Origin: Vineibacter terrae
Lineage (GTDB): Bacteria; Pseudomonadota; Alphaproteobacteria; Reyranellales; Reyranellaceae
Assembly (NCBI RefSeq): GCF_008039615.1
Contig: NZ_VDUZ01000033.1
Span: forward strand, 1 to 64,000
Direction of reading: 5' to 3'
Length of the DNA: 64,000 nt
Every line of letters starts with the position of its first letter. The first letter of the stretch is position 1. This document shows, in pieces, positions 1 through 64,000 of the stretch. A program made the translations under genes and the position numbers. A model generated the notes under the pieces. The model was not told the DNA's origin. It did not search any database and worked only from the letters and a program-made list of their open reading frames with translations.

Positions 1-162
1 CGCCACGGCGCCGTCACGCCAAGACCCAGTGCCAGCACCCGATTCCCGTCCAACCCAACCCCCGCTCCGTCTCTCGGCGAAGGTTACCAACAATTCCCCC
101 CAATTCCATTCGCCACGTCGAGGAGCCAATATTTTCCGCCACAAGCTCCTTCCGGGTCTATC

Positions 163-1413
163 GTGCAGCATGATGCGCAAACGGTAGATCTTCCAGAAGG
201 CGCTGTGATTTCGAGTGACCCGCCGTATTATGACAACATCGGTTATTCGGATTTATCGGACTTTTTCTTTTGTTGGTTGCGACCGTCTCTGAGGAAAATT
301 TTTCCAGATATTTTTGGCTTCTTGGCCACGCCGAAGACGGAGGAGCTTGTTGCAACTCCATATCGTCATGAAGGTAAGGGCTCTGCCGAGACGTTTTTCT
401 TGACGGGAATGCGTTCTGCCATCCGCAATATGGCCTTGAAATCGTCTGATAAGTTTCCGGCGACGATTTACTATGCCTTCAAGCAGAGCGAAGTCTCCCA
501 AGAAGGTATTAGTTCGACGGGCTGGGCGACCTTTCTTCAGGCTGTGATTGAGGCCGGTTATGCTGTTGTCGGCACTTGGCCGGTCAGAACGGAGATGGCA
601 AGCCGGATGATTGCTTCCGGCACGAACGCTCTTGCAAATTCGGTCGTCTTGGTTTGCCGGAAGAAGGAGAACACGGCGGAGGTCGTCACCCGTGCCGAGT
701 TCATTCGCGCGCTGAAACGGGAGCTACCGCCAGCGATTTCCGAACTTCAGGCCGCGAACATCGCGCCGGCCGACATGCCGCAATCTGCGATCGGACCCGG
801 CATGGGCGTGTTCTCGCGCTACAAGGCTGTGTTGGAGTCGGATGACAATCCAATGAGCGTGAAAACCGCGCTTCAACTCATCAACAAGGAACTCGACGAA
901 TACCTGGGCGGTATTCAGGGCGAGTTCGATCCTGACACCCGGTTTGCCATCACCTGGTTCGAGCAGAACGGGCTGAAGACGGGCGACTATGGCACGGCCA
1001 ACAGCATCGCCACGGCGCGCGGCATCTCGGTCGAAAGCGTCAAGCATGCCGGAATCGTTGACAGCGCCGCCGGCAAGGTCCGCATCCTCGCGCGTGATGA
1101 ACTCGACGACGATTGGGACCCGGAAGAGGATCGGCACCTGACGGTGTGGGAGTGCCTCCAGCATCTGGTCCGTCTGCACGAGAAGGACGGCATCTCCCAT
1201 GACACCGCCGTCCTTTTGAAGAAGATAATCACCCAAGCCGAGGCGGTGAAGGATCTCGCCTACTGCCTCTACGACATCAGCGCCAATAAGCGGAAGGATG
1301 CGAAGGAGGCCACGGCCTACAACGCCCTGATCGCCGATTGGACTGAGCTGACAAAGGCCGCCGCGGCCATCCACGACACAAGCGGCGATCGTCAGATCCG
1401 GCTGGATATTTAA
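163..1413 (+). CDS. DUF1156 DNA methylase, C-terminal part only
   Basis: C-terminal portion of an adenine-specific DNA methylase of the DUF1156 type (family knowledge: usually about 900 residues, paired with DUF499 ATPases in defence islands). The catalytic DPPY motif is at residues 19-22 in a DPPYYDNIGY context typical of the family, followed by a long helical C-terminal region. The frame is open back to base 1, but the 54 upstream codons are proline/serine-rich and do not look like the family, so I use the GTG at 163. The N-terminal ~500 residues, with the SAM-binding part, are therefore missing, cut by the window edge or lost by rearrangement. The stop is 13 bases before the next gene, suggesting one operon. 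The first ~500 bases are clearly more AT-rich than the rest of the gene. Activity as it stands is doubtful. Confidence 0.8.
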   Translation: MQHDAQTVDLPEGAVISSDPPYYDNIGYSDLSDFFFCWLRPSLRKIFPDIFGFLATPKTEELVATPYRHEGKGSAETFFLTGMRSAIRNMALKSSDKFPATIYYAFKQSEVSQEGISSTGWATFLQAVIEAGYAVVGTWPVRTEMASRMIASGTNALANSVVLVCRKKENTAEVVTRAEFIRALKRELPPAISELQAANIAPADMPQSAIGPGMGVFSRYKAVLESDDNPMSVKTALQLINKELDEYLGGIQGEFDPDTRFAITWFEQNGLKTGDYGTANSIATARGISVESVKHAGIVDSAAGKVRILARDELDDDWDPEEDRHLTVWECLQHLVRLHEKDGISHDTAVLLKKIITQAEAVKDLAYCLYDISANKRKDAKEATAYNALIADWTELTKAAAAIHDTSGDRQIRLDI

Positions 1414-1426
1414 GGGGGAACGGGAC

Positions 1427-4726
<3,300 letters not shown>

Positions 4727-4848
4727 CGACAGCACATATTGCATGTTCGACACGCCCAACTGTCCTCAAGCTTGAGGATTCAGGCACGACGAAGAGTTGG
4801 ACAATTCACTTGGACATAGCGCCAGCCCAGGTTGGCGAAATACTTGTA

Positions 4849-5262
4849 CTAGTGTTGTTGCCTTGTCGAGCGGTAGTGAAGAATTAGCGGCGACAAACCA
4901 GCAAGACACGCCAGAATGCAGAGCCCAGCGCAGATCAGAACAGTCTCGATGCCAGGCCATGGGGTTGAAGCACGGCGCACCACAAAGAAGTCAAATCCCG
5001 TCACAGCAAGTCCCGTCAAAGGAATTGCGCTGCCAATTGTGGCTTGCAAACGAGCCTTCCTCAATGAACGATAGCTTCCCCGACTGACAAAGATGGCCGT
5101 TACAACGAGGCTGATCACGGCCCACGGCAGGACCATCCCGAAGGTATACAGAAATGAGAAAGTGCCGGTTGGATCGGAAGCAAAGGCCGGCGACGCGGTC
5201 AGGACCGCATCGCCGACGGCGCAGAATCGCGACACAAATCTAACGCAGGAAATACGTTTCAA
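4849..5262 (-). CDS. Hypothetical membrane protein
   Basis: No family recognised. The 137-residue product begins with a basic stretch and an ASPAFAS sequence near residue 29 that could be a signal-peptide cleavage site. Three hydrophobic segments follow (about residues 36-60, 74-95 and 105-128), and the C-terminus is short and basic. This pattern is protein-like, and there is no better reading frame on either strand. It is convergent with the DUF499 gene, 122 bases away. A weak call because there is no homology support. Confidence 0.45.
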   Translation of the reverse strand: MKRISCVRFVSRFCAVGDAVLTASPAFASDPTGTFSFLYTFGMVLPWAVISLVVTAIFVSRGSYRSLRKARLQATIGSAIPLTGLAVTGFDFFVVRRASTPWPGIETVLICAGLCILACLAGLSPLILHYRSTRQQH

Positions 5263-5376
5263 GACATTTCCCGTTGAACTAGGCGACGCCTATCCATTCT
5301 TACTACCGTGCGGCCAACGTTGCATCCAAATGCATGAGCGACAAAAGCGCTCTTCGCTCCCGACTGATCCAGATAC

Positions 5377-5886
5377 TCAGGCCTGTAACGACAAGCGCCA
5401 GCCGAATTCGGTCAGGTCTGGCTGATGGCCTTCAAAAGCGTGATCAAATCTATCTTCCCAAGGGAAGATGCCTTGTCGATCAGGCCACACGATCTGGAGG
5501 CAAGGGAAATCGTCTCCGCGGTAGAAAAAACGGGTCCACCCCAGAAACTCTCTGTAGTATCTCTTGGAGACTGGGAACACGTATGCTGCGAGGTTGGCGA
5601 ATGCTCGCTCCGTCCGAGCGCGCGGCAAGAGTCGGCTACCATTCTTGGCGTCCCTGTAGAGGCCCCAAAGCACGCCATGCGCAATTTCATGCTTCAGCCC
5701 GAACACGATAATCTCCGGATGGTTCGCGGTTATCCAAAACCCGGTTGAATAGTTAAAGCTTGGTCCTTCGGCGTCCGCAAAAACGTGGGTATCGAACCAT
5801 CCGTGTTCTCGAATTTCAGCTACGAAATTTTGTTCGGCTTGATCAAGCTCTTCATGGGGCGTGTCCAGGGCGGTTATTGTCTTCAT
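5377..5886 (-). CDS. DUF4262 domain protein
   Basis: A 169-residue protein of the DUF4262 family, a small cytosolic family of unknown function. The N-terminal half has the family hallmark: a HGWFDTHVF start of the domain, an YSTGFW segment and a HPEIIVFGL strand, then a variable C-terminal half. The length is usual for the family. It stands alone, with an unannotated membrane protein downstream on the same strand 114 bases away. Nothing in the context suggests a pathway. Confidence 0.82.
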   Translation of the reverse strand: MKTITALDTPHEELDQAEQNFVAEIREHGWFDTHVFADAEGPSFNYSTGFWITANHPEIIVFGLKHEIAHGVLWGLYRDAKNGSRLLPRARTERAFANLAAYVFPVSKRYYREFLGWTRFFYRGDDFPCLQIVWPDRQGIFPWEDRFDHAFEGHQPDLTEFGWRLSLQA

Positions 5887-6275
5887 TGCATGTCGCTCTC
5901 GAAGAAAGACTCAAATTCCAATCTTCCCGACACGTATCGGCGCAAAGCTCGCGGCCGGTCATCGCGCGCAGGTCGCGAATGGCTTTCTGGATTGATCGAG
6001 AAGTCCCGCTCGACCGACGGGAACTGGACATCTGGAGACGTCCTATCTGCAGTCAGCAGCGAAGTCAGCGACCGAGCGTGAATCCAACCGGATGACAGCA
6101 TATCACTACGCAGCGTGAGACGACATGGATTGGAACGGGACAATGAGGAAGGTTGGCGTTCAAGTGTAAACTCATGACTCTCTTTTCGGGAAGAAGGCAT
6201 AGCGCAAGGCCATCGTTCATTTTGGAAGGGCGCTCGAAGTCAGCAAGTTAAATTGCGAGGTGAGAGACGAGGATT
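5887..6275. other. Intergenic stretch without recognisable gene
   Basis: About 390 bases upstream of the DUF4262 gene. Short open frames exist on both strands, but none has a domain, a membrane segment or a convincing ribosome site. It should hold the promoter of the minus-strand DUF4262 gene and of the plus-strand membrane protein. I see no palindrome or repeat of note. Confidence 0.5.
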
Positions 6276-6653
6276 ATGCTTCTCAAACTTAGCTCGACCC
6301 TTCTCGTTGTGACCAATGTCGCGATCCTCATTTTTGGGATGGTGATGGTGGTCTATCCGCAAAGCGCAAGCCCCCATGATGGGCAGTTGTTGCGATCGCT
6401 CGGTGCGGCGGCCGTTGGGATGGGATTGTTCGGTGCGATGATCAGCGTCGTGCCCTACAAACAGAAACAGAGATGGTCGTGGTTTACCCTTTGGTATCTA
6501 CCGGTGTTCTGGACAGCGCATCTGGTCGGGCAATTGCCGCCGGGTAACGATCATGTTCACCAGTATGCCCTGATAGCGGCATCGATTTTGGGGCTGATGT
6601 TGCCCGTTAGGGAATTCTTCCCCGGAGGTGACACGCGAGGTGATGCCGGCTGA
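6276..6653 (+). CDS. Four-helix membrane protein of unknown function
   Basis: A 125-residue integral membrane protein with about four hydrophobic helices (residues 6-28, 40-60, 68-88 and 98-114) and a short charged tail. The start ATG at 6276 follows a GAGGTGAGAGACGAGG purine-rich stretch that can serve as ribosome binding site. No named family is recognised. Small proteins of this shape are common next to stress-response genes in alphaproteobacteria, but no function can be given. It is followed by 300 bases without a supportable gene. Confidence 0.65.
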   Translation: MLLKLSSTLLVVTNVAILIFGMVMVVYPQSASPHDGQLLRSLGAAAVGMGLFGAMISVVPYKQKQRWSWFTLWYLPVFWTAHLVGQLPPGNDHVHQYALIAASILGLMLPVREFFPGGDTRGDAG

Positions 6654-6954
6654 AATGTCACGGAGCTAAGTGGAAGCATCCTCCGGCTCGCTACGCGCGG
6701 CGGTGTGAACACGACCACCGTCGCGATATGGTTCCCCGCGATCACAACAAATCCTGGCGCGTTCTTCAGCTTCTTTGATGCCATGTCGAGCCTCCGCGTT
6801 GTCGAGCCAATCCATTGCATCGACAAAGGGATCGACCGGAGTTTGTGGCGAGGATTGGAACCGAGATCATCCAACACGCGCCGAACCACACGCCCATCTC
6901 ATCCTCGGTATCATCGCAGCAGCAGGACCGAGAGGCATCGGCGATGCTTCCCAT
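6654..6954. other. Intergenic stretch, nothing recognised
   Basis: About 300 bases between the membrane protein and the tail of the TetR gene. Frames of 60-110 codons exist on both strands but lack domain-like sequence, and they overlap each other. I see no terminator-like hairpin or repeat. Confidence 0.45.
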
Positions 6955-7584
6955 TCAAGCCATCAGCGTTCTGATTAGTGTCTCAGCCAGCCAACTTTCG
7001 TATTCGTCGGACGACCAGCCACGCTCCAATACGAGCATGCGATAGACGTCCCGACCGGTGTACATCCACAAGATATCGCGCACGCGATCGAGGCCGAGAC
7101 GGCGAGCGGCGGGCACGAGCTTCACGAGTCGTTTGGCGCGCGCTGCCTGAAGCGTGAAGCGAACGGTTTCCAGTTCTGCTTCGATGGCTCCCAGTTCGGG
7201 CGACAGAACAGAGAGCCCCCGCATGAGACCGATCTCATTGCGCTCCGTATCGAGGATAACCCGCGAGATCGAGGCTGTGATTCGCAATATTTCCTCGGGA
7301 TCTCGCACCTTCTCGGCCCGCTGCGCGATCTCGACGTAGCGTGGATTGAAGAAGGAACGCTCGACGACCGCTTTCAGTATGCCGGCTTTTGATTGGAACA
7401 AGGCGTAAAGGGTTGGCGCAGAGACGCCTGCGACCGATGCGATTTCGCTGATCGTCACCTTATCCACGCCGCGCGCGGTGAAGAGCTCCTTCGCCGCATC
7501 GAGAATGCGCTCACGCGTGCCTAGCGCGCGCTCGGCGCGAAGGCTGGCGTCATAGCGCCTGCGGGCTGTTGGCTTGCCAATCAT
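6955..7584 (-). CDS. TetR/AcrR family transcriptional regulator
   Basis: A 209-residue one-component repressor. Residues 24-70 are a typical TetR helix-turn-helix domain (ERILDAAKELFTARGV, then SVAGVSAPTLYALFQSK). The rest is the helical ligand and dimerisation domain. The gene is divergent from the YdeI-DoxX-VOC trio, and an 18-base near-palindrome lies just upstream of its start, so it probably represses itself and the trio in the absence of a ligand. The ligand is unknown. Confidence 0.93.
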   Translation of the reverse strand: MIGKPTARRRYDASLRAERALGTRERILDAAKELFTARGVDKVTISEIASVAGVSAPTLYALFQSKAGILKAVVERSFFNPRYVEIAQRAEKVRDPEEILRITASISRVILDTERNEIGLMRGLSVLSPELGAIEAELETVRFTLQAARAKRLVKLVPAARRLGLDRVRDILWMYTGRDVYRMLVLERGWSSDEYESWLAETLIRTLMA

Positions 7585-7588
7585 ATTA

Positions 7589-7606
7589 GATGTAGTATAC
7601 TATATC
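7589..7606. promoter_or_regulatory. Near-palindromic candidate TetR operator
   Basis: GATGTAGTATACTATATC is an 18-base palindrome with one mismatched pair, with a perfect TAGTATACTA core. It begins 5 bases upstream of the TetR start codon and lies between that gene and the divergent trio. Size and position fit a TetR-family operator; binding is inferred. Confidence 0.65.
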
Positions 7607-7721
7607 GAAATTGCGATGCAAGGACGAAAGTCAGGAGCGGTTTGGCATCGGAAGACATGTCGGGCCGCAGCAGTCTCGACCGTCCTCGGGTCACATTGGG
7701 TCGGTCAACGGAGTTTCACCG

Positions 7722-8219
7722 ATGTCACGCGTAGCACCAACTTCGACGAACGCCGGCCCGCTCAATTTCCGCACGAAAGTTCTTACTGCGGGAAAGACAG
7801 CGACTGGAATCCAGATTCCCGACGAGGTGATCGACAAGCTGGCGGCCGGGCGAAAGCCAGCGGTGAAAGTCACGATCAACGGCTTCACCTACCGCAGCAC
7901 GGTGGCCGTCATGAACGGACGCTTCATGGTCGGCATCAATGCCGAGAACCGCGAGAAAGCCAAGGTCGTGGGCGGCGATACCATTGATGTCGGAATCGCT
8001 CTGGATACCGAGGTCCGCAAAGTCGTCGTGCCGGCCGACTTCCAGCAGGTGCTGGAGCGCGACCCGGACCTGAAGAGGGCGTTCGACAGCCTCTCCTATA
8101 CCAAGCGTCGCGTGATCGCCGAAGCCATCGCGGGCGCCAAAACGGCCGAGACGCGCGAACGACGGATCAAGAAGGCGGCTCGCGATCTCAAAGACGCTTT
8201 GGACAAGAATAAGAAATAG
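7722..8219 (+). CDS. YdeI/OmpD-associated (DUF1905) family protein
   Basis: Protein of 165 residues. The N-terminal half is the DUF1905 beta-domain (FRTKVLTAGKTATGIQIPDEV to VGGDTIDVGI region). The C-terminal helical part (RDPDLKRAFDSLSYTKRR, then TRERRIKKA) is the bacteriocin-protection YdeI/OmdA domain. The family is linked to stress and peptide resistance, with no firm biochemical role. A longer frame starts upstream, but the ATG at 7722 has an ACGGAG site 9 bases before it and gives the usual family length. It is first of three co-directional genes divergent from the TetR regulator. Confidence 0.88.
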   Translation: MSRVAPTSTNAGPLNFRTKVLTAGKTATGIQIPDEVIDKLAAGRKPAVKVTINGFTYRSTVAVMNGRFMVGINAENREKAKVVGGDTIDVGIALDTEVRKVVVPADFQQVLERDPDLKRAFDSLSYTKRRVIAEAIAGAKTAETRERRIKKAARDLKDALDKNKK

Positions 8220-8241
8220 CAACGAGACGGGAGAATTCGGC

Positions 8242-8661
8242 ATGGCTGACGGTGCAATTCCAACAACGGGCGGCAAGTCCCGAATCGCGGGCTACGTCCT
8301 GAGCGGGCTCGCCGTCGCTTTCATGATGTTCGATGGCGGCATCAAGCTTGTTCCGATCCAGGCGGTTACGGATTCGATGCAGGAATTCGGCTTCCCGACC
8401 ACCGACGGATTTGCGCGTGGCCTCGGTGGCCTGCTTCTCGTCTGCACGGCGCTCTACGTCTATCGCCGCACCTCGGTGCTGGGAGCCATCCTCCTGACCG
8501 CCTATCTCGGCGGCGCTGTGGTTACCCAGTTGCGGGCCGGGACTCCGATCTTCTCTCACCTTTTGTTCGGCGTCTATCTCGGCCTCTTCGTGTGGGGCGG
8601 ACTCTATCTGCGCGACGGCCGTATTCGCGCGCTAATCCCATTCGACGCAGCCGATCGCTGA
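8242..8661 (+). CDS. DoxX-like membrane protein
   Basis: A 139-residue inner-membrane protein with four hydrophobic helices and the DoxX-like pattern (GLAVAFMMFDGGIKL in helix 1, GFARGLGGLLLVCTALY in helix 2, AILLTAYLGGAVVTQLRAG in helix 3). The family is often associated with oxidoreductases and thiol or redox stress. A GGGAGA site precedes the ATG. It lies 22 bases after the YdeI-like gene and 39 bases before the VOC gene, so the three are probably one transcript under the divergent TetR regulator. Confidence 0.88.
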   Translation: MADGAIPTTGGKSRIAGYVLSGLAVAFMMFDGGIKLVPIQAVTDSMQEFGFPTTDGFARGLGGLLLVCTALYVYRRTSVLGAILLTAYLGGAVVTQLRAGTPIFSHLLFGVYLGLFVWGGLYLRDGRIRALIPFDAADR

Positions 8662-8700
8662 CCACCGGCCAATGGCGATCCACTGGAAAGGAGATCCAAC

Positions 8701-9108
8701 GTGAAACAGATCAATCCCTATCTGAAATTCAACGGCAACTGTCGCGAGGCCATGACCTTCTACAAGGACTGCCTCGGCGGAGAACTCACGCTCAACACCG
8801 TCGCGGGATCGCCCATGGAGGCAGCCATGCCGGCCGCGATGAAGGACCTCGTCCTTCACGCGGTCTTGAGCACCGGCGCGGCCACCGTGATGGGCTCGGA
8901 CATGTCCGGTCCGAACGGCGTCTCGGCCGGCAACAACATGACGATCTGCGTCGTCTGCGAAAGCCGGGAAGAAATCGAGACGGCTTTCGCCAGGATGGCC
9001 GAAGGCGGCACGATCAAGCAGCCGCTCAGCCAGCAGCCGTTCGGAATGTACGGCGACCTCATCGATAAATATGGCTACGCGTGGATGTTTCAGTTCACCG
9101 GTGCTTGA
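8701..9108 (+). CDS. VOC family (PhnB-like) protein
   Basis: A 135-residue glyoxalase/bleomycin-resistance fold protein of the PhnB-like subgroup. Landmarks are PYLKFNGNCREAMTFYKDCLGG at the N-terminus, an LHAVLSTGAATVMGSD strand, and FGMYGDLIDKYGYAWMF near the end. It starts with GTG at 8701, decided by the strong AAAGGAG eight bases upstream. It closes the three-gene cluster. The substrate cannot be told from sequence. Confidence 0.9.
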   Translation: MKQINPYLKFNGNCREAMTFYKDCLGGELTLNTVAGSPMEAAMPAAMKDLVLHAVLSTGAATVMGSDMSGPNGVSAGNNMTICVVCESREEIETAFARMAEGGTIKQPLSQQPFGMYGDLIDKYGYAWMFQFTGA

Positions 9109-9322
9109 CCTTTGGCGCAGCTTTTCTCGCAACGCTGGGAAAGCTACCGGTACGCAAGAGTCCACCGGCAGGCGCGTCCGCGAGTTCGAGGACCAAGCCG
9201 TTTCCGCGGCATCCATCTCGGCGTTACAGACTGGTTCATCCAGCGGGAGCGTTCCAATGTCAAAAGATGGGCTCACCGCCGCCCTAACCCTGCAATTTGC
9301 TAAATGAGTCGGGCTGCCAGAC

Positions 9323-10297
9323 GTGGGAGAAGTAGCAGTTATTGAGTTACGCCATCTACGTTATTTCATTGCTGCGGCCGACCATGGCAGTTTCCGCAAA
9401 GCGGGAGCGGACATAGGCGTTCAGGAATCGGCGATCAGCCGTCGTATCCGCGATCTCGAAGATGCATTGGGAGCTTCGTTGTTCCAACGACACAGTGGCG
9501 GTGTACTCTTGACACACGCCGGCCAACGTTTTTTGTGCCGGGCACGCGCTGCTCTTCAACAGATACACCACGGCGCCAAGGACGTTGCCGCGATAGGGCG
9601 CTCCGAAGATGGGCGGGTCAAGGTCGGTATCTTCTCTTCACTCGCATCCGGCTTCCTCGCCGATCTCCTGCGAGCATATGATAGAGATCATGCCGGCGTG
9701 ATGGTTGACTTGGTCGACGGCAATCCGCCCGAACACGTGGCTGCGGTTCGGCAACTTCAGCTCGACGTTGCGTTCATCACTGGGACGTCTCAGTGGCCGG
9801 GGTGCGAGACGGAAAATCTCTGGTTTGAACGTGTCTTTGTAGTTTTGCCAATCGATCATCCGCTCACAGCCAAGAGTAGGCTCGATTGGCAGGACCTAGC
9901 CCACGAGACCTTTATCGTCAGTGAGGCAGCGCCCGGACAGGAGATTCGCGACTACTTGGTGCAACGGTTGGCGGCTCTCGGCCATCATCCCGATATCCAG
10001 CTACAATTCGTGGGCCGTGACAATATGTTGTCACTCGTAGCTGTCGGGCGTGGATTGACGCTGACCAGCGAAGCCACCACCGTCGCGCGATTTCCAGGCA
10101 TCGTCTATCGACCCGTTGCTGATGAGATTCTTCCGTTTTCTGCGGTGTGGTCGCCACGAAATGATAATCCGGCCTGCCGTCGCTTGCTGAGCCTCGCACG
10201 TTCGATGTCACGGTCGGCCGCTGCGACAATTATTCAGGCGACCGCGGTGATCCTTTTAACCTCCTCGCCGCTACAAATCCCCGATCCGTGGCTATGA
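9323..10297 (+). CDS. LysR family transcriptional regulator
   Basis: A 324-residue LysR-type regulator. The winged HTH is at residues 8-67 (ELRHLRYFIAAADHGSFRKA, then QESAISRRIRDLEDALG) and a periplasmic-binding-like effector domain covers about residues 90-295. The GTG at 9323 is the only start that keeps the whole HTH. The last ~22 residues run antisense into the 3' end of the DUF2274 gene at 10230, are low-complexity, and lie beyond the usual LysR end. The two genes are therefore convergent and overlapping, or the LysR tail was replaced at the element border. No divergent target gene is present within 200 bases. Confidence 0.9.
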   Translation: MGEVAVIELRHLRYFIAAADHGSFRKAGADIGVQESAISRRIRDLEDALGASLFQRHSGGVLLTHAGQRFLCRARAALQQIHHGAKDVAAIGRSEDGRVKVGIFSSLASGFLADLLRAYDRDHAGVMVDLVDGNPPEHVAAVRQLQLDVAFITGTSQWPGCETENLWFERVFVVLPIDHPLTAKSRLDWQDLAHETFIVSEAAPGQEIRDYLVQRLAALGHHPDIQLQFVGRDNMLSLVAVGRGLTLTSEATTVARFPGIVYRPVADEILPFSAVWSPRNDNPACRRLLSLARSMSRSAAATIIQATAVILLTSSPLQIPDPWL

Positions 10298-10469
10298 ACC
10301 GCTCCAGCATCGGGACGATCAGGCGAACCGGATCGGCCGATGGCTGTCCCGCCTCGCGGCCGAGAATCTCGGCATAGGCGACGAGATCGCGGTGAAGGCT
10401 CGCCGGCAGCTCCATCGTGACCTTCACGGGCTTGTCGTCAACGATCGGTCCCAATTTCAGCTTGGCCAT
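10230..10469 (-). CDS. DUF2274 domain protein
   Basis: A 79-residue protein of the DUF2274 family, found almost only at the end of trb operons in alphaproteobacterial ICEs; role unknown. The start ATG at 10469 follows the trbI stop directly. A longer upstream frame merely overlaps trbI. The MAKLKLGPIVDDKPVKVTMEL start and LHRDLVAYAEILGREAGQ helix resemble a ribbon-helix-helix fold. It is the last gene of the transfer operon and overlaps the tail of the convergent LysR gene. Confidence 0.88.
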   Translation of the reverse strand: MAKLKLGPIVDDKPVKVTMELPASLHRDLVAYAEILGREAGQPSADPVRLIVPMLERFIATDRGFVAARRLKGSPRSPE

Positions 10470-10470
10470 C

Positions 10471-11727
10471 TCAGCCTCCGTAAGGTTCGAGCACGAGATC
10501 GCGCGTGACGATGACGCGGACGGGGAAGCCTGGCCGGATGGTGAGCGTGGGGGCGATGTTGAGCTGGCGCTGTACGATCTGCTGGCCGGTTTGGCTAACG
10601 CTGTTGGACGCGCCCTGTCGTAGCGCCCGCAGGATGTCGCTTTCCTGGCTAGACGAGCCGGCCTCCGCGCCAACGCTTAGGAGCGTGGAAAGCGCAGCGG
10701 CCTTGAAGAGTTCGCCCCAATGATAGTCGACACCATCCTCGAGCCCAGCGTAGCCCTCCGCGTCTGTACCAGGCTGACGCTCCAGCACGATGGAGCGGCC
10801 ATTGGGGAAGATCAGCCGATTCCAGACGAGGAGAATGCGCCGCTGACCGAAGCCGACGCCGCTGTCATACTGTCCGATGACCCGCGTGCCCTGGGGCACG
10901 AGCAGGATCTTGCCGGTCGGGCTATCATAGATGTTCTCCGTCACCTGCGCGGTGATCTGACCTGGCAGGTCCGAGCGGATGCCGGTGATGAGGGCGGCTG
11001 CGATCACAGCGCCCGCCTGCAGGACGCTCTTTGAGGCCGGCGCCGCAACGCGATCGGGCGAGACGGTGCGCTTGTCGGGCGCCTGGTTGAGGAATGCGAG
11101 CTGGCGGTCCTGTGCCGAGGGCGTGGCCGGCTGTGGCGCGAGGCCGAGGCTCGCGAGATCGGCCGGCGGCGTGGCGGTCGCGGATGGTCGTGCCGAGGCC
11201 GCGGCACTGGCGGATCGAGTCTCGGTCGAGGCGAACAGCCTTGCGGTCCGCGCAGCCTCCAGCTCCTGGGCCCGGCGTTGTTCCTCCGGGCTTGGCCCCA
11301 CAGGGCCTGTCGCCGGCACGCCGATCGCCGGCACGGGAGCGCCATTCTGCGCATTGAGGATTGGTCGGCCGAGGTCGCCGGGCAGCGGCGGGCCGAGCTT
11401 CGGAACGCCGGAATAATCCTTCGGCAAGCCGGCCAGTCCATCGGGCGTCGAGCGGTTGTCCGTCGAGTACAGCTCCTGACCCTGGCCACCGTGACGGGTC
11501 TGAAGCGCATAGATCAGCGCCCCGCCGACACCGAGGCTCGCGGCGAGCCCCAGACCAACCAGCACTTTGCGGGACAGGCGGGTCACGCGCGGCGGTTCTG
11601 CGCGCAGCCGCATCGTCGCCGCAGGCTCGCCGGTCAGCGTCCGAGCGTCATCGTCCGTCAGCTGAGGCTGGGGCGCCCGACCCTGCGCCCGCCCTTCTTC
11701 CTTCTCGGGATCGCGTTCGTCGCTCAC
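10471..11727 (-). CDS. trbI: Conjugal transfer protein TrbI (VirB10-like)
   Basis: A 418-residue VirB10-family core component of the type IV secretion channel, spanning inner and outer membranes. It has a charged cytoplasmic N-terminus, one membrane helix (about residues 55-73, KVLVGLGLAASLGVGGALIYAL), a proline-rich periplasmic linker, and the conserved C-terminal beta-barrel domain. That domain contains the ILLVPQGTRVIGQYDSGVGFGQRRILLVW stretch, here in two parts around residues 275-305. Its start overlaps the trbG stop by four bases (ATGA), showing translational coupling. Confidence 0.95.
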   Translation of the reverse strand: MSDERDPEKEEGRAQGRAPQPQLTDDDARTLTGEPAATMRLRAEPPRVTRLSRKVLVGLGLAASLGVGGALIYALQTRHGGQGQELYSTDNRSTPDGLAGLPKDYSGVPKLGPPLPGDLGRPILNAQNGAPVPAIGVPATGPVGPSPEEQRRAQELEAARTARLFASTETRSASAAASARPSATATPPADLASLGLAPQPATPSAQDRQLAFLNQAPDKRTVSPDRVAAPASKSVLQAGAVIAAALITGIRSDLPGQITAQVTENIYDSPTGKILLVPQGTRVIGQYDSGVGFGQRRILLVWNRLIFPNGRSIVLERQPGTDAEGYAGLEDGVDYHWGELFKAAALSTLLSVGAEAGSSSQESDILRALRQGASNSVSQTGQQIVQRQLNIAPTLTIRPGFPVRVIVTRDLVLEPYGG

Positions 11728-12776
11728 GATGCTGGCCTCCCATCGGTGCGGGAGATGCGGACGCGCTTCTGGCTCTTGCCCGCGCCGAACCGCAATTCTG
11801 CGGCGGCGAACAAGCGATCCACGATCATGTAGTTGCCGCGCACGCGATAGTTCACCAACTCGGAGGTGTCGCCCTCCGGCCCGACCACGAACAGCGGCGG
11901 CATCTCGCCTTGGCCGATGCCGCGCGGAAATTCGATGAACACCTGCTTGCCGTCATCGAAGGCGCGTAGCGGCCGCCACGGCGCGCGGTCGCCCGTCACC
12001 TCGTATCGGAAATTGACGCGCGCGAGATCGATGCTGCCCGACACCGGCTGCGCGGCCTCGGCCTGTTGGTTCTGACGGCGCAGTGCGATGAGCTGGTCCT
12101 GCGGATATTGCCACGATACCGACGCCATATAGGTCGAAGGCGTCGCGCGCAGCTCCATATGATAGGTGCGCCGATCGGTATTGATGACGAGATTGGTCAT
12201 CAGCTCGGCTCGCGTGGGCTTCACGAGGATATGGATCTGCTTGGCCGCGCCAATGCCGCTCTCGGTATCGCCGATGATCCAGCGCACGGTGTCGCCGGCG
12301 GCGACGGGACCGGAGCCGACGAGTTGCTCGCCGGGCTGAAGCGCGATGTCGGTTATCTGCCCCGGCGAGGCGTAGACCTGATAGAGCGCGCCATCGACGA
12401 AGGGATAGACCTGCATCGAGTTGATGAAGCCGTTGCGGACGGGCTGGACGCGCGCGGCGGCGTTAGCCTGGTTGACGCGCGCGGCGGGATCGGCAGGCTC
12501 CGGCTCTGGCTTGCCGTCCTTGCCGAGCGGCTTCAACTGGCCAGGCAGCGGGAGCGGCTTCGGCAATTCCACGACCCGCACGGGTTTCGGCGGATCGGCG
12601 GCGATGACAGCGGGCGCGGCATCGTCATAGGAAATCTCGGGCGGCGGCGTGTGTCCGGCGCAGCCGGCGAGCGCCGATGTGCAAAGCAGGAGAAGCGGCA
12701 AGCCGGATTTACGGAAACCCGGAACGGCATGGTTGAGGAAAGCCGGCCTCCCGGCTTTGCGGAAGGTCGGTGTCAT
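11724..12776 (-). CDS. trbG: Conjugal transfer protein TrbG (VirB9-like)
   Basis: A 350-residue VirB9/CagX-family outer-membrane core component. The N-terminal region carries a hydrophobic stretch ending in a lipobox-like LAGC (about residues 36-39), so the mature protein may be a lipoprotein. A proline-rich linker precedes the CagX domain (NGFINSMQVYPFVDGALYQVYASPG onward), which ends with a VNYRVRGNYMIVDRLF segment. The coding ends overlap trbF upstream and trbI downstream by four bases each. Confidence 0.93.
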   Translation of the reverse strand: MTPTFRKAGRPAFLNHAVPGFRKSGLPLLLLCTSALAGCAGHTPPPEISYDDAAPAVIAADPPKPVRVVELPKPLPLPGQLKPLGKDGKPEPEPADPAARVNQANAAARVQPVRNGFINSMQVYPFVDGALYQVYASPGQITDIALQPGEQLVGSGPVAAGDTVRWIIGDTESGIGAAKQIHILVKPTRAELMTNLVINTDRRTYHMELRATPSTYMASVSWQYPQDQLIALRRQNQQAEAAQPVSGSIDLARVNFRYEVTGDRAPWRPLRAFDDGKQVFIEFPRGIGQGEMPPLFVVGPEGDTSELVNYRVRGNYMIVDRLFAAAELRFGAGKSQKRVRISRTDGRPAS

Positions 12777-13456
12777 TGTCCAAGCTCCTTCGACCAGTTG
12801 ATGGCGTTGATGTAGATTCCGAGGGGATTCTTCCGCAGCGTGTCGGCGTCACGCGGGGGCTGCACGACAACGGTGAGGATGGCGGACCAGCGCTCGGTGG
12901 AAGCCAGCGAGCCGTCCTGATAGCGGCGCTCTATCCAGGCAATGCGGAAGCTCGACGGCGAGGCGCGGATGACCGAGGACACCTCGATCGCGATCTGCTG
13001 CTTGCCGACCTTGGTGAACGGGTCGTTGGCGCGAGCATAGTCGTTGAGTGCGAGCGCGCCGCCCTGTGTCGTGAAATCATAGGCGCGCAGCCAGTTCTGC
13101 CGCACGATGATGGCGTCGGACGGGATCGAGCGGACCTGCTCGATGAAGCGCGCGAGGTAGAAGGCGATCTGCGGGTCGTTGGGCTGATAGTCGGCGGTCG
13201 CTGGCGCGATTGCCTGCGCCTGGCCGAGCCGATCGACCTGCACCACCCAGGGCACGATCGAACCGTTGGCCGAGTGCCAGACCAGCGCCGCCGAAAGCCC
13301 GCCCGCGAGCGTCAGCGAGCCGAACGCCATGTAGCGCCAGTTGCGGGCCTGGACGCGAGCGGAGCCGATACGATCGTCCCAGACCTGAGCGGCGCGCTGA
13401 TAGGGCGTTTCGGGCTGCGGGGATTTACCGTAGTGGGTCGATGGTCGCTTGAACAT
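12773..13456 (-). CDS. trbF: Conjugal transfer protein TrbF (VirB8-like)
   Basis: A 227-residue inner-membrane VirB8-family assembly factor of the secretion channel. A short cytoplasmic N-terminus is followed by one membrane helix (about residues 42-62) and the VirB8-like periplasmic domain (DPQIAFYLARFIEQVRSIPSD to GIYINAINWSKEL). It sits between trbL and trbG with a 2-base gap and a 4-base overlap respectively, as in IncP-like and Tn4371-like operons. Confidence 0.95.
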   Translation of the reverse strand: MFKRPSTHYGKSPQPETPYQRAAQVWDDRIGSARVQARNWRYMAFGSLTLAGGLSAALVWHSANGSIVPWVVQVDRLGQAQAIAPATADYQPNDPQIAFYLARFIEQVRSIPSDAIIVRQNWLRAYDFTTQGGALALNDYARANDPFTKVGKQQIAIEVSSVIRASPSSFRIAWIERRYQDGSLASTERWSAILTVVVQPPRDADTLRKNPLGIYINAINWSKELGQ

Positions 13457-13458
13457 GG

Positions 13459-14799
13459 TCAGTCGCTTTCGGAGAGGTTGACGGAGGAGCCGCCGCCGTG
13501 GCTGTCGCCGCTGCGCACGGCGTGGGCGGCCGCGGAGACGCCGTGGGACATTTGCTGCGAGCGTTTCATGCGCTTCGCCCAGGCCGGCGGGCCGTCGCTG
13601 GTGGAAGATGCGGCCTCCGCGGTGGCGGCGGGCGCGGCCCCCGATGCGCCCGTGGCGATGTCCGTCGCGGCCTGGCCACCGGCCTGATAGCTCCGCTTCA
13701 GGCTGTCGGCGGCGCGACCGGCTGCGCGCTTAAAGGGCGAGACGGCGGCCTTCGCGCCGGTGCTGGCGACACTGCCGAGGCCGGAGGCGACACCCGATGC
13801 GCCCGACTGTCCGGCCGCGCCGAGGCTGTAAGCGGTGGAGGCCCCGCCCGCGAGGGCAGCGCCTCCACGAGCAGCGGCCGCAGCGCCGCCAGCAAGAGCA
13901 GCGCCGCCTGACACGATGGCGCCGGTGGCGGCCGCGCCCGCTGCGACAACGCCGCCGGCGGCAAGACCGGTGCCAGTGGCCGCGCCGGCGCCGAGCTGCG
14001 GGCCACCGGAGATGAGGCCGTTGGCGATGCCGGGGCCGAAGATGCCGAGACCGAGAAGCGACAGCGCGGCGAGCACGATCGCCATGGCGTCGTCGATCGA
14101 TGGTGTTGGGCCGGTGAAGCCCGAGGTGAACTCGGAGAACAGCATCGAGCCGATGCCGATGATGACGGCGAGCACCAGCACCTTGATGCCGGAAGAGATG
14201 ACGTTGCCCAGTACGCGCTCGGCCATGAAGGTGGATTTGCCGAACAGGCCGAAGGGAATGAGGACGAAGCCGGCGAGCGTGGTCAGCTTGAACTCGATCA
14301 GGGTGACGAAGAGCTGAATCGCGAGGATGAAGAAGGCGAGCAGCACCAGCGCCCAGGCGAAAAACATGCAGGCGATCTGGATGAAGTTCTCGAAAAACGA
14401 CCAGTAGCCCATCAGGCTGGAGATGGAGTCGAGCAGCGGGCGGCCGGCATCGAGGCCTGTCTGCGCCACCTTGCCTGGGCGCATGAGATCGCTGACGGCA
14501 AAGCCGGTGCCTGACGCCTTCAGGCCGAGGCCCGCGAAGCTCTCGAAGACGATGCGGGCGAGATTGTTCCAGTTGGAGATCAGGTAGGCGAAGACACCGA
14601 CGAAGAGCGTCTTCTTGACCAGCCTCGCCATGATGTCGTCGTCGGCCCCCCACGACCAGAAGAGCGCGGCGAGCGTGACGTCGATGACGATCAAGGTGGT
14701 GGCGATGAACCCGACTTCGCCGCCGAGCAGCCCGAATCCGCCGTCGATGTAGCGGGTGAAGACCTCGAGGAAATGGTCGATGACGCCGGTGCCGCCCAT
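13459..14799 (-). CDS. trbL: Conjugal transfer protein TrbL (VirB6-like)
   Basis: A 446-residue polytopic inner-membrane channel component. Six or so hydrophobic segments occupy residues 20-270. The C-terminal 170 residues are an alanine/glycine/serine-rich, weakly conserved cytoplasmic tail, typical of TrbL. The frame is clean despite the repetitive tail. It lies directly between trbK and trbF with 1-2 base gaps. High-GC frames on the other strand here are products of the alanine-rich coding sequence. Confidence 0.93.
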   Translation of the reverse strand: MGGTGVIDHFLEVFTRYIDGGFGLLGGEVGFIATTLIVIDVTLAALFWSWGADDDIMARLVKKTLFVGVFAYLISNWNNLARIVFESFAGLGLKASGTGFAVSDLMRPGKVAQTGLDAGRPLLDSISSLMGYWSFFENFIQIACMFFAWALVLLAFFILAIQLFVTLIEFKLTTLAGFVLIPFGLFGKSTFMAERVLGNVISSGIKVLVLAVIIGIGSMLFSEFTSGFTGPTPSIDDAMAIVLAALSLLGLGIFGPGIANGLISGGPQLGAGAATGTGLAAGGVVAAGAAATGAIVSGGAALAGGAAAAARGGAALAGGASTAYSLGAAGQSGASGVASGLGSVASTGAKAAVSPFKRAAGRAADSLKRSYQAGGQAATDIATGASGAAPAATAEAASSTSDGPPAWAKRMKRSQQMSHGVSAAAHAVRSGDSHGGGSSVNLSESD

Positions 14800-14800
14800 G

Positions 14801-15202
14801 TCAGCGAACCTCCGGCCGGGCGGGCTCGGCCTGCATCGCAGGCCCGGTCACGCCTGCTGGCGCACTGTCGTTGTGGATGGGATCAGCCGACGCCGGCGCA
14901 CTTGGAAACATCGTGGTCGGCGCGACCGGCGACGGTGATGAAACCGGGGCCGGCCGGCCGAGGAAGCGGCGCCGGTTCTCTGCCCATGCCTTCAGGCAAT
15001 TGGGATCGCGCGTGCCGGCTTCGCCGATCTCGGAACAGCGAAGCAGTTCTGCGGCGAGAGGATCTGGTGCTGTGACCGAACGGCCCTGCGTCGCGAGGAC
15101 GTCCGGCGCCACGTCCTTGCGGTTCATCTCGATCGCGGTCGCCATGATGGCGACCGCGACGAAGACGATGGCGCCGACGCGAGCAAGGGTCTTGCCGTCC
15201 AT
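14801..15202 (-). CDS. TrbK-alt type putative entry-exclusion protein
   Basis: A 133-residue protein with one N-terminal membrane helix (about residues 9-24) and a proline/serine-rich tail. A CSEIGEAGTRDPNCLKAWAENRRRFLG core (about residues 56-82) is the hallmark of the TrbK-alt family in alphaproteobacterial trb operons. By position between trbJ and trbL it corresponds to TrbK, which in other systems prevents redundant transfer between donors. Exclusion activity is inferred from synteny only. Confidence 0.85.
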   Translation of the reverse strand: MDGKTLARVGAIVFVAVAIMATAIEMNRKDVAPDVLATQGRSVTAPDPLAAELLRCSEIGEAGTRDPNCLKAWAENRRRFLGRPAPVSSPSPVAPTTMFPSAPASADPIHNDSAPAGVTGPAMQAEPARPEVR

Positions 15203-15212
15203 CGCGCCAGCC

Positions 15213-15974
15213 TCAGTTGCCGCTGTTCGGGAACATGCGGGCGTTTCCGGGCTGATAGCCCGAGCCTGGCGTCAGGAAACGCCGACGCTGCTCGCGGCCC
15301 TGTTCGGCGGCGGCAGCCTGCTCGGCCGACTGCAATGCCTGCGCCCGACCGTTCGCCGCCACGACTGCGGTGAGGTCGGCGAGCTGCTGCGCCTGGAGCG
15401 CGAGGAGCTGGTTGCCGGCCTGCGTGGCTTGCAGCGCGCCGGTCGCGCCCTGGCTCTGACCGATCAGCGCCGACATCTGCGTGCGGTTGGTGTCGATGTT
15501 GCCGACGACACCCGCCTGCACCCGCATCGCGTCCTGCAGGCCACCGACCGTATTCTGCCAGCGCGAACGAGCGTCAGTGACGAGCTGCTGATCGCTCGCC
15601 GACATCGGGACGTTCCCGTATTTCTGCTGGAACATCTGGTCGATCTTCTGAACGTCGAAGGCGATGTTTTGCGCCTGATTGAGAAGCTGCTGGGTCCGCT
15701 GAACCGACTGCTGAAGCTGTTGCAGCGACGAGTACGGCAGGCTCGCAAGATTGCGAGCCTGGTTGATCAGCATCTGTGCTTCGTTCTGAAGCGAGGTGAT
15801 CTGGTTCGTGATCTGCTGGAGTGAGCGCGCGGCCGTCAACATGTTCTGCGCATAGTTCGACGGATCGAATACGATGATGGCGTGCGCGGGCGGCGTGAGC
15901 ATGGGCGCAAGCGCGACGGGAGCGATCAGCAGCGCGGCAGCAAAACGCGCTGCGCGGGAATTGCGCGGTTTCAT
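15213..15974 (-). CDS. trbJ: Conjugal transfer protein TrbJ (VirB5-like)
   Basis: A 253-residue secreted VirB5-family minor pilus component. The N-terminal signal peptide (about residues 1-32) ends near PPAHAI. The mature protein is a long, glutamine-rich helical bundle with heptad-like QQITNQITSLQNEAQMLINQ and LQQLQQSVQRTQQLLNQAQ segments. The start overlaps the trbE stop by four bases. Confidence 0.93.
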   Translation of the reverse strand: MKPRNSRAARFAAALLIAPVALAPMLTPPAHAIIVFDPSNYAQNMLTAARSLQQITNQITSLQNEAQMLINQARNLASLPYSSLQQLQQSVQRTQQLLNQAQNIAFDVQKIDQMFQQKYGNVPMSASDQQLVTDARSRWQNTVGGLQDAMRVQAGVVGNIDTNRTQMSALIGQSQGATGALQATQAGNQLLALQAQQLADLTAVVAANGRAQALQSAEQAAAAEQGREQRRRFLTPGSGYQPGNARMFPNSGN

Positions 15975-18409
15975 TGGGACGTCTCCTTGTTGGTGAGCGT
16001 GGGGATGAGATCGACGGCCCAGCCGACCTCACGATGATCGAGCCAGGCGGCGAGGAAGCCGTCGTGGCCGTGTTCGGCGACGATGCGGGCGATGGCCGCC
16101 TGGTCGGTCTTCGACGATGCGGCGCAAAGCGCGAGCGCGACATCGGACAGGCCGAGCTCGAACAGCCGGTTACCGCGGCGAGACTGGCAGTAGTAGTCGC
16201 GCTTCGGCATCGCCCGCGCGATGATCTCGATCTGGCGATCGTTGAGGCCGAAGCGCCGGTAGATCGCGGTGATCTGCGGCTCGATCGCGCGCTCGTTCGG
16301 CAAAAGGAGCCGCGTCTGGCAGCTCTCGATGATGGCGGGCGCGATTGCCGAGCCATCGATGTCGCTGAGCGATTGCGTGGCGAAGATGACGCTGGCGTTT
16401 TTCTTGCGCAACGTCTTCAGCCATTCGCGGAGCTGGCCGGCGAAGCCATCATCGTCCAGCGCCAGCCAGCCCTCATCGATGATGAGAAGAGTCGCCGAAC
16501 CGTCGAGCCGATCTTCGATGCGATGGAAGAGATAGGAGAGAACCGCGGGCGCCGCGCCGGTGCCGATCAGCCCTTCAGTCTCAAACGCCTGGACGGAGGC
16601 CGAGCCGAGATATTCACGCTCGGCGTCGAGCAGCCGGCCATAGGGACCGCCGACGCAATAGGGCCTGAGCGCCTGTTTGAGATCGTTCGACTGGAGCAGC
16701 ACGACCAGGCCGGTGATCGTGCGCTCCTCGACGGGCGCCGATGCGAGCGAGGTCAGCGCCGTCCAGATATGCTCCTTCACCTCGGGCGTGATCGCCACAC
16801 CCTCGCGGGTCAGGATCGACACAATCCAGTCGCCCGCCCAGGCGCGCTCGGGCACGTCGTGAACGCGAGCGAGCGGTTGAAGGCTGACGCTATCGGTCGC
16901 GCCGTCGCTGAGATCGCCGCCGAGGTCATGCCAATCGCCGCCCATGCCGAGCGCCGCCGCACGGATCGAGCCGCCGAAGTCGAAGGCGAAGACTTGGGCG
17001 CGGGCATAGCGTCGGAACTGCAGCGCCATCAGCGCCAGCAGGACCGATTTGCCAGCGCCGGTCGGGCCGACGATCAGCGTGTGGCCGACATCGCCGACGT
17101 GAAGCGAAAGCCGGAACGGGGTCGAGCCTTCAGTCTTGCCGAAGAGCAGAGGGGGCGCTGCAAAATGCTCGTCCCGGTCCGGCCCCGCCCACACCGCCGA
17201 CAGCGGGATCATGTGGGCGAGATTGAGCGTGGAGATCGGCGGCTGGCGGACGTTCGCATAGACGTGGCCGGGCAACGAGCCGAGCCAGGCGTCCACCGCG
17301 TTGATGGTCTCGGCCATGGCGGTGAAGTCGCGGCCTTGGATGACCTTCTCGACCAGCCGCAGCTTCTCGTCGGCTATGCGCGGATCATCATCCCACACCG
17401 TCACTGTCGCGGTGACGTAGGCCATGCCGGCATAATCGGCGCCGAGTTCCTGCAGCGCCATGTCGGCGTCGGCGGCCTTGTTCGCGGCATCGGTGTCCAC
17501 GAGGACGGACGCCTCGTTGGTCATCACCTCCTTGAGGATCGCGGCGATCGACTTGCGCTTGGCGAACCACTGCCGCCGAATCTTGGTGAGGAGCTTGGTG
17601 GCGTCGGTCTTGTCGAGCAGGATCGCGCGCGTCGACCAGCGATATGGAAATGCGAGACGGTTCAGCTCGTCGAGCAGGCCAGGCGTCGTCGCCGTCGGAA
17701 AGCCGGTGACTGTGAGGATGCGCAGATGCGACGCGCCAAGGCGCGGCTCAAGCCCGCCAGTGAGTGGCTGGTCGGCGAGCAGCGCGTCGAGATAGATCGG
17801 CGTTTCGGGGACGCGGACCCGATGCCGCTTCGTTGAGACGCAGCCGTGGAGATAGGTGAGCGTCTCCGCGTCATCGAGCCAGCGGCATTCCGGCATGAAG
17901 GCTTCGACCAGGCGCAGGATGCGATCGGTGCGATCGGCAAACCCGGCCATCATCTCGTTGGGGTCGACGCCCGACTTTTCCCGCCCCTCGTAGAGCCAGG
18001 ATTCTGCACGCGCGGCGTCTTCGGCCGGCGGCAGATAGGTGAAGGTCAGGAAATAGCTCGACTCGAAATGGGCGCCGGCTTCCTCGAAATCCGCCTTGCG
18101 CTCGGCATCGACCAGCGCCGAGGCGGGATCTGGAAAGCGGCTGTCGGGATAGAGGTTCGAGGCATGGCGCTGTGCCTCGACGAAGATCGCCCAGCCGGAG
18201 CCGAGACGACGGAAGGCATTGTTGAGCCGGCCGGCGACCGCGACCAGCTCGGCCGGGACGGCGCTGTCGAGGTCGGGGCCGCGAAACCGGGCGGTGCGTT
18301 GGAAGCTGCCGTCCTTATTGAGGACGATGCCGGCGCCCACCAGCGCGACCCAGGGCAGGAAGTCGGCGAGCCGGCTGTTGCGGTCGCGATATTCGACGAG
18401 GTTCATCAT
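15971..18409 (-). CDS. trbE: Conjugal transfer ATPase TrbE (VirB4-like)
   Basis: VirB4-family ATPase (812 residues) that powers pilus assembly and substrate transfer at the inner membrane. The start is the first of two adjacent ATGs (MMNLVEYRDRN); the 31 codons upstream in frame overlap trbD and are not family-like. The N-terminal CagE/TrbE domain covers about residues 1-420. The P-loop GPTGAGKS is at residues 448-455 and a Walker B TLLIIDEGW lies near residue 640. Length and motifs are normal. Confidence 0.95.
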   Translation of the reverse strand: MMNLVEYRDRNSRLADFLPWVALVGAGIVLNKDGSFQRTARFRGPDLDSAVPAELVAVAGRLNNAFRRLGSGWAIFVEAQRHASNLYPDSRFPDPASALVDAERKADFEEAGAHFESSYFLTFTYLPPAEDAARAESWLYEGREKSGVDPNEMMAGFADRTDRILRLVEAFMPECRWLDDAETLTYLHGCVSTKRHRVRVPETPIYLDALLADQPLTGGLEPRLGASHLRILTVTGFPTATTPGLLDELNRLAFPYRWSTRAILLDKTDATKLLTKIRRQWFAKRKSIAAILKEVMTNEASVLVDTDAANKAADADMALQELGADYAGMAYVTATVTVWDDDPRIADEKLRLVEKVIQGRDFTAMAETINAVDAWLGSLPGHVYANVRQPPISTLNLAHMIPLSAVWAGPDRDEHFAAPPLLFGKTEGSTPFRLSLHVGDVGHTLIVGPTGAGKSVLLALMALQFRRYARAQVFAFDFGGSIRAAALGMGGDWHDLGGDLSDGATDSVSLQPLARVHDVPERAWAGDWIVSILTREGVAITPEVKEHIWTALTSLASAPVEERTITGLVVLLQSNDLKQALRPYCVGGPYGRLLDAEREYLGSASVQAFETEGLIGTGAAPAVLSYLFHRIEDRLDGSATLLIIDEGWLALDDDGFAGQLREWLKTLRKKNASVIFATQSLSDIDGSAIAPAIIESCQTRLLLPNERAIEPQITAIYRRFGLNDRQIEIIARAMPKRDYYCQSRRGNRLFELGLSDVALALCAASSKTDQAAIARIVAEHGHDGFLAAWLDHREVGWAVDLIPTLTNKETSQ

Positions 18410-18423
18410 CGGCGCGCTCCCCC

Positions 18424-18705
18424 TCAAACCGTGAGGAGCGCGGGGACGCGCAGATGGCGGCGCACCACGTCGACGAAGAGCGGATCGCGTTTGGCCGCCC
18501 ACACCGCCGCGACATGACCGATCGCCCAGATGGCGATGCCGACCAGCCAGAGGCGAAGGCCGAGGCCGACGGCGCCAGCGAGTGTCCCGTTCATGATGGC
18601 GATAGCGCGCGGTGCCCCGCCGAGCAGGATCGGCTCGGTCAGCGCCCGGTGAACCGGGACCGTGTAACCCGGAACCTCGCCGCCCTGTTCGACACCGCCC
18701 GTCAT
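18424..18705 (-). CDS. trbD: Conjugal transfer protein TrbD (VirB3-like)
   Basis: A 93-residue VirB3-family inner-membrane protein. The sequence VPVHRALTEPILLGGAPR at the N-terminus is the family signature, followed by two hydrophobic helices (about residues 35-52 and 54-70). The open frame runs much further upstream, but that part is antisense-like overlap with trbC and trbB. The ATG at 18705 shares its A with the trbC stop codon, which fixes the start. Confidence 0.92.
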   Translation of the reverse strand: MTGGVEQGGEVPGYTVPVHRALTEPILLGGAPRAIAIMNGTLAGAVGLGLRLWLVGIAIWAIGHVAAVWAAKRDPLFVDVVRRHLRVPALLTV

Positions 18706-19037
18706 CAGACCAGCGCCCCGCCGCCGAACGAGAAGAACGACAGGAAGAAGCTCGACGCGGCGAAGGCGATCGAGAGTCCGAACACGATCTGGATCAGCCG
18801 TCGGAAGCCGCCGGACGTGTCGCCGAAAGCGAGCGTCAGGCCAGTGACGATGATGATGATCACCGCGATGATCTTGGCCACAGGGCCTTCGATCGACTGC
18901 AGGATCTGTTGCAGCGGTTGCTCCCACGGCATCGACGAGCCCGAGGCGTGGGCGGGCGCGGCCATCACTACCGACAGCGTGGCGACGGACACGGTCATGG
19001 CGAGGTGACGGCGCGCGAGGCGCAGGCGTTGGATCAC
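18705..19037 (-). CDS. trbC: Conjugal transfer protein TrbC (VirB2-like pilin)
   Basis: A 110-residue pilin precursor. It has a signal peptide (about residues 1-32, ending in APAHAS) and two hydrophobic helices (residues 52-72 and 83-104) separated by a short basic loop, as in VirB2/TrbC pilins. Its start overlaps the trbB stop by four bases. TrbC of IncP is processed and cyclised by the TraF peptidase; a TraF-like gene lies at 25.9 kb. Confidence 0.93.
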   Translation of the reverse strand: MIQRLRLARRHLAMTVSVATLSVVMAAPAHASGSSMPWEQPLQQILQSIEGPVAKIIAVIIIIVTGLTLAFGDTSGGFRRLIQIVFGLSIAFAASSFFLSFFSFGGGALV

Positions 19038-20050
19038 AGGCTTTCTCCTTCAGGGCTTCGGGTGAACAAGGTCGGGCCGCCGTCGCCCTCGATGACGGCC
19101 GGCGCGATGCGGTAGTCACCGTCGAGGCCGAGGCCCTCGACGCGCGCGAGTTCAGAGAGACGGCGAGCGGCGCCGCGGCCGGAGAGGACGGCAACGATGT
19201 CGATCGTCTCGGCGATCAGCGCGCGCGGGACGGTGACGACGGCTTCCTGGATGAGCTGCTCCATCCGCCGCAGCGCGCCGATCGCGCTGCCGGCGTGGAT
19301 CGTGCCGACGCCGCCGGGGTGGCCTGTGCCCCATGCCTTGAGCAGCTCCAGCGCCTCGGCTCCACGCACCTCGCCGACCGGAATGCGATCGGGGCGCAGG
19401 CGCAGCGAAGAGCGGACGAGATCGGAGAGCGAGGCGACGCCATCTTTGGTGCGCATCGCCACGAGGTTCGGCGCGGCGCATTGCAGCTCGCGCGTATCCT
19501 CTATGATGACGACGCGATCGGCGGTTTTCGCGACCTCGGCAAGCAGCGCGTTGGTGAGCGTGGTCTTGCCGGTGGATGTGCCGCCGGCGACGAGGATGTT
19601 GGCGCGAGAAGCCACGCCCTGGCGCAGCATCTCGGCCTGTCCGGTCGACATGATCCCGGCGTGGACATAGTCGTTGAGTGTGAACACGGCGACCGCCGGC
19701 TTGCGGATCGCGAAGGCCGGCGCTGCAACGACTGGTGGCAGCAGGCCCTCGAACCGCTCTCCCGTTTCGGGCAGCTCCGCCGACACCCGCGGCGCGCCCG
19801 CATGAACCTCGGCGCCGACGTGATGGGCGACCAGGCGAATGATGCGTTCACCGTCCGCCGCAGACAGCCGTTCGCCCGTATCGGCGAGCCCTTCCGACAG
19901 GCGGTCGATCCACAGCCGCCCATCGGGGTTGAGCATCACTTCAACGATGCTGGAGTCATCGAGGTAGCGGGCGATCGCCGGGCCGAGCGCAGTGCGCAGC
20001 ATCCGTGCGCCGCGCGCGAGACCTTCCGCATGTTGATGTGAAGCTGCCAC
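19034..20050 (-). CDS. trbB: Conjugal transfer ATPase TrbB (VirB11-like)
   Basis: A 338-residue hexameric secretion ATPase. The P-loop GGTSTGKT is at residues 156-163. An Asp box ([11 protein letters not shown]), a Walker B-like [18 protein letters not shown] and a His box ([14 protein letters not shown]) follow in the VirB11 order. It is first of the trb genes, with 167 bases separating it from the CopG gene upstream, so a promoter for the trb run may lie there. Confidence 0.95.
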
Positions 20051-20217
20051 ATGACCCCCGATTCCATCGGGGTCGAGACAGTCCTTCCCCGGACGGGGAT
20101 GATTAAAAGGGCCTGATTTTGGGCCGATTCAACAAAGATTCATCGGCGTAGTAGTCTGGCGTGCAAATACAGGAGAACGGCGGCGCAGGCTTTGTCTTGA
20201 ACGCCAGGCGCCAGACA
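20051..20217. promoter_or_regulatory. trb leader region with hairpins
   Basis: The only sizeable gap in the transfer run (167 bases) separates the CopG gene from trbB. It holds a hairpin with arms GACCCCCGAT and ATCGGGGTC (20053-20074, one bulged C) right before the trbB start. It also holds a spaced inverted repeat GTCTGGCG / CGCCAGAC near 20154 and 20216. These may be leader or operator elements of the trb genes; no consensus promoter stands out. Confidence 0.4.
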
Positions 20218-20670
20218 CTATTCGTCGCGTGCGAGCCCCATTCCTGTGTGTGAGTCGCTGAAGTCTTCAGCGATTTCCTGCCGCAGCTTCGGCCCCTTCG
20301 CTAACCTCCTCCCGAGGGCTGTCACGAATTGATCGTAGCGCTCGCCAGCTTTGGCACGGGCGGCTTGCACGGCAGGTTCAGGAAGTGCTGGCGTGGTGGC
20401 GACCCAGAAGCGCACGAATACGGCAAGCATCTCGACGGAGATGCCGACATCGCGTTCCATTCGCGTCATACGGCGATCGAGCTGGTCGAGGCGCTTGGTG
20501 ATGGCCGCTTCCTGCCGTTCGGCCGCATCGGGCGATAAGAAGGACTCGATGGCGGCCTCCGCGATCAGCGATCGGGAGTGATCGCGTCGCGCGGCATGTT
20601 CGGCGAGCCGACGCATCACGGCCGGATCGAGATAGACAGACAGGCGCTGTTTCTTCGCGGATTTCGTCAT
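20218..20670 (-). CDS. CopG family ribbon-helix-helix protein
   Basis: A 150-residue protein with an N-terminal ribbon-helix-helix domain (KQRLSVYLDPAVMRRLAEHAARR, then SLIAEAAIESFL) and a helical C-terminal part. I take the second ATG (MTKSAKK); an ATG four codons earlier overlaps the traG stop and is possible. CopG proteins at this place, between traG and trbB, are a constant of Tn4371-like transfer modules. They may regulate the trb genes or assist the relaxosome; the role is inferred. Confidence 0.85.
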   Translation of the reverse strand: MTKSAKKQRLSVYLDPAVMRRLAEHAARRDHSRSLIAEAAIESFLSPDAAERQEAAITKRLDQLDRRMTRMERDVGISVEMLAVFVRFWVATTPALPEPAVQAARAKAGERYDQFVTALGRRLAKGPKLRQEIAEDFSDSHTGMGLARDE

Positions 20671-20678
20671 AGCGACCC

Positions 20679-22664
20679 TCACAGCTCCATCCCATCACCG
20701 GGATCGAGCGAGACCTGACGGGCGACACCCTGCATCAGTCGGTTCATCCGGCTGTTGCGGGCGGCGTCATCCTCGGCCTCGTCGGCAAGGCCGATCTCGA
20801 ATTCATTCTCGATCGGCGCCTTCTTCTCGACAGGCTTCACGCGGCTCAATTCGGGCTGCTGGCGACGCTCGGACTCGGTCGGATCTTCGTCGCCCGTTTC
20901 CCTTCCCGGCTTCGCTTCGGCGATCACAGGCCGAGCCGGGAGCGGGAGGGCGATCCAATCGTCAACATGACCCTGTTTCGGTTGCGCGAGCGCCGGCGGC
21001 GGCAGGACACGCTCTTTGAAGCGGGCGTCCTCGTAGTAGCGCGCCTTCTTCGCTCGGATCGGTGGCGTCCCTGCGACCATTACGATCTCGTCGGTCGGCG
21101 GGAGCTGCATGACCTCGCCGGGTGTGAGTAACTGGCGGGCCGTCTCCGAGCGCGAGACCATAAGGTGCCCGAGCCAGGGCGACAGCCGATGCCCGGCATA
21201 GTTCCGCATCGCCTTCATCTCGGTGGCTGTGCCGAGCGCGTCTGACACGCGTTTGGCGGTTCGTTCGTCGTTCGTGGCGAAGCTCACGCGCACATGGCAG
21301 TTATCGAGGATCGAATTGTTCGCTCCGTAGGCTTTTTCGATCTGGTTGAGACTCTGGGCGATCAGGAAGCTCTTGAGGCCATAGCCCGCCATGAAGGCCA
21401 GCGCGGACTCGAAGAAGTCGAGCCGCCCAAGCGCCGGAAACTCGTCCAGCATCAACAGCAGCCGATGGCGGCCCGCCTTCGCCTGCAGATCCTCGGTCAG
21501 GCGTCGGCCGACCTGATTGAGGATCAAACGGATCAGCGGCTTCGTGCGGTTGATGTCGGAGGGCGGCACGACGAGGTAGAGCGTGGTCGGGTGCCTGCCG
21601 CCCACGATATCGGTGATGCGCCAGTCGCAGCGCCGCGTCACCTCGGCCACCACGGGATCACGGTAGAGGCCGAGGAACGACATGGCGGTGCTCAGCACGC
21701 CCGACCGCTCATTGTCGCTCTTGTTGAGCAGCTCGCGCGCCGCGCTAGCGATGACGGGATGCGGGCCGGCTTCACCGAGATGTGCCGTCTTCATCATCGC
21801 CGCGAGGGTGGACTCAATCGGGCGCTTCGGGTCCGACAGAAACGCCGCGACACCAGCGAGCGTCTTGTCCTCCTCGGCATAGAGGACATGGAGGATGGCG
21901 CCGACCAGTAGCGCGTGGCTGGTCTTTTCCCAGTGGTTGCGCTTCTCCAATGAGCCTTCGGGATCGACCAGGATGTCGGCGATGTTCTGAACGTCACGGA
22001 CTTCCCATTCGCCGCGGCGCACCTCGAGCAGCGGATTGTAGGCCGACGATTTGGCGTTGGTCGGATCGAACAGCAGCACCCGGCCATGCTTGGCGCGGAA
22101 GCCGGCGGTGAGCTGCCAGTTCTCCCCCTTGATGTCGTGGACGATGGCCGAGCCGGGCCAGGTCAACAGCGTCGGCACCACCAGTCCGACGCCCTTGCCG
22201 CTGCGGGTCGGCGCGAAGCACAGCACATGCTCCGGCCCGTCGTGGCGGAGATAGTCGCGATCATATCGGCCGAGGACGACGCCATCGGCGCCGAGCAGAC
22301 CGGCGGCCTGCACCTCCTGCCGTTCGGCCCATCGCGCCGAGCCATAGGTCTCCACCTTCTTGGCTTCGCGCGCCCGCCAGACCGACATGCCGATGGCGAC
22401 AGCGATCGAGATGAAGCCGCCCGACGCTGCAATGTAAGCGCCCTCGACAAAGATCGCCGGCGCATAGGCATCGAAGCCGTACCACCACCAGAAAAATGAG
22501 GGCGGCAGATAGAAGGGAAACCCGAACAGCCGGAACCATGGTTGCCCCAGCTCGGGCTGGAATGCCAGCCGCCAGGCCACCCACTCGGTCGCGCCCCAGG
22601 TCGTGACCAGCACGATCGCGAAGACGGCGAGAATCTGGCCCCAGAGGATTTTCGTAGCGGACAT
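20679..22664 (-). CDS. traG: Type IV coupling protein TraG (VirD4-like)
   Basis: A 661-residue coupling ATPase that links the relaxase-DNA complex to the secretion channel. Two N-terminal membrane helices (about residues 8-28 and 65-90) precede the cytoplasmic motor. Its P-loop PTRSGKGVG and the nearby VHDIKGENW are typical TraG motifs, and a Walker B LLMLDEFPALGRL lies in the middle. The start MSATKIL at 22664 is chosen because upstream in-frame sequence overlaps the relaxase gene and is unlike the family. The C-terminal 100 residues are acidic and variable. Confidence 0.95.
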   Translation of the reverse strand: MSATKILWGQILAVFAIVLVTTWGATEWVAWRLAFQPELGQPWFRLFGFPFYLPPSFFWWWYGFDAYAPAIFVEGAYIAASGGFISIAVAIGMSVWRAREAKKVETYGSARWAERQEVQAAGLLGADGVVLGRYDRDYLRHDGPEHVLCFAPTRSGKGVGLVVPTLLTWPGSAIVHDIKGENWQLTAGFRAKHGRVLLFDPTNAKSSAYNPLLEVRRGEWEVRDVQNIADILVDPEGSLEKRNHWEKTSHALLVGAILHVLYAEEDKTLAGVAAFLSDPKRPIESTLAAMMKTAHLGEAGPHPVIASAARELLNKSDNERSGVLSTAMSFLGLYRDPVVAEVTRRCDWRITDIVGGRHPTTLYLVVPPSDINRTKPLIRLILNQVGRRLTEDLQAKAGRHRLLLMLDEFPALGRLDFFESALAFMAGYGLKSFLIAQSLNQIEKAYGANNSILDNCHVRVSFATNDERTAKRVSDALGTATEMKAMRNYAGHRLSPWLGHLMVSRSETARQLLTPGEVMQLPPTDEIVMVAGTPPIRAKKARYYEDARFKERVLPPPALAQPKQGHVDDWIALPLPARPVIAEAKPGRETGDEDPTESERRQQPELSRVKPVEKKAPIENEFEIGLADEAEDDAARNSRMNRLMQGVARQVSLDPGDGMEL

Positions 22665-22689
22665 AGCGGTTAAGTCTTTCTGCGAGGGA

Positions 22690-24429
22690 TCAGAGGCCGA
22701 GGCTGCGCTTGCGGCCGAAGCTCCAGTCGATGCCGCCGTCATCGCGGGCGACGCCGGAGACGTGCTTGCCGAGCTGCTTTTCGAGGGAGGGCGTCCACGG
22801 CACAAGCTGGAAGCCGAGGCCGTCGTCGAGCATGGCGAACCGGCCCGAGGCGAGCGTGAAGCGCTGACGGTAGGAGCCGGCGACGTATTCGCCGCTGGCC
22901 GCGCGATTGAACGGCTGGCCGGTCTCGGCGGCGAGCTTGTCGCCGAGCGCCTCCAGCTCGCGGCGGCGCAGCGTGTCGATCAGATTGCGGGTGAAGGTAA
23001 CACGCTGGCCATGACGCTCGCCGAAGCCTTGTCCGACTAGGTGATCGGCCCGGCGCTCCAACGCCTGTCGAACCTCAGCGCCGAAGCCGCCCTCGGACAG
23101 CGCAGCCGGCTCGCGGGCGATGTTCTGCCGGTCGAGCCAGGTTGCGCCTGACGCGATGACCTGGCGGTCGATATCGAGATCGGAGCGGATGGCGATCGCC
23201 ACGCGCCGCTGCCCTTGAGCGTCTTCGAACCTGCGCAGCTCGACGATCGAGCCGGGCGCGCTGTCGCCGGCCGCAGCGAGGTCGGGGAGCTTGATGTGAT
23301 GGGTGCGGCCATCGACACCATCGACCACGGCATAGGCCGTGCCCTTCAGCTCGTCGTCGAGGCCGCGATCGACCAGCCGACCGATGATCGGCGTGTCGAG
23401 ACTCTCTGCCGCGAGCACATAGCTGGCCGAGCCGCGCTCGATGCCGCGTTCCGTCAGCGCGCGGTGCATCCGCTTGATGATGTCACCGCGCTCGCCGAGC
23501 TCGCGCAGCGTCACCTCGGTTCCGCCGTCGATCATCCATTGGCCGGGGCCGACCTGCTCGGCGAGGCCAAGGGTTTCCAGCTTGCGAAGCCGCCCAACCT
23601 TCAGGGCGTGATATTCGTCGGGCCGGGTGCTCGGATCAGGCGCCATGTCAATGACGCCGGCCTCGCGGCCGTCGCGGACGAGCTGCCGGTCGAGCTGGGT
23701 CCAGCGCTCCGCCTCGACCTGGCGCTCCAGATTGCGACGGATGTCGAGGTCGGTGCGCGGCCCCAATTCCTGTGTGACCAGATCGGCTGCGCGGGCGCGC
23801 ATCCCTTCCTTGATATAATCGCGCGCGATGACAAGGTCCTGCCCGTCATCGGCGCGGCCGCGCAGGATGATGTGGACGTGCGGGTTGTCGGTGTTCCAGT
23901 GATCGACCGCGGCCCAATCGAGCTTGGTGCCGAGATCCTTTTCCATCTGGGCCATCAGGTCGCGTGCGAAGGATTTGAGGTCGGCCATGTCGACGGCGTC
24001 TTCGGGCGAGACGATGAAGCGGAAGTGATGCCTGTCGTCCTGGCAGCGCTCGGCGAAGCCGCGGCCATCGACGTCATCGGTCTCCGGCCCGAACAGCCGG
24101 GCTTTCTCCCCGTCGCGGGTCACGCCCTCGCGGCGCAGATAGCTCAGATGGGCGGCAAGCGGCGCGGCGCGCGCGTGATGGCGAACGAGCCTGGTCTTGA
24201 TGACGACGATGCGCGATCGGCCCGTCAGCAGACGATTGGCGCGCACGCTCGCCGTGCGGCCGCGCCCGAAGGTCGAGCGGTTGCCGGAGCTGATCCGGCC
24301 GGTGCGAGAGATACGGGCACCGGCCTTCTGCGCGGCGGCGAGCGCCTGCGCGATGAAGGGTCGGGCGCGCTGTGCGTTGGATGAGCGGATGCGACCAGGC
24401 CGGATGCGGAAATTGTCCTCGCCGCTCAT
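22690..24429 (-). CDS. VirD2-type relaxase (DUF3363)
   Basis: Relaxase of 579 residues that should nick oriT and pilot the strand into the recipient. It has the HLSYLRREG segment carrying the likely catalytic Tyr97, a HHFRFIVSPED strand at 134-144, and the metal-binding pattern DHWNTDNPHVHIILRG with His177, His184 and His186. The C-terminal half matches the DUF3363 extension of RlxS-like relaxases in alphaproteobacterial ICEs. The start MSGEDNF at 24429 is chosen; the longer frame upstream runs into the repeat-rich region that I propose as oriT. Confidence 0.93.
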   Translation of the reverse strand: MSGEDNFRIRPGRIRSSNAQRARPFIAQALAAAQKAGARISRTGRISSGNRSTFGRGRTASVRANRLLTGRSRIVVIKTRLVRHHARAAPLAAHLSYLRREGVTRDGEKARLFGPETDDVDGRGFAERCQDDRHHFRFIVSPEDAVDMADLKSFARDLMAQMEKDLGTKLDWAAVDHWNTDNPHVHIILRGRADDGQDLVIARDYIKEGMRARAADLVTQELGPRTDLDIRRNLERQVEAERWTQLDRQLVRDGREAGVIDMAPDPSTRPDEYHALKVGRLRKLETLGLAEQVGPGQWMIDGGTEVTLRELGERGDIIKRMHRALTERGIERGSASYVLAAESLDTPIIGRLVDRGLDDELKGTAYAVVDGVDGRTHHIKLPDLAAAGDSAPGSIVELRRFEDAQGQRRVAIAIRSDLDIDRQVIASGATWLDRQNIAREPAALSEGGFGAEVRQALERRADHLVGQGFGERHGQRVTFTRNLIDTLRRRELEALGDKLAAETGQPFNRAASGEYVAGSYRQRFTLASGRFAMLDDGLGFQLVPWTPSLEKQLGKHVSGVARDDGGIDWSFGRKRSLGL

Positions 24430-24673
24430 GGCTGAGAGCCCGCACATCGCGCCAAGCGCATGAAATCGCGGAGGAACAGACGTCGCCGCGAGGTGCGCGG
24501 AAATCCCGCACCTCGCGAAAGCGGGCCATAACCTATTGAAACAGAACAACCGACCGACGCCGCACCTCGCGGCTTTTTATCTCGCCATCGTGCGGTTGTG
24601 GTGCCTGCCTCCACCTTCCACGCACGCCATGACACGCCGGAGGCCGCTATCGTGCGATCGGGAACCGTGCCGC
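24430..24673. other. Candidate origin of transfer (oriT)
   Basis: A 244-base non-coding gap between the relaxase and the lytic transglycosylase. It contains a perfect inverted repeat CGCGAGGTGCG / CGCACCTCGCG (24487-24497 and 24507-24517, 9-base loop). The same 11-mer CGCACCTCGCG recurs in direct orientation at 24561-24571, and an AT-richer stretch (CATAACCTATTGAAACAG) lies between the copies. Inverted plus direct repeats beside the relaxase gene are the usual make-up of an oriT. No nic site can be assigned from the sequence alone. Confidence 0.5.
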
Positions 24674-25447
24674 TCATGGCGCATTCCTTCCGCCCGAGCG
24701 CGGAACAAACAGCCCATCCGACTGCGGCTCGATGGCGGAGACGTCGCGCACGGATGATGCCGTCATCGTGGCATCGGAAGCGCGCTCACCCGGCACGGGA
24801 TCGGCGGCCGGTCTGCGCTCGGGCTGCGCGATGAACAGCGGCGCGCGCGTCCAGGCGAGCGGATCGACCGCCGCGACCACGATGGACCTGGCCGCATCGC
24901 CACCGTCCACGGACGGCGCGACGATGGCGACATAGGCGCGCGTTTCTGCGGGCAGCCCACGGCCCTTCAGCGAGTCCTCGTAACGACCAGGACCGGCATT
25001 GTAGGCCGCGATCCAGCCGGGCGATCCGTAGCGATCGAACAACTCGCGGATATAGCCGGCGCCGGCGATGATGTTGTCATGCGGATCGTAAGGATCAGCG
25101 CCGAGACGGTAGCGAAGGCGCAAGCCTGCCCAGGTCGGCGGCATGATCTGCATCAGGCCCATCGCGCCCCTCGGCGAAAGGGCGCGTGGATCGCCTGCAC
25201 TTTCGGCACGCATCACCGCCCTGATCCATGCGATCGGAATGCCGTAGCGCCGCGAAGCCTCGGCGATATGATCGCCATACGGATCGCGTGGCGACGGTTG
25301 AGCGGCGCCCAAGTCCTGCGCCATCGTGATCGCCGGCATGATGCTCGCGAGGGTGAGGCCGGAAAGGAGAAGGAGAGCCATGCGCCGAGCAGCGCAGCGC
25401 GGCCCGGACGCAATCGAACGGCTCGTCGGTTGACGAGAGCCAAGCAT
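24674..25447 (-). CDS. Lytic transglycosylase (VirB1-like)
   Basis: A 257-residue periplasmic SLT-type muramidase that opens peptidoglycan for the secretion channel. The signal peptide covers residues ~23-44 (MALLLLSGLTLASI to TMAQ). The catalytic Glu82 lies in AVMRAESAGDPRALSPRGAMGLMQIMP, followed by the AYNAGPGRY motif. An internal ATG at codon 23 is an equally good start. It lies between relaxase and DUF736 in the mobilisation cluster. Confidence 0.93.
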   Translation of the reverse strand: MLGSRQPTSRSIASGPRCAARRMALLLLSGLTLASIMPAITMAQDLGAAQPSPRDPYGDHIAEASRRYGIPIAWIRAVMRAESAGDPRALSPRGAMGLMQIMPPTWAGLRLRYRLGADPYDPHDNIIAGAGYIRELFDRYGSPGWIAAYNAGPGRYEDSLKGRGLPAETRAYVAIVAPSVDGGDAARSIVVAAVDPLAWTRAPLFIAQPERRPAADPVPGERASDATMTASSVRDVSAIEPQSDGLFVPRSGGRNAP

Positions 25448-25450
25448 CGG

Positions 25451-25798
25451 TCAGTCCTTCTCGCCGCGATCGCGCGGACGCGACCAATGCAGCGAACAGG
25501 CCGAGCCGGCATCGTCGTCGCGGAACAGGTTGGCGCGGATCGGGTGCGGGAATGTTGGATCGTCGATCAGCAGCGCGACGTATTCGCCGGCCTTCTCGCC
25601 GGAGCGTTTCCATCCGGCGCCGATCTCCGCGCCCGGCTCATTGTTCATGCCGTCGAAGACATGGACGCGATACTGCGGTGCGTTCTCAACCTCGGTCGGT
25701 TCGGTTGCGATGATTATGACGTCCTGGTTCAAAACCAGCGTCGTCAGATGCCCGACGAAGCCGGTCTCGTCGTGCGTGAACTCGCCAATCTGGGGCAT
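25451..25798 (-). CDS. DUF736 protein, copy 1
   Basis: A 115-residue cytosolic protein of the DUF736 family, small beta-rich proteins found almost only on plasmids and ICEs of alphaproteobacteria, function unknown. Landmarks are MPQIGEFTHDETGFVGHL at the start and SGEKAGEYVALLIDDPTFPHPIRANLF near the end. The start is the ATG at 25798 rather than one 15 codons earlier, because family proteins begin at this methionine. A second, diverged copy lies at 35137-35460. Confidence 0.92.
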   Translation of the reverse strand: MPQIGEFTHDETGFVGHLTTLVLNQDVIIIATEPTEVENAPQYRVHVFDGMNNEPGAEIGAGWKRSGEKAGEYVALLIDDPTFPHPIRANLFRDDDAGSACSLHWSRPRDRGEKD

Positions 25799-25867
25799 GT
25801 CAGTCTCCTTCGCGGTGGGATTGGGATAGCCATCGGCGAGCACCGCTCCCGCCGAATGGGAAGGCGG

Positions 25868-26413
25868 TCAGCGTGTCGGCGCACGCCATTCGAAGCGGCC
25901 GGTGCCGTCTTCATCAGTCCACAGCGGGACGGCACGGCCGATGATCTGGTCGGTCGAGATCAAGCCGAAGTAGCGGCCGTCGAGGCTGTCGCGGACCTGC
26001 CAGTTCATGAGGAAGACTTCGCCAGTCTGGACCCGGCGGCAGCCTTGCCAGACGGGAAGATTGCGGCCTGCGCGATCGCGCTCCAGTGCCGCACCGACCT
26101 CCACACCATCGACGGTGATAGTGAGGTTCGAACGGCAAACGGTCTGTCCGGAGACGGCGAGGATGCGCTTCATCAGCGGCACGCCCTTGGGCAGATAGCC
26201 GCGCTCGGCGAGGAAGGTCGCGAGCGGCTCGGGCGCGTCGACTGCAACGAGATCGGTGATGTCGAATGGCCCGTCGAAGTCGATCGAATAGAGGCCGATC
26301 GGCGCGCTCGCTGAAGCGTTCCAGATCAGCTTGATCGGCATCGGCGTAAGGCCGGGATAGCCAACGCCAAGCGCTGCGAGCGTCGTCACGAGGAGAAGCA
26401 CAGCGCGGCTCAC
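25868..26413 (-). CDS. traF: S26 family signal peptidase (TraF-like)
   Basis: A 181-residue serine peptidase of the TraF/LepB type that in IncP plasmids matures and cyclises the TrbC pilin. It has one N-terminal membrane helix (residues 4-20), the catalytic Ser36 in SAPIGLY, and the general-base Lys82 in PLMKRILAVSGQ. The start is GTG at 26413, overlapping the DUF2840 stop by four bases (GTGA). A much longer frame upstream is only the shadow of DUF2840. Confidence 0.92.
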   Translation of the reverse strand: MSRAVLLLVTTLAALGVGYPGLTPMPIKLIWNASASAPIGLYSIDFDGPFDITDLVAVDAPEPLATFLAERGYLPKGVPLMKRILAVSGQTVCRSNLTITVDGVEVGAALERDRAGRNLPVWQGCRRVQTGEVFLMNWQVRDSLDGRYFGLISTDQIIGRAVPLWTDEDGTGRFEWRAPTR

Positions 26414-26931
26414 GGCTCGGCCCTCCGGCGTGCCAAGAACGCGCGATGATGGTCGAGCGTGTAGGTGCGCGGCTCCTGTCCGGCGGTCAGCCGGTTGTGG
26501 ACGTGACGCCAATGATCGGGCGAGACCGCTTCGGGATCGATGCCGATGTGCTCGATGGCGTCGATCGCCTGCAGCACGCGCTCGACCCTGGGCCAGCTCT
26601 CGATCTTCAGCAGGATGTCGCCGCCAGGACGGACGAACGGCAGTGTCTGGTAGGCCTCGCCGTGCGCAACCGAGCACACGACGTCGATGCGCGAGATGAT
26701 CGTGCCGAAGTCGTTCGAGGCCCAGCGGACGAAGGCGAAGACGGCGCCAGGGCGGAAGGATAGGACGCGCCGTCGACGGTCGAGAATCTGTTCGTGGGCG
26801 TGCGAACCGAAGCGGATCCAGTTCTCGATTTTCTTCTCGACCCACGTCAGCTCGACATGGGTGAGATTGTCCTGCGGAAGCGCGCTTGGCGTCGGGCCGC
26901 CGCGCACGCGGGGGGCCGCGGCGCCGGTCAT
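26410..26931 (-). CDS. DUF2840 domain protein
   Basis: A 173-residue cytosolic protein of the ICE-specific DUF2840 family, function unknown. Landmarks are LTHVELTWVEKKIENWIRFG near the N-terminus, FVRWASNDFGTIISRIDVV in the middle, and a basic C-terminus. It overlaps the RHH gene upstream and the signal peptidase downstream by four bases each, so the three genes are translationally coupled. Confidence 0.9.
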   Translation of the reverse strand: MTGAAAPRVRGGPTPSALPQDNLTHVELTWVEKKIENWIRFGSHAHEQILDRRRRVLSFRPGAVFAFVRWASNDFGTIISRIDVVCSVAHGEAYQTLPFVRPGGDILLKIESWPRVERVLQAIDAIEHIGIDPEAVSPDHWRHVHNRLTAGQEPRTYTLDHHRAFLARRRAEP

Positions 26932-27182
26932 GAAGGGTCTCCTTCAATCGGTGGGAATTCCCGCGCGAGCAGATCGCGCAGCATGTCGGCGACGGTGACG
27001 CCGCGCCGGAAGGCGGCGATCTTGATCCGTCCGCGCAGGTCGGGCGTGACGTCGATGGTCATGCGGGCGGTGAAGGCTTCACCGTCCGCCGCGCGCGCCG
27101 CGGGGGCATCGGCGGCCTTGATCCAGGCGTCAGGATTGCTCGGGCGCGCCGCGAAGCCGCGCCGTTGGGATCGCTCGCTCAT
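26928..27182 (-). CDS. Ribbon-helix-helix partition-associated protein
   Basis: An 84-residue protein with a disordered N-terminus and a C-terminal ribbon-helix-helix region (ARMTIDVTPDLRGRIKIAAFRRGVTVADMLRDLLAREF). By size, fold and position directly after parA it resembles ParG-type centromere-binding partners of ParA ATPases. It is coupled to parA by a four-base overlap. Partition function is inferred. Confidence 0.8.
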   Translation of the reverse strand: MSERSQRRGFAARPSNPDAWIKAADAPAARAADGEAFTARMTIDVTPDLRGRIKIAAFRRGVTVADMLRDLLAREFPPIEGDPS

Positions 27183-27817
27183 GGCGCGATCCTTTCGATC
27201 TCGGTGACGAGCGCCGCGATCTCGCGCGCGGCGGGTCCGTTGTCGTCGATCTCGAAGGCGAGCCGGCCCGATTGCGCGGCGTCGGCGTAGATGACGCGCT
27301 GTCCGATCGCCGTGCGCAGCACTGGCGGATCGTGATCGGCGAGCGTCTCGGCCGTCTCGCGGGCGATCACGGTGCGAGCACCGCAGCGATTGAGGATGAA
27401 GCGGGCGCGCAGCTCCGGCCGATAGATGCGCGCCTCCGACAGGAGCGCCAGCATCTCGGCGGATGCCCAGCCGTCGAGCGGCGACGGCTGGACTGGGATC
27501 AACACCAGGTCGGCGGCGAGCAGCGCCGAGCGCATCAGCCCGGCGACACGCGGCGGCCCGTCGATCACCACATGATCGACATCGCGCGCCAGCTCGGGCG
27601 CCTCACGATGGAGCGTGTCGCGCGCCAGGCCGACGACGCCGAACAGGCGCGGCGCGTGCTCGCGGGCGCGTTGCTGCGACCAGTCGAGCGCCGAGCCCTG
27701 GGGATCGGCATCGACCAGCGTGACACGCTTTCCCTTACCGGCCCATTCGCCGGCGAGATGCAGCGCTAGCGTCGTCTTGCCGACGCCGCCCTTCTGATTG
27801 AGGAGGGCCACGATCAT
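27179..27817 (-). CDS. parA: ParA family partition ATPase
   Basis: A 212-residue Walker-type ATPase of the short ParA/ParF class. The deviant P-loop KGGVGKTT is at residues 9-16, with the DADPQGSALDWSQQR and HVVIDGPPR motifs following. It segregates plasmid or excised-element copies together with a small centromere-binding protein, here probably the RHH gene just downstream. Four-base overlaps join it to repA upstream and to the RHH gene downstream. Confidence 0.95.
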   Translation of the reverse strand: MIVALLNQKGGVGKTTLALHLAGEWAGKGKRVTLVDADPQGSALDWSQQRAREHAPRLFGVVGLARDTLHREAPELARDVDHVVIDGPPRVAGLMRSALLAADLVLIPVQPSPLDGWASAEMLALLSEARIYRPELRARFILNRCGARTVIARETAETLADHDPPVLRTAIGQRVIYADAAQSGRLAFEIDDNGPAAREIAALVTEIERIAP

Positions 27818-28974
27818 TGGCGGCCTCCCGAGCGTGGGCCGAAGGGAAGCCGCGGAGCGTCGGAGGCCCCGTTTCTCGCTGTGTCGGTGTTGGTGAGAGC
27901 GGTGCTGCTTGTGCGCCGTTTGCCAGCGGCGCTGAGCGCGTTCGCGGCCTGCCGGACGAGGTTTTCCACCTGGCGCGCGCGCTCTTCAAAGTTAGATTCT
28001 CTGTTAGATTCTAAGTTAGGGGCGCGATTTTCGGTTTTGCTGTCGTGGGTTAGGCCGTATTTCGGTTCCCGTTGGCACGAGGGGCCGGTTCCTGATGGCA
28101 CGCGCTTTCGGGTTCCCGATGGCACGAAGCCTTTCACAGCTTTTCCACAGGGCGGCGTCCGCTCGAAAGCGAGCAACGTCCGGCCGCCGGCCTCGATCTC
28201 TAGGAACAGCGTATAGCCGGGCAGCGGCTGGCGACGGATGATGTCGCGCAGCTCGAAGGCGAACCGTTTGAACGGCGAGAGCGCACCGGATTTCTGATGG
28301 AGGTGGCGGAAGTCGAACCGCCAGCCATTGCGCTGGCGCCCGCCGTGCTTGCGCACCAGGCGGTAGAGCCAGCGATCGAGTCCGCCCGTGAGATCGAAAT
28401 AGGCCCGGTCGATCGTCAGCACGAGCGCATCGTCGAGAACGGCCTGATAGAACCAGTCGGGCACGATCATCTCGATCCCGTTCGGCTTGCCGTTGCGGTT
28501 GGTGCGCTCCTTCCACTCGTTGATCCACGAGAAGCGATGACGCCGGCTCTCGGCGGGCTGGCGGATCGAGGTGCAGACCGTCGTGGATTGCAGGCGGTCG
28601 AGCGCCGCCTTCAGGCGCTGATAGTCGCGCAAGGACGTGCCGCGTCCGATGAATTTGAGGATTTCATAGGGGGTCGCGACCATCAGGCGTGAGGTGCGCA
28701 AGCCTGCGTCACGCGCCTCGACGATCTGGCTCGCCGCCCAGATCAGGATGTCGGCGTCCCAGATGGTCGCCATGCCGTGATCGGGCACGGCTTCCACTCG
28801 GATCGACACATCACCGGCGGCGAAGTCGATCGGCGCGACGCGGTGGGATTTGGAGAGGGAGAAAAACGGATAGGCCATGAGATCCTGTGCGTCTCGGGCT
28901 GCGAACTCACCGGGGAGCGCACGGAACAGATCGAGCTGCCCGCACTCCGAGAGGGATTGGTGTCGCGCCGCCAT
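27814..28974 (-). CDS. repA: Replication initiator protein A
   Basis: A 386-residue initiator of the RPA family of alphaproteobacterial plasmids and ICEs. The conserved region runs from LMAYPFFSLSKSHRVAPIDF (about residue 32) through SRLMVATPYEILKFIGRGTS and KSGALSPFKRFAFELRDII to about residue 265. The C-terminal 120 residues are low-complexity and probably unfolded. Three 16-base repeats and a DnaA-box-like sequence are embedded in the DNA for this tail (separate entry). It is coupled to parA by a four-base overlap, so replication and partition are co-expressed. Confidence 0.93.
   Translation of the reverse strand: MAARHQSLSECGQLDLFRALPGEFAARDAQDLMAYPFFSLSKSHRVAPIDFAAGDVSIRVEAVPDHGMATIWDADILIWAASQIVEARDAGLRTSRLMVATPYEILKFIGRGTSLRDYQRLKAALDRLQSTTVCTSIRQPAESRRHRFSWINEWKERTNRNGKPNGIEMIVPDWFYQAVLDDALVLTIDRAYFDLTGGLDRWLYRLVRKHGGRQRNGWRFDFRHLHQKSGALSPFKRFAFELRDIIRRQPLPGYTLFLEIEAGGRTLLAFERTPPCGKAVKGFVPSGTRKRVPSGTGPSCQREPKYGLTHDSKTENRAPNLESNRESNFEERARQVENLVRQAANALSAAGKRRTSSTALTNTDTARNGASDAPRLPFGPRSGGRQ
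28064..28126. repeat. Three iteron-like direct repeats inside repA
   Basis: GGTTCCCGTTGGCACG (28064), GGTTCCTGATGGCACG (28087) and GGTTCCCGATGGCACG (28111) are 16-base direct repeats spaced 23 and 24 bases apart, about two helical turns. The first spacing is not a multiple of three, so the repeats are read in different frames and are conserved as DNA rather than protein. TTTTCCACA, one base from the DnaA box consensus, lies at 28141-28149. A short AT-richer run with repeated GTTAGATTCT is nearby, around 27990-28015. Confidence 0.65.
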
Positions 28975-28992
28975 TCGGGAATCCGGGGGCGG

Positions 28993-29274
28993 TCAGCGCG
29001 CGTATCGTCCGGCATGTGCCGGTGGCGAAGGCGTATGGCGCTTGGCCGGAAGCACGCTGCCGCGCGGATCGGAGGTGGAGGTGACGGCGCCGCGCTCGGC
29101 CCAGGCCTCGAGATCGTCGACCGCATAGACGACGCGGCCGCCGAGCTTGCGATAGGCCGGACCTGTTCCGTAGGTCCGATGCTTTTCCAGGGTGCGGGCC
29201 GACAGGCTGAGGAATTCGGCGGCTTCCTTGGTGCGCAGGTAGCGCGGCGGGAGAACGGCGAGATCAGGTCGCAT
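28993..29274 (-). CDS. Excisionase-like helix-turn-helix protein (RdfS-like)
   Basis: A 93-residue AlpA/HTH_17 type DNA-binding protein. The HTH is RYLRTKEAAEFLSLSARTLEKHRTYGTGPAYRKLGGRVVYAVDDLEAWAE (about residues 11-60). Small HTH proteins at this place act as recombination directionality factors (RdfS) in ICEMlSym-type elements (family knowledge). It is the first gene of the run repA-parA-traF-mob and lies directly downstream of the frameshifted activator genes, which is where RdfS is expected. The MRPDLAV start is preferred; upstream in-frame sequence is not family-like. Confidence 0.82.
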   Translation of the reverse strand: MRPDLAVLPPRYLRTKEAAEFLSLSARTLEKHRTYGTGPAYRKLGGRVVYAVDDLEAWAERGAVTSTSDPRGSVLPAKRHTPSPPAHAGRYAR

Positions 29275-29413
29275 GGGAGGGCCTCCGTGGGTTCGTTGGG
29301 GCCGCCGGGAAGCGGCGGGTAACGAAGGCCACGTTGGCGAAGCAGGACCGGCGAGATGCAGGGCGAATTCAGGGGGGCCTAAATTCGCCCACCAAGAGTC
29401 GAAGCGAAGCCGG

Positions 29414-29989
29414 CTAGAATTGCCGGCGATGACGAAGCAGCGCGCGATACCCACCCACGATCATTGCGCGGGCATCCCGGAGCAGGGATTTGATGGCGTG
29501 GCGGGCGGAGGATGCCTGCCACTCGTCGCGGTCGAGCGGGCCAACACGAAATACGATCTGCGCGATCTCCTGCTGCGTGGCTCCAGCGCGATGACCGTCG
29601 AACGCTTGCAGCATCCGGCACAGTCGCGCGCGCTGCTGCCGCGTCAGGCGGGTGTCGGGAGGTATGGCACGGCCGTGGAGAGCGGCGAGCAAGCGGGCGA
29701 CGGATTCGAGCCGGTCGAAGCCCTCCAGGCCGAGCGGGATGAAGGCGCCGAGAGGTTTGGCGGGTCGTGTGGCGGAGGGATGAACAAGCCCTACGCGCTG
29801 GCCATTGCCGAGATCGAAAACCAGATAGGTCTCGCCGCCGGTGTCGACGCTGACGGCGGCGTCGATCGTCGGTTGCGGGTCAGCGCGTGCGGACGGAATA
29901 TCGGGAGGCGCGCCAAGAACGATGGCGCTTGTGTCTTTCTGGGGAAGCCAGATCACTCGCGCTTCGGGTGGTGCCTGCATCGGGTCCAC
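29414..29989 (-). CDS. DUF2285 part of an FseA-like activator (-frame after +1 shift)
   Basis: The frame encodes 191 residues whose C-terminal part is a DUF2285 (RovC-like) DNA-binding domain (FDRLESVARLLAALHG onward, ending RAMIVGGYRALLRHRRQF). It begins with GTG at 29989 but has no convincing ribosome site. It fits exactly onto the DUF6499 frame upstream by skipping one base after the CCC codon at 29991-29993, giving a 257-residue protein. In ICEMlSym the excision activator FseA is made from two overlapping frames by programmed +1 frameshifting, so I read these two frames as one gene expressed that way. A simple frameshift mutation is the alternative. Confidence 0.85.
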   Translation of the reverse strand: MDPMQAPPEARVIWLPQKDTSAIVLGAPPDIPSARADPQPTIDAAVSVDTGGETYLVFDLGNGQRVGLVHPSATRPAKPLGAFIPLGLEGFDRLESVARLLAALHGRAIPPDTRLTRQQRARLCRMLQAFDGHRAGATQQEIAQIVFRVGPLDRDEWQASSARHAIKSLLRDARAMIVGGYRALLRHRRQF

Positions 29990-30188
29990 CGGGAAATCGC
30001 AACCCCCAGCGCTGCCCGATTTCGTCGGTCAGCGCGTGCGGTTCGTCTTTGCTGGCGGCCAGTGCCTGAAAATCGCTGTCATAGGATTCGTTGCGACGCA
30101 GCCATTCCCACGCGATGTCGGACGCGGTCATGTCCGCGACATGCGCATAGCGTACCGAGGAGCGCCAGCCGGAAGCATCTGGTGTCAT
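29880..30188 (-). CDS. DUF6499 part of an FseA-like activator (upstream frame)
   Basis: A 102-residue frame whose first 66 residues are the DUF6499 'transcriptional regulator' domain (YAHVADMTASDIAWEWLRRN, then LTDEIGQRWGLRFP). Residues 67-102 are low-complexity and arginine/serine-rich, as expected for an out-of-frame tail. Family proteins continue after RFP with a V-D-P sequence, and the +1 frame here supplies V-D-P-M immediately. The shift site reads TTT CCC G GTG, with the CCC proline codon as residue 66; a proline tRNA can slip forward onto CCG. The two frames together form the full-length DUF6499-DUF2285 protein. Confidence 0.85.
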   Translation of the reverse strand: MTPDASGWRSSVRYAHVADMTASDIAWEWLRRNESYDSDFQALAASKDEPHALTDEIGQRWGLRFPGGPDAGTTRSASDLASPERHKRHRSWRASRYSVRTR

Positions 30189-30300
30189 CGCGATCCTCCC
30201 TTCGTTCTTGAACTTGTGGGAGAATCAGGATTCCCGGCTGGGTTGTTCTGCGGAAGTCACGGAGCCGGCAAAGGGTGGTGCCGAAACGGCATCGCGGTGA

Positions 30301-30567
30301 TCACTGCGCCGAGCGCACCAACTCGCGATAGCCGTGCTCGGTCATCCACTGCGCGCGGGCGAGATGCGTGTCATGGACCTGGCGGCACCGTTGCGGCTCA
30401 CGCTCCGGATCGAGGCCAAAGAGTACCTGGACGGCTTCGCGCCAGTCGGCGCCATCGCGCGAGGAGTCGAGCAGGCGCAGATAGAGGACCATATGCTCGC
30501 GGTCATAGGCCGTAAGCGTTTGGCTGATCGGTGGCGCGTCCAGAAACGGCGGCATCGCGTGTCCCAT
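30301..30567 (-). CDS. Free-standing DUF2285-type protein (QseM-like antiactivator)
   Basis: An 88-residue protein with one domain that aligns over its whole core with the DUF2285 domain of the neighbouring activator. Shared positions include an L-T start, D..R.GA, E..Q..F, and the terminal A..M...GYR.L. Single-domain DUF2285 proteins of this size act as the antiactivator QseM in ICEMlSym, where they bind and block FseA and TraR (family knowledge). The start may be ATG 30567 or the ATG at 30555; neither has a strong ribosome site. A half-site GACTATA lies right before the start. Confidence 0.7.
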   Translation of the reverse strand: MGHAMPPFLDAPPISQTLTAYDREHMVLYLRLLDSSRDGADWREAVQVLFGLDPEREPQRCRQVHDTHLARAQWMTEHGYRELVRSAQ

Positions 30568-30668
30568 GAGGCGACTATATTCGCGTGGAAAGCATTCGTT
30601 AACACATGCGCCTGGTTATCTTGTGACAAAGGGCGATGGACGATGTCCGCCACGCGACAGGAGGGTCG

Positions 30669-30923
30669 CTAGCGCTTTGCTGGTCGATCATCCCGCTCAT
30701 GGAGCAACAGCACCCCTTCGCCCTTGTCGGTGGAGAGCAGGACGATGCCGGCTGCCTCGAATGCCCTGCGGACCTGATCGCGTGTCGATTCGTACACCTC
30801 CATTCCATTCTCGGATTCGAGGCGCTTGAGCGCGGTCAGCGATGTGCGGGCCTTGTCAGCGAGCGTCTCCTGTGTCCACCCCAGCAACGCGCGCGCGGCC
30901 CGTGATTGTCGGGCGGTGATCAT
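30669..30923 (-). CDS. XRE family regulator (QseC-like)
   Basis: An 84-residue single-domain HTH_3 protein (SRAARALLGWTQETLADKARTSLTALKRLES). The C-terminal strand-rich part (VYESTRDQVRRAFEAAGIVLLST) is common to small XRE regulators of ICEs. A 20-base perfect palindrome overlaps its start codon and another lies 44 bases upstream, which points to autoregulation. By position upstream of the single-domain DUF2285 gene it resembles QseC, which sets the level of the antiactivator QseM. In ICEMlSym those genes are divergent, here they are co-directional, so the match is by family and context only. Confidence 0.82.
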   Translation of the reverse strand: MITARQSRAARALLGWTQETLADKARTSLTALKRLESENGMEVYESTRDQVRRAFEAAGIVLLSTDKGEGVLLLHERDDRPAKR

Positions 30924-30934
30924 GCATGATCACC
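30915..30934. promoter_or_regulatory. Perfect 20-bp palindrome over the XRE start codon
   Basis: GGTGATCATGCATGATCACC is an exact 20-base palindrome that covers the XRE start codon (30921-30923) and the spacer to its GGGAGG ribosome site. A dimeric regulator bound here would block translation initiation or transcription elongation of its own gene. Operator function is inferred. Confidence 0.6.
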
Positions 30935-30966
30935 TCCCACCGACGCGAACGCACTTGCCAGAACTA

Positions 30967-30983
30967 CGACTATAATAGTCGTT
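30967..30983. promoter_or_regulatory. 17-bp palindrome with -10-like core upstream of XRE gene
   Basis: ACGACTATAATAGTCGT is a palindrome with 8-base arms around one central base. It contains a TATAAT on the plus strand and a TATTAT on the minus strand. It lies 44 bases upstream of the XRE start, where the promoter should be. The same CTATAATAGTCG core recurs at 34999 and a GACTATA half-site occurs at 30573 before the QseM-like gene. Confidence 0.6.
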
Positions 30984-31056
30984 CTTGGGGTTCTGAGCGA
31001 GGAAAATCGCCGTTAGACGGCTGGCGCACGCAAATCGGGCAGTAGGACTGATTCGG
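30971..31056. repeat. Diverged direct repeat, copy A (left of mer cargo)
   Basis: An 86-base segment that aligns, with few gaps and roughly 70% identity by eye, to 34999-35085. Shared blocks are CTATAATAGTCG, TCTTGG, GCGAGG.AAATCG, GGCTGGCG, GGGC.G and GATTCG. The two copies flank the mercury-resistance genes in the same orientation. They may reflect how the cargo was inserted, or a duplicated regulatory region. Confidence 0.65.
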
Positions 31057-31145
31057 GCGCGTCATTCGCCGTTGCGGCGGCTTGGTCGGGGTCAGATGAG
31101 CAAGTGTGTTTTGGGCTTCACCAATCCGAGCGGCCAAGCGAGCGC

Positions 31146-33425
31146 TCAGCCCGCACAGCACGACAGCTTGGTGACGTCCTTGCCAAACGCCAGCGCCGTG
31201 AGCTTCAGGCCCTCGACGGTGGTGAGATACGGAAAGATTGTGTCCGCGAGATCGTCGACGGTAAGCCCTTGCCGGATCGCGATCGTCGCGGTTTGGATGC
31301 TGTCTGCTCCTTCCGGCGCGAGGATATGCGCACCGAGCAGCCGGCCGCTGCCAGTGTCGGCAACGAGCTTGATGAGCCCGCGGGTGTCGCGGGCGGCGAG
31401 CGCGCGTGGCACCTGGTCGAGACCGACTATCGAGACGCAAACCGCATGTCCGGCGGCGCGCGCCGCGGTCTCGGTCAGCCCGACACTAGCCACCTGCGGA
31501 TCGGTGAACACGATGGCCGGCATGGCGCTGTTGTCGTAGCGCAGGCTGTTACCGTTGAGGGCGTTCTTGGCCGCGAGCTTGGCTCCGTAGGCAGCCATGT
31601 AAACGAACTGGTCTCGTCCGGTGACGTCGCCGGCGGCATAGATGCCGGACCGGGTCGTGCGCATGCGGTCGTCAACAATGATGCCGCCTTTCGCCGAGAT
31701 GGCGATGTCGTGCTCGGCGAGCCCAAGGCCTTCGATGTTAGGCGTGCGGCCGGTCGTGATCAGCACCCGATCGGCGTTGATCGCAATATCCTGACCGTTG
31801 CGCGTGGCGGTCAGGGAAACACCGTCCTCGGTCTTGCGGATCGCGCGGTAGGCAATACCTGAGACGACGGCGATCCTTTCCTCTTCAAAATACCCCGTGA
31901 GCGCCGCGCCGATCTCTGGCTCGGCCTCGGGGAGGAGACGGGATCGGCACACGAGCGTCACCTTGACGCCGGCGCGGGCAAACATCTGGGCGAGTTCCGC
32001 CCCGATATAGCCGCCACCGATGACGAGCAACGATCGCGGCAGCTCCTCGAGGTCGAGCGCGGTCGTGCTGGTCAGATAGGGCACAGTCTCGATCCCAGGG
32101 ATAGCGGGCACCGCTGGCCGCGCGCCGGTCGCGATGATGATCTTGCCAACGGGAATGCGGGCGCCATTCACCTCTACGCCGCCGTTGACGAGTCGCGCGG
32201 CGCCCTCATGATACGCGATGCCGTTATAGGCCGGGAGCAGGTCGGCGTATTTGGCCTGGCGTAACTCAGCAACGAGCGCATCCTTCTGACGGACGGTGCC
32301 GCGCCAGTCGGTCAATTCGGCCTCGGCCGTGATGCCGGCGAATCGTGCCGCGACGCGCGCGTTGTGAAGCGTCTCGGCAGCGCGGATCAAGGTCTTCGAC
32401 GGCACGCAACCGATATTGACGCAAGTGCCGCCGATGGTGCCGCTGCCGATGAGGGCCACCTGCGCACCTTGATCGACGGCGGCGATCGAGGCAGAAAAAC
32501 CGGCCGAGCCGGCGCCGATGACCGCGAGATCGTAGGCGCCACCATTGCGACCGTTGGTGCGGAGCGGTCGGTCTGCCAACGAGGCGACCTTCGACGTCGA
32601 GCCGGTCGACGGCCGCGGCCTCATGCCGAGGCCAGCGAGGCTCGGCCCGAACAGTGCCCGGCCAGCCTCCAGCCCCTCCTCGATCGACAGCCGAAATCCG
32701 GGCTCGCCGGCGGAACGCTCACGGCGCCAGGCGGAGAGATGGTCGTCCGAGCAGAAGAAGGCCGTGGTCGCGCACAGCGAACTTGCGGCGCATCCGCCAT
32801 CATAGCGGACGCTCTGCCACATGACGGTCGTCGCTGGCTCAATCTGGGCCAGCGCTCGCCCTTGGTTCCGCGTGGCGATGCGGATGGGCGTACCGCAATG
32901 GCGGCAGCGCGAGGCTATTGCGATGTCGCGATCGGTCATCGCGCCGATGCCAAGCGCGTCGACCGCGCACATCGCGTTAACGACGCGTCCGCCCAAGGTG
33001 ACCTGATGGTCCGCATCCCGGTCGGTAAAGGGATAGGCGCCGACGATCCGATCGCCGTCGAGCACGACGAGATCACGACGGTGGAGCTCTTCGAGCTGCG
33101 GCTGAACGGCCGTCTCGCTCAGCCCCGCGCGCTTGGCAATCGCGCTTCGGGTCGGTGCTCGCCCTGCCTCGGCGTAGAGCATCAGCAGCGCAACACGAAC
33201 TCGATCCACGAGACGGTCGCCGCCGTTCCAATGATCGGCGGCCCGGTTGGGTCCAGCCATGATCCGTAGAACATCGTTCATGGCCAGCAATGCGTCTTTG
33301 GCCCGGAGAGATGTGACCACCGACCAGTCCGGAAACGTCACACCGGGCCGCACGCGGTAACTCGGCAATGTCGCGGATGCGGAAGCGGTCACCTGGGACG
33401 AGGAGGATGCGCAGCAATCGTTCAT
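31146..33425 (-). CDS. merA: MerB-MerA fusion: organomercurial lyase / mercuric reductase
   Basis: A 759-residue fusion. Residues ~25-265 are an alkylmercury lyase (MerB): N-terminal winged helix, then the catalytic set Cys153 and Asp156 (MCAVDAL) and Cys218 (LCATTAFF), all present. Residues ~296-759 are the mercuric reductase flavoprotein (MerA): FAD-binding VIGAGSAGF, redox pair Cys335/Cys340 (GGTCVNIGCVPSK), NAD-binding VIGGGYIGAELAQ, and the C-terminal Hg-binding Cys756-Cys757. The usual N-terminal heavy-metal domain of MerA is absent, replaced by MerB. One cytosolic protein could thus cleave C-Hg bonds and reduce Hg(II) to Hg(0). It overlaps the merF stop by four bases at the end of the mer operon. 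Confidence 0.93.
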   Translation of the reverse strand: MNDCCASSSSQVTASASATLPSYRVRPGVTFPDWSVVTSLRAKDALLAMNDVLRIMAGPNRAADHWNGGDRLVDRVRVALLMLYAEAGRAPTRSAIAKRAGLSETAVQPQLEELHRRDLVVLDGDRIVGAYPFTDRDADHQVTLGGRVVNAMCAVDALGIGAMTDRDIAIASRCRHCGTPIRIATRNQGRALAQIEPATTVMWQSVRYDGGCAASSLCATTAFFCSDDHLSAWRRERSAGEPGFRLSIEEGLEAGRALFGPSLAGLGMRPRPSTGSTSKVASLADRPLRTNGRNGGAYDLAVIGAGSAGFSASIAAVDQGAQVALIGSGTIGGTCVNIGCVPSKTLIRAAETLHNARVAARFAGITAEAELTDWRGTVRQKDALVAELRQAKYADLLPAYNGIAYHEGAARLVNGGVEVNGARIPVGKIIIATGARPAVPAIPGIETVPYLTSTTALDLEELPRSLLVIGGGYIGAELAQMFARAGVKVTLVCRSRLLPEAEPEIGAALTGYFEEERIAVVSGIAYRAIRKTEDGVSLTATRNGQDIAINADRVLITTGRTPNIEGLGLAEHDIAISAKGGIIVDDRMRTTRSGIYAAGDVTGRDQFVYMAAYGAKLAAKNALNGNSLRYDNSAMPAIVFTDPQVASVGLTETAARAAGHAVCVSIVGLDQVPRALAARDTRGLIKLVADTGSGRLLGAHILAPEGADSIQTATIAIRQGLTVDDLADTIFPYLTTVEGLKLTALAFGKDVTKLSCCAG

Positions 33426-33670
33426 GGCTTCACCCTTTCATTCGGAACCTTCATGTTGGCGGAGGCGGCTCTCGCCCGACGATGATGCATGCTCCACACG
33501 ACAAGCCCGAGGCCCGCGATCATCAGAGGAAGCACCACAAGATCCGCACCTATCAGCCACGAGCCGAGCCCCGCCAACGGTAGGCCCACGGCGAGAAGTG
33601 GCGCCACGCAGCAGATCGCGGCGAGAATGGCGCCAGCCATGCCTGCGCGGACCAGGGCGCGGTCACTCAT
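33422..33670 (-). CDS. merF: Mercury transporter MerF-like
   Basis: An 82-residue inner-membrane protein with two hydrophobic helices (about residues 7-32 and 38-60). The first carries the vicinal Cys20-Cys21 pair (AAICCVAPLLAVGL), as in MerF. Typical MerF has a second cysteine pair on the cytosolic side after helix 2; here that tail (HHRRARAASANMKVPNERVKP) has none. It probably passes Hg(II) inward. The ATG at 33670 is used; a longer frame overlaps merP. Confidence 0.85.
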   Translation of the reverse strand: MSDRALVRAGMAGAILAAICCVAPLLAVGLPLAGLGSWLIGADLVVLPLMIAGLGLVVWSMHHRRARAASANMKVPNERVKP

Positions 33671-33671
33671 C

Positions 33672-33965
33672 TCAACTGCCCTTCTGTGTCGGATGGGCCG
33701 GATAGCCGGCATTCATGCTGGCAGCCGCAATGGCGTCCGGACTCGTCTTCGCATCATCGAAGGTCACGGTCGCGGTCCTGGCTTGAAACGAGACGGCCAC
33801 CTTCGCAACGCCGGGGACCGCCGCCATCGAGCTCTTCACGATGTAGGGACATGAAGCGCAGGTCATATTGTCGACAGCGAACGTAACTGTTCGCTCGCCC
33901 GCGAAGGCGGCTGGAGCCGCCAGCACCGAGCTGACCAGGGCGAGCGTGCTCAAATACTTGTTCAT
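33672..33965 (-). CDS. merP: Periplasmic mercury-binding protein MerP
   Basis: A 97-residue secreted heavy-metal-associated domain. The signal peptide is residues 1-22 (cut after AAFA). The metal-binding loop NMTCASC places Cys36 and Cys39, and the ferredoxin-like beta-alpha-beta pattern follows (VKSSMAAVPGVAKVAVSF). It hands Hg(II) to MerT or MerF at the inner membrane. It lies one base upstream of the merF start. Confidence 0.95.
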   Translation of the reverse strand: MNKYLSTLALVSSVLAAPAAFAGERTVTFAVDNMTCASCPYIVKSSMAAVPGVAKVAVSFQARTATVTFDDAKTSPDAIAAASMNAGYPAHPTQKGS

Positions 33966-33986
33966 GGGATCAGTCTCCTAGTGATG

Positions 33987-34412
33987 TCAGGCGCGAAGCA
34001 GTAGCGGGGCGACGTAATCGAAGGCAAAGGCGGCGATTACGAGCAGTGTCGCGATCCAAAGCGCGAGCTGCACGAGGCGGTTGGGAATGGGGCGTGCGCA
34101 GGCGGCATCCTCGGCACAAGCTCGCCGCGGCTTCCAATAAACGAGGTAGAAGCCGTAGCCGAGGATGCCAGCCGTTCCAGCGACGAAGAGCGGTTTGTAG
34201 GGCGCAAGCGCCGTCAGATTGCCGATCCAGGCGCCGCCGATGCCGAGGCTGAACAGGATGAGCGGCACGATGCAGCAAGAGGAGGCGGCGAGCGCGCCGA
34301 GGATGCCGCCGACGGCGATCAGACGTTGCCGTCCGACCTCGCCTCGTTCAGCGGCGGAGACGTCCGTTGCAAGCGGCGCTGCGCCTGCAGTTCCCGATCG
34401 CAACGTGACCAT
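33987..34412 (-). CDS. merT: Mercuric transport protein MerT
   Basis: A 141-residue inner-membrane transporter with three hydrophobic helices. Helix 1 has the vicinal Cys46-Cys47 (SSCCIVPLILFSLG), and the cytosolic loop has Cys99 and Cys105 (RACAEDAAC). Both pairs of the family are thus present. The N-terminal 30 residues are longer than in Tn501 MerT. It starts at ATG 34412, just downstream of the divergent mer promoter. Confidence 0.95.
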   Translation of the reverse strand: MVTLRSGTAGAAPLATDVSAAERGEVGRQRLIAVGGILGALAASSCCIVPLILFSLGIGGAWIGNLTALAPYKPLFVAGTAGILGYGFYLVYWKPRRACAEDAACARPIPNRLVQLALWIATLLVIAAFAFDYVAPLLLRA

Positions 34413-34454
34413 ATCTAACCTCTCTTCACCTTGCCGAAATCCCAAGTATGCCGT

Positions 34455-34485
34455 AGCATGCGGTCTGTAGTAACTACAGGGTCAA
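34455..34485 (-). promoter_or_regulatory. merT promoter with MerR operator
   Basis: On the minus strand a TTGACC -35 element (34480-34485) and a CATGCT -10-like element (34455-34460) are separated by 19 bases. That over-long spacer is the mark of MerR-controlled promoters. Inside the spacer lies the perfect dyad CTGTAG-TAA-CTACAG (34465-34479). MerR bound here would twist the DNA to align the elements when Hg(II) is present. Confidence 0.85.
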
Positions 34486-34499
34486 GAGGGTATTTTGCG

Positions 34500-34967
34500 A
34501 TGCGCGATCACGCCGTGGTGAAAGGCCTGCAGCGCGCCGAGCTCGCCGAGCGGACGGGCTGCAACCTGGAGACCGTCCGCTATTACGAGAAGGTCGGCCT
34601 TTTGCCTGAGCCGCCGCGCACGACCAGCGGCTATCGCAGCTACGACACCACACATGAGCGGCGCCTTCGCTTCATCTTGCGGGCGCGCGAGCTCGGCTTC
34701 TCTCTTGACGAAATCCGAGAGCTGCTACGCCTTGTCGACGAGCGCGACCAGCCCTGCTCCGAGGCGCGCGCTGTCGCCGCTACGCACCTTGACGACGTTC
34801 GCGCGAAGATCGCCGATCTGAAACGCATGGAGCGGGTGCTGAAGGATGTGGTTGCGCAATGCGCAGACGGGACGTTACCGGAATGCCCGCTGATCGAGAC
34901 ATTGTTCGGCGAAACCGCGAACGTTCGTAAAACAAATGCAAGTTCGGGCGGTGTTAAGCGCAACTAG
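34500..34967 (+). CDS. merR: Mercury-responsive regulator MerR
   Basis: A 155-residue MerR-family activator/repressor. The winged HTH (RAELAERTGCNLETVRYYEKVGLL, then SGYRSYDTTHERRLRFI) is followed by the dimerisation helix. The three Hg-binding cysteines are Cys86 (DQPCSEA), Cys121 and Cys129 (QCADGTLPECPLI), so the ligand is most likely Hg(II). The start at 34500 is chosen because an upstream extension would run through the operator. It is divergent from merT and followed by repeat copy B. Confidence 0.93.
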   Translation: MRDHAVVKGLQRAELAERTGCNLETVRYYEKVGLLPEPPRTTSGYRSYDTTHERRLRFILRARELGFSLDEIRELLRLVDERDQPCSEARAVAATHLDDVRAKIADLKRMERVLKDVVAQCADGTLPECPLIETLFGETANVRKTNASSGGVKRN

Positions 34968-34998
34968 TGTTGATCGGTGTCCGCCCCGAATACCCCAT

Positions 34999-35085
34999 CT
35001 ATAATAGTCGCTCTTGGCGCCCGTTGCGAGGGAAATCGGCGTCTCAGGGCTGGCGGTGCCCTCGCTGGGCGGCCAGAGTGATTCG
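34999..35085. repeat. Diverged direct repeat, copy B (right of mer cargo)
   Basis: An 87-base partner of copy A at 30971-31056, in direct orientation and 4.0 kb away, with the same blocks in the same order. It lies between the end of merR and the end of the DUF736 gene. Copy B keeps the CTATAATAGTCG core but not the full 17-base palindrome. Confidence 0.65.
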
Positions 35086-35098
35086 CGCTAGCAGGGGA

Positions 35099-35127
35099 AA
35101 GGCCCCGGCCTGTTCGGCCGGGGCCTT
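35099..35127 (-). terminator. Strong hairpin downstream of DUF736 copy 2
   Basis: AAGGCCCCGGCC and GGCCGGGGCCTT form a perfect 12-base-pair stem with a five-base loop, 10 bases past the stop of the minus-strand DUF736 gene. On the minus strand it is followed by TTTCCCC, a weak T-run. It would work as a transcription terminator for DUF736 and might act in both directions. Confidence 0.75.
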
Positions 35128-35136
35128 GCTCGGGGC

Positions 35137-35460
35137 TCAGTCGCCGCGGCGGGTCGGGCGGGACCAGATCAGCGAGTGGGTGTCGCCATCCTCGTCGTCG
35201 AAGAGGTTGGCGTAGATGGGAGCGTTGAAGCTCGGATCGTCGAGCTTGAGGCCCAGATATTCGCGCCCTTCGTTGGAGCGCTTGGACCAGGCGGCGCCGA
35301 TCTCCGCGCGACCGACCAGAACCCGATGGCTGGGGGCGTTTTCGCCGGTGGCGCGCTGGTCGGGGACGATGCGCACGCCCTTGGCCTGGACGCTGAGGGT
35401 GACGATTTCGCCGGTGAACTCGTTCGAGCCGGTCTTCTTGAAGGTGCCGATGGTCGCCAT
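35137..35460 (-). CDS. DUF736 protein, copy 2
   Basis: A 107-residue DUF736-family protein (MATIGTFKKTGSNEFTGEI, then WSKRSNEGREYLGLKLDDPSFNAPIYANLFDDE). It shares the SGEKAGEYV/NEGREYLGL-LDDP-ANLF core with copy 1 at 25.5 kb but is clearly diverged, so this is an old family duplication, not a recent repeat. It is a single-gene unit with its own terminator hairpin. Function unknown. Confidence 0.92.
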   Translation of the reverse strand: MATIGTFKKTGSNEFTGEIVTLSVQAKGVRIVPDQRATGENAPSHRVLVGRAEIGAAWSKRSNEGREYLGLKLDDPSFNAPIYANLFDDEDGDTHSLIWSRPTRRGD

Positions 35461-35744
35461 TGTAAGTCTCCGTTTCGTTTTCGGGACCGCTCCATTGCGG
35501 CCTCGATGGCGATCGACAGGCCGGAGGCGACCGACGCCGCATCGCTTGCGACCGGAGCAACGCGGAGGATGGCGCAGGTACGACTTTGTTGTTTCGCGAG
35601 GAATGACGGCCTTGGCCGGCAGGGGAAGAAAGTCGGGACGCGCCGTTGCGGCATAGGCGGTCGAGGCGCAGCCGTCCTTCGGTCAGATCAGGCCATTGAA
35701 GAGGCCGTATGGAGCGGTCTGGATATGATCAGGAACGACAGATC

Positions 35745-36119
35745 ATGGCGCCCCGGTCGCAACCAGCAAGAGGCGCAAGTCGAAGATCTTCCGCAACTCG
35801 TCCTCCCCGCGCAAAGGCGAGGATCCAGCTTTCGTTTCGAGACGGGCCAGTGGAGATGATGGCCCTCGACTTCGTGTTGCACCGTTCCCGCGCACAAGGG
35901 CGCCGAGCAGAAATCCGGGCGCTCTTAAAGGGGGCGGTCGCATGGTGGCTTCAGTCAGATTCCGATGATACGGCTCCCTCTCCAACTGCACAACGCGGAG
36001 GGCTGAAGTCCCCGATCTGGTCGTACCGGCGACGCTCCCGTTGTGGTGTCAGGCTGATGCAACGCCCTGGCTGGACGGGCCGGTGCCTGCCATCCCAGCG
36101 ACGCGCGCGAACGCGGTGA
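35745..36119 (+). CDS. Small hypothetical protein, possibly RHH-like
   Basis: No family recognised with certainty. The part from about residue 22 to 65 (ARIQLSFRDGPVEMMALDFVLHRS, then GRRAEIRALLKGAVAWWL) has the strand-helix-helix pattern of small DNA-binding proteins and is preceded by a basic, disordered stretch. The last third is low-complexity and runs antisense into the membrane-protein gene at 36049. It may be a real small gene whose true end is earlier, or a chance frame. Confidence 0.35.
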   Translation: MAPRSQPARGASRRSSATRPPRAKARIQLSFRDGPVEMMALDFVLHRSRAQGRRAEIRALLKGAVAWWLQSDSDDTAPSPTAQRGGLKSPIWSYRRRSRCGVRLMQRPGWTGRCLPSQRRARTR

Positions 36120-36489
36120 CGCCGACCGCGACCGCACCGATGACGGAGAGCACGAGCTGCCAGGTCTCCGACGGCATGGTGTGTTTCACGATGCCATGCG
36201 TGGCGTGGAAGCCGGCGATCGCCGCGGGTGCGACAAATGCCAGCGCGATCAGTAGGCGCGCCCAGAGCGGGCGGACAATTCCGAGCAGGAGCTGCCCCGC
36301 GCCCAGCGTGAGGCCGGCGCCGAGCATGCCGACGAGGATCGCGCCGAGCCAGCCCGCGCCAGTGTCGTAGGCCCAAGAGCCGGCGGTCACGCCCGCGAAG
36401 AATGGCAGCGCGAAGACCGCGAGCGTGAACAGCAACCAGCACAAGATGCCGATGGCTGCGAAGGATAGGACGATGCCGAGGATAATCAT
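36049..36489 (-). CDS. ICE-associated membrane protein of unknown function
   Basis: A 146-residue membrane protein with four to five hydrophobic helices (starting MIILGIVLSFAAIGILCWLLF, a glycine-rich FAGVTAGSWAYDTGAGWLGAILVGMLGAGLTLGAGQ segment in the middle, then two more). The start at ATG 36489 puts the first helix at the very N-terminus. Similar proteins are frequent in alphaproteobacterial ICEs, but no function is known to me. Confidence 0.8.
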   Translation of the reverse strand: MIILGIVLSFAAIGILCWLLFTLAVFALPFFAGVTAGSWAYDTGAGWLGAILVGMLGAGLTLGAGQLLLGIVRPLWARLLIALAFVAPAAIAGFHATHGIVKHTMPSETWQLVLSVIGAVAVGVTAFARVAGMAGTGPSSQGVASA

Positions 36490-36631
36490 GGTGGTGTCTC
36501 CGAAAGAACAAAATCTGACGGTCGCGCCTTCCACCACCACCACGGCGCACTCGGGAGCATAGCAAAAGCTATGCTCCAGCGGGAGCGGAAACCGCGGGGG
36601 TCTCCGCGTCGCCTGAAAGGGTGGCGCGCCG

Positions 36632-36799
36632 TCATGGCGCGAAGGGATCGACCTCGTGGATGATCTCCGAGACGTCGCCGTCGTATTCGCTGGCTGGCGA
36701 GACTGACAGGGTGCCGTCGCCGGCGCGGAAGATCACGATGGCGACCATCAAGGTGGCGGCGAGGCTGAAGGCGAAGGCATATGCGTCGGGGAAAGACAT
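36632..36799 (-). CDS. Small single-span membrane protein
   Basis: A 55-residue protein starting MSFPDAYAFAFSLAATLMVAIVIF, one membrane helix, and an acidic C-terminal tail (SEYDGDVSEIIHEVDPFAP). It is too short for a family call, but hydrophobic pattern and position between ICE genes support it. The ATG at 36799 is preferred over a longer start 25 codons upstream. Confidence 0.55.
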   Translation of the reverse strand: MSFPDAYAFAFSLAATLMVAIVIFRAGDGTLSVSPASEYDGDVSEIIHEVDPFAP

Positions 36800-37131
36800 C
36801 GAACCGGCTCCTGTTTCGAGCGGAGGACCATCCCCCGCTGACAGGCGCCCGATGTGTTCGGCCGGTGGCCGCAATCACCGCGCGGGCGAAGCCGGCGCGG
36901 CGGCACGCTCTGCGTAGTCCGACCCCTTGCGGGTTGATGGCGTCAGGCCACCGGCTGGACCAAGGATCAGCGACATGAAGCGGGGGTGGTTCTTTCCGCC
37001 GTGGGGCTGGCGAGCACTGTTCCTCGACCGTATTGTCTTTATCGGCGTCTGTGCTGCACCGGTATTCGCCAACTGATCGATAAGAAGATGACGGCGGTCG
37101 GCATCCACCGCCCTTGCGTGGAGTATGACGT
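36800..37131. other. Intergenic stretch without clear gene
   Basis: About 330 bases with only short, mutually overlapping frames, none protein-like. It must hold the promoters of the small membrane-protein gene (minus) and the hypothetical gene at 37132 (plus). Confidence 0.45.
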
Positions 37132-37485
37132 TTGAGATTTAGAGAGTTTGCGAGCCTCGTAACTTTGAGTGACGTTCTCGTTTCCGACGACGATGTTGGG
37201 TTCGAGCGACTGGACGAAGGCAAATGGGTGAAGGGGCGCTTCGACAGCAGCATTCGCATAGATCAGCCGACCCACGGTGTCGGGCAGACTCACGCGCATG
37301 TTTATGGGCGTAAGGGCGACGAAATCGGTGTCGTCAATTTCGACGGCTCCTCAAGTCATGGCACGAAATGCCGCTTGAGTGACGCCGATGCTGACGCTCT
37401 GCGAGAGCGTGGCTTTAAGATTAAGGCTGGCAATATCGTCGAGTGGATCGTGCTGCCCGATCAGCCCGAACTACCGTTCGGGTGA
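37132..37485 (+). CDS. Hypothetical protein, TTG start
   Basis: A 117-residue cytosolic protein with no family I can name. The central part is protein-like and rich in small polar residues (THGVGQTHAHVYGRKGDEIGVVNFDGSSSHGTKCRLSDADADALRERGFKI), with several histidines that could bind metal. It starts with TTG at 37132, supported by GGAG eight bases upstream; no ATG or GTG in frame is suitable. It is convergent with the DUF2493 gene, nine bases away. Confidence 0.7.
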   Translation: MRFREFASLVTLSDVLVSDDDVGFERLDEGKWVKGRFDSSIRIDQPTHGVGQTHAHVYGRKGDEIGVVNFDGSSSHGTKCRLSDADADALRERGFKIKAGNIVEWIVLPDQPELPFG

Positions 37486-37494
37486 TGGCGGCGC

Positions 37495-38460
37495 TTACGC
37501 GCCGCCGAACCTCCAGACCGGAATGCCGAGCTTCTTGGCCTTGTCGGCGAGGTTGTCGTTGATGCCGGTGCCGGGGAAGTGCAGCACGCCCTTCGGTACG
37601 ATCTGCAACATCTCGTCGTTGCGCTTGAAGGGTGCGGCCCGGCCATGCTTCGTCCAGTCCGGTGCGAAGCCGATCTGCGGGACATTGCGATTCCTGGCCC
37701 AGAGGGAAGCGATCTTCTCGGCGCCCTTCGGCGACTTGCCGTGGATCAGCACCATGTCGGGGTGCTTTTCGTGGACCTGGTCGAGCTTGGCCCAGATCAG
37801 ACGATGGTTGTCGAAATCGAGCCCCCCGGTGACGGCGATCTTGGGGCCGGGCGGCAGGAGCACTTCCTGCTCGGCACGCTTCTTCGCCATGATGAAGTCG
37901 CGGCTGTCGATCATCGCCGAGGTGAGGTTGCGATGATTGACCTTCGATCCGGACCGCGGGAGCCATGCTTTGCCGACCTGACGTTCGTAGTGCTCGGCGG
38001 CTTGGTCGCGCATCAGTTCGAAGGCGGTCTGGCGTTCGACCAGTGTCTTGCCCTCGGCGGTGAGGCGCTCAAGATCGACCGACTTCACCTCGCTGCCATC
38101 CTGTTCACGCTGGGAGCGTTTCTGGGCCTGCTCGTTGTCGTCGAGCTCGCGGTTGATCCGTTCGGCAGCGCGGTGGAAGACGTTGACGGTCGACCAGAGG
38201 AGATCGTCGAGGTCGGGTTCGAGGCGCGTGTCCTCCAGGGTCACGATCAGGGCGTCGAAGATGTCGGCGATCGCGCCTGCGACTGCGTTGCCGTCTGGCA
38301 GAAGCCGCTGATCGGGTTCGTCGGCGAAGGGCCGGTAGCCGTGGAGCTGCAATTCGTTGAGGACGTGGTCGGTCGGTGAGGATTCGTGGTGCGGTTCGTA
38401 GTCGTCGAGATCGCGCATCGGATGCTCCGTCGGATGGACCGCGACCGTCGCGGCCTTCAT
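37495..38460 (-). CDS. DUF2493 domain protein
   Basis: A 321-residue ICE protein. The C-terminal third holds the DUF2493 Rossmann-like domain (KIAVTGGLDFDNHRLIWAKLDQV, then MVLIHGKSPKGAEKIASLWARNRNVPQIGF), related to SLOG/YspA nucleotide-binding folds. The N-terminal part is helical and acidic. ATG 38460 is used, but MRDLDDYEPH at 38418 is as likely. Sensing of a nucleotide-derived ligand is suggested by the fold only. Confidence 0.9.
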   Translation of the reverse strand: MKAATVAVHPTEHPMRDLDDYEPHHESSPTDHVLNELQLHGYRPFADEPDQRLLPDGNAVAGAIADIFDALIVTLEDTRLEPDLDDLLWSTVNVFHRAAERINRELDDNEQAQKRSQREQDGSEVKSVDLERLTAEGKTLVERQTAFELMRDQAAEHYERQVGKAWLPRSGSKVNHRNLTSAMIDSRDFIMAKKRAEQEVLLPPGPKIAVTGGLDFDNHRLIWAKLDQVHEKHPDMVLIHGKSPKGAEKIASLWARNRNVPQIGFAPDWTKHGRAAPFKRNDEMLQIVPKGVLHFPGTGINDNLADKAKKLGIPVWRFGGA

Positions 38461-38541
38461 GGCGACGAAGCCCACCGGCGGGACGGCGCTGCACCCGGAG
38501 CGCGAGCGAGGGGCCGGAGCGTCAGCGGAGGATGGCGGAGG

Positions 38542-38601
38542 CCGGCTATTTTGTTTCGCGATGGAAAGCGGCCTCTTGGGGCCGCGCCGGAAAATAGTCG
38601 G
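38542..38601. promoter_or_regulatory. Nested inverted repeat upstream of DUF2493 gene
   Basis: Outer arms CCGGCTATTTT (38542-38552) and AAAATAGTCGG (38591-38601) pair except at one position. They enclose a GCGGCC / GGCCGC hairpin (38568-38573 and 38580-38585). It lies in the 267-base gap between the TOPRIM gene and the DUF2493 start, so it could be a terminator of the first, a leader of the second, or a small structured RNA. Confidence 0.5.
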
Positions 38602-38727
38602 CCGCAGCCATTGCCGGGCCGGCCCGCCTGTGGGCCGATCGCCCTCTCGAAGGCCGAGGCGCGGTCCTCTCCGATGCCCTGCATCTGTGTGAACACGGCG
38701 AAGGCGCCGCCACCGCGTCCTTGCCGG

Positions 38728-39765
38728 CTATGCCGCCAGCGCCATGAAGCGTGCGACGTCCTGCGGCCCGAGCTGCACCCGTGTCTGGCTGCGCAGCGTC
38801 GCGAGGCCGAGGGTGCGGAGATCCTCGTTGAAGTCGCCGAGCTGTGGCGAGATCACGATCGCCTCGATCCCGGCCGTATTCGCCCGTTCGACCAGGCTGT
38901 CACGCGCACCATCGCCCGCCGGATCGTCATCGCGCAGGATGTAGAGCCGCCGCAACGTGTCCGGGAACAGGATGGCGGCGAGATGTGCTGCGGAGAGCGC
39001 CGCCACCATCGGCATGTTGGGCACGACCTGTCGGACCGAAAGGACCGTCTCGATGCCTTCGCCGGCCGCCATGACCTCGCCGCCGACGCCAAAGCGGACC
39101 GCGTTGCCGAGGAGATCGCCCATCGCTCGACGAGGGGTGTCGAGTGGCGCCTTGTCATGGCGTTGCGGGTCGAGCCAGGTGCGATGCGCCCCGGTGATCC
39201 TGCCGTGGAGATCGGTGACGGCGGCGATCATGGCCGGCCATGTCTCGGTCGGCGCATACTCGTCAGGCCGGTAATAGCAGCGCGGGTGGTAATACAGATT
39301 TCCCGTTCCACGCAGATCCGTAATGCCGCGTTGCCGCAGATACGCCGCCACGATCGTGCCTGGAATCGGTTGCGACATGTGGATGAGACGCCGTGCGGCT
39401 TCGGGCGATCCATGCGGTGCGGGCGCCAGGGGCTGGAAGGTGGACGGTTCCGGCGCTGGTGGTGGCATGCTGAGGAAGAGCCGAGCCTCGTCGGCGACAT
39501 CCTTGAAGTCGATGAGGCCGCAGCTCTCGCGGATCACGTCGAGAAGATCGCCATGCTCGCCAGTCGCCGCGTCGGTCCATTTCCCGGCGGGGCCTTTGGG
39601 CGAGTCCTTGAGCCGGACGTACATCGAGCGGCCCTTGGTGTTGCGGACGTCGCCCACCTGCCAATAATTGCCCTGGCGGTGGCCATTGCCGAGATAATGG
39701 CGGCACACCGCCTCGGCCTGCCGGCCGAGACGTTGCGCGAGATCGGATGCGTCGAGACGGGCCAT
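38728..39765 (-). CDS. TOPRIM domain protein (DUF7146-like)
   Basis: A 345-residue protein of the primase-like TOPRIM family carried by alphaproteobacterial ICEs. The N-terminal region (YWQVGDVRNTKGRSMYVRLKDS, GKWTDAATGEHGDLLDVIRE) is the DUF7146-type part. The TOPRIM core has GEGIETVLS with its catalytic Glu and the LRDDDPAGDGA Asp motif near residue 270. It lacks a zinc finger or helicase domain. The start abuts the strawberry-notch stop, so the two are co-transcribed. Confidence 0.9.
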   Translation of the reverse strand: MARLDASDLAQRLGRQAEAVCRHYLGNGHRQGNYWQVGDVRNTKGRSMYVRLKDSPKGPAGKWTDAATGEHGDLLDVIRESCGLIDFKDVADEARLFLSMPPPAPEPSTFQPLAPAPHGSPEAARRLIHMSQPIPGTIVAAYLRQRGITDLRGTGNLYYHPRCYYRPDEYAPTETWPAMIAAVTDLHGRITGAHRTWLDPQRHDKAPLDTPRRAMGDLLGNAVRFGVGGEVMAAGEGIETVLSVRQVVPNMPMVAALSAAHLAAILFPDTLRRLYILRDDDPAGDGARDSLVERANTAGIEAIVISPQLGDFNEDLRTLGLATLRSQTRVQLGPQDVARFMALAA

Positions 39766-42700
39766 CACGCCGCCTCCCGCTCGTCGACGCGCTGGATCGG
39801 ATAGCTGTCGATCAGCTTGCCGATGATGGCCGCGCCGTCCGCGCCGACGGGCACGAAGAAGCGAAGCTTCCACGAGATGATCTCGCTGAAGAGGCCATAG
39901 GCGCGCAGGCGTTCGCGCATCGCGCCAGTGAAGCCCGTGAGTTCGATGCGATCGCCGCCCATGACGCGCACGCGGCGAAGCTGAAGACCCTCGGCGAGAT
40001 CGAGGATCGTTTTGCCCTCGACCAGCGCGCCATAGGCATGGTCGGCGGACAGGTTCGTCGTTCCGACCGTCGTGGCGTTGGCGACCCACGCGGGCGACAC
40101 GCGGCGGCCGATGATCCGTTCCCCGTCATCGGTCTGGAGCCGATAGACGCGGCTCGATTCGTTAGGCAGCCGCTTCCAGATCGGCAGCAACAGGCCCGCG
40201 ACGATGTGGATGGTGGAATCGGACCAGGCCGGCACGTCTGCGACCTCGGCGTTCCAGGCAGCCGTGAATTCTGCCCGACTGGCGGCTATCCAGTGGCTTT
40301 CGTCCATCATGCGCAGCGAGGCGTGATGCTGCTCCATCGGCCGGATCAGCCGCACGCGGCGTTCGATCTCGCCATCGTCAAGCATGAGCGAAGGCGCCGG
40401 AAGCTGAACGGCGGCGCGGTGCGAGCGTTCGTTGACCAGCAACATCGCGGCCGGATCGTCGAGCCAGGCCATCGCTTCCTCGGCGGTCATCGGCCGGTTG
40501 CGCTCGCGCTGCTGGATGGTCAGCAGGCTGGTTTCCGCGCCTGTGCCCGGATGGGTGTAGATGGTCTGGCGATCAGTGACGACGAAGCTCTCCGCGCGCA
40601 GCGTCTCAAGCCCGACGTCGTAGATGCCGGCGGCGATCGCGCCCTCGACCTTGGCAGTCAGGAGCTGCTCGAAGGCCGCGAACAGGACGTCCTGCAGGTC
40701 GATGGTCAGCGCGAGCAGGCGGTTGAGGAAGGTGGTGATCGGCGGCAGCTCGTCTTTGATGCCGTTGTCGTCCATCAGTTTCAGGCCGGTCGTGTCCTCA
40801 AACCGGCGGAGCGAGCACCCCTCGACCTTGCCGCGGACGATCAGGATATAGAGCTGGCGCAAGGCATCACGCGCATAGTGGCTCTCCAGATTGTCCTCGG
40901 GCCGGAACAGGCCCTGGCCGCCGGTCTGGCGCTGGCCGCGTGTGATCGCGCCCAGCGTGTCGAGCCGGCGTGCGATGGTCGACAGGAAGCGCTTCTCCGC
41001 CTTCACATTGGTCGCGATCGGACGGAAGAGCGGCGGCTGCGCCTGGTTGGTGCGGTGGGTGCGGCCGAGGCCCTGGATCGCGGCGTCGGCTTTCCAGCCC
41101 GGTTCGAGCAGATAATGGACGCGAAGCCGCGTGTTCCGCGCCGACAGCTCGGCATGGTAGCTGCGTCCCGTGCCGCCGGCGTCGGAGAAGACCAGCACGC
41201 GCTTCAAATCGTCCATGAAGGCCTGGGTCTCGGCGAGATTGGCCGACGCGGCGCGGGTCTCAACCACAAGGCTCTGTCCTTTGCGCACGATTCGACGCGA
41301 GCGGCCGGTGACCTCGGCCACCATGTCCACGCCGAAGTGCTGGACGATCTGGTCGAGCGCGCCAGGGACCGGCGGAAGGCTCGCGAGCTTCTCGATCAGC
41401 TCGGTGCGGCGGGCGACCGCCTCGCGGCTTTCGACCGGCTGGCCGTCGCGATAGACCGGCCGCGAGGACAGATTGCCCTCGCCGTCGGTGAAGGGCTCGT
41501 AGAGCTGGACCGGGAAGGAATGGGCGAGATAGTCGAGGACATATTCGCGCGGCGTGATGTCAACGCGAATGTCGTTCCATTCCTCGGTCGGGACTTCTGC
41601 CAGGCGCCGTTCCATGAGCGCCTCTCCGGTCGAGACGATCTGGATGACGGCGGAATGCCCGGCCTCCAGGTCCGCCGCGATCGAGCGGATCAGCGTCGGC
41701 GTCTTCATCGACGTCAGCAGATGACCGAAGAAGCGCTGCTTGGCGCTCTCGAAGGCGGAGCGCGCGGCGGATTTGGCCTGGCGGTTCAATGTGCCGGTCG
41801 AGCCGGTGATGTTGGCCGCCTCCATGGCCGCATCGAGGTGGTTGTGGATGATGGCGAAGGCGCCGGCATAGGCATCGTAGATGCGCCGCTGCTCGGGCGT
41901 CAGCTCATGCTCGACCAGTTCGTATTCCACCCCGTCGAACGACAGCGATCGCGCGGTGTAGAGACCGAGTGCGCGTAGATCGCGAGCCAGCACCTCCATC
42001 GCCGCGACCCCGCCGGCTTCGATCGCCTCGACGAACTCGGCGCGGGTGGAGAATGGAAAATCGTCGCCACCCCAGAGGCCAAGGCGCTGCGCATAGGCAA
42101 GATTCTGGACCGTGGTGGCGCCGGTGGCGGAGACGTAGACGACGCGGGCATTGGGCAAGGCATGCTGCAGGCGAAGCCCCGCGCGCCCTTGCTGCGAGGG
42201 CGTGACGTCGCCCCGTTCTCCCTTGCCGCCGCCGGCGTTCTGCATCGCGTGCGCCTCGTCGAAGATGATCACTCCGTCGAAATCGGAGCCCAACCATTCG
42301 ACGATCTGCTTGACCCGCGAAACCTTCTCGCCGCGGTCGTCGGAGCGCAGCGTGGCGTAGGTTGTAAATAGGATGCCTTCCGGTAGCGCGATCGGCTTGC
42401 CCTGCGGGAAGCGCGAGAGCGGTGTGACCAGCAGGCGCTCCATGCCGAGCGCGGACCAGTCGCGCTGGGCGTCCTCGATCAGCTTGTCGGATTTGGAGAT
42501 CCAGACCGCCTTGCGCCGGCCCTGCATCCAGTTGTCGAGCACGATGCTGGCGGACTCGCGCCCCTTCCCGACGCCGGTGCCGTCGCCGATGAAGAAGCCA
42601 CGACGGAAGCGGATGGCGCCGCGCGCATCATCCGCGGCGGCGGCCACGACATCGAAGGTGGCGTCGACGGTCCAGGAGCCCGCGAGAAAATCGGAATGGG

Positions 42701-44090
42701 CTTCGCCCGCGAAGATCAGGGTTTCGAGCTGGGCGTCGGAGAGCGAGTCCAGGATGGTTGCCGGAAGCGTCGGCCGATAGCTCGGCTTGGGCAGGGCGAC
42801 CGAGGCCATGGCGGCGGATTGCACGAGCTTGGTGGGATGGGCCTGAGAGCCAGGAATACGGATCGTCTGCAATCCGTATTGCTCGTAGATCGCGTCGCTG
42901 AGGCGGGCGCCCTCAGCCGGGGTCCAGTCGACGGTCTCATAGGCGAGCGGCACGCCCTCGGGATCGGCGAGGCCCACGCGGGTCGCCGATGTCGCCGCGG
43001 TGCGCGTGAGATAGCCGCGAACGGTGCGCGGTGCGGCGGCGAACGGCGTAACTTGCATCGCGTGTGCGACCGGCGGACGCGGCGGCACATGATCGGCGAT
43101 CCACGTCATCAGCGTGGCGATGTCGGGAGCGGTGCCGGGGGACGCCGGAAAGGCGGATGGGTCGGCGGCTGGGATCTTGTCGATCACGGTCAGCCGGGTT
43201 TCGACGGTCGTGCCGTGCTTGGCATAGACTGAGCCATGGACGGCGGCGGTGAAGACGACGCGGCCCCGCTCCTGCAGGCGGACGAAGGCGTCGCGCCAGG
43301 CCGGTATGTCGGGTCCGAAGTTCGCGCCGGTGATCGCGACCAGACGCCCGCCATCGGCGAGCCGCGCGAGTGCAGAGGCCAGATGGCGATAGGCGGCGTC
43401 AGCGACACGCCCCTCGACATTGGCGAGCACGGAGAATGGTGGGTTCATTACGACGACGGTCGGGACGGTCGCCGGATCGAGATGGTCGTCGATCTGGGCC
43501 GCGTCGAAACGGGTCACGGGAACGGCCGGAAAGAGGGATGAGAGGAGGGCGGCCCGGGTCTCGGCGAGTTCGTTGAGGACGAGCGTGCCGCCGGCGATCT
43601 CGGCGAGGATGGCGAGCAGGCCGGTGCCGGCCGATGGTTCGAGCACGCGATCGGCGGGTGTGATGGCGGCAGCCGTGATCGCGGCCAGGCCGAGCGGGAT
43701 CGGCGTCGAGAATTGCTGGAAGGCCTGGGATTCTTCGGAGCGGCGCGTATGGGTAGGGAGCAAGCTCGCAATCTTGCTGAACAGGGGCGCGGCCCCAGCC
43801 GCAGAGCCAGCTTTGCGCAGAAGCGTCTGTCCGTACTTGCGGAGCATGAGGATGGTTGCGGCTTCGCAGGCGTCGTAGGCATCCTTCCAGTCCCAGGCAC
43901 CGGCAGTATCGGACGCGCCGAAGGCGGTCTCCATAGCGGTGCGCAGGATTGCAGCGTCGATGCGCTCGCCGCGCTCGAGATGGGGCAGAAGGTGGCTCGC
44001 CGCCGCGAAGATCGCTGCGAAAGATTCCTGATTGAAGCCGAGCCGAAGGGATGCGGCGGCAGGCGCCGCCGATACGGACATCATGTTCAT
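39765..44090 (-). CDS. Strawberry-notch family methyltransferase-helicase
   Basis: A 1441-residue fusion. The N-terminal third is a SAM-dependent DNA methyltransferase-like domain with EPSAGTGLL (151-159) and NPPF (216-219). The rest is a superfamily-2 helicase of the strawberry-notch type with P-loop GDGTGVGKG (502-510), DEAH box (611-614) and late GLGRTHRTNQAQP motif. Such proteins recur in proteobacterial ICEs and plasmids, where protection from restriction or from host defence has been proposed (inference). A conserved leader hairpin lies 20 bases upstream of the start. Confidence 0.93.
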   Translation of the reverse strand: MNMMSVSAAPAAASLRLGFNQESFAAIFAAASHLLPHLERGERIDAAILRTAMETAFGASDTAGAWDWKDAYDACEAATILMLRKYGQTLLRKAGSAAGAAPLFSKIASLLPTHTRRSEESQAFQQFSTPIPLGLAAITAAAITPADRVLEPSAGTGLLAILAEIAGGTLVLNELAETRAALLSSLFPAVPVTRFDAAQIDDHLDPATVPTVVVMNPPFSVLANVEGRVADAAYRHLASALARLADGGRLVAITGANFGPDIPAWRDAFVRLQERGRVVFTAAVHGSVYAKHGTTVETRLTVIDKIPAADPSAFPASPGTAPDIATLMTWIADHVPPRPPVAHAMQVTPFAAAPRTVRGYLTRTAATSATRVGLADPEGVPLAYETVDWTPAEGARLSDAIYEQYGLQTIRIPGSQAHPTKLVQSAAMASVALPKPSYRPTLPATILDSLSDAQLETLIFAGEAHSDFLAGSWTVDATFDVVAAAADDARGAIRFRRGFFIGDGTGVGKGRESASIVLDNWMQGRRKAVWISKSDKLIEDAQRDWSALGMERLLVTPLSRFPQGKPIALPEGILFTTYATLRSDDRGEKVSRVKQIVEWLGSDFDGVIIFDEAHAMQNAGGGKGERGDVTPSQQGRAGLRLQHALPNARVVYVSATGATTVQNLAYAQRLGLWGGDDFPFSTRAEFVEAIEAGGVAAMEVLARDLRALGLYTARSLSFDGVEYELVEHELTPEQRRIYDAYAGAFAIIHNHLDAAMEAANITGSTGTLNRQAKSAARSAFESAKQRFFGHLLTSMKTPTLIRSIAADLEAGHSAVIQIVSTGEALMERRLAEVPTEEWNDIRVDITPREYVLDYLAHSFPVQLYEPFTDGEGNLSSRPVYRDGQPVESREAVARRTELIEKLASLPPVPGALDQIVQHFGVDMVAEVTGRSRRIVRKGQSLVVETRAASANLAETQAFMDDLKRVLVFSDAGGTGRSYHAELSARNTRLRVHYLLEPGWKADAAIQGLGRTHRTNQAQPPLFRPIATNVKAEKRFLSTIARRLDTLGAITRGQRQTGGQGLFRPEDNLESHYARDALRQLYILIVRGKVEGCSLRRFEDTTGLKLMDDNGIKDELPPITTFLNRLLALTIDLQDVLFAAFEQLLTAKVEGAIAAGIYDVGLETLRAESFVVTDRQTIYTHPGTGAETSLLTIQQRERNRPMTAEEAMAWLDDPAAMLLVNERSHRAAVQLPAPSLMLDDGEIERRVRLIRPMEQHHASLRMMDESHWIAASRAEFTAAWNAEVADVPAWSDSTIHIVAGLLLPIWKRLPNESSRVYRLQTDDGERIIGRRVSPAWVANATTVGTTNLSADHAYGALVEGKTILDLAEGLQLRRVRVMGGDRIELTGFTGAMRERLRAYGLFSEIISWKLRFFVPVGADGAAIIGKLIDSYPIQRVDEREAA

Positions 44091-44109
44091 GGGAAAGCCT
44101 TAAGGAGAG

Positions 44110-44170
44110 CGGGACAGGATCGAGCCCGCGCAGCGCTCTCTCTCGACCGCACCGGCTCAAACCCGTCCCG
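44110..44170 (-). promoter_or_regulatory. Leader hairpin, copy 1 (before strawberry-notch gene)
   Basis: Arms CGGGAC and GTCCCG at 44110-44115 and 44165-44170 enclose a segment containing CTCTCTCTCGACC and AAACCCGTC. These blocks are shared with the leaders at 47462 and 48572. It lies immediately upstream of the minus-strand start, in the presumed 5' untranslated region. Confidence 0.55.
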
Positions 44171-44251
44171 GCCTTCCTCTGCCTCTCATCCGGCAGGCCG
44201 TGGCCCCATGACAAAAGCGCCCCGGCGGTGCGGCGGGGGCGCTTTGCGATG

Positions 44252-44548
44252 TCATTTCCAATGTCCGTCCGCGATCTCGGAAGCAATCAGCGCGCGCGCC
44301 CTCCGCATCAGGTCATCGCCGCTGGTGTCGATATGGCCGAAGAATCTGGCTCGTCCGCCGTTCACGGTCCAATCGGCATAAGCGCAGTATTCCCGAACAT
44401 CGGATCGGAAGGCCCGCATGTCCCTTGCCCAATGGGGTTTCGGCTCGATGACGACAGTGACGCAGTCCTTCGTTTCGGACCAGGGTAGAGACCGCTCGTG
44501 TGGCGGTCGTTCACGATCGGCCGTGAAGATAGCGTCGATGTTCATCAT
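44252..44548 (-). CDS. Hypothetical ICE protein
   Basis: A 98-residue protein with no named domain (MMNIDAIFTADRERPPHERSLPW, CVTVVIEPKPHWARDMRAFRSDV, then ADWTVNGGRARFFGHIDTSGDDLMRRARALI). The sequence is compact and protein-like. Two ATGs are adjacent; the upstream one overlaps the DUF6117 stop by four bases, which argues for coupling. Longer upstream frames are shadows of that gene. Confidence 0.75.
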   Translation of the reverse strand: MMNIDAIFTADRERPPHERSLPWSETKDCVTVVIEPKPHWARDMRAFRSDVREYCAYADWTVNGGRARFFGHIDTSGDDLMRRARALIASEIADGHWK

Positions 44549-44811
44549 GACGTCTCTCCCTGCACGTCGGGGCGCACGAAGCCGTCTGGATCGCCGGGAT
44601 CTGGTGGCAGATAGGCATCGTAGGGATTGCCGTCCGTGAGATGGCCAAAAGGGGTGAAGACGTAATCGCCATCGTCCCTCCCTACGGCGCAGATGACGTA
44701 GCGGGGGCTGCCCGTCTGCGCGTCGAGGCACGCCATCAGCGCGAGGTTGCCGTCACCCGCCGCGCGTAACAGCGTCTGGAAATTGCTCCGGGCATAAGCG
44801 GGGATGCTCAT
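44545..44811 (-). CDS. DUF6117 family protein
   Basis: An 88-residue protein starting MSIPAYARSNFQTLLRAAGDGNLALMAC and containing YVICAVGRDDGDYVFTPFGHLTDGNPYDAYLPP, the DUF6117 pattern found on alphaproteobacterial ICEs. Function unknown. It is linked by four-base overlaps to the genes on both sides, so the three small genes at 44.2-45.2 kb are one operon. Confidence 0.82.
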   Translation of the reverse strand: MSIPAYARSNFQTLLRAAGDGNLALMACLDAQTGSPRYVICAVGRDDGDYVFTPFGHLTDGNPYDAYLPPDPGDPDGFVRPDVQGETS

Positions 44812-45224
44812 ATCCGCTCTCCATCGCCAGAGAGCGTGTCGGCGAGCCAGCCATCGGTATAGGTCCAGGCGACAGTGTCGCCGGTCGCGAGATCGATGAC
44901 ATGTGCGCCGCCGCCGAACCGATCGAGCCGAGGGCGCGAGCAGGTGTTGGCGTATTGGAACCCCCAACGGCCCGTCAGCCTGAACTCGGCGGCGCAGATT
45001 TTCACGAACTGAAGCAACCGTTCGGGATCGCCGGTGACGTCATCGCGCATCCATAGCTGGGTGCCGCCATGTTCGGGCTGGATCGACAGAAGGAAGCCTT
45101 CTGAGGGCGGTTCTTCCGATGCGCCGTCCTTGGACAGCTTGATGTAGAGGTCGAGCGCGCGGGCGGCGTTGTCGGGCGTGCCGACGTCGAGCAGGCACGA
45201 GAAACGGGTGTAATAGTCAGCCAT
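44808..45224 (-). CDS. Hypothetical ICE protein
   Basis: A 138-residue cytosolic protein (MADYYTRFSCLLDVGTPDNAARALDLYIKLS at the start, then FLLSIQPEHGGTQLWMRDDVTGDPERLLQFVKICAAEF). No family name is known to me, but it is clearly coding and forms the first gene of a three-gene coupled set. The start ATG at 45224 follows an AGGAGG-like site (TTTCAGGAGGCCGTC). Confidence 0.82.
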   Translation of the reverse strand: MADYYTRFSCLLDVGTPDNAARALDLYIKLSKDGASEEPPSEGFLLSIQPEHGGTQLWMRDDVTGDPERLLQFVKICAAEFRLTGRWGFQYANTCSRPRLDRFGGGAHVIDLATGDTVAWTYTDGWLADTLSGDGERI

Positions 45225-45324
45225 GACGGCCTCCTGAAACGAAAATGCCCGGCGCGATGGCCGGGCTGATGAACGGATTAGGAAGGAAGGCGCGGGACGG
45301 CTGAAACCGCCCCGCGCCAGTGCG

Positions 45325-47448
45325 CTACTCGGCGGCGATGGCCTGCAGACCTTCGTCCTCTTCGTCGGACAGCTCATCATCGTCGGCGAGGAAGGCGGGC
45401 AACGCCTCGTCGCCCTCGGCGCTCGTCGCGGGCTCGTTATGCTCCGCCATGCGCAGCGGCTCGGGTAGCCAGCCGCTGTCGGCGAGCAGACGTTCGGCCT
45501 CCTTCGCCATGTCGCCTTTCTTCAGATGGTCGATGAGCTGGGCGGCGCGCTCGCCGGCACCTTCGCGCACCGCGGCGAGGATGCGCGGCTTCGTCACACG
45601 GCCGAGATAGTTCCCGACGGTCGGGCGGAAGCCCACCCCCACCATATCGAGGCCGGTTGCGCGTGCCAGCCGATCCGCCTCGGCCATGCGACGGTCGAGG
45701 CCCGATTGCGAGACGCCGCTGCCGCTGAACGGATTGGGCCGCTCATATAGGGCGTTGACGCCGTAGCTGACGCAATGGGCAAGGAGCGCCAGGCGACTGG
45801 CGTCATCGAGCATCGCCAGCCAGTCCCACAGTGCGTTTTCGTCCGCGGGCAGGTCCGCCTTCCAGTCTTCGTGCCGCTGGGTGATGGACTTGGCATAGGA
45901 CGTCTCGGCAAGATCCTTGCCCTGTTCGCGGAAGAAGACGTGATTGACCGACGCCTGCAGGCTCGCGCCGGAGGTGCCGGTGCGCTGGAAGGTGTCGCGC
46001 ACCAGCTTATGCAGCAGGGCCGTGAGCGCGACTTGCGGATTGGCGCCGACCGCATCGCGAAGCGCGAGCGTGCGATGCGCAGTCAGCTCGGTGACGAGCC
46101 GTTCGGGCAGCGGCTTGATGACGTCTCCCTCGTCATCTTCCTCCGGCTCGGCCGACTGGCCGCCGATGGTGATGATGGCGCGCTGGACGTTGCCCGCGTT
46201 TTCGGCGCCGGCGGGGTCGGTGACGCCGTCGATTTCATGGCCCTCGGCGTCGATCGGCGCCTCATCCTCCGGTCGGACATAGCCGCGACGGATGACAACC
46301 TGTCCATCGCGGTCGATGCTGACGAACACGCCGGCGCGCAGGATCTCGGCGGGATCGTAGATGACCGGCCGCTGTTCGAACGCTTCGAGCGCCGCTTCGA
46401 TCTCGCCCAGGCGCTGGTCGATCTCATCGGGCAGTTCGTCGGCTTCCGAATATTCCGCCTCGAGCCGGTCATACTCCGCGCGCAGTGCCTCGCGTGCGGC
46501 ACGCTCATCGTCCGCAAGATCGACGGGGGTGCCGGTCAGGACGCGAAGGCCGTGATCGTGGCCGTAAGGCAGGTCGGTGTCGACGCTGATCCATTTCCAG
46601 CCTTCGGCCGCGATCTCGTCGGCGATCGCCTTCAGCTTGTCGGAGACCAGACGGTCGAGCAACGCCGGGTCCTGAAGCCAGCCGCCATCATCAGTCTCGA
46701 ACAGGTCGCGCAGGATTTCGCCGCCGGCTGCCTGATAAGCTTCGATGCCGACGAACTGCGCCCGCTTGTCGGACGCGGGGAGGGAGGTTTCGGTGAGGAG
46801 CTGTCGGATGTGCCAAGGCTGGCGGTTATAGGAATGCTGAATCGCCTCCCAGACCTGCTCCTGACGCGCGTGGTCCGGGTTGACGGTGAAAGCCATCAGC
46901 ATCTCCAGCGTCATGCCGTCCTCGGCATAGATGCCGCAGAGCGTGGGCGAGACCGCAGCCAACCTCAGGCGCTGCTTCACGATCTGGACCGTGGTGAAGA
47001 ACGCGGTGGCGATTTCCTCCTCGGTCATGCCTTTGGCCCGCATGTCGAGGAACGCCCGGAACTGATCAAGAGGATGGAGGGCGACGCGCTGTGTGTTTTC
47101 GGCCAGGCTGTCGTCCTCTGCCAGAATCGGCGTCGAGGGGTTACGCACGACGCAGGGCACCGGCGAGGTCTTGGTCAGGCGCTTCTGTCTCACTAGCAGC
47201 GCCAGCGCCTGATAGCGGCGACCGCCGGCGGGCACCTCGAACATGCCAGTCTCGCAGCCTTCGCTGTCGAGAACCGGACGAACATTGAGACTCTGGAGGA
47301 GCGTGCCGCGGCGCGCGATATCCTCGGCCAGTTCCTCGACCGAGACGCCGGACTTCACGCGCCGGACGTTGGATTGGCTGAGAACCAGCTTGTTGAAGGG
47401 GATGTCGCGCGAGGGCGAGAGGATGAGCTTCTGAACGGCAGTAGCCAT
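45325..47448 (-). CDS. Large ParB-like (ParB/RepB/Spo0J) protein
   Basis: A 707-residue protein. The N-terminal ParB/Srx-like nuclease domain (RDIPFNKLVLSQSNVRRVKSGVSVEELAEDIARRGTLLQSLNV to AENTQRVALHPLDQFRAF, residues ~12-135) is followed by an HTH (MTEEEIATAFFTTVQIVKQRL). A long acidic middle and a C-terminal ParB-associated region follow. Such 650-720-residue ParB-like proteins are typical of ICE accessory cores and differ from true partition ParB, which is ~300 residues. It is not adjacent to parA. A leader hairpin precedes its start. Confidence 0.92.
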   Translation of the reverse strand: MATAVQKLILSPSRDIPFNKLVLSQSNVRRVKSGVSVEELAEDIARRGTLLQSLNVRPVLDSEGCETGMFEVPAGGRRYQALALLVRQKRLTKTSPVPCVVRNPSTPILAEDDSLAENTQRVALHPLDQFRAFLDMRAKGMTEEEIATAFFTTVQIVKQRLRLAAVSPTLCGIYAEDGMTLEMLMAFTVNPDHARQEQVWEAIQHSYNRQPWHIRQLLTETSLPASDKRAQFVGIEAYQAAGGEILRDLFETDDGGWLQDPALLDRLVSDKLKAIADEIAAEGWKWISVDTDLPYGHDHGLRVLTGTPVDLADDERAAREALRAEYDRLEAEYSEADELPDEIDQRLGEIEAALEAFEQRPVIYDPAEILRAGVFVSIDRDGQVVIRRGYVRPEDEAPIDAEGHEIDGVTDPAGAENAGNVQRAIITIGGQSAEPEEDDEGDVIKPLPERLVTELTAHRTLALRDAVGANPQVALTALLHKLVRDTFQRTGTSGASLQASVNHVFFREQGKDLAETSYAKSITQRHEDWKADLPADENALWDWLAMLDDASRLALLAHCVSYGVNALYERPNPFSGSGVSQSGLDRRMAEADRLARATGLDMVGVGFRPTVGNYLGRVTKPRILAAVREGAGERAAQLIDHLKKGDMAKEAERLLADSGWLPEPLRMAEHNEPATSAEGDEALPAFLADDDELSDEEDEGLQAIAAE

Positions 47449-47461
47449 CGTGGTAGTCTCC

Positions 47462-47501
47462 GCGACGGGCGCCGAGAGCCTCTCTCTCGACCCTAAACCC
47501 G
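47462..47501 (-). promoter_or_regulatory. Leader hairpin, copy 2 (before ParB-like gene)
   Basis: A 40-base element with arms GACGGG and CCCGTC, an inner GAGAG / CTCTC pairing, and the blocks CTCTCTCTCGACC and AAACCCGTC. It starts 13 bases upstream of the ParB-like start codon. Length and arms equal those of the copy at 48572-48611. Confidence 0.65.
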
Positions 47502-47607
47502 TCACGAAGCGAAGCGCCGCCCTCTTTCTCTAAAGAGAGCAGCGCGACGGACACGGAACAGCGGAAAACCGGAAATCCGCACCTCCGCATTTCCGGTTTT
47601 CATGAGA

Positions 47608-48558
47608 TCACGCTGCCTCCAGCTCATCACCGGCCACCCCATGATCGGCGTCCGGTGCGAAGCTGAGGAGCCAGTCCGCAGCCTTGCTGGCTTGCGAGGC
47701 GGCCCGGACGATGGCGCGGTTGTCCTCGCGCAGCACTTCCAGCCAGGAGCCGATATAGTCGGCATGACGGACGGTCGGCACGATGCCGAGCGAGGCGCAG
47801 CAGAAAGCGGCGTTGATCTCGGCCACCAACTCCTCGAATGCGTATTTCTTGGTGCCGAAGGCGCCGGAGAGATCGCGGTTCAAGCGATGGGCGGCGCCGC
47901 TGGCGTGGCCCAGCTCGTGCAGGGCGGTGCGGTGCCAGTTGATCGGTTCGAAATAAGCCTGCGGCGGCGGAACCTGCACATAGTCGAGCGCCGGGACATA
48001 GAAGGCGCGGTTGCCGCCGATGCGGAAGTCGATGCCCGTCGCCTGGATCAGCGCCTCAACCTTTGGTTCGATCAGGCCGGGCGCAAGCGGCGGGGCGATC
48101 GTGGCGATGTCATCCGGCAGGCCATCGCATTGCGCCGTGTTGAACACCGTGAACCGCTTTAGAAACGGAATGGCGGCGGCTTCCTCGCCGGCCTCGCGTG
48201 CCCGGCGCTTCTCTTCCTCCGGGGTGAAGCGGTCGGCATAGACGACGGTGGTTCCGCGCTCGCCCTTGCGGACATTGCCGCCCAGTGAAAGCGCTTGGCG
48301 GAAGGTAAGCCAGCTCTGACCGGGAAAGCCGTGCTGGATCACGGCGCCCCAAAGGATCAGGACATTGATGCCCGAATAATGCCGACCGGTTGCGCCGTTC
48401 CTCGGCATCGCGAGCGGCGCTTTCGTCGAGGCCGATCCCCAGGGCTGCACCCAGGGCACGCGACCCGCCTCCAGCTCGGCAATGATCTTGCCGGTGATTT
48501 CATCATAGAGGCTCGCCCGGTCTTGGCCGGCGCGCGAGGAGACATCTTTCCTGAACAT
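47608..48558 (-). CDS. ArdC-like antirestriction protein with zincin domain
   Basis: A 316-residue protein with an N-terminal ArdC ssDNA-binding domain (ASLYDEITGKIIAELEAGRVPWVQPW to GGNVRKGERGTTVVYAD, residues ~14-110) and a C-terminal metallopeptidase domain. The zinc-binding HELGH is at 214-218, in HRTALHELGHASGAAHRLNRD. ArdC of IncW protects incoming ssDNA from restriction in the recipient, so this protein probably helps the element establish itself. A leader hairpin lies 14 bases upstream of its start. Confidence 0.93.
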   Translation of the reverse strand: MFRKDVSSRAGQDRASLYDEITGKIIAELEAGRVPWVQPWGSASTKAPLAMPRNGATGRHYSGINVLILWGAVIQHGFPGQSWLTFRQALSLGGNVRKGERGTTVVYADRFTPEEEKRRAREAGEEAAAIPFLKRFTVFNTAQCDGLPDDIATIAPPLAPGLIEPKVEALIQATGIDFRIGGNRAFYVPALDYVQVPPPQAYFEPINWHRTALHELGHASGAAHRLNRDLSGAFGTKKYAFEELVAEINAAFCCASLGIVPTVRHADYIGSWLEVLREDNRAIVRAASQASKAADWLLSFAPDADHGVAGDELEAA

Positions 48559-48571
48559 CGCGGTTCTCCGC

Positions 48572-48611
48572 GACGGGCGCCGAAGACCTCTTCTCCAGCC
48601 ATTAACCCGTC
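48572..48611 (-). promoter_or_regulatory. Leader hairpin, copy 3 (before ArdC-like gene)
   Basis: A 40-base element GACGGGCGCCGA ... TTAACCCGTC with the same arms, the same length and the same distance to the start codon (13-14 bases) as copy 2. The inner pairing is GAAGA / TCTTC instead of GAGAG / CTCTC, a compensatory change that supports an RNA structure. Confidence 0.65.
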
Positions 48612-48759
48612 ACGGAAAACCCGTCCGCACTCTCACTCTCAGGGGGCGTTGCGGGGATCTCCCCGCAGAAGGGGTCGGCCGAGACCTTGGGCTCGGCCGC
48701 AGGGGAAGGCTTTCCCCTTTGTCGGGCTTTCCCTCATCGGATGAGGGTTCGTTGAACAA

Positions 48760-48787
48760 TGTCAGAAAACTATATATATTTCTGACA
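48760..48787. promoter_or_regulatory. Inverted repeat operator-promoter of the DUF6088 operon
   Basis: TGTCAGAAA (48760-48768) and TTTCTGACA (48779-48787) form a perfect 9-base inverted repeat around ACTATATATA, which contains a TATATA -10-like sequence. It ends 11 bases upstream of the DUF6088 start codon. This is the arrangement expected of an autoregulated antitoxin-type operon. Confidence 0.75.
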
Positions 48788-48798
48788 TAGGGAAGACC

Positions 48799-49410
48799 AT
48801 GACGCGGCTGAGCGAACAGATTCTGATGCATATGGCGGGTCTGCCCGAAGGAGCTCCCGTGTCCGCCAAGGGCCTGCTGCACCTCGGAAACCGAGCGGCC
48901 GTGGATCAGGCGTTGTCACGCCTGACGGAGCGCGGTCAGCTCATCCGCGCGGGTCGTGGCGTCTATTTGCGCCCCGTCGCCAGCCGATTCGGTACGCGCA
49001 CGCCTTCGGTCGAGCAGGCTGTCGAGGCCCTTGCGACCCAAAAGGGAGAGATCATCGTTTCGAATGGTGCCGCCGCGGCGAACGCCCTTGGCTTGACGAC
49101 GCAGGTGCCCGTCCGCTCGGTCTATCTGACCTCCGGGCGCAGCCGAAAGATGCACCTCGGCAAGCAAGTCGTGGAATTGCGGCACGCCCCGCGCTGGCAA
49201 TTGGCCCTGGCCAACCGGCCGGCAGGGGAGGCCGTCCGGGCGCTGGCTTGGCTCGGTCCGGACAACGCTGAAATCGCGCTCAGGACTTTGAAAGCGAAAC
49301 TGCCGCCACGAGTATTTGGCGAATTGGTCGCCGCCGCGCCACAGTTTCCGACATGGCTTGCGCAGAGTGTCGGTAATGTCGCGTATGAATGCATGGTCAT
49401 GGGGAACTAA
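48799..49410 (+). CDS. DUF6088 family protein (AbiEi-antitoxin-like)
   Basis: A 203-residue protein. The N-terminal winged helix (SEQILMHMAGLPEGAPVSAKGLLHLGNRAAVDQALSRLTERGQLIRAGRGVYLRP) and the following AbiEi-like domain match DUF6088. The winged helix probably binds the inverted repeat just upstream. No nucleotidyltransferase toxin follows it; instead two genes of the three-Cys-motif/TcmP pair do, 42 bases downstream on the same strand. It is either their regulator or an orphan antitoxin. Confidence 0.88.
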   Translation: MTRLSEQILMHMAGLPEGAPVSAKGLLHLGNRAAVDQALSRLTERGQLIRAGRGVYLRPVASRFGTRTPSVEQAVEALATQKGEIIVSNGAAAANALGLTTQVPVRSVYLTSGRSRKMHLGKQVVELRHAPRWQLALANRPAGEAVRALAWLGPDNAEIALRTLKAKLPPRVFGELVAAAPQFPTWLAQSVGNVAYECMVMGN

Positions 49411-49452
49411 TGCCAACTTTAATCTTAATGAGAAATCGCTCCGGAGGGCATC

Positions 49453-50235
49453 ATGGCTGAAACCCAAATCGAGTGGACTGACTCCACTTGGAATCCAGTT
49501 GCCGGATGCTCAATCATTACGGCCGGTTGCACCCATTGCTACGCGATGGAAATGGCCAAGCGTTTGGAAGCGATGGGCATCGAAAAATACGCCGGCCTGA
49601 CTCGAAAGACTGGACGGCGCACGGTTTGGAACGGCGCCGTGCGGGAGGATCGCGATGCTCTTGCGATTCCCTATAGCTGGCGCAAGCCGCGAAAGATCTT
49701 CGTCAATTCGATGAGCGACCTGTTCCACGAACGCGTCAGCGACGCCTTCATTCTCGACGTATGGAAGGTGATGCGTGAGACGCCGCGCCACAACTACCAG
49801 ATCCTGACGAAACGACCCGAGCGCATGGCGAAGCTGGTCGCTACCAAGATCGGCGATGTGCTGCCTAATGTGTGGCTCGGGACCAGCATCGAGGACAAAA
49901 ACGTCGTCGACAGGATCGATTATCTGCGTGCCGCGCCGGCCGCGATCCGCTTCATTTCCTTTGAACCATTAATCGGTTCCGTAGGCACCGTTGATCTTCA
50001 AGATATCCATTGGGCCATCGTGGGCGGAGAAAGCGGAAAATCCGCGCGACCGATCCGAGAGGAATGGATCGACGAAATCTATGTTCAATGCTTGTCGGCT
50101 AACACGGCCTTCTTCTTCAAACAGTGGGGGACTTGGGGCAAGGACAACAAGAAACGGTCGAAGAAGGCCAATGGTCGCGAATATCGCGGCCGGACTTGGG
50201 ATGAAATGCCTGCCGCTCCGCAAGCGGTTGCATGA
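49453..50235 (+). CDS. Three-Cys-motif (phage Gp37/Gp68, DUF5131) protein
   Basis: A 260-residue protein of the phage Gp37/Gp68 family. Three cysteines near the N-terminus (Cys19, Cys26, Cys29 in AGCSIITAGCTHCYAM) resemble an iron-sulfur-binding radical-SAM-like motif with unusual spacing. Other landmarks are FVNSMSDLFHERV, YQILTKRPERM and WAIVGGESG. It is regularly encoded beside TcmP, as here (27 bases apart). The biochemical activity is not established; nucleic-acid modification has been guessed. An AGGGCATC-preceded ATG at 49453 is used. Confidence 0.92.
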   Translation: MAETQIEWTDSTWNPVAGCSIITAGCTHCYAMEMAKRLEAMGIEKYAGLTRKTGRRTVWNGAVREDRDALAIPYSWRKPRKIFVNSMSDLFHERVSDAFILDVWKVMRETPRHNYQILTKRPERMAKLVATKIGDVLPNVWLGTSIEDKNVVDRIDYLRAAPAAIRFISFEPLIGSVGTVDLQDIHWAIVGGESGKSARPIREEWIDEIYVQCLSANTAFFFKQWGTWGKDNKKRSKKANGREYRGRTWDEMPAAPQAVA

Positions 50236-50262
50236 GGCGCGGGCGCATGGTCGGGGCGTAAC

Positions 50263-51513
50263 ATGGTCGAGAAGCGATACGAATGGGCCGACGGGGCGAA
50301 ACTTGAAGAGCATTCCAAGCGCAAGCACAAAATCCTCCGCGAGTATGTCTTCGACTATCTGACCGTTCGCTGCAAACTGCCGCAGCAAGAGCGCTTCCGT
50401 CTTGCTATCGTCGATGGATTTGCCGGTGGCGGGCGCTACCAATGTGGCGCATCAGGCTCCCCGCTAATTTTTATAGAGGAATTGAAGCGCGCGACCGAGG
50501 CGGTGAATACCCATCGTGCGGTTCAATGGCTCGGCGCAATCGAGGTCGAGTGCCTACTCGTTTTCAACGACGCCAGCCCCGATGCTATCGAACTTTTGAA
50601 GACCCATGTGTCACCGCTTCAGGCTGACATCGCCGCGACATGCCCGAAGCTTCATCTTCGTGTTGAGTATCTGAATCAGTTCTTCGAGGCGGCCTATCCG
50701 ACGATTAAAGGCTTTCTGGAACAAGGCCGCTATCGAAGCGTGATCTTCAATCTGGACCAATGCGGGCACAGCCATGTCGAACGGAATACGATTCTCGACA
50801 TCATGCATTCCTATCCGGCGGCCGAAATCTTCTACACGTTCGTCATCAGTTCCCTGCTGGCGTTTCTCCAGAAGGATCAGCCGCAGCGGCTGCGTGCTCA
50901 ACTTGACCATCTCGGACTAGCCAGCAGCGATGTCCAGGCGCTCGATGGCTTGATGAGCCAGAAAGATTGGCTTGGTGCGGCAGAGAAAATCGTCTTCGAC
51001 GCCTTCCGCCTATGCGCGCCCTATGTCAGCCCCTTCTCGATCAACAATCCCGGCGGCTGGCGGTATTGGCTGATCCATTTCGCCAACGCCTACCGGGCAC
51101 GGCAGGTTTACAACAATATCCTGCACGACAATGCGAGCCTCCAAGCGCATTTCGGCCGGTCGGGGCTCAACATGTTGTCCTACGACCCGCGGCACGATGA
51201 AGGGATGCTCTACCTCTTTGACGATAGTGGCCGCGCTTCGGCGAAAACCCAGCTTCTGGGCGATATTCCGCGTCTTGTGACCGAAGCTGGCGACGCCATG
51301 TCGGTGATGGAGTTTTACGAGAGCATTTACAACGTCACGCCTGCGCATGCTGATGACGTCCACGCTGCAATCATAGAAAACCCTGACCTTGAGGTGATTA
51401 CACCAGCCGGTGGCGAGAGGCGAAAAGCCAATACGATTGGGGTGAATGACATCATCAAGGTCAAAACGCAGCGCAGTTTCTTTCCCATGTTCTTTGACGC
51501 ACGGAAGCCCTGA
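50263..51513 (+). CDS. tcmP: Three-Cys-motif partner protein TcmP
   Basis: A 416-residue protein of the TcmP family, defined by its constant pairing with three-Cys-motif proteins. The segment AIVDGFAGGGRYQ (residues 48-60) resembles a methyltransferase motif I, and VIFNLDQCGHSHV could be a motif IV-like part. A methyltransferase fold is thus plausible but unproven. It ends the plus-strand operon DUF6088-DUF5131-TcmP. The gene is less GC-rich than its ICE neighbours, suggesting separate acquisition. Confidence 0.9.
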   Translation: MVEKRYEWADGAKLEEHSKRKHKILREYVFDYLTVRCKLPQQERFRLAIVDGFAGGGRYQCGASGSPLIFIEELKRATEAVNTHRAVQWLGAIEVECLLVFNDASPDAIELLKTHVSPLQADIAATCPKLHLRVEYLNQFFEAAYPTIKGFLEQGRYRSVIFNLDQCGHSHVERNTILDIMHSYPAAEIFYTFVISSLLAFLQKDQPQRLRAQLDHLGLASSDVQALDGLMSQKDWLGAAEKIVFDAFRLCAPYVSPFSINNPGGWRYWLIHFANAYRARQVYNNILHDNASLQAHFGRSGLNMLSYDPRHDEGMLYLFDDSGRASAKTQLLGDIPRLVTEAGDAMSVMEFYESIYNVTPAHADDVHAAIIENPDLEVITPAGGERRKANTIGVNDIIKVKTQRSFFPMFFDARKP

Positions 51514-51576
51514 TCGCCTGGGTGGGCGGAGATGGTCGGGTTAACCCGGAACCATGTGCGACGCGACGCCAAGCAT

Positions 51577-52497
51577 TCATCCGGCCTGCGTATTGCGCCA
51601 AGGTCCGCCGGGCTGCCATTTCTGATCGAACCGCTGGGTTCCTGCGACGGCCTGGGCCGGTGGCATCATCAGCGCGGCAATCTGAGCTTGGATGTCGTGA
51701 AACGGCTCAGGCGCAAGGGCGATGTCAGTGCGGCGCAGGAAGGCGGTCCATTGCGCCTGCTTGGCGGCGGCGAAGGCGGCCGAGAGTGCCAGCGGCGGTT
51801 CGGCCGGCAGCTCGGTTTCTCGCCGGGCGAATGTCGCGGCGATGGCCTCGGCTAGTACCGGCCCCTCGAAGGCGAAGGTATTGGCGATCGCCCAAACGTC
51901 GAAGAAATCCTTCATCCGCGAGTTGGCGATTCCCAGCGCCGTCATCGCCTGGAATTTCTCCGCCAGCACCGTTTCTGGCGGATAGGCCTTGAGCCGGGGC
52001 ATGGGCAGATCGAGAAGCGATGGATAGTCGATGTCGAGCACGCCGGGCGTGATGGCGTCGCCGTAGCCGATGTCCACATGGATCGGCAGCCGCGCCCCGG
52101 CCAGCTCGGCCTGAACGTCCAAGGAAACGCCACTGTATTCGTCTTCGGCCCGCGCCGCGACTGCCCCGAGCGTCTCCGGCTTGAAGATCACTCCGTCCTC
52201 GCTCGGGACCTTCAGCACCTGACGGAAAATCTCGGCCACCCGAGCGGGCGCGTTGTCGCCGAACCCGAGTAGGTCGAGGTCGCCTGTCGCCCGATAGGGC
52301 GTCGGCGCCCAAAGGCTGAACAACATGGCGCCCTTCAGCACGAACGCTTCCCGGAAGGGGGACAAGCTGAGCCGATAGAGGAGACGCTCGATAGCATAGC
52401 GAGTCATGACGAGCTGGGCGTTTTCCCGCCGCTCGCGGGCTCGCTGTGTCAGCCGAGCCCGCGCCGACGCGGCGAGATTTACAGGCGCCTTGGTCAT
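51577..52497 (-). CDS. AbiEii-type nucleotidyltransferase toxin
   Basis: A 306-residue toxin of the AbiEii/AbiGii family, a DNA polymerase-beta-like nucleotidyltransferase that halts growth during phage attack in type IV toxin-antitoxin pairs. The active-site region has KGAMLFSLWAP (55-65) and the acidic motif TGDLDLLGFGD (71-81). A later VLAEKFQAMTALGIANSRMKDFFD motif matches the family. The start MTKAPVN at 52497 overlaps the antitoxin stop by four bases. It is convergent with the TcmP operon, 63 bases away. Confidence 0.93.
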   Translation of the reverse strand: MTKAPVNLAASARARLTQRARERRENAQLVMTRYAIERLLYRLSLSPFREAFVLKGAMLFSLWAPTPYRATGDLDLLGFGDNAPARVAEIFRQVLKVPSEDGVIFKPETLGAVAARAEDEYSGVSLDVQAELAGARLPIHVDIGYGDAITPGVLDIDYPSLLDLPMPRLKAYPPETVLAEKFQAMTALGIANSRMKDFFDVWAIANTFAFEGPVLAEAIAATFARRETELPAEPPLALSAAFAAAKQAQWTAFLRRTDIALAPEPFHDIQAQIAALMMPPAQAVAGTQRFDQKWQPGGPWRNTQAG

Positions 52498-53102
52498 GCC
52501 AGCGCTTCCAGATACGGCCGGATCACGGTCTGAACGCGGTCCAGCTCGGCATACCGCCAGAGATCGTCGATGGGCGGCTGCCGAGATCGGGTGAACAGGT
52601 CTCGGAGGGCTTCCACGGCGACATCGACGCCGATCTTGTTGCGGTACTTGAAGCAATCCGCGACGGTCTTGGCCGGCGTGGTGATCGGTACGGGTACGCC
52701 GTCGATCGGATGGACTTCTACCCCGGCGCGCAGCGAGGGGGCGCTGGCGCGGATGATCCTGATCTGCACGGCGGGGTTGACCGGCGCCCAATCCTTTGGT
52801 CCCAGCAGCATCCAAACGGCGTGAGGCGTTTGGGTGGTCAGCTTATGGAATTGCAGGGCCGACAGCAGGCCGATCACGCCCTTCGGCAGGATTCGGGACG
52901 CTTCGGCCAGGCTGGACGCGACGTCGGACGGGGCGTCGCTGAGCTTGTAGAGCCCGCGCCCAACCCGTTGCAGGACCCCGTCCTTTGTGAGGCGCTGGAG
53001 ATAGGCTCTCGGCACGCCGGCCTGATCGAAGTCGATGCCGCGCGCGATCCCACGCTCACGGACGACCTCGATGGCGCGGTCCTTATGGCGACGGGCTTCC
53101 AT
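52494..53102 (-). CDS. AbiEi-type antitoxin
   Basis: Antitoxin/autorepressor (202 codons) of the AbiE pair. An N-terminal winged helix (HKDRAIEVVRERGIARGIDFDQAGVPRAYLQRLTKDGVLQRVGRGLYKLS) is followed by the C-terminal antitoxin domain (PAKTVADCFKYRNKIGVDVAVEALRDLF). An upstream start at 53156 is possible, but it would place the inverted repeat 53118-53145 inside the gene; I prefer ATG 53102, which gives the usual family length. Confidence 0.92.
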   Translation of the reverse strand: MEARRHKDRAIEVVRERGIARGIDFDQAGVPRAYLQRLTKDGVLQRVGRGLYKLSDAPSDVASSLAEASRILPKGVIGLLSALQFHKLTTQTPHAVWMLLGPKDWAPVNPAVQIRIIRASAPSLRAGVEVHPIDGVPVPITTPAKTVADCFKYRNKIGVDVAVEALRDLFTRSRQPPIDDLWRYAELDRVQTVIRPYLEALA

Positions 53103-53117
53103 GAGAATGTTCCAAAT

Positions 53118-53145
53118 CCTCGGTAATTGACGATTATCTCCGAGG
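53118..53145. promoter_or_regulatory. Inverted repeat upstream of the abiE pair
   Basis: CCTCGGTAAT (from 53118) and ATTATCTCCGAGG (to 53145) form an imperfect inverted repeat, with TAAT/ATTA and CCTCGG/CCGAGG pairing, 16 bases upstream of the chosen AbiEi start. AbiEi proteins repress their own promoters through such repeats, so this is the likely operator. Confidence 0.6.
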
Positions 53146-53156
53146 TTTTGTAACAC

Positions 53157-53505
53157 ATCGCTGGGCGGCTTGCGAGTGGCGACGACGGCCAGGGAGCGGT
53201 CACGCGATCCGGCCTACATGACAATCGGCTGTCTTGATGATAGGGTCATAGGGTGAAATAGGCGAGATGCACGGATCGAATCGGATTGTTTCCTGCATCC
53301 CTCGCTTGACGATAGTCCCCGAAAGTACGGTTTTTGGGGTCATCCCGAAAAAGCCAATGATTTCAAGAGCCGGCCATTTTGGCGGGACGGCTGACGGTAT
53401 ATTCCTGCCAAAAATATTTTTTATACTGTGATTTCAAGACTTTATGATGCTCATTGATAATAGAGTGGGAGTGAGGGAGGAAGACCCGAGGTGGAGATTT
53501 GCGCC
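53157..53505. other. AT-rich, repeat-bearing junction region
   Basis: About 350 bases without a gene between the AbiE pair and the DHFR-like gene. It has an inverted repeat TTTTGGCGGGA / TCCTGCCAAAA (53377-53387 and 53403-53413, one mismatch), an imperfect TTTTTGGGG / TCCCGAAAAA hairpin near 53330-53350, and an 11-base direct repeat TGATTTCAAGA at 53358 and 53429. Its base composition differs sharply from both sides. It may be a remnant of a mobile-element end or the border of the conjugative element. Confidence 0.45.
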
Positions 53506-54036
53506 ATGGCGAAGATCGTCTTTGGAATGAACCAGTCCCTGGACGGCTACGTCGACCATCTGGAGATGCGGACAGGTCCCGCGCTCTTCCGTCACTGGAT
53601 AGAGCACGTGCGCGGCCTGACCGGCAGTGTGTACGGGCGTCGCATGTACGAGGTCATGCGTTATTGGGACGAAGACAGTCCCGAGTGGGACGCAGAGCAA
53701 CGCGAGTTCGCGGCGGCGTGGCGGCGCCAACCGAAGTGGGTCGTGTCACGTTCGTTGAAGTCAGTCGGCCCCAACGCCACCCTTGTCGCGGATGACGTCG
53801 AGGCGGTGATGCGTGGCCTGAAGACCCGGCTCGTTGGGGAGGTCGCAGTTTCCGGACCAGAGCTGGCACGAAGCCTGACTGACCTTGGTCTTATTGATGA
53901 GTATCGACTCTACTTTCACCCCGTTGTGCTGGGCCGCGGCAAGCGGTTCTTCGCCGGCCCTCGTCCGCCGCTCCGCCTTGTGGCCAGCGATCTCATCGGC
54001 GAGGACGTGATCAGGTTGACATACGTTGCTGCATGA
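53506..54036 (+). CDS. Dihydrofolate reductase family (RibD-like) protein
   Basis: A 176-residue protein of the RibD C-terminal/dihydrofolate-reductase-like fold (MAKIVFGMNQSLDGYVDH, then GLTGSVYGRRMYEVMRYW and GEVAVSGPELARSLTDLGLIDEYRLYFHPVVLGRGKRFF). These stand-alone proteins are common in actinobacteria and proteobacteria; the substrate is unknown. The second ATG in the frame (53506) is chosen because it gives the usual beta-strand start. Confidence 0.92.
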   Translation: MAKIVFGMNQSLDGYVDHLEMRTGPALFRHWIEHVRGLTGSVYGRRMYEVMRYWDEDSPEWDAEQREFAAAWRRQPKWVVSRSLKSVGPNATLVADDVEAVMRGLKTRLVGEVAVSGPELARSLTDLGLIDEYRLYFHPVVLGRGKRFFAGPRPPLRLVASDLIGEDVIRLTYVAA

Positions 54037-54197
54037 TCGCGCCGCTCGCCCCATGTTGATCGCGCAGGACCTGTGACGGATCTCGGCGGCACAGTTGAGA
54101 AAATGCGGTGGAAATCCAGCGCACAGGATGACAAAGAGCAATCGAGCGGGAGCGACGGAGACACGCAGCCGCAACACTTCCCGCCAGCACGGACCTC

Positions 54198-55826
54198 ATG
54201 ATTCGTCTCGATAACATCAGCAGGCAGCACGGCCATCAGATCCTGTTCATCGACGCTTCGATGGGCATCCAGAAAGGAGAGAAGGTGGGGCTAGTCGGGC
54301 CTAATGGCGCCGGCAAGACGACGCTTTTCCGGATGATCGCCGGCGAGGAGCGGCCCGACGATGGCCAGGTGACGATCGATCCCGGCATGACGATCGGCTA
54401 TTTCAGCCAGGATGTCGGCGAGATGTCGGGCCGCAGCGCGGTCGCGGCGGTGATGGATGGCGTCGGGCCGGTGAGCGCGCTGGCCAGCGAAATGGCCAGG
54501 CTTGAGGCCGCGATGGTCGATCCGGACCAGGCCGGCGACATGGACGCCATCATCGAGCGCTATGGCGAGGTGCAGGGGCGCTTCGAGGAGCTGGATGGCT
54601 ATGCGCTGGATGCCCGGGCGCGCGAGGTGCTCGCGGGCCTGAGCTTCAGCCAGGAACGAATGGACGGCGACGTCGGCCTGCTCTCCGGCGGCTGGAAGAT
54701 GCGCGTGGCGCTCGCCCGCATCCTGCTGATGCGGCCCGACGGCATGCTGCTGGACGAGCCGAGCAACCATCTCGACCTCGAAAGCCTGATCTGGCTGGAG
54801 GATTTCCTCAAGAAATACGACGGCGCGCTGCTGATGACGTCGCATGACCGTGAGTTCATGAACCGCATCATCGGCAAGGTCGTGGAGATCGACGGGGGTT
54901 CGCTCGCCACGTATTCGGGTAACTTCGATTTCTACGAGCAACAGCGCGCGCTGGGCGAGAGGCAGCGCCAGGCGCAATTCGACCGCCAGCAGGCGATGCT
55001 CGCCAAGGAGATGAAGTTCATCGAGCGCTTCAAGGCGCGCGCGTCTCACGCCGCCCAGGTCCAGAGCCGGGTGAAGAAGCTGGACAAGATCGAACGGGTG
55101 GAGCCGCCCAGGCGTCGCCAGTCCGTCCAGTTTGAATTCCGCGCCCCGCCACGCTCGGGCGATGACGTGGCGAGCTTCAAGAACGTTCACAAGGGCTATG
55201 GCGGGCAACCGGTTTATGCAGGGCTCGATTTCCGGGTGCGCCGCAAGGAACGCTGGTGCGTCCTGGGCGCCAACGGCGCGGGGAAATCCACGCTGCTGAA
55301 GCTGGTGGCCGGCGCGACCGAGCCGGACCAAGGCGCCGTGACCCTCGGCAGCAGCGTCAGGATGGGCTATTTCGCCCAGCACTCCATGGACCTGCTGGAC
55401 GGCGCCGATACGGTTTTCGAATCGCTGGACGGGTCATTCCCGCAGGCGGGACAAGGGGCGCTGCGCTCGCTGGCCGGTTGCTTCGGCTTCTCCGGCGACG
55501 ACGTCGAGAAGCCCTGCCGTGTGCTGTCCGGCGGTGAGAAGGCGCGTTTGGTCATGGCCAAGATGCTGTTCGACCCGCCGAACTTCCTGGTTCTGGACGA
55601 GCCGACGAACCATCTGGACATGGCCACCAAGGAGATGCTGGTCGCAGCCCTGTCGGAATTCGAGGGCACCATGCTGTTCGTTTCGCATGATCGCCACTTC
55701 CTGGCCGCGCTCTCGAATCGCGTGCTGGAGCTGACACCCGAGGGCGTTCATCAGTACGGCGGTGGCTACACGGAATATGTGGCACGCACCGGCCAGGAGG
55801 CGCCGGGTCTTCATCCAGGCGGGTAG
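54198..55826 (+). CDS. ABC-F family ATPase
   Basis: A 542-residue soluble protein with two ABC ATPase domains and no membrane segments, the ABC-F architecture of ribosome-associated translation factors and antibiotic-protection proteins. Domain 1 has P-loop GPNGAGKTT (34-42) and signature LLSGGWKMR. Domain 2 has P-loop GANGAGKST and signature VLSGGEKARL. The linker between is arginine/lysine-rich (about residues 240-310). It resembles housekeeping YbiT/Uup-type members more than resistance factors. A stand-alone gene. Confidence 0.93.
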   Translation: MIRLDNISRQHGHQILFIDASMGIQKGEKVGLVGPNGAGKTTLFRMIAGEERPDDGQVTIDPGMTIGYFSQDVGEMSGRSAVAAVMDGVGPVSALASEMARLEAAMVDPDQAGDMDAIIERYGEVQGRFEELDGYALDARAREVLAGLSFSQERMDGDVGLLSGGWKMRVALARILLMRPDGMLLDEPSNHLDLESLIWLEDFLKKYDGALLMTSHDREFMNRIIGKVVEIDGGSLATYSGNFDFYEQQRALGERQRQAQFDRQQAMLAKEMKFIERFKARASHAAQVQSRVKKLDKIERVEPPRRRQSVQFEFRAPPRSGDDVASFKNVHKGYGGQPVYAGLDFRVRRKERWCVLGANGAGKSTLLKLVAGATEPDQGAVTLGSSVRMGYFAQHSMDLLDGADTVFESLDGSFPQAGQGALRSLAGCFGFSGDDVEKPCRVLSGGEKARLVMAKMLFDPPNFLVLDEPTNHLDMATKEMLVAALSEFEGTMLFVSHDRHFLAALSNRVLELTPEGVHQYGGGYTEYVARTGQEAPGLHPGG

Positions 55827-55969
55827 AAGGGCTCATGAAGCTGAAGCCGACCGTCCCGCCGCGCGCTTCGAACGTCGAGAAAAAATTTCCAGAATAAAGT
55901 CGGCTTCCGACAAGCTCGTTCATCGTTCCGATGAGAGGCCAAAAGGGGCTGGGCCAAGGGAGACAGGCG

Positions 55970-56083
55970 ATGCGGGTCATGGTGCTCGTGAAGGCCATTG
56001 AGGACAGCGAAAAGGCAATGCCGCCGACGGCCGAGGCGTTCGCGGCGATAGACCGTTCGAGAGGTAGGTGCTTCGGAATGTGA
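55970..56083 (+). pseudogene. Truncated YciI/DGPF-domain gene fragment
   Basis: An ATG at 55970 with a GGGAGA ribosome site opens a 37-codon frame reading MRVMVLVKAIEDSEKAMPPTA and then AFAAIDR. This is the characteristic N-terminus of YciI/YCII-related (DGPF) proteins, which are normally 110-140 residues. The similarity stops at about residue 29 and a stop follows at 56081. The rest of the gene is not found downstream; the toxin-antitoxin pair begins 40 bases further on. It is probably a relic cut by insertion or deletion. Confidence 0.65.
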
Positions 56084-56123
56084 GCTTCTTACCCGCCGGG
56101 TCGTGCCTGATGGGCACCCGAGA

Positions 56124-56420
56124 TCATCGCTGCAGGCGATCGCGCCAATAGTCAGGACGGCGATGCAAGTGCGCGACCGCCAGTACCAGGACGATGCCAT
56201 CGTCGATGGTATAGATCAGTCCGTACGGGAATCGACTGAGGCGGCAGCGGCGAATGCCTTTCCCGAGCAGATGCCACGCCTCCGGAAGGCTCGCGATGCG
56301 GTCCGCAGCAGACAGCACCTCAATCAAAAACGCATCGCCCAAGCCGGGAGCCTGTGCTCCATACCAATGGACGGCCTGATCGAGCTCGATCTCGGCAATC
56401 TCGAGAAACCGGACCTTCAC
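56124..56420 (-). CDS. RelE/ParE family toxin
   Basis: A 98-residue toxin of the RelE/ParE superfamily (VRFLEIAEIELDQAVHWYGAQAPGLGDAFLIEVLSAADRIASLPEAWHLLGKGIRRCRLSRFPYGLIYTIDD region, compact alpha/beta). The pattern RLSRFPYGLIY is typical of the ParE branch, which poisons gyrase, rather than of RelE RNases, but this is not decisive. It overlaps the antitoxin stop by four bases and follows it, the common antitoxin-toxin order. Confidence 0.93.
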   Translation of the reverse strand: MKVRFLEIAEIELDQAVHWYGAQAPGLGDAFLIEVLSAADRIASLPEAWHLLGKGIRRCRLSRFPYGLIYTIDDGIVLVLAVAHLHRRPDYWRDRLQR

Positions 56421-56635
56421 GGGCGATATCTGGCAACAACGTCGCTCAGATCTTTGGCGCCAAGCTCACCGCGCCGGTATGCCGCAACACGGTCGGTCGC
56501 CTCCCGGACCCATAGTTGATCGATAGCGGGATCGGTCTGGTCCAGGCTGTCGAGCACAACCTCAACCAGTGCGATACGGTCCTCTGGCGGAAGAGCGCGT
56601 ACCTGCTCGATCAGCGTCTTGGTGTCGTCGCTCAT
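56417..56635 (-). CDS. Addiction-module antitoxin
   Basis: A 72-residue protein of the short 'addiction module protein' family (IEQVRALPPEDRIALVEVVLDSLDQTDPAIDQLWVREATDRVAAYRRGELGAKDLSDVVARYRP). It pairs with ParE/RelE toxins. It lacks an obvious DNA-binding domain. Its start codon overlaps the end of an unrelated-looking upstream frame. The pair sits next to the truncated YciI gene and may have inserted there. Confidence 0.93.
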   Translation of the reverse strand: MSDDTKTLIEQVRALPPEDRIALVEVVLDSLDQTDPAIDQLWVREATDRVAAYRRGELGAKDLSDVVARYRP

Positions 56636-56639
56636 TTCA

Positions 56640-57008
56640 GTTCCATGTGATTTAGGATGTCAGGATAGCCATGCGCCGCCCACGGCTCAAGCGCGAGCGC
56701 CCGCAGCACCCAAGGCGAGCGATCTGTGGCCGGGTTCGTAGTGGAGCGCCTGAACGATTCTAATTTGTGATGTCCACTTTCGGCAGGGCAACTGTTGACG
56801 GCGGTTGCCGATTTCAGATGGTCGGCGAAAGGGCTGGCGGACCGTCGGTGCGCACCGTGGGCCGCGATGGGCGATAGCCGCACCTGCGACCAAGCCTGCA
56901 CTACGCGCTGCGACCTTCCCGCTGTGAAGAAATCTGAGATTCCGTGTCGGGTTGGCCACGCCTCGTTCGTCCTCGGGGTGCAATCGCCCACTCATGGAGT
57001 AGCTGATC
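56640..57008. other. Intergenic stretch between toxin-antitoxin pair and SRPBCC gene
   Basis: About 370 bases. A minus-strand frame overlaps the antitoxin start by four bases, but its product is low-complexity with no domain, so I do not call it. No repeat or strong hairpin was noticed. It may contain remnants of a lost gene. Confidence 0.4.
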
Positions 57009-57452
57009 ATGCCCAGCACCATTCGTTTGCACCGAGTTCTGGCAACCAGCCCGCAGAAAGTCTATCGCGCGTTCCTCGAAGCGGACGCGCTCGCGAAATG
57101 GCTTCCGCCCAACGGCTTCACCTGCACCGTGCACCATCTGGAGCCAAGAGTCGGCGGCACGCACAAAATGTCCTTTCGGAACTTCACAACCGGCCAGAGC
57201 CATGCGTTCGGCGGTGAATATGTCGAGCTCGTCCCGGGTGAACGCCTGCGCTACACGGACAAGTTCGACGATCCCAACCTGCCCGGCGAGCTGCAGGTGA
57301 CCGTGACGTTGAAGAAGGTATCGGTCGGTACGGAGGTGGAGGTCGTGCAGGCAGGCGTGCCGGACGCCATCCCACCGGAGGCTTGCTATCTCGGCTGGCA
57401 GGAGTCGCTGCGAAACCTGGCCAGGCTCGTCGAGCCCGAGATCAATCAATAA
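57009..57452 (+). CDS. SRPBCC (AHSA1-like) family protein
   Basis: A 147-residue START/Bet v1-like fold protein of the AHSA1 subgroup (RLHRVLATSPQKVYRAFLEADALAKWLPPNGF at the start; CYLGWQESLRNLARLVEPEI at the end). It binds small hydrophobic ligands in other members; the ligand is unknown. A GGAG site lies upstream of the ATG. SRPBCC, YciI and DHFR-like genes often co-occur, which fits the broken YciI gene and DHFR-like gene nearby. Confidence 0.92.
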   Translation: MPSTIRLHRVLATSPQKVYRAFLEADALAKWLPPNGFTCTVHHLEPRVGGTHKMSFRNFTTGQSHAFGGEYVELVPGERLRYTDKFDDPNLPGELQVTVTLKKVSVGTEVEVVQAGVPDAIPPEACYLGWQESLRNLARLVEPEINQ

Positions 57453-57493
57453 CGCCTCGGGATCGACCGCTGCCGAACAGTGAGCGGTGGCGG

Positions 57494-57580
57494 TGTCATC
57501 CCGAGCGAAGCGAGGGATCTCCTGCGAATGGCGCACCGTGCGTCGCTCGCAGGAGATCCCTCGCTTCGCTCGGGATGACA
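57494..57580. repeat. Long perfect inverted repeat (REP/MITE-like)
   Basis: Two exact 34-base complementary arms (57494-57527 and 57547-57580) flank a 19-base loop. The arms begin TGTCATCCCGAGCGAAGCGA and read on into GGGATCTCCTGCGA. The element sits between the SRPBCC gene and the convergent Rrf2 gene. The CATCCCGAGCGAAGCGAGGG motif is widespread as an intergenic repeat in bacteria (general knowledge). Here it can also terminate transcription from both sides. Confidence 0.85.
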
Positions 57581-57647
57581 GATGTGAGTCCCGGGCCTCT
57601 CAACGGCGGCCTTGTCGAAAATGGCCGCCAGGCACCCCGGCCAGCGC

Positions 57648-58139
57648 TCACTGCAAGGCAGCGGCAAGCCAGGCCCGGAATTCTCGGCGTCGCTTGTCGT
57701 CGAACGACTCGGCTGCGGCCGCGGCGTTCATGTCGGCCACCGTCACGGCCGCCAGGGATTGTCGCCAGGCGTCCTCCGCCGCGAGGAAGGCGCGCGCGAT
57801 CGGGCATGCCTTGCGGCAGGCCGCTGGCGATGCCGGGCAGGGGCCGCGCTGGCGGATCTCGGTGCAGCGGAAGGCGGGCTGCGGGCCCTCGATGGCGAGC
57901 ACGATATCGAGCAACGAGATCCTGGCGGGGGCGCGCCCCAGCCGGTAGCCGCCCTTCACGCCGCGGTCGGCCGTCACGATGCCGGCGCGCGACAACGCCT
58001 GGAGGTGCTTGGCCAGGTAGGCCGGCGGCAGGTCATGGAATTCGGCAAGCCTGGCGCCCGGCACGCTGCGCCCCTCCGGCGCTGCCGCAAGCACACCGCA
58101 TACGTGAACCGCCCACTCGACGCCGTCGCTGATTCTCAT
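57648..58139 (-). CDS. Rrf2 family transcriptional regulator
   Basis: A 163-residue Rrf2-type regulator with an N-terminal winged helix (RISDGVEWAVHVCGVLAA, then LPPAYLAKHLQALSRAGIVTADRGVKGGYRLGR). The cysteine cluster Cys92, Cys101, Cys108, Cys112 (RCTEIRQRGPCP, ACRKACPI) could hold an iron-sulfur cluster, as in IscR and NsrR. It is divergent from the FAD oxidoreductase gene over a 58-base spacer with nested inverted repeats, and so probably controls that gene and itself in response to a redox or NO-type signal. Confidence 0.93.
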   Translation of the reverse strand: MRISDGVEWAVHVCGVLAAAPEGRSVPGARLAEFHDLPPAYLAKHLQALSRAGIVTADRGVKGGYRLGRAPARISLLDIVLAIEGPQPAFRCTEIRQRGPCPASPAACRKACPIARAFLAAEDAWRQSLAAVTVADMNAAAAAESFDDKRRREFRAWLAAALQ

Positions 58140-58140
58140 T

Positions 58141-58184
58141 GCGGACAGTATATATCCGTATTAAAGCGGATACAAACTATCCGC
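58141..58184. promoter_or_regulatory. Nested inverted repeats between rrf2-type and oxidoreductase genes
   Basis: Outer arms GCGGACAGT (58141-58149) and ACTATCCGC (58176-58184) pair with one mismatch. Inner arms TATCCG (58153-58158) and CGGATA (58167-58172) pair perfectly. All four share a core TATCCG or GCGGA element, suggesting two or more regulator dimer sites over the divergent promoter. Binding by the Rrf2 protein is inferred from position. Confidence 0.7.
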
Positions 58185-58197
58185 AATGGAGGGCGAC

Positions 58198-59472
58198 ATG
58201 CGCACGGTCGACGTTGTCGTGGTCGGCGGGGGCATCGCCGGGCTGGTCGCGGCCGCCTTCGCGTCGAAGGCCGGGGCCGGCGTGCTCCTCCTGGAGGCGT
58301 CACCGGCGTTTGGCGGGCGCGCCCGGACGCGGGTCGTCTCGGGATACCACTTCAATCAGGGCGCGCATGCGCTTTATCGCGGCGGGTTCCTCGACAAGGC
58401 CCTGCAGGATCTCGGCGTCGAGGTCACGGGCAGCGTGCCGGCGCTCGCCGACGGATTTTTCGTCAACGACGGCGAGCTTCATCAGGCGCCCTTCAGTGCC
58501 GCAGGGCTGGCGTCGACGACGTTGCTGTCCGACGCGGAGAAGGGTGAGATGGCATCGCTCTTCCGCCGCCTGCGCGACGGATCGACGCAAGTGTCGCCAG
58601 GGACGTCCTTGAACGACGCCCTGGCGGCATTGTCGCCATCACCCAGGGTCCGCGCCGTGCTCGCGGCGATGGTGCGCCTGACCAGCATCGTGCATGCGCC
58701 GATCGCAGCCGATGGACTGGCGCTGCTCGACCAGCTGCGGGGTGGGTTGACGCGCAGCGTTCTCTACCTGGACGGCGGCTGGGCCACGATGGTCGAAGGC
58801 CTGAGGTCGGCCTGTGCCGCGCTTGGTGCCTGCCTGCGTCCAGGCGCTCGGGTCGAGGGGATTGAGCACGGCTCCTCTTGGTGCGCGACGCTCGCGGATG
58901 GCACCGCCGTGACGGCGCGCGCGGTCATCCTGGCGGTGGCTCCGGCACAGGCGGCTGCGCTGTATCCCGCCCTCAAGGATTTGCGCGGCACGATCGATGC
59001 GGTGCCAGCGAAAGTGGCATGCCTGGACATCGGCCTCGCGCACCTGCCGCGTCCCGATGTCCGTTTTGCCCTCGGTGTCGACCGGCCGCTCTACTTCTCG
59101 GTCCATAGCGCGGCGGCGCGCCTGGCGCCGGAAGGTGCGGCTCTCGTACACACCATGCGCTATCTCGAGCCGGACGAGACGCCCGACCGCGATCGGCTCA
59201 TGGCTGAGCTCGAAGGGTACATGGACCTGGTGCAGCCGGGTTGGCGCGAGCTCGAGCGCGCGCGCCGGTTCCTGCCGGCCATGTCGGTGATCTCCGCGAT
59301 CCCGCGCGCGGCGACGGGCGGCCTGGGTGGGCGCCCGGACATCGCGGCCGGCAATGCCGAGGGCCTCTTCATCTGCGGCGACTGGGTCGGACCGGTGGGC
59401 CTGCTGTCCGATGCCGCGGCCGTCAGTGGCCGGTCCGCCGGCGAGGCCGCTTCCGTGTCAGCACGGCCTTGA
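58198..59472 (+). CDS. NAD(P)/FAD-dependent oxidoreductase (amine oxidase/phytoene desaturase-like)
   Basis: A 424-residue flavoprotein with an N-terminal dinucleotide-binding motif GGGIAGLVAAAFASKAGAGVLLLEA (residues 10-34), a GGRARTR motif and a C-terminal FICGDWVGPVGLLSDAAAVSGRSAGEA FAD motif. This is the amine oxidase/phytoene desaturase fold. The substrate is not identifiable. The start at 58198 is fixed by GGAGGG five bases upstream; an earlier ATG overlaps that site. Its divergent Rrf2 neighbour suggests redox control. Confidence 0.92.
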   Translation: MRTVDVVVVGGGIAGLVAAAFASKAGAGVLLLEASPAFGGRARTRVVSGYHFNQGAHALYRGGFLDKALQDLGVEVTGSVPALADGFFVNDGELHQAPFSAAGLASTTLLSDAEKGEMASLFRRLRDGSTQVSPGTSLNDALAALSPSPRVRAVLAAMVRLTSIVHAPIAADGLALLDQLRGGLTRSVLYLDGGWATMVEGLRSACAALGACLRPGARVEGIEHGSSWCATLADGTAVTARAVILAVAPAQAAALYPALKDLRGTIDAVPAKVACLDIGLAHLPRPDVRFALGVDRPLYFSVHSAAARLAPEGAALVHTMRYLEPDETPDRDRLMAELEGYMDLVQPGWRELERARRFLPAMSVISAIPRAATGGLGGRPDIAAGNAEGLFICGDWVGPVGLLSDAAAVSGRSAGEAASVSARP

Positions 59473-59496
59473 TGGTTCCAGTCGAGCCTGGCGGCC

Positions 59497-61950
59497 TCAT
59501 GACCTGACCTTCCTTCCAGCCGGATCATACAGCGGTTCGAGGTGAAGCCTGGCCGGCGTCCGCTCCATGGCCACGACGAGCTCATAGTCGCCGCCGCTCA
59601 GGAAATCGTCGCTGACGCCGCCTGGATTGCGCACATAGCCATAGCCGATCGCCGTGCCGAGCGTGTAGCCGTAGCCGCCGCTGGTGAGGTAGCCGACCGG
59701 CTCGCCGTTGCGCAGGATCGTCTCGCGCCCGACCAGCACGACATCCGGATCGGCCGTGGTGAAGGCGGCGAGGCGCTTGGCCGGCGGCGCCGCGTTGAGC
59801 TTCTCGAGCGCCTGGCGGCCGGCGAAATCGACGTTCTTCCTCAGCTTCACCGCCCAGCCGAGGCCGGCTTCGAAGGGCGTGTCGTTGGGTGTGATGTCAG
59901 CCCCCCAGGCACGGTAGCCCTTTTCGAGGCGCAGCGAGTCCAGCGCACGGTAGCCGACCGGGCGGATGCCGTGCGGCCTGCCGGCAGCCATCAGCGCATC
60001 GAACACCTCGCCGGTCGCGCCGATCGGCACATGCAGCTCCCAGCCGAGCTCGCCGACATAGGTGACGCGCAACGCCCGGACCGCGTGGCCGGCGATCGCG
60101 ATCTGGCGCACATGGCCGAAGGGAAATGCAGCGTTGGAGACATCGGCATCGGTGACCGCCGCCAGCACGTGCCGCGCCTTCGGCCCCATCAGCGAGAGCG
60201 TGCCGAAAGCTTCGGTGACGTCGGCAAGCCGCGCTTGGAGATCGTCACCGATATGGTCGCGGATCCAGCCGAAATCATGGGTACGGAAGCCGGTGCCCGT
60301 GACGATGTAGAATTTTTCCTCAGCCAGCCGTGCCACGGTGAGGTCGGCCTCGATGCCGCCGCGCGTGTTGAGAAGCTGGGTATAGGTCAGGCGCCCGGCC
60401 GATTTGGCGACGTCGTTGGCGCAGATCCAGTCGAGCGCCTTCAGCGCATCGGGGCCGGTCAACTCGTATTTGGCGAACGAGGACTGGTCGAAGATTCCAA
60501 CCGACTCGCGCACATGCCTGTGCTCCTCGCCGACCGGTCCGAACCAGTTCTGCCGGCCCATCGAATAGACGTCGACCGGCGCGACGCCCGGCGGTGCGAA
60601 CCAGTTCGGGCGCTCCCAGCCGAGCTTCGATCCGAACACGGCATTGTGCGCCTTCAGCCGCTCGTAGAGCGGCGAGACGATGCGCGGCCGACCGGAGGCG
60701 TATTCCTCGTGCGGGAAGCCGATCGTGTAGTGCTTGCCATAGGCTTCGAGCGTGCGGTCGTACACCCATCGGCGGTCGCGATGCAGGTCGGAGAAACGAC
60801 TCAGATCGACGACCCAGAGATCCAGCGGCGCCTCGCCGTCGACCACCCACTGCGCCAGCACCCAGCCGGCGCCGCCGGCGGAGGCGATGCCGAAGGCGTT
60901 GAAGCCGGCGCCGACGAACATGTTGGCGCACTCGGGCGCCGCGCCGAGGATGAAGTTGCCGTCCGGCGTGAAGCTCTCCGCGCCGTTGATCATCTGCTTG
61001 ACGCCGGCATTGGCCAGCGCCGGCACCCGCGCGATGGCCTGCACCATGTGCTGCTCGAAATGGTCGAAATCGTCGTCGAACAGCCGGAACGCCCAATCGT
61101 CGGGCACGTCGCCACCAGGCGCGTCGGGAATCCAGGCCTGCGGGTTGGGCTCGTAGCCGCCCATGACCAGCCCGCCGACCTCTTCCTTGAAGTAGGTGCG
61201 GCGGTCGGGATCGCGGATTGTCGGCGCGTCGGCGGCAAGCCCGTCGAGCTTGTCGGTGATGATGTATTGGTGCTTCACGGGCTGCAGCGGCACGCTGACG
61301 CCGACCAGGGCGCCGACCTGCCGCGCCCATTGTCCGGCGCAGTTGACGACCTTATCGCAGGCGATCGAGCCCTTGGTCGTCTGCACCGTGGTGATGCGGC
61401 CTGCCTTCATCCCGAAGCCGGTGACGCGGACATCCTCGTGGAGCTTCGCGCCGTGCATCCGCGCGCCCCGGGCCAGCGACTGCGTGATGTCGGACGGGCT
61501 CGCCTGGCCGTCGGTCGGCAGCCAGCTTGCGCCGATGAGATCGGCGGTCTCCATCAGCGGCCACATCCTCCTGACCTCGTCCGGCGAGATCAGGTGCATG
61601 TCCATGCCGAAGCTCCTGGCCGTCGTCGCCAGCCGCTTGAACTCCGTCCAGCGGTCAGGCGTGGTGGCGAGCCGCAGGCAGCCGGTCATCTTCCAGCCGG
61701 TGGCGAGCCCGGTCTCGGCTTCCAGCGCCTTGTACAGCTCGACCGAATATTTGAGCACGCGCGTGATCGACGCCGACGCGCGCAATTGGCCGACCAGGCC
61801 TGCCGCATGCCATGTCGATCCGCAGCTCAGCTTCCCTTGCTCCAGCAGCACGACGTCGGCCTTGTGGTCGCGCGCCAGGTGGTAGGCCGTCGAGCAGCCG
61901 ATGATGCCGCCGCCGATGACGACGATCTGGGCATGCGTGGGCAATGTCAT
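59497..61950 (-). CDS. Dimethylglycine/sarcosine dehydrogenase-like FAD and folate enzyme
   Basis: An 817-residue enzyme. Residues ~1-370 form the FAD-dependent DAO domain (VVIGGGIIGCSTAYHLARD at the start; the CGSTWHAAGL segment near the expected covalent flavin region). An FAO_M linker and GcvT aminomethyltransferase domains follow (about residues 430-810), binding tetrahydrofolate. The family oxidatively demethylates dimethylglycine, sarcosine or 4-methylaminobutanoate and passes the carbon to folate. Exact substrate is uncertain. Its start overlaps the kinase-like gene by four bases, so the two form an operon suited to methylated-amine use. Confidence 0.93.
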   Translation of the reverse strand: MTLPTHAQIVVIGGGIIGCSTAYHLARDHKADVVLLEQGKLSCGSTWHAAGLVGQLRASASITRVLKYSVELYKALEAETGLATGWKMTGCLRLATTPDRWTEFKRLATTARSFGMDMHLISPDEVRRMWPLMETADLIGASWLPTDGQASPSDITQSLARGARMHGAKLHEDVRVTGFGMKAGRITTVQTTKGSIACDKVVNCAGQWARQVGALVGVSVPLQPVKHQYIITDKLDGLAADAPTIRDPDRRTYFKEEVGGLVMGGYEPNPQAWIPDAPGGDVPDDWAFRLFDDDFDHFEQHMVQAIARVPALANAGVKQMINGAESFTPDGNFILGAAPECANMFVGAGFNAFGIASAGGAGWVLAQWVVDGEAPLDLWVVDLSRFSDLHRDRRWVYDRTLEAYGKHYTIGFPHEEYASGRPRIVSPLYERLKAHNAVFGSKLGWERPNWFAPPGVAPVDVYSMGRQNWFGPVGEEHRHVRESVGIFDQSSFAKYELTGPDALKALDWICANDVAKSAGRLTYTQLLNTRGGIEADLTVARLAEEKFYIVTGTGFRTHDFGWIRDHIGDDLQARLADVTEAFGTLSLMGPKARHVLAAVTDADVSNAAFPFGHVRQIAIAGHAVRALRVTYVGELGWELHVPIGATGEVFDALMAAGRPHGIRPVGYRALDSLRLEKGYRAWGADITPNDTPFEAGLGWAVKLRKNVDFAGRQALEKLNAAPPAKRLAAFTTADPDVVLVGRETILRNGEPVGYLTSGGYGYTLGTAIGYGYVRNPGGVSDDFLSGGDYELVVAMERTPARLHLEPLYDPAGRKVRS

Positions 61951-62837
61951 GGGCGTCTCGTTCCGTATCGTGTCCTGTGGCCTTCGAGCGCGATTTCAAG
62001 GCGCGCGAGGTTCTCTTCGGTGTAGGCGACGTAGTCGACGCCCGGCGCATCGAGATGCAGCTCCGAGACCATGCTCCACATCGCCTCGCGCAGCAGCGAG
62101 GCGCATTGCATCGCCGAGTGGGAGCGGCGGATATCCGGCCCCGGGTCCTCGCCGAAATAGGTTGCAAGCAAGGCTTCCGAATCAGCCTCGCTCATCCCGG
62201 CGTTCGACGCGACCCCGGCGAGGTCGAACATCGCGGTCGAGAACCCGGCATATTCGAAATCGATGAGCCAAAGGCGAGCACCGTCGTCGAGGAAGTTGGC
62301 CGGCAACAGATCATTGTGGCCGAAGATGATCGGGAGCGGCAATTGCACCTTCTCGAGCTCGTCGGCCAGCGCCAGGTAGCCGGGCAGGGCGGCCGCCATC
62401 CGGCTGCTGCCCGTGGCGAGCGTGCGCGCGTAGTCGCGGATGACATGGAACACCCAGAACATGAAGCCGGCGCCCCAAACGTGCCGTGGCATTTCCGCGT
62501 GGAAGCGCCGCATCATCGCCGCGATGCGCTCCTTGTCGGCGCGCACATCGGCGGCGTCGCAGGTCCTGGCATCGAGATAGGCGCTCACCATGACTCCGGG
62601 TTGCGCGTAGCGGACCTCGGGCGCGAAACCGGCCGCATGCGCCGCCTTGGCCACCATGATCTCGCGTTCCCGCAAGACATGATGGAAGGGAAAGTCGCTG
62701 CCGAAGCGCGCGACGTGCTTGCCGGCGGCGTCGGTGACCACCCAGCTCTCGTTCGAGAGGCCGCCCTTCAGCGGCGCAATCTCGATGCTGCCGTTCCAGC
62801 AAGGAAGCGCCCGGATGCGGTCGTCGGCAGCGGTCAT
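61947..62837 (-). CDS. Choline/ethanolamine kinase-like phosphotransferase
   Basis: A 296-residue APH-fold kinase. The catalytic loop is HNDLLPANFL and the metal-binding motif LIDFEYAG, both typical of choline/ethanolamine kinases. The N-terminal ATP-binding region has LKGGLSNESWVV. The ATG at 62837 (MTAADDRIRALPCWNGS) is chosen; another at 62852 is possible and longer frames are not family-like. Coupling to the dimethylglycine-oxidase-like gene suggests a role with choline-derived or similar amines. Confidence 0.9.
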   Translation of the reverse strand: MTAADDRIRALPCWNGSIEIAPLKGGLSNESWVVTDAAGKHVARFGSDFPFHHVLREREIMVAKAAHAAGFAPEVRYAQPGVMVSAYLDARTCDAADVRADKERIAAMMRRFHAEMPRHVWGAGFMFWVFHVIRDYARTLATGSSRMAAALPGYLALADELEKVQLPLPIIFGHNDLLPANFLDDGARLWLIDFEYAGFSTAMFDLAGVASNAGMSEADSEALLATYFGEDPGPDIRRSHSAMQCASLLREAMWSMVSELHLDAPGVDYVAYTEENLARLEIALEGHRTRYGTRRP

Positions 62838-63016
62838 CGGATTCCCGTGCATCCTGGTCTCGACTGCGGCCCGAATCTTAGCACGCCCGCCGTGCCGGTC
62901 ACCTCCGGCGTCGACGCCCGTCGCAAGTGGAAGAATTCGCTGGGCAGTTTCCTCAAGCGCGCTATCGAACACCTCGGACCTTGCGTCCGGCGGCGTGCAG
63001 ATCGGATCGGTGCGCA

Positions 63017-64000
63017 CTATCTCATGGCGAAGAGCTCCTGATGGAACCGCTCTTCCACCGGCAATCCGTGAGCCGCAAAATCCTTCTGCAATGCCTCTCC
63101 AAAGCGCGCAGGGCCGCAGAACCAGATGCTGGCGTCGCGCCACTGCGGCACGGCAGCGCGGATGCGGTCGCCGGTCAGACGGCCGTCACGGGCATCGATG
63201 AGGATGTGCAGACGAATATTCGCGGCTTCGGCATCGGCTCTCAGCTTCGCGAGCGCAGTCTCGTCGACGTCGGCGGTCGTGTGAAACAGGTCCACTGCCG
63301 GCGGCGGCTGGTCCGGATGCGCGCGCCTTTCCAGGGCCAGATACTTCATTCTGGCGATGAACGGCGTGATGCCGATGCCGCCGCCGATCCAGATCTGCCG
63401 CGACTGGCCATCGTCGAAGTCGAAGCAGCCGTAGGGACCTTCGACCTTCACGGTCTGGCCGACTCGCAGCTTCTCCCGCAATCGGCTGGTGTGGTCTCCG
63501 AGCTCCTTGGCGATGAAGGTGATCCGGCGGTCCTTCTCATGCCATGCGGAGGCGATGGTGTAGGGATGCGCGCCTTCGGAAATGTCCGAGGTCGCGAAGG
63601 CAAACTGGCCGGGTCTGTGGCCCGGCCAGCCGCCGGGCACGTCGATCTCGGCCTCGAGGACGTGCACGCCGGGATAGTGCTTGAGCGCGGCGATCCTGCC
63701 CTCGACCTGCCGGCCGGCGCCGACACGGCGCAGCAGCACGATCACGGCGGCATAGCTGCCCGAGGTCAGAAGCACCGCCATCGCCGCGCCGACCGGCGAT
63801 GCCCAGTCGTCAAAGTCGATGAGGACGACGGCGTGGAACGCAAGGACCAGATAGGCGACTGCAAGCAGGCGATGCGTCTTGTAGAAGAGGCGGTAGGGGA
63901 AATGCTTGATGAGCGCCAGCGCGATCAGGAGAACCGTCGCGTAGAATGCCCATTCGCCGATCCCCTCCGCCGTGCCGCGCAGGTTCGCGAAAGCCTGCTC
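63017..64000 (-). CDS. Ferric-reductase-like transmembrane flavoprotein, C-terminal part
   Basis: The frame is open to the window end, so the N-terminus is outside. The visible part begins with membrane helices of a ferric reductase-like domain (including a FYKTHRLLAVAYLVLAFHAVVLI stretch with likely haem-ligand histidines). A FAD-binding domain (GQFAFATS, HPYTIASAW) and a NAD-binding domain (WIGGGIGITPFIARM, IWFCGPARFGEAL) follow. It resembles NADPH-dependent ferric or related reductases. It is 180 bases downstream of nothing in the same direction except the kinase start, so it is probably transcribed separately. Confidence 0.88.
   Translation of the reverse strand, partial: EQAFANLRGTAEGIGEWAFYATVLLIALALIKHFPYRLFYKTHRLLAVAYLVLAFHAVVLIDFDDWASPVGAAMAVLLTSGSYAAVIVLLRRVGAGRQVEGRIAALKHYPGVHVLEAEIDVPGGWPGHRPGQFAFATSDISEGAHPYTIASAWHEKDRRITFIAKELGDHTSRLREKLRVGQTVKVEGPYGCFDFDDGQSRQIWIGGGIGITPFIARMKYLALERRAHPDQPPPAVDLFHTTADVDETALAKLRADAEAANIRLHILIDARDGRLTGDRIRAAVPQWRDASIWFCGPARFGEALQKDFAAHGLPVEERFHQELFAMR

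Follow-up and report, generated by a model that had tools for sequence, protein, structure and literature searches.

A split FseA-type activator gene of Vineibacter terrae and a candidate UUU-pyrimidine site for its probable programmed +1 frameshifting

FseA-type switches and the Vineibacter locus

According to Jowsey et al. 2023 (PMC10359603), the activator FseA of the Mesorhizobium element ICEMlSym-R7A is made by programmed +1 ribosomal frameshifting, which joins a DUF6499 frame (msi172) to a DUF2285 frame (msi171), and ∼61% of 4709 FseA homologues are split at a conserved +1 site. In the same paper, an RBS-like UGGGGG at the WGL codons was noted and stalling was suggested for it, inverted hexamers 16 bp apart were placed before rdfS, and RovC of Yersinia, which activates a type VI secretion system, was described as distantly related to FseA. 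A second point of comparison is prfB (release factor 2), for which a review describes an SD-like stretch upstream of a site where the P-site tRNA re-pairs in the +1 frame.

The window (the whole stretch of DNA analyzed, 64,000 nt of the Vineibacter terrae genome) was found to contain the following features of this kind.

29880..30188, minus strand: fseA frame 1, with the DUF6499 domain (msi172-like; PF20109, Trans_reg_dom, E=1.6e-22) and the motif AWEWLRRN; 102 codons
29414..29989, minus strand: fseA frame 2 (+1), with the middle part and the DUF2285 domain (msi171-like; PF10074, RovC_DNA-bd, E=3.1e-32)
29993..30008, minus strand: candidate frameshift cassette TGG GGG TTG CGA TTT C (16 nt, TGGGGGTTGCGATTTC), invariant in nine distinct close sequences

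The overlapping frames reported in the first-pass annotation (30188-29880 and 29989-29414) were thus recovered as open reading frames with Pfam matches, and they stand in a +1 relation. In the reading of frame 1, the junction is TGG GGG TTG CGA TTT CCC GGT GGA. When one extra base was advanced at this point, translation across the junction gave a protein of 257 residues containing RWGLRFPVDPMQ, in agreement with the joined product proposed before; production of the activator very probably requires the ribosome to pass over one base. Features of the FseA family are present in the product: AWEWLRRN resembles the ‘AWEFLRRN’ of the family in PMC10359603, and the C-terminal DUF2285 part carries a net charge of +9 over 107 residues. 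The feature of the split subset, +1 frames at a conserved site adjoining WGL/UGGGGG, is found as well. The joined product showed weak sequence similarity to its distant homologue RovC (PDB 6xz5; E=8e-4 for the whole, with neither stretch significant alone), and NCBIfam gave no name to the fseA, qseM or rdfS genes here. The split gene is a further example of the known FseA-type switch.

Frame relation among relatives

The relation between the two domains was surveyed with profiles of DUF6499 and DUF2285 in 79 loci from genome contigs, 11 plasmid loci and further genomes; loci L001–L003, which are the window itself, were left out of the counts. Among 215 DUF6499 hits (214 loci, window included), the DUF2285 partner was in the +1 frame in 173, in the +2 frame in one and in the same frame in 34, while for seven no DUF2285 partner was found; in two loci of this survey DUF6499 itself was not detected. 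Since random indels would yield +1 and +2 about equally, the 173:1 excess is not attributable to chance. All 79 genome loci and all 11 plasmid loci were split, and these are not unbiased samples, because the genome loci had been retrieved with the DUF2285 frame of the window. In the family searches, where each locus was counted under the search that first brought it in, the ratio of split to fused genes was 41:3 among the relatives, 16:3 in the class, and 25:28 plus one +2 pair in the phylum. This pattern agrees in kind with the published proportion.

Twelve close relatives, all split like the window, aligned with it over 775 nt with zero gaps (nine distinct sequences including the window). 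In this alignment, variable columns were counted by codon position (1/2/3): before the junction, read in frame 1, they number 16/15/40, and after it, read in frame 2, 67/44/132. The best frame change-point was nt 182 (2-lnL interval 147–200; the TTT begins at 192, 0-based), and the change-point model was better than one without a shift by 144.7 lnL. A broken gene, whether by an inactivating indel or by an assembly error such as an extra G, had been left as an alternative in the first-pass annotation. Fused forms do exist, and one locus (L148) has its frames in +2 and without overlap, as a real break would show; however, the window shares its gap-free frame change, with codon-position bias in both frames, with 12 close relatives, and +1 outnumbers +2 by 173 to one. 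We therefore reject this alternative as hardly credible. The programmed +1 frameshift of FseA type proposed earlier was supported by the same excess, by the gap-free relatives and by the published pattern, and close homologues are not all of the single-frame kind.

The family can do without the shift, since 34 relatives are fused in a single frame. A quick tree was built from 135 genes; some of its branches are long, and parts of it are poorly supported. On this tree, the split or fused state needs 10 changes (three of them forced by starred branches) as compared with 29.8 in shuffles, and the window belongs to a starred group of 31 rows, every one of them split. For the comparison of sites, genes without a recognizable W were left out (6 of 173 split pairs and 10 of 34 fused pairs), and near-copies were merged by clustering the DUF6499 part at 85% identity, by which 167 split genes were reduced to 102 representatives and 24 fused genes to 21. 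In 15 of the 21 fused representatives, a D-P pair lies at the distance from W that is found in the +1 product.

It could also be supposed that two separate proteins are made, with the DUF2285 part initiated at its own start and acting apart from DUF6499. The window has a GTG at 29989 with an SD-like stretch upstream, and 53 of the 102 representatives have some ATG, GTG or TTG in frame 2 no more than 15 codons from the junction, but the other 49 have no such codon. The GTG start given for frame 2 is mechanical, with a GTG at the aligned place in 8 of 102 representatives, and domain order and spacing are kept in the fused relatives. Independent initiation was rejected as very unlikely, and a single product joined by frameshifting is preferred.

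Two loci of the survey are of separate interest. L148, the sole +2 pair, is a candidate true pseudogene. L005, which is fused and stands beside the split L014, is nested among split genes and retains TTT C at the old junction; the frameshift may have been lost there recently.

The junction and its candidate slip codon

Schwartz and Curran (1997) reportedly found UUU-pyrimidine sites to be shift-prone through forward slip of Phe-tRNA in test constructs. The site analyzed here is a natural and conserved one, with UUU followed by C or T. The cassette consists of the SD-like stretch, rare codons and TTT (29996-29994) as the candidate slip codon; in the favored reading, the ribosome would skip base 29993. 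By nominal codon statistics, which ignore shared descent, TTT is present at the junction in 96 of the 102 split representatives (159 of 167 split pairs before clustering); over the rest of these genes it makes up 100 of 371 Phe codons, and at the aligned place it stands in 1 of 24 fused genes. A pyrimidine follows the junction TTT in all 96 representatives (C in 91, T in 5; 154 C and 5 T before clustering), whereas an in-frame TTT at other places in the genes is followed by C or T in 51 of 99 cases.

The skip had first been assigned to a G after the proline codon CCC (29991-29993). The window alone cannot separate the two slip codons, because skipping the C after TTT or the G after CCC yields the identical protein. 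The product of the earlier proposal therefore stands, and the alignment of the junction across many loci, suggested with it, showed the two +1 frames to be kept (173 of 215); CCC as the slip codon was not upheld, nor is the CCC-G site conserved. The codon after TTT is CCC in 46 of the 102 representatives, the window's codon too, and CCT in 8 more, as slippage of Pro-tRNA at CCC-G would allow, but it is CGC, where Arg-tRNA could not re-pair, in 38 and something else in 10, and the feature common to the sites is TTT followed by a pyrimidine. Slippage in the P site from UUU to UUY predicts a conserved TTT-Y, while CCC slippage leaves the CGC group unexplained; as far as sequence comparison can tell, Phe-tRNA slipping from UUU to UUC fits better, and a slip of Pro-tRNA is considered clearly unlikely. 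The triplet ‘UUU’ does not occur in the available passages of PMC10359603, and UUU was not named as the slip codon of fseA in the literature passages searched, the scope of which excludes the primary paper (Ramsay 2015 PNAS).

At the aligned place, TTT is missing from six of the 102 representatives (TGT in two, and CTA, CTT, ACC and GTT). Split genes without TTT at the site include L018 (CTA), L021 (CTT), L128 and L180 (both TGT) and L181 (GTT), some of which are without good +1 re-pairing. In L135, an extra codon follows WGL and the TTT C is displaced one codon later, so that the position of the slip codon seems tied to the junction, not to the W.

The codons upstream of TTT are also biased in the split representatives: GGG accounts for 70 of 97 Gly codons (background 120/947), TTG for 56 of 95 Leu codons (background 207/1728) and CGA for 58 of 66 Arg codons (background 255/2458). 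Mean anti-SD pairing at the W codon is -8.4 kcal/mol in split genes versus -5.7 kcal/mol in fused genes, and about -0.5 to -3.3 kcal/mol away from the W codon. Downstream RNA structure was rejected as a stimulator, with mean z of -0.35 to -0.18 near the site as compared with -0.32 and -0.07 in controls. The exact 18-mer TGGGGGTTGCGATTTCSC occurred four times in 385 genomes of the class, each time at a DUF6499 hit; a looser 18-mer pattern matched in 9 of the 385 genomes, with five of nine places outside DUF6499 hits.

The run of five G at 30003-30007 suggests another route to the same frame, namely transcriptional slippage in place of ribosomal frameshifting. Such slippage would yield WGCDF, whereas 19 of the 21 fused representatives read WGL; in 28 of 102 the Gly codon ends in a base other than G, and UUU-Y would be left unconstrained. 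This route was rejected as very improbable, and a ribosomal shift is preferred.

The site would work like that of prfB without being a member of the prfB type: the slip codon is UUU, not CUU, and the A site holds a sense codon, not the UGA stop. The SD-like stretch lies 6 nt from the slip codon, as compared with 3 nt in prfB. CGA is presumably decoded through an inosine-adenine pair and may act here as a weak E-site codon. A wider proposal, tentative and rather doubtful, is that the fseA site forms a +1 cassette of three parts, prfB-like without the stop, in which anti-SD pairing, the weak E-site CGA and re-pairing of P-site UUU-Y as UUY would act together at a slowly read A-site sense codon. 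If this were true, the shift rate would depend on the state of the host tRNAs, and transfer of the element would be gated by host translation, not by quorum sensing.

Neighboring genes and the putative circuit

The genes and the repeat around the split gene were identified as follows.

30669..30923, minus strand: small HTH gene that precedes qseM (HTH_3 at 21.9 bits, under the curated cutoff of 23)
30301..30567, minus strand: qseM-like gene for a short DUF2285 protein of 88 aa (PF10074, E=3.5e-8; PDB 7uqt QseM, E=1.8e-20)
29362..29389, minus strand: FseA-box-like inverted repeat GGCGAA-N16-TTCGCC between fseA and rdfS, the sole exact match in the window
28993..29274, minus strand: rdfS-like gene (HTH_17; PDB 8dgl RdfS, E=1.1e-9), with its ATG at 29274
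27814..28974, minus strand: repA (RPA; PF10134, E=1.1e-91)
22690..27817, minus strand: parA and genes for an RHH protein, DUF2840, a TraF-like S26 peptidase, a lytic transglycosylase and a relaxase (rlxS-like), by Pfam
10471..22742, minus strand: genes for a coupling protein and trb-type mating-pair formation (TraG/T4SS-DNA_transf, T2SSE (TrbB-like), TrbE/VirB4, TrbK, TrbL, VirB8, CagX, TrbI)

Judged by these matches, a QseM-type antiactivator gene is present, as is an rdfS homologue with a putative FseA box upstream. Both have counterparts in ICEMlSym-R7A, as do the inverted hexamers 16 bp apart; unlike in that element, qseM here immediately precedes fseA in the same orientation, and the box lies 88–93 nt before the ATG of rdfS as compared with 62–67 for the published hexamer (PMC10359603). 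The QseM homologue has a net charge of -3, versus +9 for the DUF2285 part of FseA, and the small HTH gene is possibly qseC-like.

Of the 173 split loci, 95 have a repeat similar to that of the window behind fseA (67 of the 79 from genome contigs, 7 of the 11 from plasmids, 20 of 82 others, and the window itself), versus 16 of 519 coding controls; the pattern was derived from the window's own repeat, and the count is therefore one of recurrence, not of binding. With up to two mismatches allowed, the pattern matched 15 times in the window versus 8.3 expected. The consensus count over the split loci was used in place of the best-match inverted-repeat score, which was weakly informative (6 or 7 of 7 pairs after fseA in 36 of 102, as compared with 13% in mononucleotide shuffles and 24% in coding controls). 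A consensus search of 29200-29420 gave no sigma-70-type promoter.

Past the repeat, the order is rdfS-repA-parA, followed by the transfer genes, and the closest matches in a database search lie on plasmid records. In contrast to ICEMlSym-R7A, Phage_integrase (PF00589) and Resolvase (PF00239) gave zero hits on the contig (C33, from a draft assembly of 135 contigs), and the AHL receptor family PF03472 (TraR-type) gave none in the Vineibacter genome, while a control was matched in E. coli. The earlier suggestion that the element times its excision by frameshifting is thus not established: hits of these two recombinase families are lacking on the contig, the nearest matches are on plasmid records, and transfer genes follow. 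Control of conjugative transfer through the rdfS-led region is the safer reading of the output; quorum sensing and excision are unsupported here and would be possible with parts on other contigs or in other families.

Other genes of the window lie beside this region. An ORF of 759 aa (31146-33425, minus strand) encodes, in a single frame, a MerB (alkylmercury lyase) domain and after it a part resembling mercuric reductase (Pyr_redox), with MerT and MerR genes adjoining (33422-34967); by its domain content, it is a MerB-MerA fusion in mercury cargo adjoining the regulators. Beyond the transfer region, an ArdC-type antirestriction gene (47608-48558) and an AbiEi/AbiEii-like toxin-antitoxin pair (51577-53156) were found, both on the minus strand.

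From the observed frame geometry, conservation, site composition and gene context, we infer the following account, with a probability of about 0.87 for the whole: an fseA homologue, expressed by programmed +1 frameshifting with a UUU slip, whose product would activate the box, rdfS and the transfer genes under restraint by QseM. Ribosomes would translate DUF6499 and arrive at TGG GGG TTG CGA TTT C, where the SD-like stretch and the poorly used codons may slow or strain them. The P-site Phe-tRNA would slip from UUU to UUC, and translation would continue in the +1 frame through DUF2285, giving a DNA-binding activator of 257 residues, while ribosomes that do not slip would yield the DUF6499 fragment only. 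The activator is predicted to bind the inverted repeat at 29389-29362 and to induce rdfS together with the transfer genes downstream, and the QseM homologue encoded upstream would restrain it.

Such split genes are again shown to escape annotation: 5 of the 11 plasmid stretches carry annotation, and the DUF6499 frame is unannotated in two of these five. The locus adds to the family a compact qseM-fseA-box-rdfS unit from a genome in which no AHL receptor was found, and the proposed mechanism names a slip codon, UUU-Y, that is testable by synonymous change.
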